From Bradyrhizobium sp. NDS-1 (GTDB lineage: Bacteria > Pseudomonadota > Alphaproteobacteria > Rhizobiales > Xanthobacteraceae), in NCBI RefSeq assembly GCF_032918005.1, contig NZ_CP136628.1:2961501-3025500 (forward strand): a stretch of 64,000 nt of DNA, written 5' to 3'. The notes below the pieces were generated by a model, which searched no databases, was not told the DNA's origin, and worked only from the letters and a program-made list of their open reading frames with translations. Shown piece after piece: positions 1-64,000 of the stretch (position 1 is the stretch's first letter; each line of letters opens with the position of its first letter). Both the position numbers and the translations under genes were made by a program.

Positions 1-140
1 CGCCTGTGCGCGCACACGCGGGGATGAACAATCCGAGTGAATGGACACATCTTCCGTTCACCATTGCCGCAACAGGCGCTTAGCCGGTTACCGACTGTCC
101 ACTTCTGTTGGTTGAAGTGCGGGTCCATAGGGGCCCGTGG

Positions 141-2540
141 ATGTACCAAGTTCTCTACTGTCTTACCGAAGAGCACGATTTGCGGCTCGTCGCGCTTGGC
201 GGCGCGGTGTGTCTGCTCGCCAGCGCGGCGGCGATCAGCCTGTTCCACCGGGCGCGCGCGACGCAGGGCACCGGGCGTCTGGCCTGGCTCGGCCTCGATG
301 CCGCCGTCAGCGGATGCGGCATCTGGGCGACGCATTTCATCGCGATGCTCGCCTACGGGCCCGGAGGCGCGGGCGCCTACAACATTCCGGTGACGATCCT
401 GTCGTTGATCTTCGCGATCTCCGTGACCTTCGTGGGGCTGAGCATCGCCGTATCGTCCTCGCGCGCCGTGTGGATCGTCCTCGGCGGCGCCATCGTCGGC
501 GCCGGTGTTGCGGCGATGCATTACACCGGCATGGCGGCGCTGGAGATGCCTGCGCGGGTGGACTGGATCGGAAGCACGGTCGCCGTCTCGGTGCTTTCAG
601 GAATCTTCTTTGCGGCACTTGCGCTGTTCGTGGCGGCGCGCCGCGACGACCTCGTCCACGCGCTGGCGGCGACGGCCCTGCTGACGGTCGCCATCGTCGC
701 GCATCATTTCACGGCCATGGGCGCGGTGCTGCTGACGCCGGATCCGACGCTCGCGATCGGCGGCCTGTCGATCCCGCCGGCCTCGCTGTCCTTCCTCACC
801 GCCAGCGCTGCGGTCGCGATCATTGCGATCGCGCTCGTGGCCGCGCTGCTCGACCGTCGTGCCAGGGGCCAATTGGGCGCCCAGCAAATGGTGTTGGATA
901 CGGCACTCGAGAACATGTCGCAGGGGCTCTGCATGTTCGACGCCGACGGCAAGATCATCCTGTTCAACGAGCGCTATGCGGCGATGCTTCGCCGCACCGA
1001 CATCGCGCTCACCGGCCGCCGGCTGGTCGACATCTTGCGGGACGAGCAGGCCAGGGGCCAGTGGCAGGGCGACGCGGACGAATTCTTCGCCCGCCTCGTC
1101 GCCGATGCGCGCGAGGGCCGCACCACGACCGACGTCGTCAGCCGGTTCGGCCGCTCCATCCGGGTGGTCAACCAGCCGATGCAGGGTGGCGGCTGGGTCG
1201 CGACCTTCGAGGACATCACCGAATGGCTGGAAGCGCAGGCCAAGATCTCGCACATGGCGCGCCATGACGCGCTGACCAGCCTGCCGAACCGCGTGCTGTT
1301 CCACGAGCAGCTCGAGCAGGGACTGCGCCGGACCAGGTCGGGCGATCAGCTCGCGGTGCTCTGTCTCGATCTCGATCGCTTCAAGGACATCAACGACTCG
1401 CTCGGCCATCCCATCGGCGATGCCCTGCTGAGGGAAGTCGGCCGCAGGCTGTCCCTCGCGGTCGGCGAAAGCGACACCGTGGCGCGGCTCGGCGGCGACG
1501 AGTTCGCCGTGGTCCAGATCGGACGCTCCGAGGAAGCCGCTGCGAGATCGCTTGCCGGCCGCCTCGTCGAGGTGATCTCGGCACCTTACGAGATCGACGA
1601 CCATCAGATCGTGATCGGCGTCTCGATCGGCATCTCGCTGTCGCCGCAGGACGGCAACAATCCCGACGAGCTATTGAAGAACGCCGACCTCGCGCTGTAC
1701 CGCGCCAAGGCCGACGGCCGCAGCACCTATCGCTTCTTCGAGACCGGCATGGACGCCCGCGCGCAGGCGCGTCGTCTCCTTGAAATGGATCTGCGCGCGG
1801 CGCTGCAGCGCGACGAATTCGAGGCTTATTATCAGCCGATCCGCGACGTCGCCAGCGGCCGCGTCGTCGCCTTCGAGGCGCTGCTGCGCTGGAACCATCC
1901 GCAGCGCGGCCTGATTGCTCCCATCGACTTCATTCCGCTGGCCGAGGAGACCGGACTGATCGTCCAGCTCGGCGAATTCGTGCTGCGCTCGGCCTGCATC
2001 GACGCGGCGACCTGGCCTGATGATGTCGACCTCGCCGTCAATTTGTCGCCGGTCCAGTTCAAGAATCCGAACCTGATCACATCCGTGATCGCGGCGCTGG
2101 CCGCCTCGGGACTGCCGGCGCGGCGCCTCGAGCTCGAGATCACCGAATCCGTGCTGCTGCAGAACAGCGAGGCGACGCTGACCACGCTGCACGAGCTGCG
2201 CGCCCTGGGCGTACGGATCTCGCTCGACGATTTCGGCACCGGTTATTCGTCGCTGAGCTATCTGCGCAGCTTCCCGTTCGACAAGATCAAGATCGACCGC
2301 TCCTTCGTGTCGGAGCTGACGACGCGCGAGGATTCCATGGCGATCATCCGCGCCGTGACGGGCCTTGGCCGCAGTCTCGGGATCGTCACCACCGCGGAAG
2401 GCGTCGAGAACGATGCGCAGCTCGAGCTGCTCCGGCGCGAGGGCTGCACCCAGGCGCAGGGCTATCTGTTCAGCAAGCCGCGGCCCGCTTCCGATGTGGC
2501 GATGATGCTGGACCGCCCGCGGCTGCGCGTGTCTGCCTGA
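141..2540 (+). CDS. MHYT-PAS-GGDEF-EAL c-di-GMP turnover membrane protein
   Basis: A protein of about 799 residues predicted to make and/or degrade cyclic di-GMP at the inner membrane. The N-terminal ~240 residues form a multi-helix MHYT sensor with repeated motifs (ATHFIAM, MHYTGMAA, AHHFTAMGA), usually taken as a metal- or gas-responsive module. A PAS-like segment follows (MSQGLCMFDADGKI, about residue 258). The cyclase domain has an intact GGDEF (ARLGGDEFAVVQ, about 450-460), and the phosphodiesterase domain an intact EAL (VAFEALLRWNHP). Both activities are therefore possible and the net direction cannot be read. I chose the ATG at 141 because the hydrophobic sensor begins right after it; an upstream in-frame start at 108 adds 11 non-membrane residues. 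It is transcribed towards a convergent small membrane protein. A c-di-GMP protein may influence motility, but it is 10 kb from the flagellar genes. Confidence 0.9.
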   Translation: MYQVLYCLTEEHDLRLVALGGAVCLLASAAAISLFHRARATQGTGRLAWLGLDAAVSGCGIWATHFIAMLAYGPGGAGAYNIPVTILSLIFAISVTFVGLSIAVSSSRAVWIVLGGAIVGAGVAAMHYTGMAALEMPARVDWIGSTVAVSVLSGIFFAALALFVAARRDDLVHALAATALLTVAIVAHHFTAMGAVLLTPDPTLAIGGLSIPPASLSFLTASAAVAIIAIALVAALLDRRARGQLGAQQMVLDTALENMSQGLCMFDADGKIILFNERYAAMLRRTDIALTGRRLVDILRDEQARGQWQGDADEFFARLVADAREGRTTTDVVSRFGRSIRVVNQPMQGGGWVATFEDITEWLEAQAKISHMARHDALTSLPNRVLFHEQLEQGLRRTRSGDQLAVLCLDLDRFKDINDSLGHPIGDALLREVGRRLSLAVGESDTVARLGGDEFAVVQIGRSEEAAARSLAGRLVEVISAPYEIDDHQIVIGVSIGISLSPQDGNNPDELLKNADLALYRAKADGRSTYRFFETGMDARAQARRLLEMDLRAALQRDEFEAYYQPIRDVASGRVVAFEALLRWNHPQRGLIAPIDFIPLAEETGLIVQLGEFVLRSACIDAATWPDDVDLAVNLSPVQFKNPNLITSVIAALAASGLPARRLELEITESVLLQNSEATLTTLHELRALGVRISLDDFGTGYSSLSYLRSFPFDKIKIDRSFVSELTTREDSMAIIRAVTGLGRSLGIVTTAEGVENDAQLELLRREGCTQAQGYLFSKPRPASDVAMMLDRPRLRVSA

Positions 2541-2543
2541 TAT

Positions 2544-2978
2544 TCAGCCGCGGCGCAGCGCGAAATGGGCCCCGCAGAACGCCATCACGGCGCCGAGGCA
2601 TAGCGCGGCAAGTCCGGCCAGCACGCCCGAGACGGTCGGGATCGGGCTCGGTGCCGAAGCCGCCTGGCCCGCGCCAGCAAGCAGGAGCACGCCGACAGCG
2701 ATCAGGAATTGCCGCATCCGCTGCGGGATCTGGCCGGAGACGGCGCTCTGCATCAACGTCGCCGTGAAATAGCCGCCGGAGAAGCCGACGGTCGCGATCA
2801 GCCACCACGCGATCGCCGCGCCGGCGGGAATGAACTCATGCGAGTCGGAGCGCCAGAGCCCGCCGAGGTCGAGCCCGTAGCGCGCGCCCAGCATGTGCAC
2901 CGCGAGAGCGAGCAGCACGCCTGAGGTCATTGCGGCGCCGAGAATCAGGCGGCGCGGAAAAGAAATCGTCTCAGCCAT
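2544..2978 (-). CDS. Small multi-pass membrane protein, function unknown
   Basis: About 144 residues with four hydrophobic segments (LILGAAMTSGVLLALAVHML, AIAWWLIATVGFSGGYFTA, FLIAVGVLLLAGAG, VLAGLAALCLGAVMAFCGAHF), so probably an inner-membrane protein with four helices. I do not recognise a family. The start is placed at MAETISFPRR because translation from further upstream (to 3086) gives arginine- and proline-rich sequence that overlaps the divergent neighbour at 3052. It ends three bases after the convergent GGDEF/EAL gene stops. The divergent neighbour is also a small membrane protein, so the two may share a promoter region of about 70 bp. No cofactor or catalytic motif is visible. Confidence 0.6.
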   Translation of the reverse strand: MAETISFPRRLILGAAMTSGVLLALAVHMLGARYGLDLGGLWRSDSHEFIPAGAAIAWWLIATVGFSGGYFTATLMQSAVSGQIPQRMRQFLIAVGVLLLAGAGQAASAPSPIPTVSGVLAGLAALCLGAVMAFCGAHFALRRG

Positions 2979-3051
2979 GTCCCGCTTGTAGGATGGGCCA
3001 GGGCGGTCACGCAAGCGGGTCGCGGAGCGCGGGATTGGATTGATTGTGAGG

Positions 3052-3639
3052 ATGCAGGATTCGGGAGCCGAGGCGGCGTCGGTCACGAGCTACGCCTACA
3101 AGGCGTCGCTGATCGGCTCGGCGCATCGCTTCGAGCTGACGGAGGAGGGGCTTTCCTGGCACATCGGCGGCCGCGCCGCGCTGTGGCCCTATGCCGAGAT
3201 CGGCGCGATCCGGCTGTCGTTCCGCCCGGTCTCGATGCAGCAGCATCGCTTCCGCGCCGATGTCACCCACAGCAGTGGCCGCCGTATCACGATCCTGTCG
3301 ACGAGCTGGCAGACCGCGGCGCTGATGGCGCCGCAGGACAACGGCTTTCGCGCCTTCATCGTCGAATTGCATGCGCGCATGGCCAAGGCCGGCAGCCGCG
3401 CGGTGCTGACCGCCGGGCTTGGCCGTGCGGCCTATGCGGCAGTGCTGGCGTTGCTCGCAATGCTGACGGTGGCGATGGCCGGCCTGTTGATCCGTGCCCT
3501 CGTGATCGGCGAGTTCGCCGGCGTGCTGTTCATCCTCGGCTTTGCCGCGCTGTTCGCCTGGCAGGTCGGCGGCTTCGTGCGGCGCAACCAGCCGCAGAGC
3601 TACAGTTTCGATCAGGTGCCGAAGGCGCTGCTGCCTTGA
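3052..3639 (+). CDS. Two-helix membrane protein, function unknown
   Basis: About 195 residues. The N-terminal two thirds is a soluble beta-rich region (FELTEEGLSWHIGGRAALWPY, then IRLSFRPVSMQQ) resembling a PH-like or photosystem-assembly-like fold. Two closely spaced transmembrane helices follow (AAYAAVLALLAMLTVAMAGL and FAGVLFILGFAALFAW), then a short basic tail. Possible starts are TTG 3040, GTG 3046 and ATG 3052; I use the ATG. I do not assign a function. The arrangement is typical of small envelope proteins without enzymatic motifs. Confidence 0.6.
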   Translation: MQDSGAEAASVTSYAYKASLIGSAHRFELTEEGLSWHIGGRAALWPYAEIGAIRLSFRPVSMQQHRFRADVTHSSGRRITILSTSWQTAALMAPQDNGFRAFIVELHARMAKAGSRAVLTAGLGRAAYAAVLALLAMLTVAMAGLLIRALVIGEFAGVLFILGFAALFAWQVGGFVRRNQPQSYSFDQVPKALLP

Positions 3640-3701
3640 GTGCAATCGGCAGCAATCAAACGTGACTTCGCGTCGCGGCGCCGACGTCGCATCTTGCGTT
3701 C

Positions 3702-4301
3702 ATGTCAGTCGTGGACCGCAGCACCCGTCTGCCGACGGCAGATGAGATCGCCAGAATCAACCGCACCCATCTGATCGACACGCCGCTGCGGCCAGCCGAC
3801 CTGCTGTTCATGTTCGGCACCCGCGAAGATGTGGGCTTACGTGCCGGCACTGCCGTAAGGCTCTGGCGCGAGGGTCTATTCCGCTGGTCGATTGTCAGCG
3901 GCGGTATGACGCCGGGCTCGGAGCAAACCGAGTGCACGATCATCAAGTCGGCGATGATCGCGGCGGGCATTCCGGCGGACGTTATCCTTGAGGAGCATCG
4001 CGCGATGAACACCGGCGAGAACGTGATCTTCTCGCTTCCGGTGATCGATGCGGCGCTCGGACTGCGGAACATCCGCAGCGTGATCTGCCTCGGCAACACC
4101 TGGACCGCGCGGCGTTACCCGATGACGCTGCAGAGGCATTGGCCGGAGGTCGAGAAGATGCTGCTCACTGTCGACAGCTTCGCGACGCCGCGTTCGCTCT
4201 GGCATACCGATGCCGAATTTCGCCGCCGCATGCTGCACGAATGGGACAAGATCGAGCCCTACAAAGCGAGTGGCTTCATCGCGGATTGGCCGGAGATCTG
4301 A
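3702..4301 (+). CDS. YdcF/SanA-like DUF218 family protein
   Basis: A 199-residue protein of the YdcF-like (DUF218, ElyC/SanA/YdcF) superfamily. The family's Rossmann-like core is visible: a strand ending DLLFMFGTR, the glycine-rich loop WSIVSGGMTPGSEQTE, the turn IIKSAMIAAGIPADVILEEH with the following NTGENV (family pattern E.A..T.EN), and VICLGNTWTARRYPMTLQ. Family members bind nucleotide-like ligands or act on envelope precursors, but most have no proven substrate. There is no signal peptide or membrane anchor, so this one is probably cytoplasmic like E. coli YdcF. It lies tail-to-tail with the MocR regulator, with about 1 bp between the stops. Confidence 0.75.
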   Translation: MSVVDRSTRLPTADEIARINRTHLIDTPLRPADLLFMFGTREDVGLRAGTAVRLWREGLFRWSIVSGGMTPGSEQTECTIIKSAMIAAGIPADVILEEHRAMNTGENVIFSLPVIDAALGLRNIRSVICLGNTWTARRYPMTLQRHWPEVEKMLLTVDSFATPRSLWHTDAEFRRRMLHEWDKIEPYKASGFIADWPEI

Positions 4302-4302
4302 G

Positions 4303-5646
4303 CTACTCCGTCGAGTCGAAATCCTCTTCCTTGGTGCCGAGCAGCGACACGATGGTGCGCAGGCCGGAATCGAGCTGCTCGAAGGTGGGTGGGGCGAGTG
4401 CGAGGCGCACCGCGTTCGGTGCGTGGCCGTGGGCGATGGCGAAGGTGGAGGACGGCGTCAGCGCGATGCCGCGCCTCGCCGCCGCCGCCACGAAGGTCTG
4501 CGAGCGCCAGTGCGGCGGCAGCGTCAGCCACAGATGGTAGGAGCGCGGGTCGGCGGCGAGCTGGTAGCCGGCCAGCAGCCGTGCAGCGGTCTGCTGGCGC
4601 CGGGCGGCATCGATCCGCTTCAGCCGCGTCAGCTCGGCGACGGTGCCGTCGGCCATCAGCCGCTGCCCGGATGCGAGCGCGTAGCCCGAGGCGATCCAGC
4701 CGCCGGTCCGCACCGCGCTCATCACGCTTTCGCGCAAGCGAGGCGGCGCCACGAGGATCCCGAGCGCAAGGCCCGGCGCGACCTTCTTGGACAGACTGTC
4801 GATCACGATACAGCGGTCCGGCCCGAGGGCGGCCAGCGGCGTGTCGTCGGCGAGGAAGCCGTAGACGGCGTCCTCGATGATGGTGAGGTCGAGCTTCTCG
4901 GCGACGCGTATGATGTCGGCGCGCCGCGTTGCGGTCATGGTGACGCCGAGGGGGTTCTGGATGATGGGCTGGAGATACAGCGCCGACAGATGCGCCTCGC
5001 GATGCGCCTTCTGGATGGCGTCGGGCCGCGCGCCATGCTCGTCCATGGGAATCGGGACCAGCGTCACGCCAAGCCGCGCGGCGATGCTCTTGACGTAAGG
5101 ATAGGTCAGCGCCTCGACGCCGCAGCGGCCGCCGGTCGGGACGAGTGCCGCGAGCGCGGCCGCGAGCGATTGCTTGCCGTTGGCGGTGAAGACGATCTGC
5201 TCGGCCTGCGGGGCGAAATCCTTCCGCGCGAGATAGGCGGCGGCGGCATTGCGCGCGCTCCTGGTGCCGGTACTGGTCGAGACGCGCAGCGCGGATTCAA
5301 GTGCGTCGACGCGCTCGAGGCCTGCAAGGCTCTTGGCGATCATCGCCCATTGCTGCGGCAGCAGCGGATAATTGACCTCGAAATCGATCCGCGCATCGCG
5401 CGGCTCGCTCAAGGCCTCGACCTCGCGCCTGATGTCGCCGGAGATGAACGTGCCGCGGCCGACTTCGCCGACGACGAGCCCACGGCGGAGCAACTCCGTA
5501 TAAACCCGGCTCGCGGTCGAGACCGCGATGCCACGGTCATAGGCAAAATTACGCTGCGGCGGCAGACGGTCGCCGGGCCTTAACGTGCCGTTAGCGATAT
5601 CGACGGCAATGGCATCGGCAAGCTTCACGTACTCGAACTTGGACAT
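4303..5646 (-). CDS. MocR-type (GntR-aminotransferase) transcriptional regulator
   Basis: A 447-residue MocR/PdxR-type regulator. It has an N-terminal GntR winged helix (about residues 1-75: LADAIAVDIANGTLRPGDRL, then TASRVYTELLRRGLVVGEVGRG) fused to a fold-type I aminotransferase-like domain. The PLP-binding region is recognisable: NPLGVTMTATRRADII, IIEDAVYGFL, and DSLSKKVAPGLALG with the Schiff-base lysine. These proteins use PLP or an amino-acid aldimine as effector and usually regulate a neighbouring gene. Here the divergent neighbour is the DUF1127 protein at 5831, and the intervening ~180 bp holds an inverted repeat (5673-5696) that could be its operator. The target metabolite cannot be read from the sequence. 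Confidence 0.85.
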   Translation of the reverse strand: MSKFEYVKLADAIAVDIANGTLRPGDRLPPQRNFAYDRGIAVSTASRVYTELLRRGLVVGEVGRGTFISGDIRREVEALSEPRDARIDFEVNYPLLPQQWAMIAKSLAGLERVDALESALRVSTSTGTRSARNAAAAYLARKDFAPQAEQIVFTANGKQSLAAALAALVPTGGRCGVEALTYPYVKSIAARLGVTLVPIPMDEHGARPDAIQKAHREAHLSALYLQPIIQNPLGVTMTATRRADIIRVAEKLDLTIIEDAVYGFLADDTPLAALGPDRCIVIDSLSKKVAPGLALGILVAPPRLRESVMSAVRTGGWIASGYALASGQRLMADGTVAELTRLKRIDAARRQQTAARLLAGYQLAADPRSYHLWLTLPPHWRSQTFVAAAARRGIALTPSSTFAIAHGHAPNAVRLALAPPTFEQLDSGLRTIVSLLGTKEEDFDSTE

Positions 5647-5672
5647 TATTGCACCGAGAGCAATGTTTTACT

Positions 5673-5696
5673 TGCTCCGAGCAGTGTACTGGAGCA
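5673..5696. promoter_or_regulatory. Inverted repeat, candidate MocR operator
   Basis: TGCTCC and GGAGCA arms separated by 12 bp lie about 25 bp upstream of the mocR start, between mocR and the divergent DUF1127 gene. MocR/PdxR regulators commonly bind paired repeats beside their own gene. Assignment to this regulator is inference from position. Confidence 0.35.
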
Positions 5697-5830
5697 TTTA
5701 AGTTCCATCAAGTTCCGCGATTGAGCCGAGGAGAGCGAGAGCAATCCGACGGCAATGAGGTGCAAGCGCTCGTAGCGTCTGCGCCAACGGCATCGGCTTC
5801 GCCGCGTGGGACGACTGCCGGAGAAGAAAA

Positions 5831-6067
5831 ATGACCCTGATCTCACAAACTGCCGGGCGGAGCATACGCCCATCCTCAGCGAGCGGATTTTTTGCAACGC
5901 TCGCCAGTGTTGTTTACGCGCTGTTCGATCGCCTGGAGCACCGCTCCGCCGTCAAGACCCTGAACGAACTCGACGACCGCGCCCTGCGCGACATCGGGAT
6001 TACGCGCAGCCAGATCGAGGACGCCGTCTACGGACAGGTCAAGACCGAGCTGACGCGATACCTGTGA
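5831..6067 (+). CDS. DUF1127 small protein
   Basis: A 78-residue protein whose C-terminal half is a clear DUF1127 (YjiS-like) segment: LNELDDRALRDIGITRSQIE. The N-terminal ~35 residues (SQTAGRSIRPSSASGFFATLAS) are variable. DUF1127 proteins are short, arginine-rich alphaproteobacterial proteins; some bind RNA or affect phosphate and nutrient responses, but most are unassigned. A purine-rich ribosome-binding region (GGAGAAGAAAA) lies just before the ATG. It is divergent from the MocR regulator, which makes it the most likely regulatory target of that protein. Confidence 0.8.
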   Translation: MTLISQTAGRSIRPSSASGFFATLASVVYALFDRLEHRSAVKTLNELDDRALRDIGITRSQIEDAVYGQVKTELTRYL

Positions 6068-6090
6068 GGCACGTGCGACGCTGATCCCTG

Positions 6091-6231
6091 CGTGTCCCGG
6101 AAGCGCCGCAACGCGCAAGCGTTGCTGCGCAGAGCCGGGACCCAGAAGGCCACGCACTCGCTGATGCATGGGCCCCGGCTTCTGCAGCGCATCGTCGAAA
6201 GGACGCTGCGCTGCGTCCGGGGCACGAGACC
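6091..6231. repeat. Palindromic intergenic repeat (GTCCCGG/GTCCGGGGCAC type)
   Basis: A roughly 140 bp element whose ends are loosely complementary (starts GTGTCCCGGAAGCGCCGC, ends GCGCTGCGTCCGGGGCAC) with internal complementary runs (CAGAGCCGGGACCCAGAAG against GGGCCCCGGCTTCTG). Short palindromes of this style occur in many Bradyrhizobium intergenic regions. No credible coding frame crosses it. Confidence 0.5.
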
Positions 6232-6252
6232 TTTGTTCAACGACACACATGG

Positions 6253-6760
6253 TTGATCATCCTCGCGGCGCATTTCGCCCGAGCTTTGCTTCGTCGCTTG
6301 CCCTCAATTGAAAGAGGGCGCAGGGAAGACCGGGTGCCGGCCGGGCACCCACGGTCCACTGTGCGAAGGGTAGAGCAAGACTCTGCACAGCGGCATACAG
6401 GTGAAGCCAAACAACCGGCCTTCCCTGCGCAGTGGTTTTACGGCTTATGTCGTACTCTCCCCGGGGAGCGTTGCACTATTGCCCCCGTCGCCTTGCGGAT
6501 GGCTGACGCGTACGTCCGGTTGGACGAGACACATCACCACAAGACTTGACGCACAGACCCCGGGCGTCAGGACCACACGATTTTGCCGTACGCTGATTAC
6601 ACCGGTCGTGTGCGCGACGCTCTCGCTCACGGTTGCCCGCCCTGCGAAGCTCTTCGCGCCGATGCAATCAGCGTCCACCGCCGCCCGGCCCGCTTCGTGA
6701 CGATCGCGATACGCCCCTCTTCCTTGGGCCAGGTTGCCGCGACACATACGCCCTTTCCGA
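6253..6760. repeat. Dispersed intergenic repeat of Bradyrhizobium type
   Basis: A non-coding stretch rich in short hairpins: GGTGCCGGCCGGGCACC near 6333, a CTCCCCGGGGAG palindrome near 6457, and GTCCGGTTGGAC near 6514. I recognise the general text (CTTCCCTGCGCAGTGG, ACCACACGATTTTGCCGTAC, CGTGACGATCGCGATACGCC) as a long repeat scattered through Bradyrhizobium genomes; this is from memory. In-window support is a related fragment at about 42522-42585 sharing the CAAG-CTTGACG, CCCCGG-CGTC and GGACCACACGA blocks. Short open frames inside are inconsistent between strands and are not called as genes. Confidence 0.5.
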
Positions 6761-7132
6761 ATTTCGGTAAAGTAGAATGTTTTTCGCGGCGTGCGTTGAC
6801 CTAGGGCTTGCGTGTTTTGCCCGTCGGGCAACGCAAGGGATTGTACTTTTTGCCGAGCGGAAGGAGCGCAATCCGGGGCGACGAGAAGCGTTCAGCTCAA
6901 CGCAAAAGGCGTCATGGTCAAAGCGGCTCTTTCAGCGACGCGCTGGGAGGCACTCAGCTTCACTCTTGATTGCGGGATGCAGTCCCGGCGAAAGGCTTTA
7001 CACAAGCAAACGCCGCCCGCTTGAAATACCGCGCAGGCGGCGCCTGATCAACTCGGGAGGGTGAGAGTAAAATCCCGATACCTGTTGGTCTCCACGCGGA
7101 GGCCGTAAGTTCAGCCTGTTGGAGATGAAGCC
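6761..7132. other. Intergenic stretch without a convincing gene
   Basis: About 370 bp with no frame showing domain-like composition or a good ribosome-binding site. One hairpin is visible near 6807-6838 (CTTGCGT and ACGCAAG arms around GCCCGTCGGGC). It may carry remnants of the upstream repeat or of a lost gene. Confidence 0.4.
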
Positions 7133-7333
7133 CTAAAGCGGCGCAAACAGTCCCGGTGAGGTCAGCCACTTGTTGACCTCTCCGGCCACATCGATCTGCC
7201 GGGCTTTGCTCAAAAGCTCCGTGCGGCGGATGCCAGCGGGCATCCCTTCGGCCTGCTGACGAAGGTTGAGTGCCTCTTGCGCCATGCGGTATTCGAATGT
7301 CGATGATGGTTCTGGGGATCGTCGAGCCGGCAT
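7133..7333 (-). CDS. Small hypothetical protein
   Basis: About 66 residues from MPARRSPEPSSTFEY to the C-terminal TSPGLFAPL. The sequence is helical and polar, with AQEALNLRQQAEGMPAGIRR followed by ELLSKARQIDVAGEVNKWL. It looks like a conserved orphan small protein of Bradyrhizobium rather than chance sequence, because the charge pattern fits an amphipathic helix pair. The frame stays open upstream to 7423, but those 30 residues are arginine- and serine-rich, so I start at 7333. Function unknown. Confidence 0.45.
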   Translation of the reverse strand: MPARRSPEPSSTFEYRMAQEALNLRQQAEGMPAGIRRTELLSKARQIDVAGEVNKWLTSPGLFAPL

Positions 7334-7473
7334 TTTGATGCTCCGCTTCGAGGTTGAGCGGGAGCGCAACTCGCGTCCACACCACCGATAAATGCTAAGG
7401 GCCGCTCGGCGGTAACGAGACAATGCGCCCTTATCTCCCGAATAGCGAGGGCTTTGTTCCGTTCGCGCAGGAA

Positions 7474-7698
7474 CTATCGGAAAACAGCCCAGGGCTCGCC
7501 GCTGGCTGGATTACTGGTCATCGCTCGAAGGGCGGTTTGAACGATCAACGCGAACAGTTCTGAATTCCATAGGCCCATCAAGCAGGCGCTGCTTTCTCTT
7601 CGATTGGTCGTTGGAACTGGCGGAACTGTCGGCCCTGTCATCCAGTACCGCACCGGCCAGATGAAGAGCACGCTTTCGTTGGCGGACCACTCGGCCAC
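7474..7698 (-). CDS. Hypothetical protein, possibly frameshifted at its N-terminus
   Basis: A 74-residue frame beginning with GTG (AEWSANESVLFIWPVRYWMTG) and ending SNPASGEPWAVFR. Its composition is protein-like, with tryptophans and a hydrophobic C-terminal helix (LWNSELFALIVQTALRAM). A better start codon and ribosome-binding site (GGAAGG) lie upstream near 7720 in another frame that begins MTKETAK. Losing one G in the run AAAGGTGG would join MTKETAK to AEWSANE. This may be a decayed gene or may use the weak GTG. Function unknown. Confidence 0.3.
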   Translation of the reverse strand: MAEWSANESVLFIWPVRYWMTGPTVPPVPTTNRRESSACLMGLWNSELFALIVQTALRAMTSNPASGEPWAVFR

Positions 7699-7720
7699 CT
7701 TTCGCAGTTTCTTTCGTCAT

Positions 7721-8257
7721 TCATCCGACCTTCCGAATTGGAGTGCGACGTTCGGCACACGTCCGAGGTCGGTGAAACCTCAGCAGCCGCGGCATATATT
7801 CTTCAGCTTCGCGGCAGTTCGGGCTTCTTCCGCAAGAAACGGGTCCTTGTAGCCTGACGATGGGTCGACGCCCGGTTTCGGCGGATTTGCTTGCTTCGGG
7901 GGAAATGCCGCATCGTAACAGGAGAGGCGCGCGCCGGTGCTTTCGATCGCTCGGCAGTTCGGCTCCGCGGCGAAAGCTGCCGGCGTGAAGGTGCCCAGTG
8001 CCGATGCCAGCAGAAGCGCCGCGGTCCTTGTTCGGGCCGTCTTCATGTTCGACACCCCATCGGTACTTGGCTCTATTCGCCCAAGTCGCAGGCTCGCCGG
8101 TCCAGGCCGGAAGAGCATCCCATTCGGACCAGCGCATCCTGCGCTCCTCGTCTCCGACCCTCACGAAGACAAAGGGAGCATCGTCCCGACCCGTCTTCGA
8201 ACCGACGAAAACCGCCGGAACGCCGTAGGCATCCCTGATGATTGCCGTGTTTGCCAT
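7721..8257 (-). CDS. Hypothetical protein; only the first ~65 residues look genuine
   Basis: Translation starts at ATG 8257 behind a strong ribosome-binding site (AGGAGGCGG). The first ~55 residues look like a real small domain (IIRDAYGVPAVFVGSKTGRD, then FVFVRVGDEERRMRWSEW). After about residue 68 the frame continues open but becomes arginine- and serine-rich, and it overlaps the secreted protein at 7780-8046 in another frame. The alternative frame stops at 8073 (reading ACDLGE then stop). The natural product is probably about 60-70 residues, with a small indel having extended the frame. Function unknown. Confidence 0.35.
   Translation of the reverse strand: MANTAIIRDAYGVPAVFVGSKTGRDDAPFVFVRVGDEERRMRWSEWDALPAWTGEPATWANRAKYRWGVEHEDGPNKDRGASAGIGTGHLHAGSFRRGAELPSDRKHRRAPLLLRCGISPEASKSAETGRRPIVRLQGPVSCGRSPNCREAEEYMPRLLRFHRPRTCAERRTPIRKVG
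7780..8046 (-). CDS. Small exported protein, function unknown
   Basis: An 88-residue protein with a convincing Sec signal peptide (MKTARTRTAALLLASALGTF, cleavage after AAFA). The short mature domain contains CRAIESTGARLSCYD, a proline-rich stretch, and a C-terminal LKNICRGC. The cysteine pairs suggest disulfides in the periplasm; CRGC is not a haem motif because no CxxCH follows. The C-x(n)-ARLxCYD pattern is common in small exported proteins of Bradyrhizobium. The gene lies wholly inside, and in a different frame from, the open extension of the gene starting at 8257. The signal peptide makes this frame the likelier one here. Confidence 0.6.
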   Translation of the reverse strand: MKTARTRTAALLLASALGTFTPAAFAAEPNCRAIESTGARLSCYDAAFPPKQANPPKPGVDPSSGYKDPFLAEEARTAAKLKNICRGC

Positions 8258-8369
8258 TCCGCCTCCTGTCTCTGCTCACGCCTTGGCTTGAGTTTTGGTT
8301 TTGAGTCGTGGCTTTGGCTCAGGGGGCTGCGCCTGCCAGTTGGCGCAGGGTAATTGAACGGACCTGCCG

Positions 8370-8471
8370 CTAAAGAACGGCTGAGATCGCGATCACCAGC
8401 ACCAGGAAGACAGGCACCAATATCGGTGGAACGAGCCACTCACGAATGTCGAATTTGATCAGATCGGACAT
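8370..8471 (-). CDS. 33-residue single-helix membrane microprotein
   Basis: A 33-residue product: a polar start (SDLIKFDIREW) followed by one transmembrane helix (LVPPILVPVFLVLVIAISAV) that runs to the C-terminus. The ATG is preceded at good spacing by GAAGGCGG, which is why I accept so short a frame and reject the upstream in-frame start at 8588. Small proteins of this form often bind larger membrane complexes, but no partner is evident. Neighbours are small hypothetical genes and a transglutaminase-like gene on the same strand. Confidence 0.5.
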   Translation of the reverse strand: MSDLIKFDIREWLVPPILVPVFLVLVIAISAVL

Positions 8472-8627
8472 ATGACCGCCTTCTTTCGTTTGAGGCGGGA
8501 GCGCGATGCTCTCAGTCACCGATAACAGCCAGGAAGCGCGCGGTGATGCCAACCCTGTAGCACCCATCTTGTCAATTAGCGAGGTCAATCTCGTCCGGCT
8601 TGCGCGAAACTGACCACGACGAGCGGC

Positions 8628-9434
8628 TCACACCAGCTCATCGGTCCACACCTTGAAGCTGATGAGCTCGCCTGGTCCGAAAATATGAACAATCGGAACA
8701 TCCGCCGCATCGCGGCCTTGGGCGATCAGGACACGGCCGATGCGCGGAGTGTTGTTGCGTGCATCGAAGGTGTACCAGCGACCGCCAAGGTAGGCATCGA
8801 ACCAACCTGCAAAGTCGCCGGCGGCGTGGGGCGGCGGAATGCCGATATCGCCGAGATAGCCGGTGCAGTAGCGCGCTGGAATGTTCATGCAGCGGCAGAA
8901 CGCGATGGCGAGATGCGCATAGTCGCGGCATACGCCCTTTCGCTCGTTGAAGACCTCCCATGCCGTCATGGTCGCCCGCGCGTGCTCGTATCCGAACGCG
9001 ATGTGATGGTGAACAAAATCGCAGATCGCCTGGACGCGAGGCCAGCCGGGCGCCGTCTTCTCGAACAACTTCCAAGCAATGTCGGAAAGCCGATCCGTCT
9101 CGCAATACCGGCTGCCGAGCAGATAGAGCAGGGTGTCCGATGGAAGATCCTCGACTGCGTGTTGCGCGGCTGAAGGCACGATTACATCGGGCAAGCCGCT
9201 GTCGCGCACCGTTCCGTCGGCAGTAAGGCGCATGCGGCCGCGGGGCGCAACCAGCCGGCTGCACCAGTTCCCGAAGCTGTCGCGGTAGGGCGTGATCGGA
9301 ACAGAAGGCGAGGTGACGAGGTGATCCGGCACAATAACATCGGATGCCCGCGTAAAATGCGTCCCGACCATCGCGATCAATGGCGTGACTTGCGGGAAGT
9401 CGTAGACCATTTCGAAGCCGACCCGGATCTGCAT
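8628..9434 (-). CDS. Transglutaminase-like cysteine peptidase family protein
   Basis: A 268-residue protein with a bacterial transglutaminase-like N-terminal beta region (about 1-100) and a transglutaminase core (about 130-235). The nucleophile region is KGVCRDYAHLAIAFCR, with Cys169. The strand that supplies the acidic residue is RWYTFDARNN, with Asp224. The position where the triad histidine usually sits (HAWF-type motif before the WYTFD strand) reads DFAGWFDAY here, with Gly210 before Trp211, so activity as a peptidase or amidase is uncertain. No signal peptide is seen, so it is probably cytoplasmic. It is often annotated simply as transglutaminase family; the substrate is unknown. Confidence 0.8.
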   Translation of the reverse strand: MQIRVGFEMVYDFPQVTPLIAMVGTHFTRASDVIVPDHLVTSPSVPITPYRDSFGNWCSRLVAPRGRMRLTADGTVRDSGLPDVIVPSAAQHAVEDLPSDTLLYLLGSRYCETDRLSDIAWKLFEKTAPGWPRVQAICDFVHHHIAFGYEHARATMTAWEVFNERKGVCRDYAHLAIAFCRCMNIPARYCTGYLGDIGIPPPHAAGDFAGWFDAYLGGRWYTFDARNNTPRIGRVLIAQGRDAADVPIVHIFGPGELISFKVWTDELV

Positions 9435-9706
9435 GCTTAGGCCTCGGCTCCAACTGCGCTTACTGGAATCGGCCGCCGGTCGAGCCGTGTTGGCTCGAAC
9501 TCAGGTCGGCATCGCTGCGACAGTCCGGTCTGCGTCGTCGCTGAAGAGCAAATGGCTACGCAACCGGCCGAATGCAATGACCAGTGCCGCTATGCCTGCC
9601 TGTTTTGCCAAGCCAATTGTAACTGCTTCCACATTGTGGCCTGGACGCGCAAAGCGACGTCCGGGATGGGCGATAGGAGTGGTCTCGGGTATCGCCTCCG
9701 CCTTCC

Positions 9707-10132
9707 TCAATGCCTCACCACCAGCACGGAACACTTCGCGTAGCGCACGACGTGGCCGGCGTTGGAGCCGAGGAAATAGGTGCGCATCGCCGGCCGGTGT
9801 GAGGTCATCACGATCAGATCGGCCTTCATGTGCACCGCTTCCTCCAGAATTTCGTGATAGATGCCGCCCTGGCGCACCACGCTGGAGATCCGCGCCTGCT
9901 CGATGCCGGATTCGCGCGCGACGATGGCGAGCGCCTCTTCCGAGGTCTGGCGCTGCTGCTCGTCGAAATCGGCCGGTACGTATTCGGCCAGCATCACCGG
10001 CGTCATCGGCAGCACGTTGAGCAGGCGCACCTGGCCGTTCCAGGTCTGCGACAGGGTTGCCGCGGTCGCGATCGCCGGCTTGGCCAGATCGGTGTCGGCG
10101 AGGTCGATGGGCACGAGGATGGACTTGAACAT
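9707..10132 (-). CDS. Universal stress protein (UspA family)
   Basis: About 141 residues forming a single Usp domain. It starts MFKSILVPIDLADTDLAKPA, typical of the family, and ends with the nucleotide-loop and last strand LGSNAGHVVRYAKCSVLVVRH. The loop preceding it (MTSHRPAMRTYF) is the usual ATP-contact region, although the G-x2-G-x9-G[ST] motif is only partly kept. The preferred start is the ATG at 10132 rather than 10144. Usp proteins are cytoplasmic and act in stress survival or as adaptors. The gene sits immediately downstream of a SixA-like phosphatase on the same strand, with a 50 bp gap, so the two may be co-transcribed. The ~270 bp on its other side (9435-9706) hold nothing I can call. 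Confidence 0.85.
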   Translation of the reverse strand: MFKSILVPIDLADTDLAKPAIATAATLSQTWNGQVRLLNVLPMTPVMLAEYVPADFDEQQRQTSEEALAIVARESGIEQARISSVVRQGGIYHEILEEAVHMKADLIVMTSHRPAMRTYFLGSNAGHVVRYAKCSVLVVRH

Positions 10133-10182
10133 CTGCGCCTCCAAATCTTCCAGTCAGCACGTCTTGTCGGCACGTCGCGCGG

Positions 10183-10719
10183 TCACCCCGATCGAAGCAG
10201 CCTGGGACTGGTGAACAGCACCAGCTTGCCGCGGCGGTAGGCGACGTCACCCCAATCCTTGACGTCAAAGTCCAAGATCGCAAGCCCTGCAGTGGGAAGA
10301 TTGTCGGCGAGCGCCCTGGCGCCATCAGGATCGCCGCCACCCATCAGCATCAGCGCGGCTTCGTGCATGCCGGGGTTATGCGCGACCAGGAGCAATTGCT
10401 TGGGGTCGGCAGGCGCCGTTGCGGTGCGAATTGATTCCAGGATCTGCGCGGGATCGGCGCCGTAGAGTTCCGGCAAAATCTCGACCTGCGGCGTCGGGAC
10501 GCGGTCCTTCATCGCCTCCCATGCGATGTCCCAGGTCTGCCGGGCCCGGACCGCGTGCGACACCAGCACGGTGTCGGGGAAGGGCGGATGGGTGGCCATC
10601 CAGTCGCCGATCCGGGCGGCGTCCTTGTGGCCGCGATCGTCGAGCCGGCGGTCCTGGTCACGGCCGCTCGGCGCGTCGGTCTCGGTCTTGGCGTGACGCA
10701 GCAGCATCAAACGGCGCAT
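10183..10719 (-). CDS. Histidine phosphatase (SixA-like)
   Basis: A 178-residue histidine phosphatase superfamily protein. The N-terminal catalytic motif is LMLLRHAKTET (RHA variant of RHG). The downstream DDRGHKDAARIG, SHAVRARQTWD and LLLVAHNPGMHEAAL segments supply the second arginine, the acidic residue and the second catalytic histidine of the SixA subgroup. SixA dephosphorylates phosphohistidine in phosphorelay or PTS proteins in E. coli; the substrate here is unknown. The domain fills the whole protein with no signal peptide. Likely co-transcribed with the Usp gene that follows it. Confidence 0.85.
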   Translation of the reverse strand: MRRLMLLRHAKTETDAPSGRDQDRRLDDRGHKDAARIGDWMATHPPFPDTVLVSHAVRARQTWDIAWEAMKDRVPTPQVEILPELYGADPAQILESIRTATAPADPKQLLLVAHNPGMHEAALMLMGGGDPDGARALADNLPTAGLAILDFDVKDWGDVAYRRGKLVLFTSPRLLRSG

Positions 10720-10872
10720 GGCATTCCCGAATCGTTATCCGTCCAGAATAATCTACAGGCGCCGGTCGAGGACAAGGTGACAGGCGCCCATTTGGTACCA
10801 GGTTGTTATTTCCGCATGATCTCATCGGAAAACCGCTGCGCAGTTTTCCGGATCATGCTCTAAGAAAACGAC

Positions 10873-12342
10873 ATGAGCGAGACTTTCACAAGCGTGTCCC
10901 AGGAAGAAGCCGGCTTTCGCGACCGCACGCGGCTGTCATTCGACCTCGACGCCGACATCTGCGTCATCGGTGCGGGCCTTGCCGGGCTCACCATCGCGCT
11001 GGAGGCGGCCCGGCTCGGGGCGAGTGTCGCGGTGCTCGAGGGCCGCCATATCGGCTGGAACGCGTCCGGCAACCAGCTCGGCACCGTGATGCCGGGCTTC
11101 GCGCTGCCGCTCACCGATCTGATCGAGCGCGTCGGCTTCGAGGACGCGCGCGAATTGTGGAGGTTGTCGAAGGAGGGCGCCGAATTCGTGCGGGCCAACG
11201 CCACGGAAGAGAACATGCCGGGAATCGGCCCTGATGACGGCGTGCTGGAGGTCTCCAACGTCGATGCAGGCGACCGGCTGATCAGCCGGTTGCAGATGCT
11301 GAACGAGGATTTCGACACCGAGGTCGAGGGTTGGCAGGTCGATCGCGTTCGCGACGTGCTCAAGACCGATCGCTACTTCCACGGCGTGTACTATCCGAAG
11401 GCGTTCCAGGTCGACGGCCGCAAATATGTGCATGGCCTGGCGGCGCTGGCACGGCGGGCAGGCGCCCGCATCTTCGAGGACACGCCCGTCGTCAGCATCG
11501 ATCATTCCGGCATCCGCAAACGCATCGTCACGCCCTCGGCGCGGCTGCGCGCAACCCATATCGTGCTCGCGGGGAACATTCACCTCGGCGCGCCCTTGCG
11601 GCGCCTGTCGGACACGTTGCTGCCGGTCTGGCGCTATGCCGGAATCACGGCGCCGCTTGGTGAGCGCGTGCACGAGCTGATCGCCTTCAAGGGATCGGTG
11701 ATGGATTCCGACGGCGTCGACCATTTCCGCATCGTCGATGGCGACCGCCTGATGTGGGAGAGTCCGGAGACCACCTGGGCTGCGCGGCCGCAGCGCTTTG
11801 CAGGCGCCGTCAGGCGCCGGATCCGCTCGATCTTCCCGACGCTCGGCGATGTCGAGATCACCGAGATGTTCGGCGGCGCCACCGGCCAGACCGTGCACGG
11901 CATGCCGCAGATCGGCCAGTTGCGCAAAGGCCTGTGGGTGGCGAGCGGGTTCGGCCGCCAGGGCATGAACACCTCGGCCATGGCCGGGCAGATGATCGCG
12001 CGCAGCATCCTGCGGGGCGACGAGCGCTGGAAGCTGTTCTCGCCGTTCGAACTGGTCTGGGCGGGCGGTGCCACCGGGCGCGTCGCAGGTCAGTTGGTCG
12101 GAATCTGGAGCAGGGCGAGCTCCGCCGCCGCAGGCTCGCTCGCCCGTTACCGCGAACGGGCCAGGGTCAAGGACGGGGAGCGCGAGGCCCGCCTCGCCGA
12201 AGCCAACCGGGCCGCCGGCACCGGTCCGCGCCGCCCGCCGCCCGGCATCCGGCCACGGCCGGCCCCGCCGCCGAAACCCGTGGCCCAAGAGGGAGAACAG
12301 GCTGTGGAACCGGCCTCGCAGGAGGCCGGCGTCGCGCGATAG
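10873..12342 (+). CDS. FAD-dependent oxidoreductase (DAO family)
   Basis: A 489-residue D-amino-acid-oxidase family flavoenzyme. The Rossmann FAD-binding motif is near the N-terminus (ICVIGAGLAGLTIALEAARL, about residues 33-52), followed by GWNASGNQLGTVMPGF, the second FAD-contact segment of this subgroup. The C-terminal FAD/substrate loop is GLWVASGFGRQGMNTSAMAG. The architecture resembles gamma-glutamylputrescine oxidase (PuuB-like) and related amine oxidases, but the substrate is not predictable. An atypical proline- and alanine-rich tail of about 70 residues (from about 420) follows the catalytic domain. It is followed about 90 bp later by msrB. Confidence 0.85.
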   Translation: MSETFTSVSQEEAGFRDRTRLSFDLDADICVIGAGLAGLTIALEAARLGASVAVLEGRHIGWNASGNQLGTVMPGFALPLTDLIERVGFEDARELWRLSKEGAEFVRANATEENMPGIGPDDGVLEVSNVDAGDRLISRLQMLNEDFDTEVEGWQVDRVRDVLKTDRYFHGVYYPKAFQVDGRKYVHGLAALARRAGARIFEDTPVVSIDHSGIRKRIVTPSARLRATHIVLAGNIHLGAPLRRLSDTLLPVWRYAGITAPLGERVHELIAFKGSVMDSDGVDHFRIVDGDRLMWESPETTWAARPQRFAGAVRRRIRSIFPTLGDVEITEMFGGATGQTVHGMPQIGQLRKGLWVASGFGRQGMNTSAMAGQMIARSILRGDERWKLFSPFELVWAGGATGRVAGQLVGIWSRASSAAAGSLARYRERARVKDGEREARLAEANRAAGTGPRRPPPGIRPRPAPPPKPVAQEGEQAVEPASQEAGVAR

Positions 12343-12428
12343 GCCCGAGAAAAATTCCGCCCGGACGTGTAACCTCCGCCGTCGGAAGCCCGTATCTCAG
12401 GGGTGGACGCTCCCACACGGAGAATGAG

Positions 12429-12941
12429 ATGTTTGACCGCCGCATCCTGTTGACGACGACCGCCGGCCTGTTCGGCCTTGCGGCCTTCCGCTGGCTGAGA
12501 GGAACGCCGGCCGAGGCCGGCGAGAAAGCCGCTGCAAAATTCGAGATCACGAAGACGGACGCCGAATGGCGCGCCCAGCTCACGCCGCAGCAATATGAGA
12601 TCCTGCGCAAGCACGGCACCGAGCGGCCCGGCTCGAGCCCGCTGCTGAAAGAGCACCGCAAGGGCATCTTCGCCTGCGCCGGCTGCGACCTGCCGTTGTT
12701 TGCCTCCGAGACCAAATTCGAGAGCGGCACCGGCTGGCCGAGCTTCTACGCGCCGATCGAAGGCAATGTCGGCAAGACCGAGGACAGAGCCTACGGCATG
12801 GTTCGCACCGAGGTGCATTGCCGGCGCTGTGGCGGCCATCTCGGCCACGTCTTCGACGATGGTCCGAAGCCGACCGGATTGCGCTATTGCATCGACGGTT
12901 TCGGGCTGGTTTTCCACCCGGCTGCGGCGTCGGCGACCTAG
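12429..12941 (+). CDS. msrB: Peptide-methionine (R)-S-oxide reductase MsrB, exported form
   Basis: A 170-residue MsrB that reduces methionine-R-sulfoxide in proteins. The domain begins after about residue 35 (FEITKTDAEWRAQLTPQQYE). Both zinc CxxC pairs are present (FACAGCDLPL and VHCRRCGGHLGHVFDDG), with the signature GTGWPSFYAPI and the catalytic cysteine in LRYCIDGFGLVFHP. The last motif differs from the usual RYCINSASL in its tail but keeps Cys. The N-terminus (FDRRILLTTTAGLFGLAAF) looks like a Tat or Sec leader ending near AEA, suggesting periplasmic repair of oxidised proteins. The start is the ATG at 12429; longer in-frame translation runs back through the flavoenzyme gene and is not credible. 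Confidence 0.9.
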   Translation: MFDRRILLTTTAGLFGLAAFRWLRGTPAEAGEKAAAKFEITKTDAEWRAQLTPQQYEILRKHGTERPGSSPLLKEHRKGIFACAGCDLPLFASETKFESGTGWPSFYAPIEGNVGKTEDRAYGMVRTEVHCRRCGGHLGHVFDDGPKPTGLRYCIDGFGLVFHPAAASAT

Positions 12942-12952
12942 GTTAGGCTTCC

Positions 12953-13045
12953 GTCATTCCGGGGCGCCCGAAGGGTGAACCCGGAATCTCGAGATGCTCA
13001 GGTGCGCACCAGAATTCGGTCCTGCGGGCCGCTCCGGAATGACCT
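12953..13045. repeat. Palindromic intergenic repeat (GTCATTCCGGGGCG family)
   Basis: A roughly 93 bp element beginning GTCATTCCGGGGCG and ending CGCTCCGGAATGACC, with inner GAACCCGGAAT. A second copy of the same family is at 56958-57061. The ends are complementary, so transcripts would fold into a long hairpin. Confidence 0.65.
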
Positions 13046-13052
13046 CACGTCC

Positions 13053-13069
13053 CGGCAATTGTTGCCGGT
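13053..13069. promoter_or_regulatory. FlbD/ftr-like palindrome upstream of flgE
   Basis: CCGGCA-ATTGT-TGCCGG, a perfect 6-bp-arm palindrome with a 5-bp centre, about 95 bp upstream of the sigma-54 -12 element of flgE. The same GGCA-N5-TGCC core recurs at 38913 and 55492. It resembles enhancer sites of the Caulobacter flagellar activator FlbD; binding is inferred. Confidence 0.55.
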
Positions 13070-13081
13070 CCCGGCAATTGT

Positions 13082-13108
13082 GCCCCGGTCACCAGGCCGG
13101 GGCTTTTT
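13082..13108 (+). terminator. Rho-independent terminator after msrB
   Basis: GCCCCGG and CCGGGGC arms around an 8-base loop, followed by a run of five T. It lies between the candidate FlbD site and the flgE sigma-54 promoter. Confidence 0.75.
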
Positions 13109-13141
13109 CATTAAGTCATTGATTTCTTAGAGATACCCGCA

Positions 13142-13157
13142 TTGGCATAGGCCTTGC
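13142..13157 (+). promoter_or_regulatory. Sigma-54 promoter of flgE
   Basis: TTGGCATAGGCCTTGC: the invariant GG (-24) and GC (-12) are separated by exactly 10 bases, matching YTGGCAC-N5-TTGC in most positions. It lies 65 bp before the flgE ATG, as expected for a hook gene under sigma-54 control. Confidence 0.75.
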
Positions 13158-13221
13158 GACGGTCTCCCCCGACTGCGGCCCTGGTCGACCGGCCGCCGAG
13201 ATCGGATTTGGAGACAAAGTT

Positions 13222-15474
13222 ATGGGTATCTTCGATGCAATGAACACCTCGGTGGGTGGCCTGCAGGCGCAGTCCTACGCGCTGCAGAACATTTCCGGCA
13301 ACATCGCGAACTCATCCACCACCGGCTACAAGGGCATCGGCACCAGCTTCGTCGATCTCATTCCCGACTCCTCGGTGCCGAGCAAGCAGGTCGCGGGCGG
13401 CGTGACGGCCAATGCGAAGGCCACCATCACCACGCAGGGCACGATCTCCGGCTCCACCGTCGCCACCAACATGGCGATCACCGGCGACGGCTTCTTCTCG
13501 ATCCAGAAGGCGAGCGGCGTCGTCGACAACGTGCCTGTCTTCACCGGGGTCACCTATTACACGAGGCGCGGCGACTTCCAGCTCAATGCCAACGGCAATC
13601 TGGTCAACGGCGCCGGCTATTACCTGATGGGCGTCACGGTCGACCCGAAGACCGGCAACCCGACCGGCAGCGTGGCAAACGTGCTGCAATTCCAGAACAA
13701 CTTCATTCCGGCGCAGGCGACCACCTCGATCGAGTACGCCGCGAACCTTCCGACCCAGCCGAACACGGTGGCGAAAACGACCGCGGCGGCCGGCACGCTG
13801 CTGGCGGCCGGCGGGCTGAACCCGTCGGACTTCGCCGCCAACCCGCTGCCGGTCGGCACACCTCCCGCGCCCTATGCCAACGCCACGGTCTCGGGCGCAG
13901 CCGCCACCGGCAACATCCGTTCGGCCTACTCGTCGACGACGGCCACGGGCACGGTTGCACTCCAGAACAATTCGTCTGCGGTGGCCTCGACCACCACATC
14001 GCTCGACAACACGGTCGGCACGCATCTGGCCTCCAGCATTCTCACTGCGCTCAGCGGCCAGACCCTGACCATCAACGGCAATACGATCACCTTCAATGCC
14101 GGCACGACGGTCTCGACGGTCGGCAACAACACCACGATCGGTCTCGGCGCGGGCACGACGGCCACCGTGGCGGACATCCTGAACGGGATCCAGACCGCCG
14201 GCGGCGCCGGCGTCACGGCCTCGCTCTCCGCCAGCGGCAACATCGTGATATCCAGCGGCACCGGCACCGACGTCGCGGTCGGCAGCGGCACGGCGGCCAC
14301 CGCGCTCGGCATCAGCAGCGTGACCCGCGGCGGCAACGTGCTGTCATCGCCCGCGATCTCGGGCGCGACAGTGCTGAGCGGCAGCGCGACGGCCGGCGGC
14401 GCCCAGGTGCTCTCGTCCAGCTTCGTCGCCGGCGACACCATCACGGTCGATGGTCAGACGCTGACCTTCATGGCCGCCGGTGCGGTGGGCAACAACCAGA
14501 TCAACGTCACCGACAACATCACGACGCTGCTCGGCAAGATCGACGCCTTGGCCGGCGCATCGGGATCGTCGGTCAGCAGCGGCGGCGTCATCACGCTCAA
14601 CACCGGCACCGTCTCCAACCTGTCGGTGTCCAGCTCGAACAGCGCCGCCTTCGCCGCGCTCGGCTTCACTTCGACCATCACCAGGAACCGCGACGGCGGC
14701 GGCACCGCCGGCACGGGCGGCGTGATCGGCAACGACATCGCGACCTTCACCAAGGAATCGATCAGCGGCGGCGCCGTGACGGCCTACAACGCCGCCGGCA
14801 CGCCGGTGAACCTGCAATTGCGCTGGGCCAAGACCGACAGCGCCTCGCTGGGCGCGGGTCATTCGGACAGCTGGAACCTGTTCTACCAGACCGACCCGAA
14901 CGCGACCGGCACGACCGTCGGCTGGGTCAATACCGGCCAGACTTTCACCTTTGCCAACGACGGCTCGCTGACCTCGCCAAGCGGCTCGGGCATCACCATC
15001 AACAATGTCAGCGTCAGTGGTCAGTCGCTCGGCTCGGTCGCCTTCAACATCTCCTCGGGCGGACTGACGCAATATGCCAGCACCAGCGGCGCGGTGACCA
15101 TCAACACCATCACCCAGAACGGCTATGCCGCCGGCCAGCTTCGCTCGGTCGCCGTCAACAACAACGGCATCGTGGTCGGAACCTTCTCGAACGGCCAGAA
15201 CCTCAACCTCGCGCAGGTGCAGCTGTCGCACTTCAACGGCACCAACTATCTGAAGGCGATGGACGGCGGCGCCTATGCCGCGACCGAGCAGTCGGGCGAC
15301 GCCATCGACGGCGCTTCGGGCACCATCAGCGGCTCGTCGCTGGAAGGATCCAACACCGACATCGCCGACGAATTCACCAAGCTGATCGTGACCCAGCAGG
15401 CCTATTCGGCCAACACCAAGGTGATCACGACCGCGAATTCGATGGTTCAGGATCTCTTGAACGTGTTGCGCTGA
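13222..15474 (+). CDS. flgE: Flagellar hook protein FlgE
   Basis: A 750-residue hook protein, much longer than the ~400 residues of enteric FlgE. The N-terminal rod/hook motif is classical (MGIFDAMNTSVGGLQAQSYA, then NISGNIANSSTTGYKG), and the C-terminal D0 helix is present (EFTKLIVTQQAYSANTKVIT, then NSMVQDLLNVLR). The extra length lies in the surface-exposed middle. That middle has two copies of a module starting TLTINGNTITF (about residue 280) and GDTITVDGQTLTF (about residue 404), a module also found in FlgL and the flagellins of this window. The ribosome-binding site is GGAGAC. It is preceded by a sigma-54 promoter and an FlbD-like site and begins the flgE-flgK-flgL operon. The protein is exported by the flagellar type III system without a cleaved signal. 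Confidence 0.93.
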   Translation: MGIFDAMNTSVGGLQAQSYALQNISGNIANSSTTGYKGIGTSFVDLIPDSSVPSKQVAGGVTANAKATITTQGTISGSTVATNMAITGDGFFSIQKASGVVDNVPVFTGVTYYTRRGDFQLNANGNLVNGAGYYLMGVTVDPKTGNPTGSVANVLQFQNNFIPAQATTSIEYAANLPTQPNTVAKTTAAAGTLLAAGGLNPSDFAANPLPVGTPPAPYANATVSGAAATGNIRSAYSSTTATGTVALQNNSSAVASTTTSLDNTVGTHLASSILTALSGQTLTINGNTITFNAGTTVSTVGNNTTIGLGAGTTATVADILNGIQTAGGAGVTASLSASGNIVISSGTGTDVAVGSGTAATALGISSVTRGGNVLSSPAISGATVLSGSATAGGAQVLSSSFVAGDTITVDGQTLTFMAAGAVGNNQINVTDNITTLLGKIDALAGASGSSVSSGGVITLNTGTVSNLSVSSSNSAAFAALGFTSTITRNRDGGGTAGTGGVIGNDIATFTKESISGGAVTAYNAAGTPVNLQLRWAKTDSASLGAGHSDSWNLFYQTDPNATGTTVGWVNTGQTFTFANDGSLTSPSGSGITINNVSVSGQSLGSVAFNISSGGLTQYASTSGAVTINTITQNGYAAGQLRSVAVNNNGIVVGTFSNGQNLNLAQVQLSHFNGTNYLKAMDGGAYAATEQSGDAIDGASGTISGSSLEGSNTDIADEFTKLIVTQQAYSANTKVITTANSMVQDLLNVLR

Positions 15475-15509
15475 TCGGCGCGTAACGTAACCAAAGGCGG
15501 GTCAGTGAT

Positions 15510-17393
15510 ATGGGTTTGAGTTCAGCCCTCGCCAGTGCGATGAGCGGCCTGCGTGCCAACCAGGCCGCGCTCTCGATCGTCTCCTCGAACGTCGCAAACT
15601 CGCAGACGCCGGGTTACGTCGTCCAGAGGGCGAACCAGATCGAGGTCACTACCGGCGAGTTCGGCGCGACGGCGATGACGACCGGCGTCAGCCGGGAGCT
15701 CGACACCTACGTGCTGAACCAGCTGCGCACCGAGACCGGCGGCAGCGGTTACGCCGACCAGATGGCCAATATCCTGAAGCAGCTTCAGAGTGTCTATGGC
15801 ACGCCCGGCAATTCCGGTACGCTCGAAACCGCGCTGAACAATTTCACGAGCGCGCTCCAGGCGCTGTCGACCAGTTCGGGGGCGTCGTCGGCGCAGACCG
15901 TCGCGCTCGGCGCGGCGCAGGCGCTGGCGCAGCAGCTCAACGTCACCACCAAGGGCATCCAGTCGCTGCGCTCCAACGTCGAGCAGGATCTCGGCAATTC
16001 GGCGCAGGCCGCCAATGTGGCGATGAAGCAGATTGCCGACATCAACACCAAGCTCCAGGGCCTGTCGGCCAACGATCCCTCGGCCGCCACGCTGATGGAC
16101 CAGCGCGACCAGGCCATCAACACGCTGTCGAACTATGTCGACGTCCGCGTCACCACCGACGGTTCGAACCAGGCCAACATCTACACCACCACCGGCATCC
16201 AGCTGGTCGGCGCCGGGCTCGCCTCGGAATTCTCCTTTGCCTCCGCCGGCGCGCTGTCGGCGACCTCGCTCTACAACATCGACCCGGCCAAATCCGGCGT
16301 CGGTGCGTTCAACATCAAGCTGCCGAACGGCTCGCAGATCGACGTCGTCGCCAACAACGTGGTGTCGTCCGGCCAGATCGCGGCCGACCTGAAGCTGCGC
16401 GACGAGGTGCTGGTGCAGGCGCAGAACCAGATCGACCAGCTCGCGGCCACGATGGCGAGCGCGCTGTCCGACAAGACCACGGCCGGCAGCACGGTGTCCG
16501 GTCCGCCGGCCGGGTTCGATCTCGACCTCGCCGGTGCCATGCCGGGCAATAGTGTCAACATCACCTACACGGACACCGTGACCAATACCCAGCGTCAGAT
16601 CACGCTGGTCAACGTGACCGATCCGGCGGCGCTGCCGCTTCAGAACGCGACGAATGCCAACCCGATGCGGGTCGGCATCAATTTCGCCGGCGGCATGGGC
16701 GCAATCGCCTCCGCGCTGAACACCGCGCTATCAGGTTCGCATCTGTCTTTCTCCGCCGCTCCGTCGCCCGCGACAGCCACGACGCTGCGGGTGACCGACG
16801 ACAATACCGGCCTCACCAAGCTCAATTCGGCCTCGACCAGCAAGACGATCTCGTCGCTGACCTCGGGCAATCCGCAACTGCCGCTGTTCACCGACGGCGG
16901 ACAGGCGCTCTACACCGGCGCGATCACCGGCTCGGGCTCGCAGATGACCGGACTTGCCGGGCGCATCGCCGTGAACACGCAGCTGGTCAACGACCCGACC
17001 AGGATGTCGATCTACAGCACTTCGCCGGTGACGCCCGCGGGCGACACCACGCGGTCGGACTATCTCTATTCGCAGCTCACTTCGGCGGTGTTCTCCTATT
17101 CGCCGCAGAGCGGTCTCGGCTCGGCGAACCAGCCCTTCAGCGGCAGCGTCTCGAACTATCTCCAGCAATTCCTGAGCGTGCAGGCCAACGCAGCGACCCA
17201 GGCCACTCAGCTCCAGCAGGGCCAGAGCGTCGTGGTCTCGACGCTCCAGGCCAAGTTCAACTCGACCGCCAGCGTCAATCTCGACTCCGAGATGTCGAAC
17301 CTGATCCAGCTCCAGAATGCCTATGCCGCCAATGCGCACGTGATGTCGGTGGTGCAGAGCATGATGAACACGTTGCTCCAGGCTCAAGGGTAA
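15510..17393 (+). CDS. flgK: Hook-filament junction protein FlgK (HAP1)
   Basis: A 627-residue FlgK that joins hook to filament. It begins MGLSSALASAMSGLRANQAA and continues VSSNVANSQTPGY, the rod/hook N-terminal consensus. It ends with SEMSNLIQLQNAYAANAHVM and a final helix reaching LLQAQG. The middle contains the FlgK coiled-coil core (EQDLGNSAQAANVAMKQIAD and following). Length is normal for the family. A ribosome-binding sequence AAAGGCGGG precedes the ATG. It lies 35 bp after flgE and 21 bp before flgL, so the three are almost certainly one transcript. Confidence 0.93.
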   Translation: MGLSSALASAMSGLRANQAALSIVSSNVANSQTPGYVVQRANQIEVTTGEFGATAMTTGVSRELDTYVLNQLRTETGGSGYADQMANILKQLQSVYGTPGNSGTLETALNNFTSALQALSTSSGASSAQTVALGAAQALAQQLNVTTKGIQSLRSNVEQDLGNSAQAANVAMKQIADINTKLQGLSANDPSAATLMDQRDQAINTLSNYVDVRVTTDGSNQANIYTTTGIQLVGAGLASEFSFASAGALSATSLYNIDPAKSGVGAFNIKLPNGSQIDVVANNVVSSGQIAADLKLRDEVLVQAQNQIDQLAATMASALSDKTTAGSTVSGPPAGFDLDLAGAMPGNSVNITYTDTVTNTQRQITLVNVTDPAALPLQNATNANPMRVGINFAGGMGAIASALNTALSGSHLSFSAAPSPATATTLRVTDDNTGLTKLNSASTSKTISSLTSGNPQLPLFTDGGQALYTGAITGSGSQMTGLAGRIAVNTQLVNDPTRMSIYSTSPVTPAGDTTRSDYLYSQLTSAVFSYSPQSGLGSANQPFSGSVSNYLQQFLSVQANAATQATQLQQGQSVVVSTLQAKFNSTASVNLDSEMSNLIQLQNAYAANAHVMSVVQSMMNTLLQAQG

Positions 17394-17414
17394 CAAGTAA
17401 CAGGGCTCTGAAAC

Positions 17415-19298
17415 ATGTCGATCAGCAGCATCAACTACTCTTCGTCGGTTCTCGGCTCGCAGATCCGCAACATCAATCAGCAGCTCACCGACCTGTCGAC
17501 GCAGCTCTCGACCGGCAAGCTGTCGCAGAATTATGCCGGCATGGGCACCAACGAGGGCTTTGCGATCGCCGGGCGCGCGCAGCTCTCCAACATCGCCGCC
17601 TATACCGACACGATCACCAACGTCAATGTCAGCATCAACCTCGCCAACACCGCGCTGCAGTCGCTGACGAAGATACGCAGCACGGTGCAGACGGGCTCCG
17701 CCAACACCGCGCAGGATCTCAACGTCAACGGCCAGACCATCGCGCAGAACACCGCCGCAGCCCAATTCGGCTCGATGGTCGGCGTGCTCAACACGCAGAC
17801 CGGCAGCCGCTATCTGTTCTCGGGAACGGCCGTCAACACCCAGCCGGTTGCGGATGCCGGCGACATCATCAACGGCACGACCACCCAGGCGGGATTCAAG
17901 ACCGTGATGGCGGAGCGCCAAGCCGCCGATCTCGGCGCGAACGGCATGGGCCGCCTGGTGCAGACGCAGCCGACACCGAGCTCGGTTCAGGTGTCGGAGG
18001 ACGTCGCGGGCTCGCCGTTCGGCCTCAAGCTCAAGGCGGTCTCCTCGACGCTGACGGGCGCGACCATCACCGGCCCGAGCGGATCTCCGGTGTCGTTCTC
18101 GGTCGATCTCAACGGCATCAATCCGAACAACGGCGACAAGCTCAGCGTCCAGTTCACGCTGCCGGACGGCACGACCGAGCAGATCGACCTGACGGCGTCG
18201 ACGGCGACGCCGACGCCGCTCGGCAGCTTCGCGATCGATGCGAGTACCCCGGTCGACCCGAACAATACGGCCGCGAACCTCAACACGGCGCTGAACACCG
18301 CGATCACGAAGCTCGCCAACACCTCGCTGGTCGCGGCCTCCGCGGTCGTCGCCGGCGACAATTTCTTCAACACCGCCAGTTCTGCGATCGGCACGCCCGT
18401 CAACAACCAGGCGGCGCCGCCGGCGCCGATCAGCGGCGCGACGGCGCTGTCCGGCGCAAGCCCGTCGGACTCGATTTCGCCGGGCTTCGTCGCCGGCGAC
18501 ACCATCACCGTCAACGGCACCACGCTCACCTTCGTCAGTTCGGGCGCAACCGGCGACCAGCTCAACGTCACCGACAGCATCCAGACGCTGATGAGCAAGA
18601 TCGACGCGATCACGGGCACGTCGAAGCCGTCGACCGTCCATGGCGGCTCGATCACGATCAACACCGACGATGCGGCCAGCCTGAACATCACCAGCTCCAA
18701 TACGGGAGCGCTGGGTTCGCTTGGTTTCGGCGCGACGCCCGTGACCGCCACCCAGCCGCCGCTGCGCGTAGGCTCCTCGCCCGCGAGCTCGGCGACTACC
18801 CTGGTCAACGGTTCGGCCACCACCGTGAAATGGTACCAGGGCAATGACGGGCCCGGCTCGGCGCGCTCGACCGCGATGGCGCGGGTCGACGATGCCGTGA
18901 CGGTGCAGTATGGCGCCCAGGCGAATGAGGACGCGATCCGCCGGCAATTGCAGGCGACCGCCGTGTTCGGCACCTTCTCGACCTCGCCGACCGGCCAGTA
19001 TTCTGGCGGGCAGGTCGCCGCGCTGAGCCTGCGCGTGACGCAGGCGCTGACCCAGCAGCCTGGTCAGCAGCGCATCGAGGACATCCAGACCGACATCGCG
19101 ATGGCCCAGAACACGATGAAGGATGCGAGCACGCGCCAGACCCAGGCCAAGGCGCAAATTCAGACCATCATCGACCAGGCGGAATCGGCCTCGCCCGACC
19201 AGGTCGCGAGCGAGATCCTGGCGCTCCAGAACGCGCTGCAGGCCTCCTATCAGGTGACCTCGAACCTGGCGCAGCTCTCGCTCGTCAAGTTCCTTTAA
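17415..19298 (+). CDS. flgL: Hook-filament junction protein FlgL (HAP3), extended
   Basis: A 627-residue protein with FlgL/flagellin-like ends: N-terminal YSSSVLGSQIRNINQQLTDL with QLSTGKLSQNYAGMG, and C-terminal VASEILALQNALQASYQVTS ending LSLVKFL. It is about twice the length of enteric FlgL (~317 residues). The excess includes a module starting GDTITVNGTTLTF near residue 361, shared with FlgE and the flagellins. Its position as third gene after flgE and flgK supports FlgL over flagellin. The stop codon is embedded in the first TTAA of a triple CtrA-like element that precedes the next gene. Confidence 0.9.
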   Translation: MSISSINYSSSVLGSQIRNINQQLTDLSTQLSTGKLSQNYAGMGTNEGFAIAGRAQLSNIAAYTDTITNVNVSINLANTALQSLTKIRSTVQTGSANTAQDLNVNGQTIAQNTAAAQFGSMVGVLNTQTGSRYLFSGTAVNTQPVADAGDIINGTTTQAGFKTVMAERQAADLGANGMGRLVQTQPTPSSVQVSEDVAGSPFGLKLKAVSSTLTGATITGPSGSPVSFSVDLNGINPNNGDKLSVQFTLPDGTTEQIDLTASTATPTPLGSFAIDASTPVDPNNTAANLNTALNTAITKLANTSLVAASAVVAGDNFFNTASSAIGTPVNNQAAPPAPISGATALSGASPSDSISPGFVAGDTITVNGTTLTFVSSGATGDQLNVTDSIQTLMSKIDAITGTSKPSTVHGGSITINTDDAASLNITSSNTGALGSLGFGATPVTATQPPLRVGSSPASSATTLVNGSATTVKWYQGNDGPGSARSTAMARVDDAVTVQYGAQANEDAIRRQLQATAVFGTFSTSPTGQYSGGQVAALSLRVTQALTQQPGQQRIEDIQTDIAMAQNTMKDASTRQTQAKAQIQTIIDQAESASPDQVASEILALQNALQASYQVTSNLAQLSLVKFL

Positions 19299-19320
19299 GG
19301 CCGCGTTAAGACGCCGTTAA
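19295..19320 (+). promoter_or_regulatory. Triple CtrA-like half-sites (TTAA-N7-TTAA-N7-TTAA)
   Basis: TTAA at 19295, 19306 and 19317, each pair separated by exactly 7 bases, so two overlapping perfect CtrA consensus sites. The first overlaps the flgL stop. It lies about 50 bp upstream of the glycosyltransferase-like gene at 19370. Confidence 0.65.
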
Positions 19321-19369
19321 CCATGCCTCTTTACCTCTTGGTGAGGATTGGAGCGGGGCGGAGCTGCCG

Positions 19370-20155
19370 ATGTCGGACAAGATGCAATTGGTGGTGGCAA
19401 CGCCGTGCTTCGGCGGGCAGGTGTCGAGCATCTATGCGAGCTCGATCTTCGCGCTGCAGCGTGCCGTGCACGGCATGGCCAATCTCGAGCTCAAGGTGCT
19501 CCTGCGCGACGGCGACGCGCTGATCACCCGCGCCCGGGCCAATCTGGCCGCGATGTTCCTGGACGATCCCAAGGCGACCCATTTCCTGTTCATCGACGCC
19601 GATATCGGCTTCAAGCCGGAGCAGGTGTTCCGGCTGATCGAATGCGGCGCGGACGTCGTCGCCGGCTGCTATCCGATCAAGCGGGTCAACTGGGACAAGG
19701 CGGCGCGGGCGATCCAGTCGGGCCGGGCCGACGTGCCGGCGGCTTCGCTGGACTACGTGCTCGAGATCGAGGATCCCGACCGTATCGTCGTGGTCAACGG
19801 CTTTACCCGCGTGCGCTATGCCGGCACGGGCTTCCTGATGATCCGGCGCCACGTGCTGGAGGCGATGTGCCGCCATCCGAATTATGCGAGCCTGCAATTC
19901 TTCCGCGAGCATTCGCACGATACGCTCGTCGCGAGCCAGAACCGGTTCGCGCTGTTCGAATGCATGATCGATCCGGCGACCGGCACGTACCTCTCCGAGG
20001 ACTTCGCCTTCTGCAAGCGCTGGACCGATATCGGCGGCGAGATCTGGGCCGACATCCAGAGTTCGCTCGATCACGTCGGACCGTCGGTGTTCCACGGCGA
20101 CATCGCCTCGCAATTCGCACCGGCGCCCGCGGCGGCGGCAGATGCCGCGGCGTGA
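19370..20155 (+). CDS. GT-A-fold glycosyltransferase-like protein in the flagellar cluster
   Basis: A 261-residue protein with a GT-A nucleotide-sugar transferase pattern. It has an N-terminal strand-loop (LVVATPCFGGQVSSIYASS), a central RARANLAAMFL helix, and a DxD motif in HFLFIDADIGFKP (Asp76-Ala-Asp78). A later AGTGFLMIRRHVLE strand precedes LSEDFAFCKRW (Glu210-Asp211), typical of family-2-like enzymes. No membrane segment is present, so it is probably cytosolic. The start is the ATG at 19370 behind GGAGC. It follows flgL and triple CtrA-like sites, and the next gene begins 10 bp later. Flagellin or hook glycosylation is a reasonable inference from position; donor and acceptor are unknown. 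Confidence 0.75.
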   Translation: MSDKMQLVVATPCFGGQVSSIYASSIFALQRAVHGMANLELKVLLRDGDALITRARANLAAMFLDDPKATHFLFIDADIGFKPEQVFRLIECGADVVAGCYPIKRVNWDKAARAIQSGRADVPAASLDYVLEIEDPDRIVVVNGFTRVRYAGTGFLMIRRHVLEAMCRHPNYASLQFFREHSHDTLVASQNRFALFECMIDPATGTYLSEDFAFCKRWTDIGGEIWADIQSSLDHVGPSVFHGDIASQFAPAPAAAADAAA

Positions 20156-20165
20156 GCCTGCCGGG

Positions 20166-21788
20166 ATGAGTGCCGGCGCATCCCATCCGTCAGAACCGGA
20201 ACGCGCATCCAACGGCGGCTCGCGCTACCACCTGCGCGATCTCTTCACACCGCTCGACACGCTGCTTGTCTCCGGCGGCGATCCTCGGCTGGCGCTCGAC
20301 CCGAGGAATCGCGCCAACGCCTATGGCTGCGCGGCCTCGCCGGAGCCGGAGATCTGGAATTTCGCCTCCTCGACCGCGTCGACGATCTCGCAAGCGGCCT
20401 ATGACCGCGCCGCGCTGGCGCGCGAAGAACTGATGCACAAATGCCTGTTCGACGAGGTCGAAATCGCATTCGATGCGCGCTGCGAGGAGATGCGAGAGGA
20501 GCTGCGCGGCCATCTCCAGCTTCCGCCGCGCGTCGATGTCGTGTTCTCGCCCTCCGGCACGGACTCCCAGATCCACGCCCTGTTCCTGGCGGGCGCGGCG
20601 CTCGGAGCGCGGCCGGTGACGATCGTGGTCGGGGCCGACCAGACCGGAAGCGGGACCACCCATACCGCCCGCGGGCACCATTTCAGCTCCATGACGGCGA
20701 GCGGAATTGCGGTTCGCAAGGACGGCGCGGTTGCGGGGCTCGCCGGATCCAGCATCGCGTTGCCGTTGCTCGGACCTGGGATCGCGATGCGCGCGGACGC
20801 CGATGCCGCGGTGCTGCATGCGATCGAGACCACGATCGGGCAAGGTGTGCCCGTGCTGCTCCAGATCATGGATTCCTCGAAGCTCGGGTGGCGTGCACCG
20901 AGCGCGGCCTGCCTCGATGAGATCGCGCGGCGCTGGCCGCGCAAGGTCCAGATCGTCGTCGACGCCTGTCAGGCCCGGCTCGGCCGCCGCCGGCTGCGCT
21001 CCTATCTCGACCGCGGCTATATGGTGCTGATGTCAGGCTCGAAATTTTTCGGTGGGCCTGCCTTCAGCGGTGCGCTGCTGGTGCCCAAGGGCCTCTCGCG
21101 ATCGCTCGAACGGGTCGAGAGAATAGCGCCCGGCATCTTCGACTATGCCGGCCGTTGCGATTGGCCGATGGCCTGGACGGCGCTGCGTTCGCGCTTCGAG
21201 CGCCGTCCGAACTTCGGCCAATGGCTGCGCTGGGAGGCAGCGCTTGCCGAGATCGGCAGCTACTACGCCGTGCCGGGCGCTTTCCGCGCCAAGGTGCTGG
21301 CCGAACTCGCCGCCGGCATCGACAGCATGATCGCGTTGTCGCCGTCGCTTCGCTCCGTTCCAGGCGCGGCCAGGACGGCGAACGTGGATGACGAGGAATT
21401 TGCGCAAACCACGATCTTTCCGTTCATGCTGTTGCGCGGCGGAAAACCGGTTCCGATCGCCGAGACCAGCGCGATTCATCGGGCGATGGCACGTGACATG
21501 AACGAGGAGATCAGCGGCAGCGCGGCGGACCGGCAGGTCGCCGCGCAGCGCTGCCTGATCGGCCAGCCGGTCCGTTTGGAGCGGCAGGATTGGGCATCGC
21601 AGGCCGTGCTGCGCCTTTGCGTCGGCGCCCGGCTCGTGACCGAGATCTGGTCGCCGGACGCGGCGGAGGCGGGGCGCAACGTGCAGCGCGTGCTCGATCG
21701 CATCGCCCATGTCCTGGTAAAGATCGAGCTGCTGCTTGACCGTGGCGCAGCCGCGGCCGTGCCGTTAAACTCCGCGTTCGAGGTGTGA
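20166..21788 (+). CDS. Fold-type I PLP-dependent protein of unknown reaction
   Basis: About 540 residues with the layout of an aspartate-aminotransferase-fold PLP enzyme. The phosphate-cup-like FSPSGTDSQIHALFL is at about 127-141. IVVDACQARLGRRRLRSYL gives the PLP-ring aspartate (Asp266) and a following glutamine. MSGSKFFGGPAFSGALLVP gives the probable Schiff-base Lys293. The sequence resembles class V or kynureninase-like enzymes only in these motifs, and I cannot name a substrate. The N-terminal ~60 residues and C-terminal domain are not recognisable. The start ATG 20166 is 10 bp after the glycosyltransferase-like gene, and the following ATP-grasp gene begins 1 bp after its stop, indicating translational coupling. 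Confidence 0.75.
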   Translation: MSAGASHPSEPERASNGGSRYHLRDLFTPLDTLLVSGGDPRLALDPRNRANAYGCAASPEPEIWNFASSTASTISQAAYDRAALAREELMHKCLFDEVEIAFDARCEEMREELRGHLQLPPRVDVVFSPSGTDSQIHALFLAGAALGARPVTIVVGADQTGSGTTHTARGHHFSSMTASGIAVRKDGAVAGLAGSSIALPLLGPGIAMRADADAAVLHAIETTIGQGVPVLLQIMDSSKLGWRAPSAACLDEIARRWPRKVQIVVDACQARLGRRRLRSYLDRGYMVLMSGSKFFGGPAFSGALLVPKGLSRSLERVERIAPGIFDYAGRCDWPMAWTALRSRFERRPNFGQWLRWEAALAEIGSYYAVPGAFRAKVLAELAAGIDSMIALSPSLRSVPGAARTANVDDEEFAQTTIFPFMLLRGGKPVPIAETSAIHRAMARDMNEEISGSAADRQVAAQRCLIGQPVRLERQDWASQAVLRLCVGARLVTEIWSPDAAEAGRNVQRVLDRIAHVLVKIELLLDRGAAAAVPLNSAFEV

Positions 21789-21789
21789 G

Positions 21790-23043
21790 ATGCAGCATCC
21801 GGTTTCCGCGCCCATCGGCATGATTGCGGCGAACTATGCCGACCGCATCGGCTTTGCGGAGCTGACGCGCCGGGCCTTCGAAGGCGTCGACCTGCATCCG
21901 TTGCGCGACCAGCTCGTCGCGCGGATCGCGGCGGGGACCGCGCTCGCGGGCGAAGCGCTGGATCTGTCGTTGGTCAACCAGCTTCTCGGCGACAAGGATC
22001 AAGGGCTCGCGATCCAGTCGGAGGTGCTCGCCTTCCATCAATTGTTTCGCACGCCGAGCGCTGCTCCGAAACCGGGCCTGCGCGTGCTCGCGCTTGCAGC
22101 CGACATCGATATGGGCGGCAACACGCCGATCGATTTTCTGCTCGAAGGCTCCGACGTCGAGCTGTTGACGCTCTACGTTATCAAGGGCGTCGGTCTGCCG
22201 GAGAATTTGCCCGAGCACGACGTTGCCATCGTGGTCGCCTCCGATTCCGAGGAATGCCGCGAGGCGCTCGCCTTGATCGCGAAGGCCGCGCCGCACTGGC
22301 CGCGACCGCTGCTCAATCGTCCCGACCGCATCGGCAATCTCGATCGCGACAAGTTGTATCGGCTGCTGGCCGGCGTGCCGGGCCTCGACATTCCCGCGAC
22401 CATCCACGCGACGCGCGCGCAATTATCGGATCTTTCGCGAGAGCAGATCGCTTGCGTGGACATTGCGGATGAGCTGCGCTTTCCGATGATCGCGCGGCCG
22501 CGCGGCTCGCATGCCGGCGTCGGGCTCGCGAAGCTCGACGATGCGGCTGCGCTCGCGGCTTATCTTTCGGGGCGGGACGAACAGGATTTCTTCGTCGCGC
22601 GCTTCGTCGACTATGTGAACCCGGACGGGCTCTACCGCAAATATCGTCTCGCGATGGTCGACGGCAAGCCTTACGCCTGCCACATGGCGATCGCCGACCG
22701 CTGGGATATCTGGTATCTCAACGCCTACATGGCGTTCAGCGAGGAGAAGCGGGCCGAGGAAGCCGTCTTCATGCGCGAGTTCGACAACGCCTTCGCGGCA
22801 CGCCACAGACGCGCGCTCGACGAGATGAGCAGGCGGGTCGGCCTCGATTATTTCATCGTCGATTGCGCCGAGAACCAGCAGGGCGAGCTTCTGGTCTTCG
22901 AAGCCGACAACACCGCCGTCGTGCACAACATGGATTCGCCGGACGTGTTTCCTTACAAGCCGCCGCAGATGCGCAGGATCTTCGCGGCGTTCTCGACGAT
23001 GCTGTCGCGGCATGCAAGAGTAGGCGAGGGGCGCGCAACATGA
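21790..23043 (+). CDS. ATP-grasp family ligase-like protein
   Basis: A 417-residue protein whose C-terminal ~240 residues form an ATP-grasp domain. Visible parts are a substrate/pre-ATP segment (RPLLNRPDRIGNLDRDKLY), the nucleotide-binding strand and loop (FPMIARPRGSHAGVGLAKL, 231-249), the hinge FFVARFVDY, an arginine/lysine patch (DGLYRKYRLAMVDGKPYACH), and the metal-binding end (LLVFEADNTAVVHNMD, with Glu371 and Asn374). The N-terminal half (about 95-165) is a Rossmann-like pre-domain. ATP-grasp enzymes join a carboxylate to an amine or thiol through an acyl-phosphate, so an amide-forming step is likely; substrates are unknown. Its stop overlaps the next gene's start (ATGA). Confidence 0.8.
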   Translation: MQHPVSAPIGMIAANYADRIGFAELTRRAFEGVDLHPLRDQLVARIAAGTALAGEALDLSLVNQLLGDKDQGLAIQSEVLAFHQLFRTPSAAPKPGLRVLALAADIDMGGNTPIDFLLEGSDVELLTLYVIKGVGLPENLPEHDVAIVVASDSEECREALALIAKAAPHWPRPLLNRPDRIGNLDRDKLYRLLAGVPGLDIPATIHATRAQLSDLSREQIACVDIADELRFPMIARPRGSHAGVGLAKLDDAAALAAYLSGRDEQDFFVARFVDYVNPDGLYRKYRLAMVDGKPYACHMAIADRWDIWYLNAYMAFSEEKRAEEAVFMREFDNAFAARHRRALDEMSRRVGLDYFIVDCAENQQGELLVFEADNTAVVHNMDSPDVFPYKPPQMRRIFAAFSTMLSRHARVGEGRAT

Positions 23044-24539
23044 ACGAGATCATCCGCAACGCGCAAAGCGCCACTGCGCATGCCTCGCTCGACCCGCAGG
23101 ACTGGAGTGCGTTTCGCGCGCTCGCCCATCGCATGCTGGACGAGACGATCGACGGCATCGCCAACGTCCGCTCGCGTCCCGTCTGGCAGCCGATCCCCGA
23201 TGGCGTGCGTGCCGCATTCAAGGCCGACGTGCCGCGCGAGGCGAGCGACCTTGCCGAAGTCTATCGCGAGTTCGCCGAACACATCGCTCCCTATGCGACC
23301 GGCAACGTCCATCCCGGCTTCATGGGCTGGGTGCATGGCGGCGGCACCGCGGTCGGCATGCTCGCGGAAATGCTCGCAGCCGGCCTCAACGCCAATCTCG
23401 GCGGGCGGGATCACATGCCGATCGAGGTCGAGCGTCAGATCGTCGACTGGATGCGGCGCCTGTTCGCCTTTCCGGAGAGCGCGAGCGGCATCTTCGTCAC
23501 GGGCACGTCGATGGCCAATCTGATGGCGGTGCTGGTGGCGCGCACGGCTGCGCTCGGCACGCTGGCGCGGCAGTACGGCATCGGCAATGACGGTGCGCTG
23601 CTCACGGCCTACACGTCGCAGGCCGCGCATGGCTGCGTCTCCAGGGCGATGGACATTGCCGGGCTCGGCACCGATGCGCTGCGCAAGATCGGCGTCGATA
23701 CCGATCATCGCATCGACGTCGCGGCGCTGCGCGCGCAGATCACCGTTGATCGCGAAGTCGGCTTCAAGCCGTTCCTGGTCGTCGCGTCCGCCGGCACGGT
23801 GGACATCGGTGCGATCGACGACCTCAAGGCGATCGCGGAGCTGTGTCGAGAGGAAGGCATCTGGTTTCACGTCGACGGCGCTTTCGGTGCGCTCGCGATT
23901 CTCTCGCCCGAGCTCGCGCCACAGCTCGGCGGCATCGAGCTTGCCGATTCCATTGCACTCGATTTCCACAAATGGGGACAGGTGCCCTACGATGCCGGCT
24001 TCCTGCTGGTGCGTGACGGCGAGCAGCATCGGCAGGCCTTTGCGCAGCCGGCGGCCTATCTGCGCCGCGAGGCGAGGGGGCTTGCGGCGGGGGCCGTCTG
24101 GCCCTGCGATCTCGGACCTGATCTGTCGCGCGGCTTCCGCGCGCTGAAGACGTGGTTCACGCTGAAGACGTTCGGCACCGACCGGCTGGGTGCGACGATT
24201 GCGCGGAGCTGCGCGCTGGCGAAGTATCTCGAAACGCGCGTGCTGGCCGAGCCGCGGCTGGAATTGCTGGCTCCGGTCAACCTCAACATCGTCTGCTTCC
24301 GCTACCGCGCCGATGATGCGGCCAATCGCGAGATCGTCGCCGACATTCAAGAGTCCGGAATTGCAGCGCCCTCGAGCACGACGCTGGACGGCAGGTTTGC
24401 GATCCGTGCCGCGATCGTCAATCACCGCACCGAGGAGGCGGACATCGACGCGCTGGTCGCGGCGGTGCTGGACTTCGGCAGTCGGCGCTGCGGCGACGAT
24501 GTGATCGAGATCGAGGCGCCGCCGCTCGCGGCGCAATAG
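23040..24539 (+). CDS. Group II PLP-dependent amino-acid decarboxylase
   Basis: A 499-residue member of the aromatic-amino-acid / diaminobutyrate / glutamate decarboxylase family. Key features are NVHPGFMGWVHGGGTAVGML (substrate-side region), FVTGTSMANLMAVLVAR, the PLP-stacking histidine in SQAAHGCVSRA (His197), WFHVDGAFGA with the pyridine-contacting Asp279, and the Schiff-base lysine in LDFHKWGQVPYDAGFLLV (Lys311). Length and motif order are normal. The start ATG at 23040 overlaps the ATP-grasp stop (ATGA). It is the last gene of the cassette and converges on flbT. Making an amine for the neighbouring ATP-grasp protein is an attractive inference, but the amino acid is not predictable. Confidence 0.85.
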   Translation: MNEIIRNAQSATAHASLDPQDWSAFRALAHRMLDETIDGIANVRSRPVWQPIPDGVRAAFKADVPREASDLAEVYREFAEHIAPYATGNVHPGFMGWVHGGGTAVGMLAEMLAAGLNANLGGRDHMPIEVERQIVDWMRRLFAFPESASGIFVTGTSMANLMAVLVARTAALGTLARQYGIGNDGALLTAYTSQAAHGCVSRAMDIAGLGTDALRKIGVDTDHRIDVAALRAQITVDREVGFKPFLVVASAGTVDIGAIDDLKAIAELCREEGIWFHVDGAFGALAILSPELAPQLGGIELADSIALDFHKWGQVPYDAGFLLVRDGEQHRQAFAQPAAYLRREARGLAAGAVWPCDLGPDLSRGFRALKTWFTLKTFGTDRLGATIARSCALAKYLETRVLAEPRLELLAPVNLNIVCFRYRADDAANREIVADIQESGIAAPSSTTLDGRFAIRAAIVNHRTEEADIDALVAAVLDFGSRRCGDDVIEIEAPPLAAQ

Positions 24540-24614
24540 CACTGGTGCATGCCGGAAACGACGACGGCCCCGGAGGCGATCCGGGGCCGTTGTGGTTTTC
24601 GGGAGGGAGCGCGG

Positions 24615-25055
24615 TCAGGCGGCGGAGCTCACGTCGTCCTTGTCCGCTTCGGCCTTCGGATGGGCGGCCTCGAATTGGCTCCGCAGCTTCTCTTCATAGG
24701 CGATCAGCTTGCGGGCATCCTTCAGTGCCCGGTAGAGGTCGCCGTTCAGGATGTTGTTGTTGATGGCTTCGATGATCGGCCAGGCGCTCGGCACCGCGGT
24801 GACGATGTCGCGCACCAGGTTGAAATAGGTGCCGTGCTGCGTCTGCGGATCCGGCGAGATGTACATGAGCTGCACCGCCAGATAGACGAGCTTGGCCGGC
24901 GTATCGGCGGTCTGGGGCGTGAGGATGTCGCGCTCGCGCAGGATCGGTACGTTGTCGCCGTCGATCAGGAGGCGGGCGCGCTGGTCCGTGTTGGTAATCA
25001 CGCAGTTGCCGACGATGATACGTTCGTGCGGTCTGAGCTCGACCTTGAGGGCCAT
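24615..25055 (-). CDS. flbT: Flagellar biosynthesis repressor FlbT
   Basis: A 146-residue FlbT. In Caulobacter and relatives FlbT binds flagellin mRNA leaders and limits translation or stability until the hook is complete. The family start MALKVELRPHERIIVGNCVI and the middle (LVYLAVQLMYISPDPQTQHG, NLVRDIVTAVPSAWPIIEAI) are well kept, and the tail is variable and acidic. Divergent from the first flagellin gene, with a CtrA-like site about 80 bp upstream of its start. FlaF, its functional antagonist, lies beyond the four flagellins. Confidence 0.92.
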   Translation of the reverse strand: MALKVELRPHERIIVGNCVITNTDQRARLLIDGDNVPILRERDILTPQTADTPAKLVYLAVQLMYISPDPQTQHGTYFNLVRDIVTAVPSAWPIIEAINNNILNGDLYRALKDARKLIAYEEKLRSQFEAAHPKAEADKDDVSSAA

Positions 25056-25131
25056 GCCTGTTCTCCATCAACGCTTTCGTAACCGAGCGTTCGTTGCGGC
25101 CTATCAGGGCGTGATTCTCGCTCGGAATTAG

Positions 25132-25146
25132 TTAACGAGCTCTAAA
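25132..25146 (-). promoter_or_regulatory. CtrA-like site upstream of flbT
   Basis: Read on the minus strand: TTTA-GAGCTCG-TTAA, i.e. the CtrA dyad with N7 spacing and one mismatch. It is about 80 bp upstream of the flbT start. The same TTTA-N7-TTAA form precedes fliX. Confidence 0.4.
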
Positions 25147-25266
25147 TCCCGTGCGTTAGCGCGGAAAAACCCAGTGTTTCCAATGTTGTGGCGGGGTGGT
25201 GGCGCGGCGCCGCGCGCGGCGTCCACCGCCGAATCACACGCCACCCGGCAAAAGCACGGGTTTCAT

Positions 25267-25281
25267 TTCATGTTTCGTTAG
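25267..25281 (+). promoter_or_regulatory. Degenerate CtrA-like site upstream of flagellin 1
   Basis: TTCA-TGTTTCG-TTAG, which keeps the N7 spacing of the CtrA dyad, 109 bp before the flagellin ATG. Equivalent sequences occur 97 and 93 bp before flagellins 2 and 3. A perfect version lies about 109 bp before flagellin 4. Confidence 0.4.
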
Positions 25282-25375
25282 AGGTCTCGGCGCCACGGTC
25301 CGCCGTCGCTGGGTCGATCTCGATCCAAGCAGACGTGTAACAGTAAGCGTCGTTTACCAGAAAGGTAACAGAGTC

Positions 25376-27655
25376 ATGTCCGGTATCGTTCTCTCCGCAT
25401 CGGTTCGCCAGAACCTGCTCTCCCTCCAGTCCACCGCTGACCTCCTCGCCACCACGCAGAACCGTCTGTCGACCGGCAAGAGCGTCAACTCGGCCCTGGA
25501 CAATCCCACCAACTTCTTCACGGCCCAGTCGCTCGACAACCGCGCCAGCGACATCAACAATCTGCTCGACGGTATCGCCAACGGCGTGCAGGTGCTGCAG
25601 GCTGCCAACACCGGCATCACCTCGCTTCAGAAGCTGATCGACAGCGCCAAGTCGATCGCCAACCAGGCGCTGCAGACCACGGTCGGCTATTCCACCAAGT
25701 CCAACGTTTCCGCCACCATCTCCGGTGCAACGGCGGCTGACCTGCGTGGCACGACGAGCTTCGCCAGCGCGACGGCGAGCAGCAACGTGGTGTTCAGCGG
25801 CGCTGCCGGCGGCACGACGGCTGCGAGCGGCACCACGACGCTCGGCGCCACCATCGGCGCCTTCGCGGGCACCGCGGCAACGGCCGGCGACGGCACCACG
25901 GCCCTGACCGGCACCATCACGCTGATCGCCACCAACGGCACGACCGCCACCGGTCTGGCGAGCAACGCTCAGCCCGCCGATGGCGACACGCTGACCGTGA
26001 ACGGCAAGACCATCACCTTCCGCAGCGGTTCCGCTCCGGCCTCGAGCGGCGTTCCGTCCGGCTCGGGCGTCAGCGGCAACCTCGTCACCGACGGCAGCGG
26101 CAACACCACCATCTATCTCGGCACGGCCGGCACCCCGACTGCGAACGTCAACGACCTGTTGACCGCGGTCGATCTGGCCAGCGGCGTCAAGACGGTCTCC
26201 ATCAGCGCCGGTGCTGCGACGATTGCGACGAGCAACAACCAGACCGCTTCGAGCGTTGGCGGCGGTGCCGTCACACTGAGAAGCTCGACGGGTGCGGATC
26301 TCAGCGTCACCGGCAAGGCCGACCTGCTCAAGTCTCTCGGCCTGAGCGCATCGGTCGGTGGCGGCAACGCCACGGTGACCGTCAACCGGACCACGACCGC
26401 AGCCTCGCTCGGTGCGACGATCACCGACGGTTCGACGCTGAATGTCAACGGTCACGTCATCACCTTCAAGAACGCGCCGATCCCGGGCTCGACCGGTGCT
26501 CCGAGCGTTCCGACAGGATTTGGCGCCAACGGCAACGTCCTCACCGACGGCGCCGGCAACTCGACGGTCTATCTGCAGGGCGGCACGGTCAACGACGTCC
26601 TGAAGGCGATCGACCTGGCCACCGGCGTGCAGACCGCGACGGTCAACGCCAACGGCACCGCGACGCTTGCGACGGCCTCCGGCCAGACCAACTCGTCGAT
26701 CAACGCCTCGGGCCAGCTCAAGCTCTCGACCGGCGTTAACGCCGATCTGTCGATCACCGGTACCGGCAACGCGCTGAACGCGCTTGGCCTCGCCGGCAAC
26801 ACCGGGACGGCGACCGCGTTCACCGCGGCCCGCACCTCCGGCGTCGGCGGTATCAGCGGCAAGACCTTGACCTTCTCCTCCTTCAACGGCGGCACGGCGG
26901 TCAACGTCACCTTCGGCGACGGCACCAACGGCACGGTCAAGACGCTCGATCAGCTCAACACCAAGCTGCAGGCCAACAACCTGTCTGCGACGATCGACGC
27001 CAACGGCCTGCTGACCATCTCGACCACCAACGACTACGCGTCCTCGACCATCGGATCGAGCGCCGCAGGTGGTGCGATCGGCGGCACGCTGACCTCGTCG
27101 CTGACCTTCTCGACGGCTTCCACTCCCGTCCAGGATACGGTTGCACAGACCTCGCGTGCGAACCTGGTCTCTCAGTACAACAACATCCTGAACCAGATCG
27201 ACACGACGGCGCAGGACTCCTCGTTCAACGGTGTCAACCTCTTGAACGGCGACCAGCTCAAGCTGGTGTTCGACGAGACCGGCAAGTCGAACCTGAGCAT
27301 CACGGGCGTGACCTACAACTCCAAGGGTCTGGGCCTTGCTGCGCTGACCAGCGGTGTCGACTTCATCGACAACGCTGCCACCAACAAGGTGCTGACCAAC
27401 CTGAACGCCGCGTCGAGCACGCTGCGCTCGGAAGCCTCGGCCCTCGGTTCGAACCTCTCGGTGGTGCAGGTTCGTCAGGACTTCAACAAGAGCCTGATCA
27501 ACGTGCTGCAGACCGGTTCGGCCAACCTGACGCTGGCCGACACCAACACCGAAGCGGCCAACAGCCAGGCGCTGTCGACCCGCCAGTCCATCGCGGTCTC
27601 CGCGCTGTCGCTGGCCAACCAGTCGCAGCAGAGCGTGCTGCAGCTGCTCCGCTAA
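25376..27655 (+). CDS. fliC: Flagellin 1 (first of four tandem copies)
   Basis: A 759-residue filament protein. The first ~110 residues form flagellin D0/D1 (SASVRQNLLSLQSTADLLAT, LSTGKSVNSALDNPTNFFTA), and the last ~170 residues the C-terminal D1/D0 (QVRQDFNKSLINVLQTGSAN ending SQQSVLQLLR). The middle holds three related beta modules starting near DGDTLTVNGKTITF, DGSTLNVNGHVITF and ISGKTLTFSSFNGG. The start is the ATG at 25376 after AAAGGTAA; the in-frame extension to 25196 is proline- and arginine-rich and non-flagellin. It is nearly identical to copies 2 and 3. Codon use is strongly biased, as expected for a highly expressed gene. Control probably involves FlbT/FlaF. Confidence 0.93.
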   Translation: MSGIVLSASVRQNLLSLQSTADLLATTQNRLSTGKSVNSALDNPTNFFTAQSLDNRASDINNLLDGIANGVQVLQAANTGITSLQKLIDSAKSIANQALQTTVGYSTKSNVSATISGATAADLRGTTSFASATASSNVVFSGAAGGTTAASGTTTLGATIGAFAGTAATAGDGTTALTGTITLIATNGTTATGLASNAQPADGDTLTVNGKTITFRSGSAPASSGVPSGSGVSGNLVTDGSGNTTIYLGTAGTPTANVNDLLTAVDLASGVKTVSISAGAATIATSNNQTASSVGGGAVTLRSSTGADLSVTGKADLLKSLGLSASVGGGNATVTVNRTTTAASLGATITDGSTLNVNGHVITFKNAPIPGSTGAPSVPTGFGANGNVLTDGAGNSTVYLQGGTVNDVLKAIDLATGVQTATVNANGTATLATASGQTNSSINASGQLKLSTGVNADLSITGTGNALNALGLAGNTGTATAFTAARTSGVGGISGKTLTFSSFNGGTAVNVTFGDGTNGTVKTLDQLNTKLQANNLSATIDANGLLTISTTNDYASSTIGSSAAGGAIGGTLTSSLTFSTASTPVQDTVAQTSRANLVSQYNNILNQIDTTAQDSSFNGVNLLNGDQLKLVFDETGKSNLSITGVTYNSKGLGLAALTSGVDFIDNAATNKVLTNLNAASSTLRSEASALGSNLSVVQVRQDFNKSLINVLQTGSANLTLADTNTEAANSQALSTRQSIAVSALSLANQSQQSVLQLLR

Positions 27656-27683
27656 CGAGCGGACGACATCGCAAGACGATCAC

Positions 27684-27717
27684 GGCGGCGGGGCTTCGGC
27701 CCCGCCGCTTTGTTTTT
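27684..27717 (+). terminator. Terminator of flagellin 1
   Basis: GC-rich hairpin GCGGGGC-TTCG-GCCCCGC followed by a T-rich tract. The sequence from the flagellin stop through this hairpin is repeated almost exactly after flagellin 2. Confidence 0.85.
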
Positions 27718-27921
27718 GCAACGGCATCAAGGTGCCGCTCGGCGAGGCCGGAGTGCATGCGTTCGGATGCAGCGAATTGCTCACTCTGAGTTATGGTTGA
27801 TAAGTCGCAAATGCCTCGCCGCTGCACCAAAAAGCATCATTCTATCATGACGATATAGGCGAGCACGATCCGGCTCCGAACGCGCGTATGGTGAATCCGG
27901 GCAAGGACTGCCGCGACACGC

Positions 27922-27936
27922 TTCATGCTTTGTTAG
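27922..27936 (+). promoter_or_regulatory. Degenerate CtrA-like site upstream of flagellin 2
   Basis: TTCA-TGCTTTG-TTAG with N7 spacing, 97 bp before the ATG. The rest of the ~360 bp between flagellins 1 and 2 holds the terminator and no gene. Confidence 0.4.
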
Positions 27937-28018
27937 CCGTCTGCGTTCACCGTCCCGGCATCGATTAATCCTAATCGAAGTTTGTTTGTTGCGTTGCGTA
28001 CCAGAAGGGTAACACTCA

Positions 28019-30298
28019 ATGTCCGGTATCGTCCTCTCCTCGTCGGTTCGTCAGAACCTGCTCTCCCTCCAGTCCACCGCTGACCTCCTCGCCACCACAC
28101 AGAGCCGTCTGTCGACCGGCAAGAGCGTCAACTCGGCCCTGGACAATCCCACCAACTTCTTCACCGCACAGTCGCTCGACAACCGCGCCAGCGACATCAA
28201 CAATTTGCTCGACGGCATCGCCAACGGCGTGCAGGTGCTGCAGGCCGCCAACACCGGCATCACCTCGCTGCAGAAGCTGATCGACAGCGCCAAGTCGATC
28301 GCCAACCAGGCGCTGCAGACCACGGTCGGCTACTCCACCAAGTCGAACGTCTCGACCACCATCTCCGGTGCGACGTCGGCCGATCTGCGCGGCACGACCA
28401 GCTTCGCCAGCGCGACCGCGAGCAGCAACGTGCTGTATAGCGGTGCTGCCGGCGGCACGACGGCTGCGAGCGGCACCACGACGCTCGGCGCCACCATCGG
28501 CGCCTTCGCGGGCACCGCGGCAACGGCCGGCGACGGCACCACGGCCCTGACCGGCACCATCACGCTGATCGCCACCAACGGCACCACCGCAACCGGTCTG
28601 GCGAGCAACGCTCAGCCCGCCGATGGCGACACGCTGACCGTGAACGGCAAGACCATCACCTTCCGCAGCGGTTCCGCTCCGGCGGCGGCCAGCGTTCCGA
28701 CCGGCTCGGGCGTCAGCGGCAACCTCGTCACCGACGGCAACGGCAACACCACGGTCTATCTCGGCACGGCCGGCACCCCGACTGCGACCGTCAACGACCT
28801 GTTGACCGCGGTCGATCTCGCCAGCGGCGTCAAGACGGTCGCCATCAGCGCCGGTGCTGCGACGATCGCCACGAGCAACAACCAGACCGCTTCGAGCGTT
28901 GGCGGCGGTGCCGTCACACTGAGGAGCTCGACGGGTGCGGATCTCAGCGTCACCGGCAAGGCCGACCTGCTCAAGTCTCTTGGCCTGAGCGCATCGGTCG
29001 GCGGCGGCAACGCCACGGTGTCCGTCAACCGGACCACGACCGCAGCCTCGCTCGGTGCGACGATCACCGACGGTTCGACATTGAACGTCAACGGTCACGT
29101 CATCACCTTCAAGAACGCGCCGATCCCGGGCTCGACCGGTGCTCCCAGCGTTCCGACAGGATTTGGCGCCACCGGCAACGTCCTCACCGACGGCGCCGGC
29201 AACTCGACGGTCTATCTGCAGGGCGGCACGGTCAACGACGTCCTGAAGGCGATCGACCTGGCCACCGGCGTGCAGACCGCGACGATCGGCGCCAACGGCA
29301 CCGCGACGCTTGCGACGGCCTCCGGCCAGACCAACTCGTCGATCAACGCCTCGGGCCAGCTCAAGCTCTCGACCGGCGTTAACGCCGACCTGTCGGTCAC
29401 CGGCACCGGCAATGCGCTGAATGCGCTTGGCCTCGCCGGCAACACCGGGACTGCGACCGCCTTCACAGCGGCCCGCACCTCCGGCGTCGGCGGTATCAGC
29501 GGCAAGACCTTGACCTTCACCTCCTTCAACGCAGGCACGGCGGTCAACGTCACCTTCGGCGACGGCACCAACGGCACGGTCAAGACGCTCGATCAGCTCA
29601 ACACCAAGCTGCAGGCCAACAACCTGTCTGCGACGATCGACGCCAACGGCCTGCTGACGATCTCGACCACCAACGACTACGCGTCCTCGACCATCGGATC
29701 GAGCGCCGCAGGTGGTGCGATCGGCGGTACGCTGACCTCGGCGCTGACCTTCTCGACGGCTTCCACTCCCGTCCAGGACGTCGTCGCACAGACCTCGCGT
29801 GCGAACCTGGTCTCTCAGTACAACAACATCCTGAACCAGATCGACTCGACGGCGCAGGACTCCTCGTTCAACGGCGTCAACCTGCTCAACGGCGACCAGC
29901 TCAAGCTGGTGTTCGACGAGACCGGCAAGTCGAACCTGAGCATCACGGGCGTGACCTACAACTCCAAGGGTCTGGGCCTTGCTGCGCTGACCAGCGGTGT
30001 CGACTTCATCGACAACGCTGCCACCAACAAGGTGCTGACCAACCTGAACGCCGCGTCGAGCACGCTGCGCTCGGAAGCCTCGGCTCTCGGCTCGAACCTG
30101 ACGATCGTGCAGGTTCGTCAGGACTTCAACAAGAACCTGATCAACGTGCTGCAGACCGGCTCGGCCAACCTGACGCTGGCCGACACCAACGTCGAGGCGG
30201 CCAACAGCCAGGCGCTGTCGACCCGCCAGTCCATCGCGGTCTCCGCGCTGTCGCTGGCCAACCAGTCGCAGCAGAGCGTGCTCCAGCTGCTCCGCTAA
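28019..30298 (+). CDS. fliC: Flagellin 2 (second of four tandem copies)
   Basis: A 759-residue flagellin differing from copy 1 at scattered positions only, for example SSSVRQN for SASVRQN at the start, YSGAAGG for FSGAAGG, and LTIVQVRQ for LSVVQVRQ near the end. It has the same D0/D1 ends and the same three internal beta modules. The ATG is preceded by GAAGGGTAACA. Its own leader and terminator suggest separate transcription. Near identity with copies 1 and 3 points to recent duplication or ongoing gene conversion. Confidence 0.93.
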   Translation: MSGIVLSSSVRQNLLSLQSTADLLATTQSRLSTGKSVNSALDNPTNFFTAQSLDNRASDINNLLDGIANGVQVLQAANTGITSLQKLIDSAKSIANQALQTTVGYSTKSNVSTTISGATSADLRGTTSFASATASSNVLYSGAAGGTTAASGTTTLGATIGAFAGTAATAGDGTTALTGTITLIATNGTTATGLASNAQPADGDTLTVNGKTITFRSGSAPAAASVPTGSGVSGNLVTDGNGNTTVYLGTAGTPTATVNDLLTAVDLASGVKTVAISAGAATIATSNNQTASSVGGGAVTLRSSTGADLSVTGKADLLKSLGLSASVGGGNATVSVNRTTTAASLGATITDGSTLNVNGHVITFKNAPIPGSTGAPSVPTGFGATGNVLTDGAGNSTVYLQGGTVNDVLKAIDLATGVQTATIGANGTATLATASGQTNSSINASGQLKLSTGVNADLSVTGTGNALNALGLAGNTGTATAFTAARTSGVGGISGKTLTFTSFNAGTAVNVTFGDGTNGTVKTLDQLNTKLQANNLSATIDANGLLTISTTNDYASSTIGSSAAGGAIGGTLTSALTFSTASTPVQDVVAQTSRANLVSQYNNILNQIDSTAQDSSFNGVNLLNGDQLKLVFDETGKSNLSITGVTYNSKGLGLAALTSGVDFIDNAATNKVLTNLNAASSTLRSEASALGSNLTIVQVRQDFNKNLINVLQTGSANLTLADTNVEAANSQALSTRQSIAVSALSLANQSQQSVLQLLR

Positions 30299-30326
30299 CA
30301 AGCGGACGACATCGCAAGACGATCAC

Positions 30327-30357
30327 GGCGGCGGGGCTTCGGCCCCGCCGCTTTTTT
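30327..30357 (+). terminator. Terminator of flagellin 2
   Basis: The same GCGGGGC-TTCG-GCCCCGC hairpin as after flagellin 1, followed here by a clean run of six T. Confidence 0.88.
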
Positions 30358-30531
30358 CATTCGTCACGCGACGTTTCGAGAGGTCGGGCCTCACTCCGAA
30401 AAAGTAACCAGGGGTTATGGTTAATGGAGCGTAAGCGCGAAGAAATACCAATGATTTCAGGTCGATTGTCGATCCCCTCGGTGCCTTGCCCACGCTTATG
30501 GTGAACCGGCGCTTATGCAGGCGAAGTTCGT

Positions 30532-30546
30532 TTCACCTTTTGTTAG
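30532..30546 (+). promoter_or_regulatory. Degenerate CtrA-like site upstream of flagellin 3
   Basis: TTCA-CCTTTTG-TTAG with N7 spacing, followed by CCAT, 93 bp before the flagellin 3 ATG. The remaining ~320 bp leader contains no gene. Confidence 0.4.
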
Positions 30547-30624
30547 CCATGTCGCGGCACGCTGGCCCCGTCACTCGATCCGAAGCGATCGAACGAAGAC
30601 GCGTAAGCCAGAAGGGTAAGAGTC

Positions 30625-32904
30625 ATGTCAGGTATTGTTCTCTCTGCGTCGGTTCGCCAGAACCTTCTCTCTCTCCAGTCCACCGCCGATCTTCTCGCCA
30701 CCACACAGAACCGTCTGTCGACCGGCAAGAGCGTCAACTCGGCCCTGGACAATCCCACCAACTTCTTCACGGCACAGTCGCTCGACAACCGCGCCAGCGA
30801 CATCAACAATTTGCTCGACGGCATCGCCAACGGCGTGCAGGTGCTGCAGGCCGCCAACACCGGCCTGACCTCGCTGCAGAAGCTGATCGACAGCGCCAAG
30901 TCGATCGCCAACCAGGCGCTGCAGACCACCGTCGGCTACTCCACCAAGTCCAACGTCTCCACCACGATCGCCGGTGCGACGGCGGCCGACCTGCGCGGTA
31001 CGACTTCGTTCGCCAGCGCGACCGCGAGCAGCAACGTGCTGTATAACGGCACGGCCGGCGGCACCACGGCGGCGAACGGCACCACGACGCTCGGCGCCAC
31101 CATCGGCGCCTTCACGGGCACTGCGGGAACGGCCGGCGACGGCACCACGGCCCTGACCGGCACCATCACGCTGATTGCCACCAACGGCACGACCGCCACC
31201 GGCCTCGCCAGCAACGCTCAGCCCGCCGACGGCGACACGCTGACGGTGAACGGCAAGACCATCACGTTCCGCAGCGGCGCTGCGCCGACGTCGGCGGGCG
31301 TTCCGGCCGGTTCGGGCGTCAGCGGCAATCTCGTCACCGACGGCAACGGCAACACCACGGTCTATCTCGGCACGGCCGGCACCCCGACTGCGACCGTCAA
31401 CGACCTGTTGACCGCGGTCGATCTCGCCAGCGGCGTCAAGACGGTCGCCATCAGTGCCGGTGCTGCGACGATTGCCACGAGCAACAACCAGACCGCTTCG
31501 AGCGTCGGCGGCGGTGCCGTCACGCTGAGAAGCTCGACGGGTGCGGATCTCAGCGTCACCGGCAGAGCCGACCTGCTCAAGTCTCTCGGCCTGAGCGCAT
31601 CGGTCGGCGGCGGCAATGCCACGGTGTCCGTCAACCGGACCACGACCTCGGCCTCGCTCGGTGCGACGATCACCGACGGTTCGACGCTGAACGTCAACGG
31701 TCACGTCATCACCTTCAAGAACGCGCCGATCCCCGGCTCGACCGGTGCTCCCAGCGTTCCGACAGGATTTGGCGCTACCGGCAACGTCCTCACCGACGGC
31801 AACGGCAACTCGACGGTCTATCTGCAGGGCGGCACGGTCAACGACGTCCTGAAGGCGATCGATCTGGCCACCGGCGTGCAGACCGCGACGATCGGCGCCA
31901 ACGGCACCGCGACGCTTGCGACCGCAACCGGTCAATCGAACTCCACGATCAATACGTCCGGTCAGCTCAAACTCTCGACCGGCATCAATGCCGATCTGTC
32001 AATCACCGGCAGCGGCAACGCGTTGAACGTGTTAGGCCTCGCCGGCAACACCGGTAGCGCGACTGCCTTTACTGCGGCCCGCACCTCCGGCATCGGCGGC
32101 ATCGCCGGGAAGACCTTGACCTTCACCTCCTTCAACGGCGGCACGGCGGTCAACGTCACCTTCGGCGACGGCACCAACGGCACGATCAAGACGCTCGATC
32201 AGCTCAACACCAAGCTGCAGGCCAACAACCTCGCCGCGACGATCGATGCCAACGGCCTGCTGACGATCACGGCCTCGAACGACTACGCGTCCTCGACGCT
32301 CGGCTCGACGGTGGCCGGCGGCGCGATCGGCGGCACGCTCACTTCGGCGCTGACCTTCTCGACGGCCTCCACCCCCGTCCAGGATGGCGTTGCCCAGACG
32401 GCGCGTGCCAATCTGGTGTCTCAGTTCAACAACATCCTGAACCAGATCGACACCACCGCGCAGGACTCCTCGTTCAACGGTGTCAACCTCTTGAACGGCG
32501 ATCAGCTCAAGCTAGTGTTCGACGAGACCGCTAAGTCGAGCCTGAACATCACGGGCGTGACCTATAATTCCAAGGGTCTCGGCCTCGCTGCGCTGACGAT
32601 CGGCGTCGACTTCATCGACAACGCCGCCGCCAACCGGGTGCTGACCAACCTGAACGCCGCCTCGAGCACGCTGCGCTCGCAGGCCTCGAGCCTCGGCTCG
32701 AACCTCTCGGTGGTGCAGATCCGTCAGGACTTCAACAAGAACCTGATCAACGTGCTGCAGACCGGTTCGTCCAACCTGACCCTGGCCGACACCAACGTCG
32801 AGGCGGCCAACAGCCAGGCGCTGTCGACCCGACAGTCGATCGCGGTCTCCGCGCTGTCGCTGGCCAACCAGTCGCAGCAGAGCGTGCTCCAGCTGCTCCG
32901 CTAA
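30625..32904 (+). CDS. fliC: Flagellin 3 (third of four tandem copies)
   Basis: A 759-residue flagellin with the same length and module order as copies 1 and 2. It is slightly more diverged in the third module and beyond (GTIKTLDQLNTKLQANNLAA, ASTLGSTVAGGAIGG for STIGSSAAGGAIGG). The ends keep the export and polymerisation helices. The start ATG follows GAAGGGTAAG. The mosaic pattern, with long identical runs and clustered differences, is what gene conversion between tandem copies would leave. Confidence 0.93.
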   Translation: MSGIVLSASVRQNLLSLQSTADLLATTQNRLSTGKSVNSALDNPTNFFTAQSLDNRASDINNLLDGIANGVQVLQAANTGLTSLQKLIDSAKSIANQALQTTVGYSTKSNVSTTIAGATAADLRGTTSFASATASSNVLYNGTAGGTTAANGTTTLGATIGAFTGTAGTAGDGTTALTGTITLIATNGTTATGLASNAQPADGDTLTVNGKTITFRSGAAPTSAGVPAGSGVSGNLVTDGNGNTTVYLGTAGTPTATVNDLLTAVDLASGVKTVAISAGAATIATSNNQTASSVGGGAVTLRSSTGADLSVTGRADLLKSLGLSASVGGGNATVSVNRTTTSASLGATITDGSTLNVNGHVITFKNAPIPGSTGAPSVPTGFGATGNVLTDGNGNSTVYLQGGTVNDVLKAIDLATGVQTATIGANGTATLATATGQSNSTINTSGQLKLSTGINADLSITGSGNALNVLGLAGNTGSATAFTAARTSGIGGIAGKTLTFTSFNGGTAVNVTFGDGTNGTIKTLDQLNTKLQANNLAATIDANGLLTITASNDYASSTLGSTVAGGAIGGTLTSALTFSTASTPVQDGVAQTARANLVSQFNNILNQIDTTAQDSSFNGVNLLNGDQLKLVFDETAKSSLNITGVTYNSKGLGLAALTIGVDFIDNAAANRVLTNLNAASSTLRSQASSLGSNLSVVQIRQDFNKNLINVLQTGSSNLTLADTNVEAANSQALSTRQSIAVSALSLANQSQQSVLQLLR

Positions 32905-32933
32905 TAAGCGATTGAAATTGCTGAATAAAAACG

Positions 32934-32969
32934 AGCGGCGGGGCCATTTGCCCCGCCGCTCTTTCTTTG
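32934..32969 (+). terminator. Terminator of flagellin 3
   Basis: AGCGGCGGGGC and GCCCCGCCGCT-type arms around a short loop, followed by a T-rich tract. The loop (CATTTG) differs from the TTCG of copies 1 and 2. Confidence 0.85.
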
Positions 32970-33014
32970 CGCCCTGGGCGGGCAGGGGCATTCACCGGCC
33001 ATTAACCCTGTCGT

Positions 33015-33029
33015 TTAAACCGGCGTTAA
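33015..33029 (+). promoter_or_regulatory. CtrA consensus site upstream of flagellin 4
   Basis: Perfect TTAA-ACCGGCG-TTAA followed by CCAT, about 109 bp before the flagellin 4 ATG, the same place as the degenerate versions before the other copies. A GG-N10-GC arrangement (CTGGACAAAAGCCCGC, 33057-33072) downstream is a weak sigma-54 candidate. Confidence 0.6.
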
Positions 33030-33123
33030 CCATACTTTAAAGGACACCCCTTAAGACTGGACAAAAGCCCGCTTTCGAGACCGCGCGGCCGATTCGTATC
33101 CGGTTCAAGAGGAAGACTCGCCA

Positions 33124-35418
33124 ATGTCCAACATCGTTCTCTCGGCGTCCGTTCGCCAGAACCTGTTGTCGCTGCAGTCGACGGCCGACTTGCTGGCCAC
33201 GACGCAGGAGCGGCTGTCGACCGGCAAGAAGGTCAACACGGCGCTCGACAACCCCACCAACTTCTTCACCGCGCAGGGGTTGGACAACCGGGCGAGCGAC
33301 ATCAGTAACCTGCTCGACGGCATCAACAACGGTGTGCAGGTGCTCCAGGCTGCCAACACCGGCATCACCTCGCTGCAGAAGCTGATCGACAGCGCGAAAT
33401 CGATCGCCAACCAGGCGCTCCAGACCACGGTCGGCTATTCCACCAAGTCGAACGTCTCCACCACGATTCCCGGCGCAACGCCCGCCGACCTTCGCGGCAC
33501 GACCTCCTATGCCAGCGCGACCGCCAAGAGCAACGTGCTCTATACCGGTGCAGCCGGTGGCACGACCCCGGTCACCGGGACTGCGGCGCTGGGCGCATCG
33601 CTCGGCTCGAGTGCCGGCACGTTTACCGGCACGGCAGCGCTTGCCACCGACGGCACCACCGCGCTGTCCGGCACCGCGACGTTGGTTGGCACCACCGCGT
33701 CCACCACGTTCGCAGCCGCGCCCGCCGACGGTGACACGCTAACCGTGAACGGCAAGACCATCACCTTCCGCACCGGCGCTGCTCCGAGCACGCAACCGAC
33801 CGGCTGGGGCCTCGACGCCAGCGGGCACATCGCCACCGACGGCAACGGCAATTCGATCGTCTATGAGGGAACGGCGGCTGCGCCGTTGGCGACCATCAAC
33901 GACGTCCTCACCGCGATCGATCTCGCCAGCGGCGTCAAGACCGCCACGATCAGCGCGAGCGCGGCGACTATCGCGGTCAGCGGCTCGGCAGGACCCGTCG
34001 GCACACTTCAAGTGGCATCGTCCATCTCGGGCGGCGGCCAGGTCACGCTGAAGAGCTCGACCGGCGCGGACCTGAGCGTGACGGGCAAGGCCGACTTCCT
34101 CAACAAGCTCGGTCTGACCGCCGCGACCGGCGCAGGCAATGCGAGCGTGACCGCGGCACGATCGACCACCGCCGGCTCGCTGGGCACCCTCGTTCAGGAC
34201 GGCTCGACCCTGAACATCGGCGGCAAGACCATCACCTTCAAGAACGCTCAGACGCCGCAATCGGCGGCGAGCGTGGCCACCGGCTTTGGCGTCAGCGGCA
34301 ACGTCGTCACCGACGGCAACGGCAACTCGACGGTCTATATCCAGAGCGCGACGCTGACCGACCTGCTCAACTCGATCGACCTCGCGACCGGCGTCAAGTC
34401 CGCCAGCATCTTCAACGGTGCGGCGACGTTGTCGACCACCGCCGGCCAGATCCCCTCGTCGGTCAACAGCAGCGGCCAGCTTGCGCTCTCCACCGGTATC
34501 AATGCCGACCTGTCGATCACCGGCACCGGCAACGCACTGAGCGCGTTCGGCCTCAGCGGCAACACGGGAACGGCGACCGCCTTCACCGCGGCGCGCACCT
34601 CCGGTATCGGTGGTGTCAGCGGCAAGACGCTGACCTTCACCTCCTTCAACGGGGGCACCCCGGTCAACGTCACCTTCGGCGACGGCACCAACGGCACCGT
34701 CAAGACGCTGGACCAGCTCAACGCACAGCTTCAGGCCAATCACCTGACCGCGACGATCGATGCCAACGGCGTGCTCACGGTGACGACCGTCAACGAATAC
34801 GCCTCCTCGACGCTCGGCTCGACGCTCGCCGGCGGCGCGGTCGGCGGCACGATCACCGGTGTCCTGGCCTTCACCACCGCCCAGCCGCCGGTGCAGGATC
34901 CGGTCGCGCAGACGGCCCGTTCGAACCTGGTCAACCAGTTCAACAACATCCTGGCCCAGATCGACACGACGTCGCAGGACTCCTCATTCAACGGCGTCAA
35001 CCTGCTCAACGGCGACACGCTGAAGCTCGTCTTCAACGAGACCGGAAGCTCGACGCTCGGCATCAACGGCGTGGTGTTCAACGCCGCCGGCCTCGGTCTC
35101 AGCAATCTCGTCAACGGCGTCGACTTCATCGACAACGGCGCCACCAACAGGGTGCTGGCGAGCCTGAACGCGGCCTCGAGCACGCTGCGCTCCCAAGGCT
35201 CCACGCTCGGTTCGAACCTCTCGATCGTGCAGGTGCGTCAGGACTTCTCCAAGAACCTGATCAACGTGCTGCAGACCGGCTCGTCCAATCTGACGCTCGC
35301 CGACACCAACGAGGAAGCGGCGAACAGCCAGGCGCTGTCGACTCGCCAGTCGATCGCGGTGTCCGCGCTGTCGCTGGCGAACCAGTCGCAGCAGAGCGTA
35401 CTGCAGCTGCTCCGTTAA
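33124..35418 (+). CDS. fliC: Flagellin 4 (most divergent tandem copy)
   Basis: A 764-residue flagellin with the same D0/D1 ends and three-module middle as its neighbours. It has many substitutions in the middle (for example ATTFAAAPADGDTLTVNGKT) and a small length difference near residues 150-200. The N-terminus reads SNIVLSASVRQNLLSLQS in place of SGIV. Its leader and terminator differ from those of copies 1-3. The divergence suggests it escaped the homogenisation that keeps copies 1-3 alike, and it may occupy a particular filament zone, as minor flagellins do in Caulobacter (inference). Confidence 0.93.
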   Translation: MSNIVLSASVRQNLLSLQSTADLLATTQERLSTGKKVNTALDNPTNFFTAQGLDNRASDISNLLDGINNGVQVLQAANTGITSLQKLIDSAKSIANQALQTTVGYSTKSNVSTTIPGATPADLRGTTSYASATAKSNVLYTGAAGGTTPVTGTAALGASLGSSAGTFTGTAALATDGTTALSGTATLVGTTASTTFAAAPADGDTLTVNGKTITFRTGAAPSTQPTGWGLDASGHIATDGNGNSIVYEGTAAAPLATINDVLTAIDLASGVKTATISASAATIAVSGSAGPVGTLQVASSISGGGQVTLKSSTGADLSVTGKADFLNKLGLTAATGAGNASVTAARSTTAGSLGTLVQDGSTLNIGGKTITFKNAQTPQSAASVATGFGVSGNVVTDGNGNSTVYIQSATLTDLLNSIDLATGVKSASIFNGAATLSTTAGQIPSSVNSSGQLALSTGINADLSITGTGNALSAFGLSGNTGTATAFTAARTSGIGGVSGKTLTFTSFNGGTPVNVTFGDGTNGTVKTLDQLNAQLQANHLTATIDANGVLTVTTVNEYASSTLGSTLAGGAVGGTITGVLAFTTAQPPVQDPVAQTARSNLVNQFNNILAQIDTTSQDSSFNGVNLLNGDTLKLVFNETGSSTLGINGVVFNAAGLGLSNLVNGVDFIDNGATNRVLASLNAASSTLRSQGSTLGSNLSIVQVRQDFSKNLINVLQTGSSNLTLADTNEEAANSQALSTRQSIAVSALSLANQSQQSVLQLLR

Positions 35419-35449
35419 TTCGGGAGCGAGGCTCACCATTCGAGATTTC

Positions 35450-35480
35450 GCGGCGGGGCTAAGCGCTCCGCCGTTCTTTT
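35450..35480 (+). terminator. Terminator of flagellin 4
   Basis: CGGCGG and CCGCCG arms around a short loop, then TTCTTTT. Weaker than the terminators after copies 1-3. Confidence 0.65.
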
Positions 35481-35621
35481 GAAGGAGATCGCTAAGACAA
35501 GGTTAGCTGAGATCAGACGCATCACGCGAAGCGAGTTTACATCGTGCGTGCGTGGATCTAGCGTTGTGCCGAAGAAGAGCTCCGCGACCCGTACTTATCC
35601 GGAGTGCTTCCAAGCACACAC

Positions 35622-35636
35622 GTAAGCAAATCTTAA
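35622..35636 (+). promoter_or_regulatory. CtrA-like site upstream of flaF
   Basis: GTAA-GCAAATC-TTAA: N7 spacing with one mismatch, about 90 bp before the flaF ATG. Confidence 0.35.
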
Positions 35637-35710
35637 GCGGTGCTGCCTAGGGTTGGGAAAGAAATCCTTAAGCGCTTACAACGCGCTAGGTAACCTCCAG
35701 GGTGTGATTG

Positions 35711-36079
35711 ATGTCGAATTCCGCTGCCTCGGCTTATGCGCGTGTTGCAACCACCACCGCATCTCCTCGCGACATCGAGGCGCAGACTCTGCTGAAGGCC
35801 GCGAACAAGCTCCAGGACGCCGTGAACAACGCCGATCCGCTCAGCGAGCAGACCATGCAGGCCCTCATGTTCAATCGCAAGCTCTGGACCATCTTCTTGA
35901 GCGAGGCGATGCGCGACAACAATCCGCAGCCGATCGACGTGCGGCAGAAGATCGCCAACATCAGCGTGTTCGTGCTGAGCCAGACCGCAGCGCTCCAGAT
36001 GAGCCCGCAGTTCGATCACTTCCGTCCGCTGATCGAAATCAACCGCAACATCGCTGCTGGTCTGTCCGGACGGCCGTGA
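35711..36079 (+). CDS. flaF: Flagellar biosynthesis regulator FlaF
   Basis: A 122-residue FlaF, required for flagellin synthesis or secretion and acting opposite to FlbT in Caulobacter. The family core is clear: DIEAQTLLKAANKLQDAVNN, LMFNRKLWTIFLSEAMRDNN, VRQKIANISVFVLSQTAALQ. Length is normal. A TTG start at 35708 would add one residue; I use the ATG at 35711. It follows the fourth flagellin on the same strand with its own upstream region and converges on a FlaG-like gene. Confidence 0.93.
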   Translation: MSNSAASAYARVATTTASPRDIEAQTLLKAANKLQDAVNNADPLSEQTMQALMFNRKLWTIFLSEAMRDNNPQPIDVRQKIANISVFVLSQTAALQMSPQFDHFRPLIEINRNIAAGLSGRP

Positions 36080-36128
36080 CGGGCGGGTTTGGATCACGGC
36101 TTGTCGTCTTGTTCCGGCAATACGACTT

Positions 36129-36156
36129 CTGCGCGAACCGGTGCCGGTCCGCGCAG
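36129..36156. terminator. Hairpin between convergent flaF and FlaG-like genes
   Basis: CTGCGCG and CGCGCAG arms enclosing a CCGG-TG-CCGG inner stem. There is no T-run, so its role as a terminator is uncertain. Confidence 0.35.
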
Positions 36157-36193
36157 AGCAAGAACTCCCTCACCGATTCCTCGATCGTGATCG

Positions 36194-36553
36194 TCAGGCG
36201 CTGACGTCCGTGCTGAGGGGACGCGAGGGCTCGGCCTTCATATCCAGTGCGTGGAAATAGGCCCGCCGGCGCAACATTGCCTCGTCGGGAAACTGGTTGA
36301 CCACCGCGTCGGTCCGCTCGTTGACGATCTGGAAGACGAAGGATGCGGCCGCCTGGTCGAACACGACCTGGCGCGAGACGTTCTCGCGGTTCGGCAAATC
36401 ATTGCGCACCGGCGCGCTCGTATCGCTCGCGGCGACCGTCTGCCTCACCGGAAGATCAGTCTGTACAGCCTCGTTCGCCGCCGAGTTCGACGTCGCTACG
36501 ATCTGCACGGGAGCCGGGATCCCCACCGGCCGAATGCTGAAATCTGTACTCAT
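36194..36553 (-). CDS. FlaG-like flagellar protein
   Basis: A 119-residue protein with a variable, Ser/Ala/Val-rich N-terminus starting STDFSIRPVGIPAPVQIVAT. The C-terminal part (DQAAASFVFQIVNERTDAVV, then NQFPDEAMLRRRAYFHAL) matches the FlaG pattern of a beta-hairpin followed by Q-x-P-x-E and a helix. FlaG proteins affect filament length or flagellin handling; the exact role is unclear. A strong ribosome-binding site (AGGAGGC) precedes the ATG. It is convergent with flaF and sits between the flagellin block and the flgI operon. Confidence 0.6.
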   Translation of the reverse strand: MSTDFSIRPVGIPAPVQIVATSNSAANEAVQTDLPVRQTVAASDTSAPVRNDLPNRENVSRQVVFDQAAASFVFQIVNERTDAVVNQFPDEAMLRRRAYFHALDMKAEPSRPLSTDVSA

Positions 36554-36651
36554 GGCAGCCTCCTGGTTGCCTCACGTGAGTCAAATCCCAACCCCTCTAA
36601 TAACGCAACCATGGAACACCAGGACTGAAGACCCGGTAAGGAAACGCAGCT

Positions 36652-36682
36652 AACCGCGCGACAATCCCGTCGCGCGGTTTTT
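36652..36682. terminator. Strong hairpin downstream of the flgI-flgJ-flgN operon
   Basis: AACCGCGCGAC and GTCGCGCGGTT form an 11-bp stem around AATCCC. T residues follow on the plus strand, yet the only upstream unit that needs ending is on the minus strand (flgN stops at 36712), so it may work in both directions. Confidence 0.6.
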
Positions 36683-36711
36683 CGTAAAATCGTCCCTTGT
36701 TTTGCGTGGGC

Positions 36712-37209
36712 TCAGAGCGAGCGGCTGACCGCGAGCGGGGTGATGTGGCGCGGGCCTGGAGCTGCGCGGCGCCCGGCGGCCGTATAGGTGTTCGGCACGT
36801 TGCGCTTCTGGATCTCGGCGTTGACGCCGCGCACGACGCTTTCGGAGACGGCGTGCGCCGTCGCGAGCACGGTGAGATTGACCTGGAGCATCGCGCGGAA
36901 CGCGTCGTGGTGGCGATGCAGCGTCGAGAGCAGCTCCGGCGCGGACTTCGCGAGCTGCGGCTGGTTCGCCTTCAACTGGCCGACGGCGCCGACATAGTTT
37001 CGCGACAGCTCCTGCTTCTTGCTCTCGAGCATCATTGCCTCGCGGACCTTGCCGGCGCGAACGAGCTCGGTCTCGCGCTCGATCAGACCGAGCAGGGCGT
37101 TCATCGCATCCATGAGGTCTTCGGCGAGCTTGCGCGCCTCGGCGCCGCCGGGCGCGGTGTTCGGACGCTGGGCTTGCATCGTCTGACGTGAGGCGTTGAA
37201 CTGGTTCAT
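36712..37209 (-). CDS. flgN: Flagellar chaperone FlgN-like protein
   Basis: A 165-residue helical protein with the FlgN pattern. A long helix pair (KLAEDLMDAMNALLGLIERE, TELVRAGKVREAMMLESKKQ) is followed by LSTLHRHHDAFRAMLQVNLT and a helix ending in VVRGVNAEIQKRNVPNTY. FlgN chaperones FlgK and FlgL before export. The start is at 37209 (MNQFNASRQT); translation from 37344 adds arginine-rich sequence overlapping flgJ. Placement as last gene of the flgI-flgJ-flgN unit, a common alphaproteobacterial order, supports the call. The C-terminus is variable. Confidence 0.65.
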   Translation of the reverse strand: MNQFNASRQTMQAQRPNTAPGGAEARKLAEDLMDAMNALLGLIERETELVRAGKVREAMMLESKKQELSRNYVGAVGQLKANQPQLAKSAPELLSTLHRHHDAFRAMLQVNLTVLATAHAVSESVVRGVNAEIQKRNVPNTYTAAGRRAAPGPRHITPLAVSRSL

Positions 37210-37220
37210 CTCGTTGGACC

Positions 37221-37589
37221 TTATGCCGTGCGGATCGTTTTCGCCTGCTGCAGGATGAGGGTGCGGTAGACTTCGGTGGCGACGCCGACACCGCCGGCAT
37301 TGGCGAAGTTCTTGGAATATTGCTCGGTCAGCATCGAGCGCCACACGCCGGTGCCGGGCGTGTCCCCGAACGGGCCTTCGCCCTTCAGGCCCGAGGTCAT
37401 CTGCGAGAACATGCTGTTGAGGAACATCGCCTCGAAGTCGGTGGCGGTCTTCTGCGCCCTGGCCTGCTGCTTCGGCGAGACCTTTTGCAGGGCGCTCGCC
37501 AGCTCGAAGTCCGGCCGTCCGTTGCGGCTTTCCACCGAGAAGGCCGAGGAGGTGGTGAGGCGCGGCGTGTTGATCGCGTTCGTTTGCAT
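37221..37589 (-). CDS. flgJ: Rod-binding protein FlgJ (single-domain, no muramidase)
   Basis: A 122-residue protein matching the N-terminal rod-capping domain of FlgJ: KTATDFEAMFLNSMFSQMTS, GDTPGTGVWRSMLTEQYSKN, GVGVATEVYRTLI. It lacks the peptidoglycan hydrolase domain found in enteric FlgJ (~310 residues), as is usual in alphaproteobacteria, where a separate lytic enzyme is used. Its ATG overlaps the flgI stop by one base (TGATG), so translation is coupled to flgI. Confidence 0.85.
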   Translation of the reverse strand: MQTNAINTPRLTTSSAFSVESRNGRPDFELASALQKVSPKQQARAQKTATDFEAMFLNSMFSQMTSGLKGEGPFGDTPGTGVWRSMLTEQYSKNFANAGGVGVATEVYRTLILQQAKTIRTA

Positions 37590-38710
37590 CACATCACCTC
37601 GATGTCGGCTTCGATCGCGCCGGCGGCCTTGATCGCCTGGAGAATGCTGATCATGTCGCGCGGACCGATGCCGAGGCCGTTGAGGCCGTCGACGAGCTGC
37701 TGCAGCGAGACGCCGTCCTTGACGACGGCGAGCTTCTTGCCGTCCTCGGTGACTGTGACGCTGCTGCGCGGCGCGACCACGGTGCGGCCACGCGACAGCG
37801 GGTTGGGCTGGCTCACCTGCGGGCTCTCGGAGATGGTGACCGTGAGGTTGCCCTGCGCCACCGCGACCGTGGCGACGCGGACGTCGCGGCCCATCACGAT
37901 GATGCCGCTGCGCTCATCGATGATGATCTTGGCGGCGAGATCGGGATCGACCTGGAGCTGCTCGATCTCGGTGAGAAAGGCGACGACGTTGCCCTTGAAC
38001 TCCGGCGGGATCGAAAGCTGCACCGTGGAGGGATCGATCGGCTCGGCGGTCTTGACGCCGAGATAGTCGTTGACCGCAGCCGCGATCCGCTTGGCCGTTG
38101 TGAAGTCGGCATTGCGCAGCGCCAGGCGCACGTTCGGCAGCCGGTTGAGCGCAAACTCGATCTCGCGCTCGATGATGGCGCCGTTGGCGATGCGTCCCAC
38201 GGTCGGGACGCCTCGCACGATCTTGGCCGCCTCGCCCTCGGCCTGGAAGCCGGAGATCGCGAGCGAGCCCTGCGCCACCGCATAGACGTTGCCGTCGGCA
38301 CCCAACAGGGGGGTGACGAGCAGGGTGCCGCCCTGGAGGTTCTTGGCATCGCCGAGCGCGGACACGGTGACGTCCATGCGCGTGCCCTGGGTGGCGAAGG
38401 CCGGCAGATTGCCGGTGACCATCACGGCGGCGACGTTGCCGGTGCGGATGGTGGCGCCGCGGATGTTGACGCCCATGCGCTCGAGCATCGCCTGCAGCGA
38501 CTGCTTGGTGAAGGGGATGTTGTTGAGGGTGTCGCCGGTGCCGTTGAGGCCGACGACGAGGCCGTAGCCGATGAGCTGGTTCTGCCGCACGCCTTCGATG
38601 TTGGCGAGGTCCTTGATGCGCGAGGTCGCAGCCGCCGGCGCGACCGACAGCGCCAGCGCCAGCGCCGCGCAGGCCACCCCGACAATCCTCACCCAACGAA
38701 CGCCTGGCAT
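37589..38710 (-). CDS. flgI: Flagellar P-ring protein FlgI
   Basis: A 373-residue periplasmic P-ring protein with a Sec signal peptide (WVRIVGVACAALALALSVAP, cleavage near AAA/TSR). The mature start SRIKDLANIEGVRQNQLIGY and GLVVGLNGTGDT are hallmark sequences, and IIVMGRDVRVATVAVAQGNL and VVAPRSSVTVTEDG lie near the C-terminus. Length is normal. The start at 38710 follows GGGGAGCAGAGG; the upstream in-frame ATG at 38764 lacks this and would bury the signal peptide. A sigma-54 promoter lies about 90 bp upstream. fliX is divergent, the same arrangement as in Caulobacter. Confidence 0.94.
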   Translation of the reverse strand: MPGVRWVRIVGVACAALALALSVAPAAATSRIKDLANIEGVRQNQLIGYGLVVGLNGTGDTLNNIPFTKQSLQAMLERMGVNIRGATIRTGNVAAVMVTGNLPAFATQGTRMDVTVSALGDAKNLQGGTLLVTPLLGADGNVYAVAQGSLAISGFQAEGEAAKIVRGVPTVGRIANGAIIEREIEFALNRLPNVRLALRNADFTTAKRIAAAVNDYLGVKTAEPIDPSTVQLSIPPEFKGNVVAFLTEIEQLQVDPDLAAKIIIDERSGIIVMGRDVRVATVAVAQGNLTVTISESPQVSQPNPLSRGRTVVAPRSSVTVTEDGKKLAVVKDGVSLQQLVDGLNGLGIGPRDMISILQAIKAAGAIEADIEVM

Positions 38711-38800
38711 CCTCTGCTCCCCAAGCCTCTTCTGAAAAGGCTCCTCAAATCGGAAACACCGCACGACACTCCCATGACGAGCTGGTCCGGCGCTGTCCTT

Positions 38801-38816
38801 GCGAGTGCTGTGCCAA
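38801..38816 (-). promoter_or_regulatory. Sigma-54 promoter of flgI operon
   Basis: On the minus strand TTGGCACAGCACTCGC: full TTGGCAC -24 box and a TCGC -12 box with GG-N10-GC spacing. An FlbD-like palindrome lies about 119 bp further upstream. Confidence 0.75.
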
Positions 38817-38912
38817 CCGGCGGCAGCGAGGTAGGTGGCTGAATAGGTTGAATAAATCTGTTTCGACCGGCGTCAGCGGTCGTTCGCCCTGAGGAGCGAA
38901 ACTGCCGCCCGT

Positions 38913-38927
38913 CGGCAGATTTTGCCG
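38913..38927. promoter_or_regulatory. FlbD/ftr-like palindrome between flgI and fliX
   Basis: CGGCA-GATTT-TGCCG, a perfect palindrome with 5-bp centre. It stands in enhancer position for the flgI sigma-54 promoter and only 6 bp from the CtrA-like site of fliX, so it could activate one gene and repress the other. Confidence 0.55.
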
Positions 38928-38932
38928 GGCTG

Positions 38933-38947
38933 TTTACGTCCCGTTAA
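38933..38947 (+). promoter_or_regulatory. CtrA-like site upstream of fliX
   Basis: TTTA-CGTCCCG-TTAA followed by CCAT, one mismatch from consensus, about 50-60 bp before the fliX ATG. Confidence 0.5.
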
Positions 38948-38994
38948 CCATAAGACGGCGAAGGTGAGGCATCGATCACCCGGATTCCCTTCCG

Positions 38995-39408
38995 ATGCGC
39001 ATCTACGGACCGAACGGCACCACGCTTGGAACGCCGGCCAGCCAGGCCAGGCGGACCGGCTCCGGCACCTTCGTGCTGCCCGACGCCTCGTCGGCACAGG
39101 AGACGCGGAGCGCTGCCGCACCGAAGGCCGCCGCCAACATCGACGGGCTGTTGGCTCTGCAAGGTGTCGAGGAGGATCCGGTCGAGCGTCGCAAGCGCTC
39201 GGTGGCCCGCGGCAGGACTGCGCTCGACGTGCTCGACGATCTCAAGATGGGGCTGTTGTCAGGCAATCTCGACGCCTCGACCGTGATGCGCTTGCGGGAT
39301 GCGGCGGCGAACCTCAAATCGTCCTCGGGCGATCCCGGTCTCGATTCCCTGCTGTCCGAGATCGAGCTGCGCGTCGAGGTCGAGCTGGCCAAGGCCGGGC
39401 GGGTTTAG
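38995..39408 (+). CDS. fliX: Flagellar assembly regulator FliX
   Basis: A 137-residue FliX homologue. In Caulobacter FliX couples early basal-body assembly to the activity of the sigma-54 activator FlbD. The start MRIYGPNGTTLGTPASQARR and the C-terminal helical block (GRTALDVLDDLKMGLLSGNL, LDSLLSEIELRVEVELAKAG) match the family. The linker is Ala/Ser-rich. Divergence from flgI is the same order as in Caulobacter and strengthens the call. An upstream CtrA-like site suggests early (class II) expression. flbD itself is not in this window. Confidence 0.9.
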   Translation: MRIYGPNGTTLGTPASQARRTGSGTFVLPDASSAQETRSAAAPKAAANIDGLLALQGVEEDPVERRKRSVARGRTALDVLDDLKMGLLSGNLDASTVMRLRDAAANLKSSSGDPGLDSLLSEIELRVEVELAKAGRV

Positions 39409-39412
39409 CAGG

Positions 39413-39521
39413 CTGTCGTCGCCCGGCTTGACCGGGCGACCCAGTATTCCAGAGAAAGCAGCGATTGAGCCGAGAAGCCTCGGCGTACTGGATGCCCCGG
39501 TCAAGCCGGGGCATGACAGCG
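39413..39521. repeat. Palindromic intergenic repeat (CTGTC-CCGGCTTGACCGGG family)
   Basis: About 109 bp with complementary ends: near the start CTGTCGTCGCCCGGCTTGACC, at the end CCCCGGTCAAGCCGGGGCATG. It lies between fliX and the HxlR regulator gene. Typical of mobile palindromes in this genus. Confidence 0.6.
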
Positions 39522-39559
39522 GAGTTTGGGGCGAAACTGCACGTCGGCTTCTCACATAC

Positions 39560-39931
39560 TTACGCCGCTTCCTCCTTCTGCTGCGCGTCGTAGCGGCGCT
39601 GGGCGGCGAGAACGTCTTTCAGATTCTGCTCGGCCCAATCGCGCAGGGGGTCGACCGCGCCGGCGAGCGTCAGTCCGAGCTGCGTGATCGAATACTCCAC
39701 GGTGACAGGCACGGTCGCGATGGCATGGCGCCTGAGCAGGCCGTCGCGCTCGAGCGATTTGAGAACCTGGCTCAGCATCTTCTGCGAAATGCCTTCGATC
39801 GTGCGGCGCAACTGATTGAAGCGCATCGGCTCCTCGCGCAGCAGCAGGAGGATCAGCACGGCCCATTTGTCGCCGACGCGATCGAGGATCTGGCGGGTTG
39901 GGCAGTTCGCTGCATAGACATCGGGTTTCAT
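39560..39931 (-). CDS. HxlR-family transcriptional regulator
   Basis: A 123-residue HxlR winged-helix regulator: CPTRQILDRVGDKWAVLILL, then the recognition region FNQLRRTIEGISQKMLSQVL and the wing VEYSITQLGLTL. The conserved N-terminal cysteine just before PTR (about residue 10) is the one used in redox- or quinone-sensing HxlR proteins such as YodB, so electrophile or oxidative sensing is possible. Start chosen at MKPDVYAANC. It is divergent from an NAD(P)-binding oxidoreductase gene, its likely target. The ~150 bp between them holds 10-bp-phased repeats. Confidence 0.88.
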   Translation of the reverse strand: MKPDVYAANCPTRQILDRVGDKWAVLILLLLREEPMRFNQLRRTIEGISQKMLSQVLKSLERDGLLRRHAIATVPVTVEYSITQLGLTLAGAVDPLRDWAEQNLKDVLAAQRRYDAQQKEEAA

Positions 39932-40034
39932 CGTCGTGCCTCGGGATCCAATTTCGTCGATTGCGGTGCGGACCGCGGTTACCCTTGCGTAATCAGGTAA
40001 GCACAAAGTGCTCTCTTAACACCAGCATTCTTTT

Positions 40035-40065
40035 AGCTATCTAGTCTCCATTAGTTACCATAGTA
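40035..40065. promoter_or_regulatory. Phased TAG repeats, candidate HxlR operator
   Basis: CTAGTCTCCA directly followed by TTAGTTACCA and TAGTA, with TTTTAGCTAT before them. This gives a TAG element repeating every ~10 bp on one face of the helix, ending just before the oxidoreductase ribosome-binding site (AAGGAG). Assignment to the HxlR regulator is inferred. Confidence 0.35.
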
Positions 40066-40080
40066 GCAAAGGAGCCTTCC

Positions 40081-40692
40081 ATGAAAATCGCAGTTGCCGG
40101 CGCCTCGGGCCGGGCCGGATCGGAGATCACCAAGGAATTGTCCCGCCGCGGCCACGCGGTCACAGCGATCGCCCGGAACCCCGAGAAGATCGCAGCCCTG
40201 CCCAACGTCACGCCGACCAAGGGCGACGTGCTCGACCAAGCGGGCCTTGCCAAGCTGTGGGCCGGGCACGACGTCGCCGTGAGTTCCGTGCACTTCCTGG
40301 CCAGCGACGCGCTCAAGCTGATCGGTGCGGCGAAGGACGCCAAGGTTGGTCGTTACCTCGTCGTCGGCGGCGCCGGCAGCCTCGAAGTCGCGCCGGGCGT
40401 GAAGCTGGTCACGACGCCCAATTTTCCGGCCCAGTACAAGGCGGAAGCGGAAGCAGGCTCGGCCTTCCTCGACCTGTTGCGGCAGGAAAAGGAGCTGAAT
40501 TGGACCTTCATTTCGCCGTCGGCCCTGTTCGACGTGGGGGAACGCACCGGCAAGTTCCGGCTCGGCACCGATCAGCTTCTCGCAGATGCGAACGGCAAGA
40601 GCTGGATCAGCTTCGCTGACTACGCCATTGCGCTCGCCGACGAGATCGAGCGCCCGGCCCATCAGAGGCAGCGTTTCACGGTCGGCTACTAG
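40081..40692 (+). CDS. NAD(P)-binding oxidoreductase (NmrA/YwnB-like atypical SDR)
   Basis: A 203-residue atypical short-chain-dehydrogenase-like protein. The nucleotide-binding motif is at the very start (KIAVAGASGRAGSEITKELS, GxxGxxG type). VTAIARNPEKIAALPNVTPT is the usual cofactor-specificity strand of this family, YLVVGGAGSLEVAPG is the catalytic-loop region, and WTFISPSALFDVGERTG follows. The classical Tyr-x3-Lys is absent, as in NmrA/YwnB proteins, some of which reduce quinones or flavins. It is divergent from the HxlR regulator, consistent with induction by electrophiles. AAGGAG lies 5-10 bp before the ATG. Confidence 0.85.
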   Translation: MKIAVAGASGRAGSEITKELSRRGHAVTAIARNPEKIAALPNVTPTKGDVLDQAGLAKLWAGHDVAVSSVHFLASDALKLIGAAKDAKVGRYLVVGGAGSLEVAPGVKLVTTPNFPAQYKAEAEAGSAFLDLLRQEKELNWTFISPSALFDVGERTGKFRLGTDQLLADANGKSWISFADYAIALADEIERPAHQRQRFTVGY

Positions 40693-40860
40693 GCCTTCGG
40701 CCGCCCCCGGTCCCCCAGGATAAACCTTCCTGTGCAAGGGCTTGGGGGCGCCGATCGGGCGGTGAGGGAAACATTGTCTGTCACAGGAGGCCGCTATATA
40801 ACGCCCCGCTCAACGGACCCCGTTCCGTTGCGAGTCGTTGCTTAGACAGATAGGCCGCCC

Positions 40861-41271
40861 TTGGAAAAGTTGAAAAACTACCGACCGACCGAAAAAGAGC
40901 CTTTCATGAACGATCGGCAGAAGGAGTACTTCCGTTTGAAGCTCCTCGCCTGGAAGGATGAGATCCTCAAAGAGTCCAAGCTCACCCTGCAAGCCCTGCA
41001 GGAGGAGAACGTGAACCATCCCGATCTCGCCGATCGGGCATCGTCCGAAACCGACCGCGCCATCGAACTCCGCGCCCGCGACCGCCAGCGCAAGTTGATC
41101 GCCAAGATCGACGCCGCGCTCCAGCGCATCGAGGACAACACCTACGGCTATTGCGAGGACACCGGCGAGCCGATCTCGTTGAAACGGCTCGAGGCCCGGC
41201 CCATCGCGACGCTCTCGGTGGAGGCGCAGGAGCGCCACGAGAAACGCGAGAAGGTCTATCGCGACGAATAG
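40861..41271 (+). CDS. dksA: RNA polymerase-binding transcription factor DksA
   Basis: A 136-residue DksA/TraR protein, which binds the RNA polymerase secondary channel and, with ppGpp, adjusts rRNA and amino-acid gene transcription. The coiled-coil with acidic tip is visible (KLLAWKDEILKESKLTLQAL, HPDLADRASSETDRAIELRA), followed by the finger region YGYCEDTGEPISLKRLEARP. Only one of the four zinc cysteines of E. coli DksA is present, the form usual in alphaproteobacteria. The best start is uncertain: TTG 40861 fits the full family length, and ATG 40906 is the nearest ATG. Confidence 0.9.
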   Translation: MEKLKNYRPTEKEPFMNDRQKEYFRLKLLAWKDEILKESKLTLQALQEENVNHPDLADRASSETDRAIELRARDRQRKLIAKIDAALQRIEDNTYGYCEDTGEPISLKRLEARPIATLSVEAQERHEKREKVYRDE

Positions 41272-41277
41272 AGTCCG

Positions 41278-41305
41278 AGCCGCAGCGATGCGGCTCTTTG
41301 TTTTT
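41278..41305 (+). terminator. Rho-independent terminator after dksA
   Basis: AGCCGCA and TGCGGCT arms around GCGA, followed by CTTTGTTTTT. Confidence 0.8.
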
Positions 41306-41734
41306 GGACGCAAGGCGCCATTTCGCGTCGTGATCAGCATTTTGCCTGTCGCTTGCGCTCGCGTGCCTCGGCGCGCGAGCGCAATCGCGAAAAGTGAATC
41401 GCGATCAACGGGCTAGACTCGATTCCTCCGAGCTCACGTGAGTTCAGATGAGAAACAGCCTTCACTTCAGGTGCGGGAGATTTTGCGAGTCGCATCAACG
41501 GGATCGACTCGGGAGTTGAAGCGCTGACCGAGCTGCATCAAGTATCGCTGCAATCAGGCCTCTCGCGCCGCTTACAGGTCCTGAGAGGCGCGTGCCTCCA
41601 TAAAGCCTCCTCCAACTCAATATTTCCTTAAACGCGGGCGAGGCACCGTAATCACCCCGCCGGGCGCGCTTGTCAGGCCGGAGCGGGGATGCTGAAGTAC
41701 GGCCCGCGACTGCGTAGCGTGGGAGGCGGCGCCG
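41306..41734. other. Intergenic region with no gene
   Basis: About 430 bp without a frame of protein-like composition. A hairpin (GAGCTCACGTGAGTTC, near 41430) is the only structure noted. It may hold the promoter of the hydratase gene. Confidence 0.5.
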
Positions 41735-42514
41735 ATGGACAAGAATCTCGAAGCCGCAAAGGCGATCGCGCTGGCGCGCCGCAACCATGCGCCGCTCGCG
41801 GTGCTGGAACGCCCGCCCGCGGATGAAGCGGAGGGCTATCAGGTCCAGCGCGCGCTGCACGATCTGCTGCTGCCGCATGCCGGGCCGCTCGTCGGCTACA
41901 AGATCGGCTGCACCAGCCAGGTGATGCAGGACTATATCGGCATCCCGCATCCCTGCGCCGGCGGCGTGTTCCAGAAGGGCGTGCACGACAGTGGCGCCAA
42001 GCTTGCCGCCTCCAAATATGTTCGGGTCGGTGTCGAATGCGAGATCGCGGTGCGCCTGAAGCGCGACCTCGCCGCGGGCGAGGCGCCGTTCACGGCCGAA
42101 TGGGTCGGCGAGGCGGTCGAGGCCTATCATCCCGCGATCGAGATCGTCGACGACCGCTACGTGAAGTGGGAGACGATGGGCGCCCCGACGCTGATCGCCG
42201 ACGATTTCTTCGCCGCCGGCTGTGTGCTGGGACCCCGGGTTCCGCGCTCGTCGGTGCCGGACCTGAAGGCGGTCAAGGGCCGCGCCATCCTCAACGGCGA
42301 GGAGGTCAGCCACGGCACCGGCGCCGACGTGCTCGGCCATCCCCACAACGCGCTCGCCTGGCTCGCCAACCATCTCGCCGCCGAAGGCAAGGGTCTTCAC
42401 GCGGGACAGCTCGTGCTCACCGGCAGCCTGGTCAAGACGCTGTGGCTGAAGGCCGGCGACAAGGTGCGGATGGAACTGGAGGGCCTGGGCGTGGTGGAGG
42501 CGGAGTTTACGTGA
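41735..42514 (+). CDS. 2-keto-4-pentenoate hydratase / FAH-family protein
   Basis: A 259-residue member of the fumarylacetoacetate hydrolase superfamily, hydratase branch (MhpD-like). Visible motifs are GPLVGYKIGCTSQVMQDYIG, the metal-site region RVGVECEIAVRLKRDL (ECE-type glutamates), AYHPAIEIVDDRYVKWETMG, and the C-terminal LVLTGSLVKTLWLKAGDKVR. Hydratases of this group add water to 2-hydroxypentadienoates in aromatic-ring catabolism, or decarboxylate oxalocrotonate. No other meta-cleavage genes are nearby, so the pathway is undetermined. It is cytosolic and appears to be a single-gene unit. Confidence 0.85.
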   Translation: MDKNLEAAKAIALARRNHAPLAVLERPPADEAEGYQVQRALHDLLLPHAGPLVGYKIGCTSQVMQDYIGIPHPCAGGVFQKGVHDSGAKLAASKYVRVGVECEIAVRLKRDLAAGEAPFTAEWVGEAVEAYHPAIEIVDDRYVKWETMGAPTLIADDFFAAGCVLGPRVPRSSVPDLKAVKGRAILNGEEVSHGTGADVLGHPHNALAWLANHLAAEGKGLHAGQLVLTGSLVKTLWLKAGDKVRMELEGLGVVEAEFT

Positions 42515-42521
42515 GCTCTCG

Positions 42522-42600
42522 GCGCCGTCATCACCGCAAGCCTTGACGCCAGAACCCCGGCGTCCGGACCACACGACTTCTCCATCCGCGCACATCCTCG
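42522..42600. repeat. Fragment related to the large repeat at 6253-6760
   Basis: Shares ordered blocks with 6530-6590: CATCACC-CAAG, CTTGACGC, ACCCCGG-CGTC and GGACCACACGA. Other parts of the large repeat are missing, so this is a decayed or partial copy. Confidence 0.55.
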
Positions 42601-42621
42601 CTGGCTCCCCACGGCTGGCGT

Positions 42622-42702
42622 GCGCTCATTGCGGGGAGCGGCAATCCAGAATCGTTCCGCGGCTACAGATCTGGATCGCTTCGCTTTCGCTCGCAATGAC
42701 GG
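42622..42702. repeat. Palindromic intergenic repeat (CATTGCGAGGAGC/GCAATGACGG family)
   Basis: Starts GCTCATTGCGGGGAGCGGCAA and ends TTCGCTCGCAATGACGG with inner CAATCCAG and CTGGAT. It matches the element at 61991-62079 in the same order. Together with the preceding fragment it fills the ~360 bp between the hydratase gene and flgH; the rest holds no gene. Confidence 0.6.
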
Positions 42703-42876
42703 AAGTTGGGGACCGTCGCCGGTACACTTGCGCGGACCTGCGCCGCAGCTCGCAGCCCTACTTGCGTCTTCGCCAAATACATGCGGCCTCCGGCAGGGGA
42801 GCTACCGGAGGCCGCGTCGTACATCGTCGTTCGCGCCTTAAGTTCGCGAACACGATGTGGGAGCTCTTGAAGAGGA

Positions 42877-43641
42877 CTAGAAGGGCAGCAGCACGTCCAT
42901 GACCTGCTGGCCGTAGCGCGGCTGCTGCACGTCCATGATCTGACCGCGGCCGCCATAGGCGATGCGGGCCTGGGCGATCTTGGTGGAATCGATGGTGTTG
43001 TCGCTCTGGATGTCTTCGGGACGGACGATGCCGGCGACCACGAGCTCGCGGATCTCGAAGTTGACGCGGATCTCCTGCTTGCCTTCGACCACGAGGTTGC
43101 CGTTCGGCAGGACTTGCGTGACCACGGCGGCGACGTTGGTCTGCAACGCTTCCTGGCGGTTGACCGAGCCCTTGCCGTCGCTGGACGCGGTGGAGTCGGC
43201 GGTGAGGATGCGGCCAGGCAGCACCTTCTGCGCCTGGGCGCCGAGCGTCTTGGCGCCGATGAAGTCGGTGATGCCTGAGTCTTCCGAATTGGTGCGGCTG
43301 CGCTGGGTCTCGTTGGAGAGGTTGGCCTTGTCGGTGATGTTCACGGTCACGGTCAGGAGGTCGCCGACCTGGCGGGCGCGCTGGTCCTTGAAGAAGGCGC
43401 GGCTGCCGTTGCGCCACAGCGAGTTCGGATTGTAGGAGGCGACCTCAGGCTTCGGCATCGGCATCTGCACCGGCTTGTAGCCGGGCTGCGTCGTCGGATT
43501 GTCGATCGCCGACAGCTTCGGCTGCTCGCCGATCTGCGACAGGCGGTCGATCGAGGAGCAGCCGCCCAGCGCGCACGAGGCCAGCAGCAGGGCAGAGATC
43601 GCGATGCGACGAAGGCGGAAAGCCGAACTGAACGGGGACAT
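42877..43641 (-). CDS. flgH: Flagellar L-ring lipoprotein FlgH
   Basis: A 254-residue outer-membrane L-ring protein. The N-terminal lipoprotein signal ends in the lipobox LGGC (AISALLLASCALGGCSS), so the mature protein starts at that cysteine. The FlgH core follows: LWRNGSRAFFKDQRARQVGD, LLTVTVNITDKANLSNETQR, LVVEGKQEIRVNFEIRELVV and the terminal IAYGGRGQIMDVQQPRYGQQ. Length is normal. It is the last gene of the flgF-flgG-flgA-flgH operon, 3 bp after flgA. The sharing of flgI and flgH between two operons reflects the coordinated P- and L-ring timing. Confidence 0.94.
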   Translation of the reverse strand: MSPFSSAFRLRRIAISALLLASCALGGCSSIDRLSQIGEQPKLSAIDNPTTQPGYKPVQMPMPKPEVASYNPNSLWRNGSRAFFKDQRARQVGDLLTVTVNITDKANLSNETQRSRTNSEDSGITDFIGAKTLGAQAQKVLPGRILTADSTASSDGKGSVNRQEALQTNVAAVVTQVLPNGNLVVEGKQEIRVNFEIRELVVAGIVRPEDIQSDNTIDSTKIAQARIAYGGRGQIMDVQQPRYGQQVMDVLLPF

Positions 43642-43644
43642 GAC

Positions 43645-44808
43645 TTACTCTGACTTGGCTGGAGCCTGCGAGAGGCGGACTTGCGGAATCTGGGCTTGGC
43701 TGATCTGGGCTTGGGCGATCTGGGCCGGCGACGCCGGCGCCTCGACCAGGCTGCGGGCGAGGGCGGCGGCCGCAGCCGCCGGGGCGGGCGGCTCGTCACG
43801 CTTGAGCGAAGAGGTCTGCTCGACCGCCGGAGCCATCGGCGCGGACTGGCTCGCACCCTGGATCGTCACCTGGCCGCGGCCGGTGACGACACCGGTGAGC
43901 GTGCGCTTGGACTGCAGATTGATCACGCTGACGGAGTCGCCCTCGGCGCCGCTCTCGATCGCCTTGCCGCGCGTGGTGAGATAGACGCCGGGCACCTGGT
44001 AGATGATGGTGACGGCCTGATCGCGCACCACGAAGTCGGGCTTGACGATGTCGGCGATGCGGATCGGCATGCCGGCCCGCATCGGCCGGCGCAGCTGCAT
44101 GCCGATGCTGCGATCGCGCGAGGCGGGCTCGCCGGTGACTTCGGCCTTCGGCCGGCGCTCCAGCGAGATGTCGGACGACTTCAGGAGATCGGCACGGTCG
44201 ATGTCGCGCGTCAGCACGGCCACTTCAACCGTCTCGATCGCGGTGCCGGCGAAGCGGAGCTTGGTCGGGGCCGGATTGTTGTCGTTGGCGATCTCGAAGG
44301 CGATGTCGAAACGGCCGCTGCGGGCGTCATAGCGGGTTGCGACCGGTTGGAGGGCGCCGGTGTTGGAGGCGTCCAGCCGCATCTCGGCGACGCCGCGGTC
44401 GAACGTGACGGTGATGTTGGCGGCCGCCCCGAGGCCGAAGCGGCGTTCGAGCGCCGCGCCGACCGCGGCTTCGATGTCCTTGCTCGCGAGCGTGCGGGCG
44501 AGGCGGGTGACCTGGACCTCCCTGACGTCGCCGGTCATCACGCCGATCACCTGCTTGGCGCGGAGCACCGACAGCACCTGGGCGGTGGTCAGCGTGCCGG
44601 TGGTGCCGAGATCGGGCGAGCGGTAGACCGGGATCAGCGCGGCCGATCCGGCATTGTCGATGAGATCGCCGACCCGCACCACGTCCGAGGTCACGGTGAC
44701 GCTCGCGCGCAGCGTCGGCGAGGCGATGAAATCGTCGGCGGCCGCTGCCGGCAAGGCCAGCGCGAGAACGGCGGAGATCGTGGCGAGAGTGGCGCGGATC
44801 ATCGTCAT
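43645..44808 (-). CDS. flgA: Flagellar P-ring assembly chaperone FlgA (extended)
   Basis: About 387 residues with a Sec signal peptide (IRATLATISAVLALALPAAA) and a C-terminal SAF/ChapFlgA domain (IDRADLLKSSDISLERRPKA, RRPMRAGMPIRIADIVKPDF, VTIIYQVPGVYLTTRGKAIE). FlgA helps FlgI assemble the P ring in the periplasm. It is longer than the enteric protein (~220 residues), because of an N-terminal repeat-like region and a tail rich in alanine and glutamine with AQI repeats (QAQISQAQIPQVRLSQA). Starts at 44808 and 44802 are both possible. It begins 4 bp after flgG. Confidence 0.9.
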   Translation of the reverse strand: MTMIRATLATISAVLALALPAAAADDFIASPTLRASVTVTSDVVRVGDLIDNAGSAALIPVYRSPDLGTTGTLTTAQVLSVLRAKQVIGVMTGDVREVQVTRLARTLASKDIEAAVGAALERRFGLGAAANITVTFDRGVAEMRLDASNTGALQPVATRYDARSGRFDIAFEIANDNNPAPTKLRFAGTAIETVEVAVLTRDIDRADLLKSSDISLERRPKAEVTGEPASRDRSIGMQLRRPMRAGMPIRIADIVKPDFVVRDQAVTIIYQVPGVYLTTRGKAIESGAEGDSVSVINLQSKRTLTGVVTGRGQVTIQGASQSAPMAPAVEQTSSLKRDEPPAPAAAAAALARSLVEAPASPAQIAQAQISQAQIPQVRLSQAPAKSE

Positions 44809-44812
44809 CACC

Positions 44813-45601
44813 TCAGCGGAACAGCGCCGTGGTCGATTGCATCATCTGGTCGGCGGCGCTGATCACCTTGGCGTTCATCTCGTAGGCGCGCTGGGCGGCG
44901 ATCAGGTCGCTCATCTCCGAGACCACGTCGACATTGGCCTGCTCGAGGCTGCCTTGCGAGATCTTGCCGTAGCCTTCGGCGGTGGCCGTGCCGTCCTGCG
45001 GCGGACCGGAGGATGGCGTCTCGGTGAACTGATTGCTGCCGACGGGCTGCAGGCCCGCCTTGTTGATGAAGCGGGTCAGGCCGATCTGGCCGAGGATGGT
45101 CGAGGTCGACGAGCCCGGCAGCGTCACCGAGACCTGGCCCTGCTCGTTGACGGAAAGGCCCGATGCGTTGTTCGGGACCGTGATGGTCGGCTGCACCGGA
45201 TTGCCCTGCGCGGTGACGACGCGGCCCTGATTGTCCATCTGGAAGGTGCCGTCGCGGGTGTACTGATACGTGCCGTCGGGCATCAGGATCTTGAAGAAGC
45301 CGTCGCCGGAGACCGCGAGGTCGAGATCGTTGCCGGTCTGCGACAGCGTGCCCTGCGTCATGCTGCGCGGCGTGCCGACGGTCTTGACGCCGCCGCCGAT
45401 GTCGACGCCGACGGGCAGGATGGTGCCCTGGTCCGAGGCCTGCGCGCCGACGCGGCGCACGTGCTCGTAGATCAGGTCCTGGAACGCCGCGGTCTGCTTC
45501 TTGAAGCCGGTGGTGCGCAAATTGGCGATGTTGTTGGAGATCACCTGAACGTTGAGTTCCTGTGCCGCCATTCCGGTCGCTGCGGTGTGAAGCGCCTGCA
45601 T
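44813..45601 (-). CDS. flgG: Flagellar distal rod protein FlgG
   Basis: A 262-residue distal rod protein. The N-terminal consensus is present (MQALHTAATGMAAQELNVQV, ISNNIANLRTTGFK), as are the rod-specific middle FFKILMPDGTYQYTRDGTFQ and the C-terminal SNVDVVSEM-like motif (here ANVDVVSEMSDLIAAQRAYE ending QSTTALFR). Length is normal (~260). It sits between flgF and flgA on the minus strand, 16 bp after flgF, as in most flg operons. Confidence 0.95.
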   Translation of the reverse strand: MQALHTAATGMAAQELNVQVISNNIANLRTTGFKKQTAAFQDLIYEHVRRVGAQASDQGTILPVGVDIGGGVKTVGTPRSMTQGTLSQTGNDLDLAVSGDGFFKILMPDGTYQYTRDGTFQMDNQGRVVTAQGNPVQPTITVPNNASGLSVNEQGQVSVTLPGSSTSTILGQIGLTRFINKAGLQPVGSNQFTETPSSGPPQDGTATAEGYGKISQGSLEQANVDVVSEMSDLIAAQRAYEMNAKVISAADQMMQSTTALFR

Positions 45602-45617
45602 GTCAGTTCTCCCTCAA

Positions 45618-46379
45618 TCAGGCCGGAACGTCGGCGAGTCTCTCGATCGCCGATTTGTGGAGGTCGCTCTGCTGCTGGAGCAGGTTGGCGACGGAGCTGT
45701 AGCTGCGCATGACTTCCATCATGCGGGTCATCTCGCCGACGGCGCTCACGTTCGACTTCTCGATGTAGCCCTGGCGCACCACGGATTTGGTGTCGGCCTG
45801 CGGGACGGCAGAGCCCACGTCATAGAGATTGGCGCCGAGCTTGGTCAGCTTGGCCGGATCGTCGAAGGAGGCCATGCGGATCTTGCCGCGGATCGAGTCG
45901 GTCCTCGCCGTGCCCTCGAGCACCGTGACGGTGCCGTCGGGCGCGATATTGATGTCGTGGTCGGTCGGCTGGAAGGTGATCGGGCCGCCGGTGCCGAGCA
46001 CGAGAGCGCCGTCTGAGGTGACGAGCTGGCCGGTGCTGTTGAGCGAGAATTTGCCGTCGCGGGTGTAGCGCTCGCCGCCGGCGGCCTGCACCGCGAAATA
46101 GGCGTTGCCGTCGATCGCCAGGTCGAGCGGGTTGTTGGTCGCCTCCATCGGCCCCTGGCCGATGTCGCGGAAGGTGCCGCGGTCATGCACATAGGAGACA
46201 CGGCGGTCGGCGCCGATGAAATTGTCCTCGCGGGCGTTCGAGTTGAGGTACTCCTCGAACAGCGAATGGTCGGCCTTGAAGCCGTTGGTGTTGGCATTGG
46301 CGACGTTGTTGGCGATGACATCCATCTGCCGCTCCAACGTCATCTGCCGTGACAAGCCGATCAGAAGCGCGTTCTGCAT
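45618..46379 (-). CDS. flgF: Flagellar proximal rod protein FlgF
   Basis: A 253-residue rod protein, the first gene of the flgF-flgG-flgA-flgH operon. The start MQNALLIGLSRQMTLERQMD and VIANNVANANTNGFKAD are typical. RYTRDGKFSLNSTGQLVTSD and the C-terminal VSAVGEMTRMMEVMRSYSSV close the rod fold. Start at 46379; the frame is open to 46505, but that region contains a sigma-54 promoter rather than flagellar sequence. GGGGAGA serves as ribosome-binding site. Confidence 0.93.
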   Translation of the reverse strand: MQNALLIGLSRQMTLERQMDVIANNVANANTNGFKADHSLFEEYLNSNAREDNFIGADRRVSYVHDRGTFRDIGQGPMEATNNPLDLAIDGNAYFAVQAAGGERYTRDGKFSLNSTGQLVTSDGALVLGTGGPITFQPTDHDINIAPDGTVTVLEGTARTDSIRGKIRMASFDDPAKLTKLGANLYDVGSAVPQADTKSVVRQGYIEKSNVSAVGEMTRMMEVMRSYSSVANLLQQQSDLHKSAIERLADVPA

Positions 46380-46489
46380 CGGAAATCTCCCCTGAGTGGA
46401 CCTGCCACTTCGCTCTCCCAAGCGCCTTGGCGGATCCCGTGAACGAGACGTCGGGTTCTCCCAAACCGTTCGGTCTCGGCCCTTTCTCA

Positions 46490-46505
46490 GCGAAAGCCGT
46501 GCCAA
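46490..46505 (-). promoter_or_regulatory. Sigma-54 promoter of flgF operon
   Basis: On the minus strand TTGGCACGGCTTTCGC: perfect TTGGCACG -24 element, TCGC -12 element and GG-N10-GC spacing, about 110 bp before the flgF start. Confidence 0.78.
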
Positions 46506-46565
46506 CTCGGAAAACTTCGCAATTTCAATATCTTGATGATTTTTGACGGGTGCGGAAGGGCGGCA

Positions 46566-46584
46566 GAAAGGTTCTGTTAGCCAT
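46566..46584 (+). repeat. Direct repeat copy 1 in the flgF-fliL divergent region
   Basis: GAAAGGTTCTGTTAGCCAT, repeated 56 bp downstream at 46622-46640 with three changes. The TTARCCAT part equals the right half of the CtrA-like sites elsewhere in the window. Confidence 0.5.
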
Positions 46585-46592
46585 GTCTGCCC

Positions 46593-46605
46593 GGCAGATT
46601 TTTCC
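46593..46605. promoter_or_regulatory. FlbD/ftr-like site between flgF and fliL
   Basis: GGCA-GATTT-TTCC, one arm imperfect, with the same GATTT centre as the site before flgI. It lies about 109 bp upstream of the flgF sigma-54 -12 element. Confidence 0.45.
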
Positions 46606-46621
46606 TAGCGGAGGCCCAATC

Positions 46622-46640
46622 GAAAGATTCCGTTAACCAT
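46622..46640 (+). repeat. Direct repeat copy 2 in the flgF-fliL divergent region
   Basis: GAAAGATTCCGTTAACCAT, about 115 bp before the fliL ATG, partner of the copy at 46566. Probably a regulator site for fliL; the left CtrA half-site is absent. Confidence 0.5.
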
Positions 46641-46755
46641 TATTACCGTAGCGTTTGCCGTGAAGAGGAGCGCACTCCGCCGGGGCATTTGTATCGCGTC
46701 ACTGTCTTGAGGCTTCGCTCTTTCGACCCCTTTCAGAGATCCGGGCGCGGCGACC

Positions 46756-47253
46756 ATGGCAGAGAATGAAGCGGAAGGCGGCGCGGCCACCGAGGGCGCG
46801 GAAGCCGCTCCGAAGAACAAGCTGAAGCTCATCATCATGGCCGTCGGCGTGCTCGCCATCCTCGGCGGCGGTGCTGCGACCTGGTTCTTCTTCTTCCGTC
46901 ACGGCGACAAGGAGCATCATGCCGAGGCCGCGCCTCCGCCGAAGCCGCCGTCCTTCGTCGACGTCCCCGACATCATGGTCAACCTCGCCGGCGCGCCGGG
47001 CGAGCGCGTGCAATATCTGCGGCTGAAGATCGTGCTGGAGCTGAAGGAAGAGAAGCAGGTCGAGGCGATCAAGCCGACGATGCCGCGCGTCACCGACATC
47101 TTCCAGACCTATGTGCGCGAGCTTCGCCCCTCCGACCTCAACGGGTCCGCCGGCGTCTTCCGCCTCAAGGAGGAGCTGACCAAGCGCGTCAACGCGGCGG
47201 TCGCCCCGGTCCAGGTCAGCGCGGTGCTGTTCAAGGAAGTCGTGATCCAGTGA
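46756..47253 (+). CDS. fliL: Flagellar basal body-associated protein FliL
   Basis: A 165-residue single-pass inner-membrane protein: an Ala/Glu-rich cytoplasmic start, a helix at about 28-50 (LIIMAVGVLAILGGGAATWF), and a periplasmic FliL domain (DIMVNLAGAPGERVQYLRLK, VLELKEEKQVEAIKPTMPRV, and RLKEELTKRVNAA near the end). FliL surrounds the stator and supports torque at high load. First gene of fliL-fliM-DUF6468-motE, divergent from flgF. Confidence 0.92.
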   Translation: MAENEAEGGAATEGAEAAPKNKLKLIIMAVGVLAILGGGAATWFFFFRHGDKEHHAEAAPPPKPPSFVDVPDIMVNLAGAPGERVQYLRLKIVLELKEEKQVEAIKPTMPRVTDIFQTYVRELRPSDLNGSAGVFRLKEELTKRVNAAVAPVQVSAVLFKEVVIQ

Positions 47254-47283
47254 GCACGCCGCGGAAGGCAATGGGCTAGGGTC

Positions 47284-48486
47284 ATGGCCGGCAACGAGCA
47301 AATGGACCAGGATGCGATTGCCGCCCAATGGGAGGCGTCGCTCGATTCGGAGGATCCCGCGGAGGCCGCGAAGGCTGCCGCCGAGAACGAATTGTCGGAG
47401 ACCATGGCCCTGCAATGGGCGGCCATGGTCGAGGACGGCAGCCGCGATCTCGGAAGCGGCAAGAACTCCGGCGAGCGGGTGCTGTCGCAGGAGGAGATCG
47501 ACAACCTCCTCGGCTTCACCGTCGGCGACGTCACGCTCGACGACCATTCCGGCATTCGCGCCATCATCGATTCGGCGATGGTCTCCTACGAGCGTCTGCC
47601 GATGCTCGAAATCGTCTTCGACCGCCTGGTGCGGCTGATGACGACAAGCTTGCGCAATTTCACCTCCGACAACGTCGAAGTCTCGCTCGACCGCATCACC
47701 TCGGTGCGTTTCGGCGACTACATGAACTCGATCCCGCTGCCCGCCGTCCTCACCGTCTTCAAGGCCGAGGAGTGGGAAAACTTCGGGATGGCGACGGTCG
47801 ATTCCAACCTGATCTATTCGATGATCGACGTGCTGCTCGGCGGCCGCCGCGGCACCAGCCAGCTCCGTATCGAGGGCCGGCCCTACACCACGATCGAGAC
47901 CGAGCTGGTCAAGCGGCTGGTCGAGGTGGTGCTGGCCGACGCCGAGCAAGCGTTCCGGCCGCTGTCGCCGGTGACCTTCTCGATCGACCGGCTCGAGACC
48001 AATCCGCGTTTCGCCGCGATCAGCCGTCCCGCCAATGCCGCAATCCTGGTGCGCCTGCGCATCGACATGGAAGACCGCGGCGGCAACATCGAGCTGCTGC
48101 TGCCTTATGCGACCATCGAGCCGATCCGGGGCGTCCTGCTCCAGATGTTCATGGGCGAAAAGTTCGGCCGCGACCCGGTCTGGGAAGGCCATTTCGCCAC
48201 CGAGATCGTGCAGGCCGAGATCGCCGTCGATGCCGTGCTCTACGAGGCGGACATCCCGCTCAAGCAGCTGATGCGGCTCAAGGTGGGCGACACGCTGCCG
48301 CTGGACATGCGCGCGGACGCCAACGTCACCGTGCGCTGCGGCGACGTCACGCTGACCGAGGGGCGGATGGGCCGGGTCGGCGACCGCGTCGCGATCCGTG
48401 TGACGAAACCCTTGCGCAAGCCCAGTACGACACTTGCGATGTTCGAGAAGGTGGACGAGCAGAACAAGATGATGGAGGCCCCATGA
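47284..48486 (+). CDS. fliM: Flagellar motor switch protein FliM with N-terminal extension
   Basis: A 400-residue switch protein of the C-ring, controlling rotation direction with FliG and FliN. The normally N-terminal CheY-P-binding peptide, LSQEEIDNLLGF, begins only at about residue 67. The middle domain has LVRLMTTSLRNFTSDNVEVS and the signature MIDVLLGGRRGTS. The C-terminal SpoA domain includes LKQLMRLKVGDTLPLDMRAD. The 66-residue extension has two QW motifs (AIAAQWEASLDSED and MALQWAAMVEDG) resembling FliN/FliM N-terminal peptides. The stop overlaps the next start (ATGA). Confidence 0.93.
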   Translation: MAGNEQMDQDAIAAQWEASLDSEDPAEAAKAAAENELSETMALQWAAMVEDGSRDLGSGKNSGERVLSQEEIDNLLGFTVGDVTLDDHSGIRAIIDSAMVSYERLPMLEIVFDRLVRLMTTSLRNFTSDNVEVSLDRITSVRFGDYMNSIPLPAVLTVFKAEEWENFGMATVDSNLIYSMIDVLLGGRRGTSQLRIEGRPYTTIETELVKRLVEVVLADAEQAFRPLSPVTFSIDRLETNPRFAAISRPANAAILVRLRIDMEDRGGNIELLLPYATIEPIRGVLLQMFMGEKFGRDPVWEGHFATEIVQAEIAVDAVLYEADIPLKQLMRLKVGDTLPLDMRADANVTVRCGDVTLTEGRMGRVGDRVAIRVTKPLRKPSTTLAMFEKVDEQNKMMEAP

Positions 48487-48929
48487 ACCACTCCCTGGGA
48501 ATGGCGATCGAGACGCTGGTGGCTATCCTGCTGATGCTGACGATCGTCTACTGCGTCATGCTCAACAAGCGGCTGACGCGGCTGAAGGCGGACGAGCATT
48601 CGCTGAAGGCGGTGATCGGCGAACTGATCACCGCGACCGAGATCGCCGAGCGCGCGATCGGCGGGCTGAAGCTCGCCGTGCGCGACGTCAACGAGAATCT
48701 CGGCAGCCAGCTCGCCGCGGCGACGCAGATGTCGGACCAGCTCTACAAGCAGCTCGGCGAGGCCGACAACGTGGTGCGGCGGCTGTCCAAGATCGCGATC
48801 GCCGCGCGCCCGATGACGAGTCCGGAAACGGTCGCCGCGCCCGCGGCCAAGCCATCGACGGCGAAGGCGGTTGCGGCGGCAGCCGAAGCCTTCTCCGAGC
48901 GCCGACGATCCAACGGGCTTGCCGCATGA
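48483..48929 (+). CDS. DUF6468 membrane-anchored flagellar cluster protein
   Basis: A 148-residue protein: one N-terminal transmembrane helix (SLGMAIETLVAILLMLTIVY) followed by a basic stretch (LNKRLTRLKADEH), a long helical/coiled-coil part (ITATEIAERAIGGLKLAVRD, NLGSQLAAATQMSDQLYKQL), and an alanine-rich tail. Proteins like this are found between fliM and motE in alphaproteobacteria (DUF6468 is my recollection of the family name). The role is not established; position suggests a basal-body or stator accessory part. The start overlaps the fliM stop. Confidence 0.75.
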   Translation: MNHSLGMAIETLVAILLMLTIVYCVMLNKRLTRLKADEHSLKAVIGELITATEIAERAIGGLKLAVRDVNENLGSQLAAATQMSDQLYKQLGEADNVVRRLSKIAIAARPMTSPETVAAPAAKPSTAKAVAAAAEAFSERRRSNGLAA

Positions 48930-48954
48930 AGTCCTTGCCGCATGAAGTCAGAGT

Positions 48955-49722
48955 ATGAAGTCCTTTCGTAACATCCGCGTCATCCCGGTCGTGCTGGTTG
49001 CCGTTGCGGGCCTCGCCACGCTGAAAGTCGCGGGTCTCGCGATGAATGGCGGCTATGTGTTCGACTACAGGCCGAACCAGGCCAAGAAATCCTGGGCGGA
49101 GGAGAATCTGAACTTCCCGACCGGCCGCGAGGACCCGGAGATCATCACCGGCTCCACCCATGGCGCGCCGAAGGAGGCGCCCAAGCCCGCCGCGCCCGAG
49201 ACCAAGATGGAGGGCGGCACCGTCGTCAAGATCGACGAAGCCCAGCCGCAGGTCTCGGCCTCGGAGCGCGCGATCCTCGAGCGGTTGCAGGCACGCCGCC
49301 AGGAGATCGAAGCCCGCCAGCGCGAGATCGACATCCGTGAGAGCCTGCTCAAATCGGCCGAGAAGCGCATCGAGAACAAGGTCGAGGAGATGAAGGCGGT
49401 GGAAACCCGCATCTCCGCGACGCAGGCCGAGCAGAAAGCCGCCGAAGCCCAGCGCATGAAGGGCCTTGTCACCATGTACGAGGGCATGAAGCCCAAGGAC
49501 GCCGCGCGGGTGTTCGACCGGCTGGAGATGGGCGTGCTGATCGAGATCGCCTCGGCCATCGCGCCGCGAAAGATGTCGGACATCATGGGCGTGATGTCGC
49601 CGGAGGCGGCCGAGAAGCTGACGGTCGAGATGGCCCGCCGGGCCAATGGCGGCGGAGATCAATCGGCCTCGGCGGGAGATCTGCCCAAGATCGACGGCAG
49701 GCCGACGCAAAAGCCGAATTGA
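48955..49722 (+). CDS. MotE-family chaperone / MgtE-N-like flagellar protein
   Basis: A 255-residue protein with an N-terminal signal-anchor (VIPVVLVAVAGLATLKVAGL) and a long coiled coil (SERAILERLQARRQEIEARQ, RESLLKSAEKRIENKVEEMK). The C-terminal MgtE_N-like domain reads LVTMYEGMKPKDAARVFDRL, then SAIAPRKMSDIMGVMSPEAA and LTVEMARRAN. This is the MotE layout described in rhizobia as a chaperone for the motility protein MotC, and similar FlbF-type proteins occur widely. It is periplasmic and membrane-tethered. Last gene of the fliL operon before the CtrA-like site of the next gene. Confidence 0.8.
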   Translation: MKSFRNIRVIPVVLVAVAGLATLKVAGLAMNGGYVFDYRPNQAKKSWAEENLNFPTGREDPEIITGSTHGAPKEAPKPAAPETKMEGGTVVKIDEAQPQVSASERAILERLQARRQEIEARQREIDIRESLLKSAEKRIENKVEEMKAVETRISATQAEQKAAEAQRMKGLVTMYEGMKPKDAARVFDRLEMGVLIEIASAIAPRKMSDIMGVMSPEAAEKLTVEMARRANGGGDQSASAGDLPKIDGRPTQKPN

Positions 49723-49732
49723 GGGCGCATAC

Positions 49733-49747
49733 TTAAGAAGTCCTTAA
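49733..49747 (+). promoter_or_regulatory. CtrA consensus site before the 1235-residue TPR gene
   Basis: Perfect TTAA-GAAGTCC-TTAA, about 75-85 bp upstream of the ATG at 49819. Confidence 0.6.
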
Positions 49748-49818
49748 TTGGCAAAACCTTAAAGTCGAGGGCAGGGGTCGGCAGCAATGCCGGCGCGTGG
49801 ACCGTCGAACCGGAAGAC

Positions 49819-52800
49819 ATGCCGCAAATGGCGCGAGAGGCTGCCGATGGATTGTGGTCGCGAGCCCGCGCTTTGGCGCCGGGGCTGTCGCGTCATGTCC
49901 GAAAAGCTGGCGTGCTGGCGGTCTGCCTGCTGATCGGCCTCGGTGCGCCTGCCCGGGCGGCCGATCCTGTCAGGGGCGAGGCGACCTTTTCGGCCGGCGG
50001 CGGCTTTGCCCGGCTCGTCATCAAGCTCGGTGAGGATATTCCCTCCGAGGTGACGACTGCGGGCTCCATTCTCATCATCCGCTTCGACCGGCCCGTCGAC
50101 GTCCCCGTCGACCGGGTTCCGGAAGCCGCGCCCGATTACGTCAACTCCGCGCGCCGCGATCCTGATGGCGGCGCCATCCGCCTGTCGCTGGCGCGGCGCG
50201 TCACCGTCAACACCATGAACGCCGGCGAGCGCACCTTCGTCGATCTGTTGCCCGAGGGCTGGAAGGGACCGCCGCCGAGCCTTCCCATGGACGTGGTCAA
50301 GGAGCTCGCCGAGCGCGCGCGCGCGGCCGAGCGCGCGCTACGCGCCCAGCGCGCCGCAGCCGAGGCCAAGAAGCGCCCGCAGATCCGCGTGCGCGCCTCG
50401 GTGCAGCCGACCTTCGTGCGTTTCGTATTCGAGATGCCCGACGGCGTCGGCGTCTCCTCCGTCCTCAACGAGCAGAAGCTCACGCTCGCCTTCAACGCCA
50501 ACCTCAATTTCGATCTGGCCGACGCGGTCGTGGCGGCGCCGCCGAACGTCGCCTCGATCAAGCAGAAGGGCGACATCGACCAGACCAGCGTCGAGATCGC
50601 GCTGGTCGGCGATTCCGACGTGCACTCCTTCCGCGACGAGAAGAACTACGTCGTCGACATCGCCTTCCAGCCGGACAGGGGCAAGACGGCGGCGACGCCC
50701 GAAGCGGCGATCATGCAGATGAAGCCCGCCGGTCACGCGCCGGCGACCGCGCCGGACAAGCCCGCGGCCGAGAAGCCGAAGGACGCCCATCGCGAGATCA
50801 CCCCGCCCACGTCGGAGACGATCGCGCGCGAAGCCAAAATCGACGTCAAGCCCGAGGTGAAGTCGGAAGCGCCCGCCGCGATGCCGCCCGCCGAAGCGCC
50901 GAAACCGGCGCCCGCGATCGAGGCTGCGCACGCTCCGGAAGCGCCCAAGGAACCCGCGAAGGAAGCTGCGAAGCCGACGCCCGTTGTCGAAGCCGCTCCC
51001 GCCAGGCCCGTAGCTGCCGAAGCGCCGAAAGAGGCGGCGAAGGAGCCAGTCAAGGAAGCCGCGAAGGCCGCGTCGCAGTCCCCCGTCGCCAGCGTCGATG
51101 CGCGCCGCGACAGCGACGGCTTGCGCGTGACGTTCCCGATTCCCGTGGCAACGCCCGCGGCGGCGTTCCGCCGCGGCGACACGGTCTGGCTGGTGTTCGA
51201 CACGCCGAAGCCGATCGATGTCGAGGCGATCCGCAGCAGGGGCGGCGCGATGATCGGCGAGGTTGGTCGCGTGCCGCTGGACAAGGGGCAGGCGGTGCGT
51301 ATCCGTCTCACCCGCCCGCTGGTCTACTCGCTGGCGAGCGAAGAGGTCGGCAAGGAGACCAACTGGCTCTTGACGCTGGCCGACAAGATCCAGACGACGC
51401 CGCTGCCGCTGATGATGTCGCGCAACATCACCGATCCCGCGCTCGCCAATATCGCGATCCCCTTCGCCAATCCAGGCGTGCTGCACAAGCTCACCGATCC
51501 CGACGCCGGCGACACGCTCTATGTCGTCACCGCGCAGCGGCCGGTGCGCGGCTTCATCAAGCGGCAGGATCTCGTCGATCTCTCGCTGCTGGAATCCGCG
51601 CACGGCATCGCGGTGCGGCCCAACTCCGACGAGGTCGGCGTCGAGGTGGGCTCCGATAAGGTGATCCTCGGCAAGAAGGGCGGATTGACGCTGTCGCCGG
51701 TCGACATCTCGGCCGAACGGGCGCCGACCGCGGTGCGCCCGGTCTTCAGTCCCGAAGGCTGGCGCAAGGGCCAGTCGGAAAACTTCGTGGCGCGCCAGAA
51801 CGAGCTGATAACGGCGATCTCCAACGTCGCGCCGGCGCTGCGCTCGCTGCCGCGGCTCGATCTTGCGCAGTTCTACATGTCGCGCGCGATGTATCACGAG
51901 GCCAAGGCCGTGACCGAGTTGATGTTGAGCGATCCGCTCAACAAGGAGGAGAGCGGCGCGCTGATCATGCATGCGATCGCCAGCATCCTGATCGGCCGGC
52001 CGGCGCAGGGCCTGAAGGACCTCGCCAATCCAGTGATCGGCAACAGCCACGACTCCCAGCTCTGGAAGGCGCTCGCCTATGCGCGCCAGGGCAAATGGGC
52101 GGACGCGCGCGAGAAGTTCAAGAACGTCGAATTCGCCATCGCCTCGTTGCCGCTCGACATCCAGCGCATCGTGACGATGGACGCGATGCGCGCCTCGCTC
52201 GAGGTCAAGGACTATGCCGGCGCCTCCAAGCGCCGCAGCGAGCTCGAGGTGGTCGGCGTCCCGCCCGATGCGGCGCCCGGCTTCGCCGTGCTGCGCGGCC
52301 GGCTCGCCGAGGCACTCGGCCACGACAAGGACGCGCTCGACGATTACAAGCTCGCGATCGCATCGGCCGATCGGCCGGCTGCGGCCGAGGCCAAGCAGCT
52401 CGAGGTCGCGCTGCGGCAGAGGCGCGACGAGATCGGCAAGGAAGACGCGCTGCGCGAACTCGAAACGCTGTCGATGACCTGGCGCGGCGACGCGATCGAG
52501 GTCAAGACGCTGCAGATGCTGTCGCGGCTGTATGCCGAGAACGGACGCTACCGCGACGCGCTCACGGCCGCGCGTACCGCGACGAGGCTCCAGCCGAACG
52601 CCGAAGCCTCGCGCCGGGCGCAGGATCTCGCCTCCGAGCTGTTCACGCAGATTTTCCTGGGACCGAAGGGTGACGAGCTGCCGCCGGTCGAGGCGCTCGG
52701 GATGTTCTACGAGTTCCGCGAGCTGACGCCGATCGGCCGCCGCGGCGACGAATTGATCCGCCGGCTCGCCGACCGTCTCGCCTCGATCGATCTGCTCGAC

Positions 52801-53526
52801 CAGGCCGCCGAGCTGCTGCAATACCAGGTCGATCACCGCCTCGAAGGCGCCGCGCGCGCCCAGGTCGCGGCGCGCCTTTCCATGATCTATCTCGCCAACC
52901 GCAGGCCCGACATGGCGATCACCGCGCTGCGCGCGAGCCGCATCAGCGATCTCTCCGGCGAGCTCAGGCAGCAGCGCCTGCTGCTGGAAGCGCGCGCGCA
53001 AAGCGACGTCGGCCGTCACGATCTCGCGCTCGACATCGTCTCCAACGTCACCGGGCGCGAAGTGCTCCGCCTGCGCTCCGACATCTTCTGGGCGGCCCGG
53101 CGCTGGCGCGAGTCCGCCGAGCAGATCGAGCTCTATTACGGCGAGCGCTTCCGCGACTTCAAGCCGCTCAACACGGTGGAGAAGAGCGACATCATTCGCG
53201 CCGCCGTCGGCTATGCGCTCGCTGACGATTCGATCGGCCTGTCGCGCTTTCGCGAGAAATACGCGCCGCTGATGAGCGAAAGCGCCGACCGTCTCGCCTT
53301 CGACATCGCCAGCAAGCCGGCCGCGGCTTCCAGCGCTGAATTCGCCGAGATCGCCAAGCTCGCCGCCAGCGTCGATACGCTCGATGGCTTCCTGCGCGAG
53401 ATGAAGCAGCGCTTCCCCGACGCCACCGCCCGCGCGCCTGGCTCGCCGCAGGCCAAGGACGAGAGCGACCACACCGGTTCGCTACCGACGATCCCGGTGG
53501 TACGGCAGATCAAGATGACGCGGTAG
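49819..53526 (+). CDS. Large periplasmic TPR protein in the flagellar cluster
   Basis: A 1235-residue exported protein. A signal peptide (AGVLAVCLLIGLGAPARAAD) ends near residue 49. Two AMIN-like beta regions follow (about 50-285 and 425-560), separated by a long Pro/Ala/Lys/Glu linker (about 289-420, many APK and EAPKE repeats). From about residue 675 to 1200 the sequence is helical with repeated TPR-like pairs (LDLAQFYMSRAMYHEAKAVT, LWKALAYARQGKWADAREKF, LLEARAQSDVGRHDLALDIV). No enzymatic motif is seen. A scaffold role at the basal body, perhaps with peptidoglycan contact, is inferred from the CtrA-like site and from its position after motE. Confidence 0.85.
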   Translation: MPQMAREAADGLWSRARALAPGLSRHVRKAGVLAVCLLIGLGAPARAADPVRGEATFSAGGGFARLVIKLGEDIPSEVTTAGSILIIRFDRPVDVPVDRVPEAAPDYVNSARRDPDGGAIRLSLARRVTVNTMNAGERTFVDLLPEGWKGPPPSLPMDVVKELAERARAAERALRAQRAAAEAKKRPQIRVRASVQPTFVRFVFEMPDGVGVSSVLNEQKLTLAFNANLNFDLADAVVAAPPNVASIKQKGDIDQTSVEIALVGDSDVHSFRDEKNYVVDIAFQPDRGKTAATPEAAIMQMKPAGHAPATAPDKPAAEKPKDAHREITPPTSETIAREAKIDVKPEVKSEAPAAMPPAEAPKPAPAIEAAHAPEAPKEPAKEAAKPTPVVEAAPARPVAAEAPKEAAKEPVKEAAKAASQSPVASVDARRDSDGLRVTFPIPVATPAAAFRRGDTVWLVFDTPKPIDVEAIRSRGGAMIGEVGRVPLDKGQAVRIRLTRPLVYSLASEEVGKETNWLLTLADKIQTTPLPLMMSRNITDPALANIAIPFANPGVLHKLTDPDAGDTLYVVTAQRPVRGFIKRQDLVDLSLLESAHGIAVRPNSDEVGVEVGSDKVILGKKGGLTLSPVDISAERAPTAVRPVFSPEGWRKGQSENFVARQNELITAISNVAPALRSLPRLDLAQFYMSRAMYHEAKAVTELMLSDPLNKEESGALIMHAIASILIGRPAQGLKDLANPVIGNSHDSQLWKALAYARQGKWADAREKFKNVEFAIASLPLDIQRIVTMDAMRASLEVKDYAGASKRRSELEVVGVPPDAAPGFAVLRGRLAEALGHDKDALDDYKLAIASADRPAAAEAKQLEVALRQRRDEIGKEDALRELETLSMTWRGDAIEVKTLQMLSRLYAENGRYRDALTAARTATRLQPNAEASRRAQDLASELFTQIFLGPKGDELPPVEALGMFYEFRELTPIGRRGDELIRRLADRLASIDLLDQAAELLQYQVDHRLEGAARAQVAARLSMIYLANRRPDMAITALRASRISDLSGELRQQRLLLEARAQSDVGRHDLALDIVSNVTGREVLRLRSDIFWAARRWRESAEQIELYYGERFRDFKPLNTVEKSDIIRAAVGYALADDSIGLSRFREKYAPLMSESADRLAFDIASKPAAASSAEFAEIAKLAASVDTLDGFLREMKQRFPDATARAPGSPQAKDESDHTGSLPTIPVVRQIKMTR

Positions 53527-53574
53527 GCGTTCTGCTGCCGCGAGAAGCGCGTGCCCGGGACGGCGCCGCATCCT

Positions 53575-53616
53575 CCGTCATTTGCTTCGTCGCAAGAGCT
53601 CCTCGCAATGACGGGG
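53575..53616. repeat. Short copy of the CATTGCGAGGAGC/GCAATGACGG repeat family
   Basis: CGTCATTTGCTTCGTCGC followed by GAGCTCCTCGCAATGACGG, the two ends of the family without the middle. Lies between convergent genes. Confidence 0.5.
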
Positions 53617-53676
53617 AGGGGGCTACCCGCGAGAGGGGAGAGGATGCGCCGCCAGCGGCGCCGTCCCTCGCCCGCC

Positions 53677-54435
53677 TCATCCCCCATAACTTTGCACCAA
53701 ACTCCCCGCCACCAGCGACCAGCCGTCGACCAGGACGAAGAAGATCAGCTTGAAGGGCAGTGAGATCGTTGCGGGGGGCAGCATCATCATGCCCATCGAC
53801 ATCAGCACCGAGGCGACGACGAGGTCGATGATCAGGAAGGGCAGGAACAACAGGAAGCCGATCTCGAAGGCGCGTTTCAGCTCGGAGATCATGAAGGCGG
53901 GGACGAGGATGCGAAGGGCGAGATCGTCGGGCGTGGCGGGTGGCGGCTCGCCCGAGAGGTCCAGGAACAGCTTGAGGTCCTTCTCGCGCACGTTCTTCTG
54001 CATGAAGCCGCGCAAGGGCACCGAGGCGCGCTGAAGCGCATCCTCGACGCCGATCTGGTTGGCGACGAGCGGGCGGATGCCGTCGTCGTAGGATTTCTGC
54101 AGCACCGGCCCCATCACGAAGAAGGTGAGGAACATCGCGAGCGCGATGATCACCGAGTTGGGCGGCGCGGTCGCCGTGCCCAACGCGGTGCGCAGCAGCG
54201 ACAGCACGACCACGATGCGCGTGAACGACGTCATCATGATCAGGATCGACGGCGCGATCGACAGCACGGTGAGCAGCGCGATGAGCTGGATCGCCCGCTC
54301 GGTGACGCCGCCACCGCCGGCGCCGCCGCCGAGATTGATGCTGATGTCCTGCGCATGCGCAAGGCCCGCGAGCGAGGCCGCACCGAACAGGACAGAAAGG
54401 AAAAGAACTCTACGCGGGAGGGACGGCAGCCTCAC
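53677..54435 (-). CDS. fliP: Flagellar type III export gate protein FliP
   Basis: A 252-residue core export gate component. A cleavable signal (RVLFLSVLFGAASLAGLAHA) is followed by four helices with the family signatures SFTRIVVVLSLLRTALGTAT, FLTFFVMGPVLQKSYDDGIR, ILVPAFMISELKRAFEIGFL and the terminal FKLIFFVLVDGWSLVAGSLV. Length is normal. The start is GTG, overlapping the fliO stop (GTGA), so the two are translationally coupled. FliP forms the gate with FliQ and FliR, whose genes lie on the opposite strand 3 kb away. Confidence 0.95.
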   Translation of the reverse strand: MRLPSLPRRVLFLSVLFGAASLAGLAHAQDISINLGGGAGGGGVTERAIQLIALLTVLSIAPSILIMMTSFTRIVVVLSLLRTALGTATAPPNSVIIALAMFLTFFVMGPVLQKSYDDGIRPLVANQIGVEDALQRASVPLRGFMQKNVREKDLKLFLDLSGEPPPATPDDLALRILVPAFMISELKRAFEIGFLLFLPFLIIDLVVASVLMSMGMMMLPPATISLPFKLIFFVLVDGWSLVAGSLVQSYGG

Positions 54436-55397
54436 GAAGAAGGCTTCGGACGGCCGAGCAGCGAGGCCATCTCGTCTTCGAGATTTTCAAAGCTGGTCTT
54501 TTCCGCCACCGGCTTCGGAGGCGGAGCCGGTGGCGCCGCCGGCTCGCTGCGTGCCGCCCGCGGGGGAGCGGCCGGCGGCTCCGGCGCGACGGGAGGCGCG
54601 ACCGTTTCGCCGGCGGGGCGGCGCAGCGCGGCCTCGAGCCGCTGGGCCATTTCGGCGAGGTTCTGCTCGGCGTTCGACGGGCTCGCGGCCGGCGCCGGTA
54701 CGGGCGGCGCCTGAGGCACGGGCGGAGGCGGCGGCGCAGGGGCGCGCTCGGCACGCGCGGGCGGCATCTTCATCGGCTCGCTCTGGCGCGGCGGACGCGG
54801 CATCAGGGGCGGCTCGCTGCGCGGGGCGCGCGGCGGCAGCGGCTCGGGCCGCGGTTCGCGTTCGGGGCGGGGCGGGATCGGCTCGGGCGGAAAGCCGCCC
54901 ATCGGCGGTTCGCTGCGGCGCTCGGCCAGCGCGGGGGCGGGCCGGCGCATCTCCTCGGCGAAGGACGGGCGCGCGGGCCGCGGCGGCGGCTCGGGCATTT
55001 GCGGCTCGGGATGATCGAGCAGTTCGGGCCGCGGCGCTTCGTCGGCCCAGCCACCGGAATCGGGCATGGGGGCAAGGCGCGGCGGTTCGGCGGCATTGGG
55101 ACGCTGGGGGATCTGGTCGCGGCCATGGGCGGCGCGAACGATGTTGGGCTCGACGACGATGTCGGTGGGGCCGCCGATCATCAGAAGGTGCTCGACATTG
55201 TCACGCCGGACCAGCACCAGGCGGCGCCGGCCGTCGACCGCGGCGGCGTCGATCACGGCGAGCCGGGGCATCCTGCCGCGCTGGGTGTTGGCGCCGAGCC
55301 GGCTGCTGGCGAATCGGCGAACCAGCCAAGCAGCGACACCGATCAACGCCAGAACGACGATGAACGCGACGATGAAGGTGATAGGGCTGCCTTGCAT
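54432..55397 (-). CDS. fliO: FliO-like protein with long proline-rich extension
   Basis: A 321-residue protein. The first ~110 residues are FliO-like: a membrane helix (ITFIVAFIVVLALIGVAAWL), a basic stop, then RLAVIDAAAVDGRRRLVLVR and VEHLLMIGGPTDIVVEPNIV. FliO normally ends there (~120 residues) and helps assemble the FliP ring. Here a Pro/Arg/Ala-rich low-complexity region (about 120-290) follows, ending in a short conserved-looking tail (TSFENLEDEMASLLGRPKPS). The start is ATG 55397 after GGGGACA; a TTG at 55412 is less likely. The position directly before fliP supports the name. Confidence 0.75.
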   Translation of the reverse strand: MQGSPITFIVAFIVVLALIGVAAWLVRRFASSRLGANTQRGRMPRLAVIDAAAVDGRRRLVLVRRDNVEHLLMIGGPTDIVVEPNIVRAAHGRDQIPQRPNAAEPPRLAPMPDSGGWADEAPRPELLDHPEPQMPEPPPRPARPSFAEEMRRPAPALAERRSEPPMGGFPPEPIPPRPEREPRPEPLPPRAPRSEPPLMPRPPRQSEPMKMPPARAERAPAPPPPPVPQAPPVPAPAASPSNAEQNLAEMAQRLEAALRRPAGETVAPPVAPEPPAAPPRAARSEPAAPPAPPPKPVAEKTSFENLEDEMASLLGRPKPSS

Positions 55398-55491
55398 ACT
55401 TGTCCCCGACAAATGGCGCTTTTTTCGTGCAGCGGTCGGATGTGCCGACCACCGGCCTACGATGCCCCAAACTGCGATTTCTTAACGTTCC

Positions 55492-55508
55492 ACGGCAAGT
55501 TTTGCCGT
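55492..55508. promoter_or_regulatory. FlbD/ftr-like palindrome upstream of fliO
   Basis: ACGGCA-AGTTT-TGCCGT, a perfect palindrome with 5-bp centre, about 100 bp upstream of fliO and 240 bp from flgB. TTAA half-sites lie on both sides. No sigma-54 promoter was seen, so it may be a repressor site. Confidence 0.5.
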
Positions 55509-55663
55509 CCCCAACTCTTAATAACCCATGAATCGCTCGATCCAAAACGACTTCTTGGCCTGTGCACGCACCGCCAAACGGTTGGGTTAATGCCACTTTT
55601 GGAGGCGTAGAATTACGGGTCGCAAGATCATGTCCCACGCGGGGACATGTCTCGGGAACGTCC

Positions 55664-55678
55664 TTAACCAGCCGTTAA
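55664..55678 (+). promoter_or_regulatory. CtrA consensus site upstream of flgB
   Basis: Perfect TTAA-CCAGCCG-TTAA followed by CCAT, about 75-85 bp before the flgB ATG. Confidence 0.65.
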
Positions 55679-55688
55679 CCATACACGC

Positions 55689-55701
55689 GGCAAATTCTGC
55701 C
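55689..55701. promoter_or_regulatory. FlbD/ftr-like site overlapping the flgB promoter region
   Basis: GGCA-AATTC-TGCC, 10 bp downstream of the CtrA site. In Caulobacter an FlbD site next to a CtrA site represses fliF; a similar role here is inference. Confidence 0.5.
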
Positions 55702-55748
55702 TAGCTGCGGACCTTGGAGGTCCGCAAGAGGCGGAAGGAGCCGCGACG

Positions 55749-56153
55749 ATGTCCATCAACGACCTTCCGGTGCTCTCGGCGCTTCGCACCAAGATGCAGT
55801 GGCACCAGGAGCGCCAGCGCGTCCTGTCCGAGAACGTCTCCAATTCCGACACGCCCAAATTCCGGCCGCGCGACCTGGTCGAGCCGAAGCTCGACAAGAC
55901 CGGTGCGGTCACCGGCTCGATGGGCCCCCTGGCGCTCGCCCGCACCACCGGTTCCCACATGACACCATCGGGTGCGGCTTCCGCATTCGACCAGAACAAG
56001 AATGTGGGTTTCGAGACCCGTCCCGCGGGCAACGCCGTCGTCCTCGAGGAAGAGATGATGAAGGCCGCCAACAACCAGATGGACTACGCGGCGGCGACCT
56101 CGCTCTATTCGAAGAGCCTGCATCTGCTCAAGACCGCGATCGGCAAGGCCTAG
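55749..56153 (+). CDS. flgB: Flagellar proximal rod protein FlgB
   Basis: A 134-residue rod protein. The start INDLPVLSALRTKMQWHQER and LSENVSNSDTPKFRPRDLV carry the rod consensus. The C-terminal MMKAANNQMDYAAATSLYSK helix ends HLLKTAIGK. Normal length. First gene of the plus-strand unit flgB-flgC-fliE-fliQ-fliR-flhB, with a CtrA site and an FlbD-like site in front, suggesting early expression. Confidence 0.95.
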   Translation: MSINDLPVLSALRTKMQWHQERQRVLSENVSNSDTPKFRPRDLVEPKLDKTGAVTGSMGPLALARTTGSHMTPSGAASAFDQNKNVGFETRPAGNAVVLEEEMMKAANNQMDYAAATSLYSKSLHLLKTAIGKA

Positions 56154-56192
56154 GCCATGGTCCGGAAACAGAACAGCTAGAGGAGGCGCATC

Positions 56193-56618
56193 ATGGCCAA
56201 TGACAGCAGCGACTTCACCCGATCGATGGCGATCGCGACCTCCGGCCTGCGGGCGCAAGCCGGCCGCATGCGGGTGATCTCGGAAAACATCGCGAACGCG
56301 GATTCGACCGCGCAGACCCCGGGCGGCGATCCCTACCGCCGCAAGGTTCCGACCTTCTCCTCCGCGCTCGACCGCACGCTCGAGGCGCAGGTGGTCACGC
56401 TCGGCAGGATCAAGCCCGACCAGTCGAACTTCCGCGTCAAATACGAGCCGAGCAATCCGGTCGCGGATGCCAGCGGCCACGTCAAATATCCCAACGTGAA
56501 CTCGGTGGTGGAGATGACCGACATGCGCGACGCGCAGCGGTCCTACGAGGCCAATCTCAACATCATCAGTGCGACGCGCCGGATGATCCAGCGCACCCTC
56601 GACATCCTCAAGAGCTGA
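56193..56618 (+). CDS. flgC: Flagellar proximal rod protein FlgC
   Basis: A 141-residue rod protein: FTRSMAIATSGLRAQAGRMR, VISENIANADSTAQTPGGDP at the N-terminus and VNSVVEMTDMRDAQRSYEAN at the C-terminus, all typical. AGGAGGCGC precedes the ATG. Separated by 39 bp from flgB and 16 bp from fliE, so co-transcribed. Confidence 0.95.
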   Translation: MANDSSDFTRSMAIATSGLRAQAGRMRVISENIANADSTAQTPGGDPYRRKVPTFSSALDRTLEAQVVTLGRIKPDQSNFRVKYEPSNPVADASGHVKYPNVNSVVEMTDMRDAQRSYEANLNIISATRRMIQRTLDILKS

Positions 56619-56634
56619 ACAGGACAATTGAGCC

Positions 56635-56949
56635 ATGGCATCACCGACAATTGCCGCCAACGCTTATGCCAACCTCGCCCGCGTGCTGGAGAACAGCGGC
56701 GCCGGTGCCGGTAAGGGCCCCGAGGCCGGCGGGCAATCCTTTGCTTCGATGCTGAAGGACGCCGTCGGCAGCGTCATGGAGTCCGGCCGCAAGTCGGATG
56801 CGCAGACGGTCGCGATGGCCTCCGGCAAGGCCAACGTGATGGACGTGGTGACCGCGGTCGCCGACACCGACGTCGCGGTGTCCACGCTGGTCTCGGTCCG
56901 CGACCGGGTGATCGCGGCGTATGAAGACATCATGAAGATGCCGATCTGA
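56635..56949 (+). CDS. fliE: Flagellar hook-basal body protein FliE
   Basis: A 104-residue FliE, which connects the MS ring/export gate to the rod. The family core is in the C-terminal half: FASMLKDAVGSVMESGRKSD, VMDVVTAVADTDVAVSTLVS, and VRDRVIAAYEDIMKMPI at the end. The N-terminus (ASPTIAANAYANLARVLE) is shorter and variable. Downstream, a palindromic repeat has inserted between fliE and fliQ. Confidence 0.93.
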   Translation: MASPTIAANAYANLARVLENSGAGAGKGPEAGGQSFASMLKDAVGSVMESGRKSDAQTVAMASGKANVMDVVTAVADTDVAVSTLVSVRDRVIAAYEDIMKMPI

Positions 56950-56957
56950 TCACCGTT

Positions 56958-57061
56958 GTCATTCCGGGGCGCGACGAAGTCGCGAACCCGGAACCCATGG
57001 TTCGACCAACGCTGACGCTCAATGGATTCCGGGTTCTCGCTTCGCGAGCCCCGGAATGACC
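56958..57061. repeat. Palindromic repeat inserted between fliE and fliQ
   Basis: GTCATTCCGGGGCGCGACGAAG at the start and CTTCGCGAGCCCCGGAATGAC at the end are nearly perfect complements, giving a long hairpin inside a flagellar operon. Same family as 12953-13045. Confidence 0.7.
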
Positions 57062-57089
57062 ACAAACAATTCAGAGTGAGAATTTCCAC

Positions 57090-57353
57090 ATGACCGGCCC
57101 CGAGACCCTCGACGTCGCGCGCGATGCGATCTGGACCATCGTGATCGTGTCCTCGCCCCTGATGGTCGTCGGTCTGGTGGTCGGCGTCATCGTGTCGCTG
57201 TTCCAGGCGCTGACGCAGATCCAGGAGCAGACGCTGATCTACGTGCCCAAGATCCTGGCCATCTTTGCCACGATGCTATTGGCGCTGCCGTTCATGGCCG
57301 ACGCCCTCCACGCCCACATGCTGCGTATCTCGTCGCGAATCATCGGCGGCTGA
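57090..57353 (+). CDS. fliQ: Flagellar type III export gate protein FliQ
   Basis: An 87-residue protein with two transmembrane helices (AIWTIVIVSSPLMVVGLVVG continuing to VSLFQALTQIQEQTLIYVPK, and ILAIFATMLLALPFMADALH). Size and motif QALTQIQEQTL are diagnostic. The gene follows the inserted palindromic repeat and precedes fliR by 17 bp. Forms the gate with FliP and FliR. Confidence 0.94.
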   Translation: MTGPETLDVARDAIWTIVIVSSPLMVVGLVVGVIVSLFQALTQIQEQTLIYVPKILAIFATMLLALPFMADALHAHMLRISSRIIGG

Positions 57354-57370
57354 GGCAAGATGCGTCAATT

Positions 57371-58141
57371 ATGCGCATCGACGTCTCGCTCCTGCCGGCG
57401 CTCGCCGCTTCCTTCATGCTCGTCTTCGCCCGGGTCGGCGCGATGGTGATGCTGCTGCCCGGCTTCGGCGAGACCAATATTCCGACGCGGATCAAGCTGT
57501 CGATCGCGCTGCTGCTCACGCTGATCATCCTGCCGTTGCATCGCAACGCCTATCAGGTCGACATGGGCTCGCTGGCGCCGCTCCTGGTCCTGATGCTGCA
57601 CGAGATCGCGATCGGCATCGTGCTGGGCGCGACCGCCCGCGTGACGCTCTCGGCCCTGCAGGTCGCCGGCTCCGTCATCGCGCAGCAGATGGGACTCGGT
57701 TTCGTCACCTCGGTCGATCCGACGCAGGGGCAGCAGGGCGTGCTGGTCGGCAACTTCCTGACCATGCTCGGCGTGACGCTGCTGTTCGCAACCGACAGCC
57801 ACCATCTGGTGATCGCCGCACTGAACGACAGCTACAAGATCTTCTCGCCGGGCGAGACCGTCTCGAGCGGCGATGTCGCCTCGCTGGCGACGCGGGCCTT
57901 CGCCGCCGCATTCAGTCTGGGCCTGCAGCTCTCCGGACCGTTCCTGGTGTTCGGCCTCGTCTTCAATATTGGGCTGGGTATCCTGGCGCGGCTGATGCCG
58001 CAGATGCAGGTGTATTTCGTCGGCGTGCCGCTCTCGATCTTCGCGGGCTTCCTGGTGCTCGCCGTGGTGCTCACGGCGATGATGGGCACGTATCTGGATT
58101 ACTTCATCGGTGTCATGCACCAATTGATGCCGCTCAAGTGA
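57371..58141 (+). CDS. fliR: Flagellar type III export gate protein FliR
   Basis: A 256-residue multi-pass membrane protein. FARVGAMVMLLPGFGETNIP, GAGSVIAQQMG-type motif (here VAGSVIAQQMGLGFVTSVDP) and ALAAAFSLG-like segment (TRAFAAAFSLGLQLSGPFLV) are diagnostic. NIGLGILARLMPQMQVYFVG lies near the C-terminus. Normal length. The start is ATG 57371, 17 bp after fliQ; flhB follows after 12 bp. Confidence 0.95.
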   Translation: MRIDVSLLPALAASFMLVFARVGAMVMLLPGFGETNIPTRIKLSIALLLTLIILPLHRNAYQVDMGSLAPLLVLMLHEIAIGIVLGATARVTLSALQVAGSVIAQQMGLGFVTSVDPTQGQQGVLVGNFLTMLGVTLLFATDSHHLVIAALNDSYKIFSPGETVSSGDVASLATRAFAAAFSLGLQLSGPFLVFGLVFNIGLGILARLMPQMQVYFVGVPLSIFAGFLVLAVVLTAMMGTYLDYFIGVMHQLMPLK

Positions 58142-58153
58142 CGGGGATCACCG

Positions 58154-59233
58154 GTGGCTGAAGACAACGATCCCGAAAGTCAAACAGAAGACCCCACACA
58201 AAAGCGTCTCGATGACGCGCTCGAACGCGGCGACGTCGCCAAGAGCCAGGAGATCAACACCTGGTTCATGATGGCAGGCGGCACGCTCGTCGTCTCGACC
58301 TTCGCCGGCTCGGTCGGCAGCGGGCTTCTGATGCCGATGCGCAATCTGCTCGCCAATTCCTGGATGATCAAGACGGACGGCAAGGCCCTGCTTGCACTGA
58401 TGCAGCAGATCGAAATCGCCATTCTCGCGGCGATCGGCGTGCCTCTCTTGATGCTGATGCTGGCGGCCGTCGCCGGCAACATGCTCCAGCACCGCCTGGT
58501 GTGGTCGGCCGAATCCCTGAAACCGAAATTCAACAAGATATCGCCCGGCGCCGGCTTCAAGCGCATCTTCGGCAAGCAGGCAGCGGCCAATTTCCTCAAG
58601 GGCGTCGGCAAGCTGGTCTTGCTCGCCGTGGTCATGACCATGATCCTGTGGCCGGAGCGGCACCGCATGGAGGCGATGGTCAGGCTCGATCCGGCCGCCA
58701 TGCTGGGCGCCACCACCAGCATGACCATCCATCTGCTCGGGGCGGTGGTGGCGGCGCTCGCGATCGTCGCCATCGCCGATTATTTCTTCCAGTACCGCAG
58801 CTGGTTCCAGCGCCAGAAGATGTCGCTGCAGGAGATCAAGGAAGAGTACAAGCAGTCCGAAGGCGACCCGCACATCAAGGGCAAGATCAGGCAACTCCGG
58901 CAGCAGCGCGCCAAGAAGCGCATGATGGCGGCGGTTCCCAAGGCCTCGGTGATCATCACCAACCCGACCCACTACTCGGTGGCGCTGTCCTACGAGCGAG
59001 GCATGACGGCTCCGATCTGCGTCGCCAAGGGCGTCGACAACCTCGCCTTCAAGATCCGGGAGATCGCGCGCGAGCACGACATCCCGATCGTGGAGAACGT
59101 GCCGCTCGCCCGCGCGCTCTACGCCACCGTCGAGATCGACCAGGAAATCCCGACCGAGCACTATCATGCGGTCGCCGAGGTGATCGGCTACGTCATGCGG
59201 CTGAAGCGCGGATTCAGCGCGGGGCGGGGATAA
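58154..59233 (+). CDS. flhB: Flagellar type III export switch protein FlhB
   Basis: A 359-residue substrate-specificity switch. The start is GTG (AEDNDPESQTEDPTQKRLDD, the typical acidic N-terminus). Four membrane helices follow, then the cytoplasmic domain with the autocleavage motif NPTH (Asn270 in VIITNPTHYSVALSY). VPLARALYATVEIDQEIPTE lies near the C-terminus. All residues needed for autocleavage are present. Last flagellar structural gene of the window; cckA follows after 154 bp on the same strand. Confidence 0.95.
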   Translation: MAEDNDPESQTEDPTQKRLDDALERGDVAKSQEINTWFMMAGGTLVVSTFAGSVGSGLLMPMRNLLANSWMIKTDGKALLALMQQIEIAILAAIGVPLLMLMLAAVAGNMLQHRLVWSAESLKPKFNKISPGAGFKRIFGKQAAANFLKGVGKLVLLAVVMTMILWPERHRMEAMVRLDPAAMLGATTSMTIHLLGAVVAALAIVAIADYFFQYRSWFQRQKMSLQEIKEEYKQSEGDPHIKGKIRQLRQQRAKKRMMAAVPKASVIITNPTHYSVALSYERGMTAPICVAKGVDNLAFKIREIAREHDIPIVENVPLARALYATVEIDQEIPTEHYHAVAEVIGYVMRLKRGFSAGRG

Positions 59234-59387
59234 AACACCCGAAAAATACCGGAAATGGCCGTAATCTGGGAATCAGCGTACCTTTCGCCTCTGCTGCCCT
59301 TGCACCTCAGGGTCCGATTCAGGCAGGGAGGACCCCACGCGCCCCGTGGCGCGTTGATTCTCTGCCGACAGGCCGCGCCAGCTTGAG

Positions 59388-61967
<2,580 letters not shown>

Positions 61968-61990
61968 GGGAGCGCTCTCGCCCCGTTCTC

Positions 61991-62079
61991 CGTCATTGCG
62001 AGGAGCGCTTGCGACGAAGCAATCCAGGCTGTCTCCGTGGAGGCAGTCTGGATTGCTTCGCTATGCTCGCAATGACGGG
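61991..62079. repeat. Palindromic intergenic repeat (CATTGCGAGGAGC/GCAATGACGG family)
   Basis: Starts CGTCATTGCGAGGAGCGCTT, ends GCTCGCAATGACGGG, with inner GCAATCCAG and CTGGATTGC as complementary arms. Complete copy of the family also seen at 42622 and, shortened, at 53575. Confidence 0.7.
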
Positions 62080-62286
62080 GAAAGAGCGGAAATCCCGCCT
62101 CAAAACCGTCGGTAACCGGCGACCACGGTTCCCTCGCGCATCCGGCCAACCCCCCGCCAAATATGGGCTTTTGCCACATCCCCGCGACTGAGGGCCGCAG
62201 CCATAGGTCCCGAAACCGGCTTCACTTTTCGGGAAGTCTGCCCATCTTAGGAGCACGTCCCCATGCCGGGGATTTGGGAAACGCAC
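62080..62286. other. Intergenic region before the Tim44-like gene
   Basis: About 200 bp with no gene. It probably holds the promoter of the Tim44-like gene. No convincing motif seen. Confidence 0.4.
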
Positions 62287-63258
62287 ATGAAGCTCTCGCT
62301 ACGCTCCCGCAATCTCTTCAAGACGATGGCCGTCGTGCTGGCGCTTGCGCTGCCGACTGCGCTGGCGATCTCGTCCGCCGATGCGCGCGTCGGCGGAGGC
62401 GGCTCGTCGGGTTCACGCGGCTCGCGCACCTATTCGGCTCCGCCCCCGACCACGACGGCGCCCGGCTCGGCCTCGCAATTCAATCGCACCTACACCCAGC
62501 CGGGTGCAGGGATGAACTCGGCTGCTGCCGCGCCCGCGCGTGGCGGCATGTTCGGTAAGGCTGGCGGCTTCATGGGCGGCCTTGCGGCCGGCTTCCTGGG
62601 TGCCGGCCTGCTCGGCATGCTGTTCGGCGGCGGCCTGTTCGGCGGCCTCGGCGGCCTGTCCTCGATCCTGGGCCTGATCATCCAGATCGTGCTCGTGGTG
62701 CTGGTGGTGCGGCTGGCAATGTCCTGGTGGCAGCGCCGTCACACGCCGCAGCCGGCTTACGCCAATGCCGACGCTGGCGCAGCTCCCGGACCGCAGCCGA
62801 ACCAGCGCAGCGGCCTCGGCGGCTTCGGCTTCGGCGCCAATGCCAATAACGCGCCGCTCGAGATCAAGCCTGACGATTACGAGTCGTTCGAGCGTCTGCT
62901 CGGCGAGATCCAGGCCGCCTGGTCGAACGAGGACGTGGCCAAGCTGCACACGCTCGCGACGCCGGAGATGGTGTCCTATTTCGAGCAGGACCTCGCCCAG
63001 AACCGGACGCGCAACGTCGTCAACAAGGTGACCGACGTCAAGCTTCTGCAGGGCGACCTCGCCGAAGCCTGGCGCGAAGGCGAGACCGACTACGCCACGG
63101 TGGCGCTGCGCTTTGCGCTCACCGACAAGACGCTGGACCGCAACAGCGGCACGGTCGTCGCCGGCAGCGAGCAGCCGGGCGAAGTCACCGAGGTCTGGAC
63201 GTTTGCCCGGCGGCCCGGCAGCGGCTGGGAATTGTCGGCGATCCAGCAGACCAACTGA
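62287..63258 (+). CDS. Tim44-like domain membrane protein
   Basis: About 323 residues. A signal peptide or anchor at the start (TMAVVLALALPTALAISSAD) is followed by a Gly/Ser-rich stretch, a glycine-rich hydrophobic region (GGLAAGFLGAGLLGMLFGGG), a transmembrane helix (SSILGLIIQIVLVVLVVRLA), and a C-terminal Tim44-like domain (YESFERLLGEIQAAWSNEDV, LHTLATPEMVSYFEQDLAQN, EVTEVWTFARRPGSGWELSA). Bacterial proteins with this domain are membrane-tethered and of unclear function; related TimA proteins were described in Caulobacter. Start chosen at MKLSLRSRN rather than 62263. Ends with a strong terminator. Confidence 0.82.
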   Translation: MKLSLRSRNLFKTMAVVLALALPTALAISSADARVGGGGSSGSRGSRTYSAPPPTTTAPGSASQFNRTYTQPGAGMNSAAAAPARGGMFGKAGGFMGGLAAGFLGAGLLGMLFGGGLFGGLGGLSSILGLIIQIVLVVLVVRLAMSWWQRRHTPQPAYANADAGAAPGPQPNQRSGLGGFGFGANANNAPLEIKPDDYESFERLLGEIQAAWSNEDVAKLHTLATPEMVSYFEQDLAQNRTRNVVNKVTDVKLLQGDLAEAWREGETDYATVALRFALTDKTLDRNSGTVVAGSEQPGEVTEVWTFARRPGSGWELSAIQQTN

Positions 63259-63280
63259 TCGCTCGCGGAGTGAGAAACCA

Positions 63281-63310
63281 AGGCGCCGTGCTTCCGCACG
63301 GCGCCTTTTT
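63281..63310 (+). terminator. Rho-independent terminator after the Tim44-like gene
   Basis: AGGCGCCGTGC and GCACGGCGCCT form an 11-bp stem with a TTCC loop, followed by T-rich sequence. Confidence 0.88.
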
Positions 63311-63402
63311 CATTGCGGCGTCTGGTATCGCCGCATCGGAATAAGCAGGCCCGCTTCGGGTTGACATGAGGCGGCCAACGACAAACACAACGGGAGGACA
63401 AC

Positions 63403-64000
63403 ATGATCCGCATCGACAGAACCGTGACGATTTCGGGCCTTGCGCTGGCCAAGGCCGTATTTGTAACGGCCTTGCTGGCGGCGCCATCGGCGCAAGCGCA
63501 GTCGGCCGACATGACGTTCTTCGTGACCTCCAGCGGCCCGGGCAAGGGCGCCGATCTCGGCGGCCTCGAGGGAGCCGATGCACAATGCCAGAAGCTTGCC
63601 CAGGCCGGCGGCGCCGGTTCGAAGACCTGGCGCGCCTATCTCTCGACGCAGGCCGCCGACGGCAAGCCGGCCGTCAATGCCAAGGACCGCATCGGCAAGG
63701 GACCGTGGCAGAACGCCAAGGGCACGGTGATCGCCAAGGACGTTGCCGAACTGCACGGCGCGGCCAACAACCTCACCAAGCAGACGGCGCTCAGCGAGAA
63801 AGGGGAGGTCATCAACGGCGCCGGCGATACGCCGAACCGGCACGACATCCTGACGGGAACGCAACCCGACGGCACCGCGTTCGCCGCCGGTGACGACAAG
63901 ACCTGCAAGAACTGGACGTCGAGCACGCAAGGCGCCGCGGTCGTCGGCCATGCCGATCGGCGAGGCCTGCGCGACGACGAACCGTCGAAGTCCTGGAATA
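63403..64000 (+). CDS. Exported endostatin/lectin-like protein, 3' end outside window
   Basis: An open frame of at least 199 residues running off the window edge. ATG 63403 follows GGGAGGACA. A Sec signal peptide (LALAKAVFVTALLAAPSAQA) is followed by a domain with FFVTSSGPGKGADLGGLEGA, QCQKLAQAGGAGSKTWRAYL, RIGKGPWQNAKGTVIAKDV, PNRHDILTGTQPDG and TCKNWTSSTQGAAVVGHADR. This pattern of paired cysteines and tryptophans resembles the C-type-lectin/endostatin-like fold of secreted proteins common in Bradyrhizobium. The ligand is unknown and the C-terminus is not visible. Confidence 0.7.
   Translation, partial: MIRIDRTVTISGLALAKAVFVTALLAAPSAQAQSADMTFFVTSSGPGKGADLGGLEGADAQCQKLAQAGGAGSKTWRAYLSTQAADGKPAVNAKDRIGKGPWQNAKGTVIAKDVAELHGAANNLTKQTALSEKGEVINGAGDTPNRHDILTGTQPDGTAFAAGDDKTCKNWTSSTQGAAVVGHADRRGLRDDEPSKSWN

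What the first reader, a model, noticed from the sequence alone, without database searches (positions are those of the whole stretch)
19295..24539. Unexplained four-gene cassette (GT-A, PLP enzyme, ATP-grasp, PLP decarboxylase) wired into the flagellar locus
Seen: a glycosyltransferase-like gene, then a fold-type I PLP protein, an ATP-grasp protein and a group II decarboxylase. Gaps are 10 bp, 1 bp and an ATGA overlap, all on one strand between flgL and flbT. Known: ATP-grasp proteins make amide-type bonds, group II decarboxylases make amines, and GT-A enzymes transfer sugars. Inference: the cassette makes and attaches an unusual amide- or amine-bearing group, perhaps to flagellin or hook protein, or makes a small molecule timed with flagellar assembly. 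No named pathway I know has this set of parts.
Basis: partly seen in the sequence, partly recalled or inferred. Interest (0 to 1): 0.75.

Follow-up and report, generated by a model that had tools for sequence, protein, structure and literature searches.

The report
CtrA-box enzyme cassette in flagellar locus
Soil bacteria of the genus Bradyrhizobium carry, between their flagellar filament genes, a little-studied set of enzymes that probably builds an amine- or amide-type chemical group in step with flagellum assembly, and the same enzyme set recurs elsewhere in related bacteria, so it looks like an unknown pathway rather than only a flagellar gene set.

Summary
The four genes are real and laid out as reported (gaps 10 and 1 bp, then an ATGA overlap) between flgL and flbT; flbT is on the other strand. 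The cassette is two things. (1) PLP + ATP-grasp-like + group II decarboxylase: a module linked in six sampled alphaproteobacterial families in varying gene order and fused in two ways (PLP-GRASP, DEC-GRASP). (2) A separately evolving, very conserved GT-like gene, not found beside the module in 24 loci outside Bradyrhizobium. In Bradyrhizobium the flgL-flbT site is a variable slot: full cassette, GRASP-DEC alone, versions with a FlmG-like TPR-glycosyltransferase, or empty. A CtrA-type box (TTAA-N7-TTAAC) lies upstream in 70 of 75 named loci and, with at most one mismatch, in 8 of 10 loci of other genera of the family (7 of these 8 away from flagellar genes), but in 0 of 12 regions of other families. 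Most likely: a CtrA-timed pathway making an amine-derived amide group for the flagellar surface, working like the ATP-grasp-dependent cap of C. difficile flagellin glycan; a diffusible product is the main rival. Substrates are unknown.

The parts
19306..19321 (+). CtrA-type box TTAAGACGCCGTTAAC (TTAA-N7-TTAAC, exact), ending 48 bp before the GT start; it opens a longer conserved stretch reaching to about 19349
   Evidence: consensus TTAA-N7-TTAA as printed in PMC11264516 (passages)
19370..20155 (+). GT: glycosyltransferase-like protein, 261 aa, with FIDADIGF (DxD-type, recalled label); very conserved; matches phrog_1574; class not established
20166..21788 (+). PLP: 540 aa, fold-type I, class-V-like PLP protein with invariant GSK (K293) and DxCQ (D266); no Pfam/NCBIfam family at E 0.1
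21790..23043 (+). GRASP: 417 aa ATP-grasp-like ligase, invariant FExDN near the C-terminus; no Pfam family at E 0.1
23040..24539 (+). DEC: 499 aa group II PLP decarboxylase (PF00282), invariant DFHKW lysine
17415..19298 (+). flgL (NCBIfam flagellin/FlgL models matched below cut-off; no Pfam hit at E 0.001), upstream border
24615..25055 (-). flbT, downstream border, converging on the cassette
25196..35418 (+). four large flagellin ORFs, each with two DUF1522 matches
   Evidence: three of the four scanned; eight DUF1522 matches in the genome, all here
33015..33041 (.). overlapping exact CtrA-type boxes upstream of the fourth flagellin gene (33124)

Best explanation
The triplet PLP-GRASP-DEC is an undescribed biosynthetic module. 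DEC makes an amine from an amino acid, GRASP uses ATP to join that amine (or another amino group) to a carboxylate as an amide, and the class-V-like PLP enzyme prepares or remodels a precursor. In Bradyrhizobium the module sits in a flagellin-modification slot between flgL and flbT, is switched on by CtrA with the filament genes, and its product caps a sugar that glycosyltransferases (the GT here, a FlmG-like TPR-GT in sister species) put on the subpolar flagellins or hook. Shown: gene set, conserved linkage, fusions, variable slot, conserved box. Inferred: every chemical step, CtrA binding, and the flagellar target.
For: Linkage: PLP, GRASP and DEC present in 80 of 80 fetched named loci, in seven g28/g46 loci, and in other gene orders in six loci of three further families (L179-L181, L184-L186). 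Fusions: PLP-GRASP in one 953-aa ORF (L019) and DEC-GRASP in one 884-aa ORF (L159). Active-site residues invariant in the 10-11 sequences aligned. Flagellar link: the Bradyrhizobium site; L020 (PLP-GRASP) between flagellins and FlbT; L157 of another family with PLP, flagellin, FlbT, GRASP and DEC within 7 kb. Slot variants incl. TPR-GT beside GT, GRASP and DEC (L161, L193, L194), GRASP-DEC only (L190), empty flgL-flbT (L187, L191). Box: exact upstream of GT in 70 of 75 named loci, against 0 of 78 for each of hook, flgK and flgL, 1 of 80 for PLP (a locus without GT) and 0 of 80 for GRASP and DEC; at most one mismatch in 8 of 10 loci of other genera of the family; 17 matches in the window, 0.33 expected. 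GRASP tree: the away group of g28/g46 is one branch (99/96) among flagellar rows, so relocation with the box kept is the simple reading. Precedents: flmG, flmA and neuB are CtrA-controlled in Caulobacter (PMC7591256, passages); the C. difficile ATP-grasp mutant (CDR20291_0245) has flagellin glycan not extended past the trisaccharide (PMC5207246, passages), the normal cap being taurine-Ala-Gly (PMC5207245, passages).
Against: Of 24 loci examined outside Bradyrhizobium only 2 (L020, L157), or 3 with L158's flagellin-like hit about 9 kb off, are beside flagellar genes; of the 15 with all three genes, one (L157). Box with at most one mismatch: 0 of 12 start regions from other families, and not in the two distant PLP-DEC loci of the own family (L027, L028), nor in 5 of 6 non-standard Bradyrhizobium slots. 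DUF1522 flagellins occur without the PLP gene in 10 of 34 genomes (at least 3 of these 10, G157, G177 and G602, keep GRASP), and PLP without DUF1522 in 6 of 30, two of these under 90% complete. PLP is lost or broken while its neighbours stay (L190, L192, L194). GT does not travel with the triplet. Exact boxes in this genome also precede genes with no evident motility role. A PLP paralogue lies next to an NRPS gene, so the family also serves other small molecules.
Confidence: 0.48

Rival explanations
1. The triplet makes a free, diffusible small molecule (signal, osmolyte or cofactor) that is wanted in the motile cell stage; CtrA only times it, and no flagellar protein is decorated.
For: Most loci outside Bradyrhizobium are away from flagellar genes; seven g28/g46 loci have the box without flagellar neighbours; in 5 of 6 g28 loci the unit follows an ORF of chemoreceptor form, the one scanned having Cache, HAMP and MCP domains; a PLP paralogue adjoins an NRPS gene.
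Against: Placement at flagellin-FlbT loci in three settings (Bradyrhizobium, L020, L157), and slot variants mixed with glycosyltransferase-like genes. No transporter or regulator gene in the cassette.
Confidence: 0.32
2. Passenger module: a housekeeping-type pathway that happens to sit in the flagellar locus and uses its promoter, without a role in motile cells.
For: Empty sites and partial losses show that it is dispensable (L187, L191, L190, L192); several genera carry it elsewhere.
Against: The box is kept in the relocated g28/g46 units and is conserved in 70 of 75 named loci; flagellar placement in another family.
Confidence: 0.13
3. The box is not a CtrA site but another conserved promoter element.
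For: CtrA binding was not tested; the conserved stretch is longer than the box; some exact copies precede genes without evident motility or cell-cycle role.
Against: It equals the printed consensus TTAA-N7-TTAA (PMC11264516, passages); exact copies in this genome precede genes for FliO, a flagellin, MinC, a sigma-70 factor and a histidine kinase; minCD and flagellin genes are direct CtrA targets in S. meliloti (PMC4433202, passages); 33 matches against 14 for the reversed pattern.
Confidence: 0.12

Closest known systems
Clostridioides difficile type B flagellin modification locus (taurine-containing peptidylamido-glycan; CDR20291_0244-0247)
   Same: Glycosyltransferases and an ATP-grasp protein at a flagellin locus; in the ATP-grasp mutant the glycan is not extended past the trisaccharide (PMC5207246, PMC5207245, passages).
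   Different: There the partners are a FemAB-type acyltransferase and an ornithine cyclodeaminase/alanine dehydrogenase homologue; no decarboxylase is mentioned in either text (0 occurrences). The ATP-grasp there is PF13535; GRASP here matches no Pfam family at E 0.1.
Caulobacter FlmG/FlmAB/NeuB flagellin glycosylation
   Same: Alphaproteobacterial, CtrA-controlled flagellin modification (PMC7591256, passages); Bradyrhizobium slot variants hold a TPR + GT9-like protein of FlmG-like build.
   Different: The window cassette has no TPR-GT; pseudaminic acid genes were not searched for; the passages read name no decarboxylase or ATP-grasp partner.
Methanofuran/methylofuran pathway (MfnA tyrosine decarboxylase + MfnD ATP-grasp ligase)
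   Same: Same logic, decarboxylase plus ATP-grasp ligase making an amide of an amine (MfnD and this logic recalled, from no call).
   Different: DEC scores 89.2 bits against the MfnA cut-off of 299.4.
Group II decarboxylases (aromatic amino acid, cysteine sulfinate, glutamate, diaminobutyrate)
   Same: DEC belongs to this superfamily; best solved relative 4obu (298.6 bits with the family profile).
   Different: Below the cut-off of every NCBIfam equivalog that it matched, so the substrate is open.

Membership tests
Group II PLP decarboxylase (PF00282) | Pfam gathering score of PF00282 | tested here: met
   222.5 bits, cut-off 27; DFHKW lysine invariant in 11 sequences
L-2,4-diaminobutyrate decarboxylase (NF052646), PanP (TIGR03799), MfnA (TIGR03812) | NCBIfam equivalog cut-offs | tested here: not met
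   181.7 of 900, 130.1 of 606.1, 89.2 of 299.4 bits
Fold-type I PLP enzyme, class-V group | fold and Schiff-base lysine | tested here: met
ATP-grasp superfamily | recognised ATP-grasp sequence profile | tested here: inconclusive
   no Pfam hit at E 0.1; rimK_fam 15.6 bits, cut-off 143.4; D-Ala ligase E 0.012 with the family profile; named so by sources. Structure not predicted.
GT-A glycosyltransferase | GT-A profile or fold | tested here: inconclusive
CtrA regulon | TTAA-N7-TTAA box at the promoter | tested here: met
CtrA regulon | CtrA binding and CtrA-dependent transcription | not testable with these tools
   needs ChIP or reporter assays
FlmG-type flagellin glycosylation system | TPR-GT protein in the cassette | tested here: not met
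   tblastn of three TPR-GT proteins against the window and the loci held: GT part found at L161, L193 and L194 only. The rest of this genome was not searched.
C. difficile type B flagellin cap locus | ATP-grasp PF13535 and FemAB PF02388 proteins | tested here: not met
   no such Pfam hit in the four proteins at E 0.1
Flagellin modification system | modified flagellin that depends on the genes | not testable with these tools
   needs mass spectrometry of mutants

The most novel reading that the evidence does not exclude
GRASP acts on protein: a carboxylate-amine ligase, with a TPR-bearing paralogue in the same genus, couples the amine made by DEC straight onto side-chain or glycan carboxylates of flagellin/hook, a CtrA-timed amide modification of a bacterial flagellum built with two enzyme families (PLP, GRASP) that Pfam and NCBIfam do not name.
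Probability: 0.13. Interest if true: 0.85.

Novelty: new variant of a known kind. Interest (0 to 1): 0.56.

Why it matters
If right, soybean-type rhizobia decorate their main flagellum with an amine-derived group made by enzymes outside the curated families searched, at a set cell-cycle time. Flagellin is a plant immune target, so the group could bear on recognition, adhesion, phage binding or filament stiffness. Even if the product is diffusible, the fused and relinked triplet defines a three-enzyme pathway of unknown substrate that simple in vitro tests could find, and its promoter box makes the timing directly testable.

Tried and rejected
Tried without result: papers naming bll5850 (0 papers) or six neighbouring tags (0); ATP-grasp + flagellin + decarboxylase (7 papers, listing only, no title or abstract start on such a cassette); Bradyrhizobium + flagellin glycosylation (8 papers, listing); flagellin modification (30 papers, 15 listed). 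These searches are the whole basis for saying that I found no print on this cassette; the library lacks most subscription journals. Rhodopseudomonas + CtrA + flagell (10 papers, listing) showed nothing on a regulon there. Passages of PMC6406911 and PMC8585493 did not mention these genes under the terms tried. The PADLOC scan failed on a coordinate slip and was not repeated. The GT model is too poor to use.

Considered and rejected: the four genes as one indivisible unit (GT separates); a pathway strictly tied to DUF1522 flagellins; diaminobutyrate, PanP or MfnA identity for DEC (cut-offs not met). The apparent internal stop in PLP of L118, L124, L128, L130 and L138 is only an earlier C-terminal stop.

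Rows dropped or limits: G084 (partial PLP hit, E 3e-4; its stretch L029 was fetched) was left out of the contexts and of the 14 PLP genomes; G428 (61 positions, E 6e-4) was not fetched; the distant PLP paralogues of G163 and G593 and the 50-residue remnant of G157 count as PLP-negative, and GT counts only at E below 1e-120. Flagellar genes near loci were sought by tblastn with window proteins (and with L157's for L177-L186), so very divergent ones can be missed; L184 (6.3 kb), L186 (10.5 kb) and L182 (16.7 kb) have short flanks. The lone-PLP loci L160, L177, L182 and L183 were not tested for the box. Relatives were capped at 80 of 407. GT proteins 84% identical are listed from Rhodopseudomonas, so GT is not confined to Bradyrhizobium.
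Full report
WHAT IS THERE. Window 19370-24539 holds four ORFs on the + strand: GT (19370-20155), PLP (20166-21788), GRASP (21790-23043) and DEC (23040-24539), with gaps of 10 bp, 1 bp and an ATGA overlap. Upstream are hook, flgK and flgL; downstream, on the other strand, flbT, then four large flagellin ORFs. The genome has eight DUF1522 matches, all in this flagellin array, two per ORF. The genome is a Bradyrhizobium: the PLP protein is 98% identical to one of B. tunisiense and 100% to one of B. diazoefficiens SZCCT0449. By the size and number of its flagellins the locus is that of the thick subpolar flagellum, whose FliC1-4 in USDA 110 are bll5843-5846 (PMC4823718, passages); two PLP orthologues are named Bll5850.

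THE TRIPLET IS A MODULE. Of 80 named loci fetched (best 80 of 407; 76 with a Bradyrhizobium name), 80 have PLP, GRASP and DEC, 77 have GT, 78 FlgL, 78 FlbT; each has at least one flagellar gene. In a family sample 15 of 149 genomes match PLP, one only partially; in an order sample 19 of 397; in a class sample 7 of 385, one only partially. Outside Bradyrhizobium I read 24 loci: 15 have all three genes (L019, L021-L026, L157, L159, L179-L181, L184-L186), L020 has PLP-GRASP, L027 and L028 PLP-DEC, L178 PLP-DEC with a TPR-bearing GRASP relative 3 kb off, and L158, L160, L177, L182 and L183 PLP only. The full triplets span six families. Gene order is PLP-GRASP-DEC in g28/g46, GRASP-PLP-DEC in L179-L181 and L185, DEC-GRASP-PLP in L184 and L186. 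PLP-GRASP form one ORF of 953 aa in L019 and DEC-GRASP one of 884 aa in L159. Linkage in varying order plus two fusions is good evidence that the three act on a common substrate line.

THE FLAGELLAR SLOT. In Bradyrhizobium the flgL-flbT interval varies: GT-PLP-GRASP-DEC (window type); PLP-GT-GRASP-DEC (L163); GRASP, TPR-GT, GT, GRASP, DEC (L161, L193); TPR-GT, GT, GRASP, DEC (L194); GRASP-DEC only (L190); GT, PLP remnant, GRASP, DEC (L192); nothing (L187, L191; flbT itself is broken in L191). The TPR-GT of L161 has TPR repeats and a GT9-like end, the build of Caulobacter FlmG, a TPR domain that binds flagellin plus a GT-B domain (PMC7591256, passages). Across 60 Bradyrhizobium genomes PLP and GT co-occur (29 both, 1 PLP only, 6 GT only, 24 neither), PLP and DUF1522 less so (24, 6, 10, 20) (from; Fisher p 7e-10 and 6e-4, relatedness not corrected). 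Outside Bradyrhizobium, 2 of the 24 loci (L020, L157), or 3 with L158, adjoin flagellar genes. GT was found in 4 of 19 genomes searched for it, one at 77% identity, the others distant or partial.

THE BOX. An exact TTAA-N7-TTAAC lies at 19306-19321. The window has 17 matches at up to one mismatch (8 places by my merging) where shuffles give 0.33. The genome has 33 exact matches, 26 places by my merging, against 14 matches for the reversed pattern; three of the places are in this window, 0.84% of the genome. I scanned 10 ORFs near other exact boxes: 7 had a Pfam hit, namely FliO, MinC, a sigma-70 factor and a histidine kinase, but also a HAMP/cyclase, a Tlde1-domain and a hydroxylase-type protein. 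In named loci the box is exact upstream of GT in 70 of 75; the other five are one first-half mismatch (L144, L146), one second-half mismatch (L103) and two truncated GT genes (L097, L101); upstream of hook, flgK and flgL it is found in 0 of 78 each, of PLP in 1 of 80, of GRASP and DEC in 0 of 80; three loci without GT have it 184-208 bp upstream of PLP. Those controls are mostly inside operons, so they are not matched promoters. In other genera of the family 8 of 10 loci have it with at most one mismatch (L019-L026; per locus 0 to 2 of 300 shuffles do as well); L027 and L028 do not. In other families 0 of 12 start regions have it, and of six non-standard Bradyrhizobium slots one (L192). The consensus TTAA-N7-TTAA is as printed in PMC11264516 (passages). 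CtrA itself was not tested.

HISTORY. A GRASP tree (32 rows; bootstrap not settled) places the seven away-from-flagella units of g28/g46 on one branch (99/96) among flagellar rows, and the flagellar L157 among away units of other families; starred branches force at least two changes. The simple reading is two separate flagellar placements and one later move that kept the box. Long branches make the place of L157 unsure. FlbT is present in all 14 family-sample genomes with PLP (G084 set aside), against 113 of 149 overall, a weak association.

HOW IT MOST LIKELY WORKS (inferred). DEC yields an amine; GRASP makes an amide with it; PLP prepares a precursor; a glycosyltransferase places the sugar that is capped; CtrA times expression with the filament. 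The best precedent is C. difficile type B flagellin, whose glycan ends in a taurine-Ala-Gly cap, and whose GT3, ATP-grasp (CDR20291_0245) and cyclodeaminase-like (0246) mutants have glycans not extended past the trisaccharide (PMC5207245, PMC5207246, passages). A review suggests, without data, that the B. diazoefficiens subpolar flagellum may be glycosylated (PMC8429497, passages). I give this 0.48. The diffusible-product rival (0.32) is fed by the away-from-flagella majority and by the chemoreceptor and NRPS neighbours.

VERDICT. A real, conserved module that I found described nowhere in the searches made, with two families outside Pfam and NCBIfam; the flagellar role is likely in Bradyrhizobium but is neither general nor shown.

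Noticed in passing
L195:9913-11352: A PLP-family paralogue (33% identity) lies directly after an NRPS gene (98-9904; Pfam: three Condensation, three AMP-binding, three PP-binding stretches and a Thioesterase) in a Bradyrhizobium that also has the flagellar copy.
   Followed up: partly
L162:8683-10347 and 10589-12148: Two divergent genes in one Bradyrhizobium whose C-terminal parts resemble GRASP (35% and 29% identity); the first carries TPR repeats by Pfam, the second was not scanned. A similar TPR-bearing one lies near PLP-DEC in L178.
   Followed up: partly
window:25196-27655: The first flagellin ORF probably starts about 60 codons too early at GTG 25196: its Flagellin_N match begins at residue 73, against 13 in the second flagellin.
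   Followed up: no
window:19370-20155: GT matches phrog_1574 (unknown function, E 1.7e-32), so relatives of this GT are carried by phages.
   Followed up: no
L021-L024, L026: In five of six g28 loci the unit follows an ORF of chemoreceptor form; the one scanned (L021:7173-8954) has sCache, HAMP and MCP domains, and in L021 a PPK2 gene follows the unit.
   Followed up: partly
window:13222-19298; L017, L018, L161, L163: Hook protein and FlgL share an internal repeated domain: tblastn with either finds the middle of the other at about 35-58% identity.
   Followed up: no
L158:9105-11309: PLP homologue in a 734-aa ORF with about 180 extra N-terminal residues and no Pfam hit, about 9 kb from a flagellin-like hit.
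   Followed up: no
window:55664-55679: Another exact CtrA-type box, between a fliO-like gene and a divergent ORF without Pfam hit.
   Followed up: partly
L191:9756-10182: flbT is split over two frames in one Bradyrhizobium (G122) whose flgL-flbT slot is empty.
   Followed up: no
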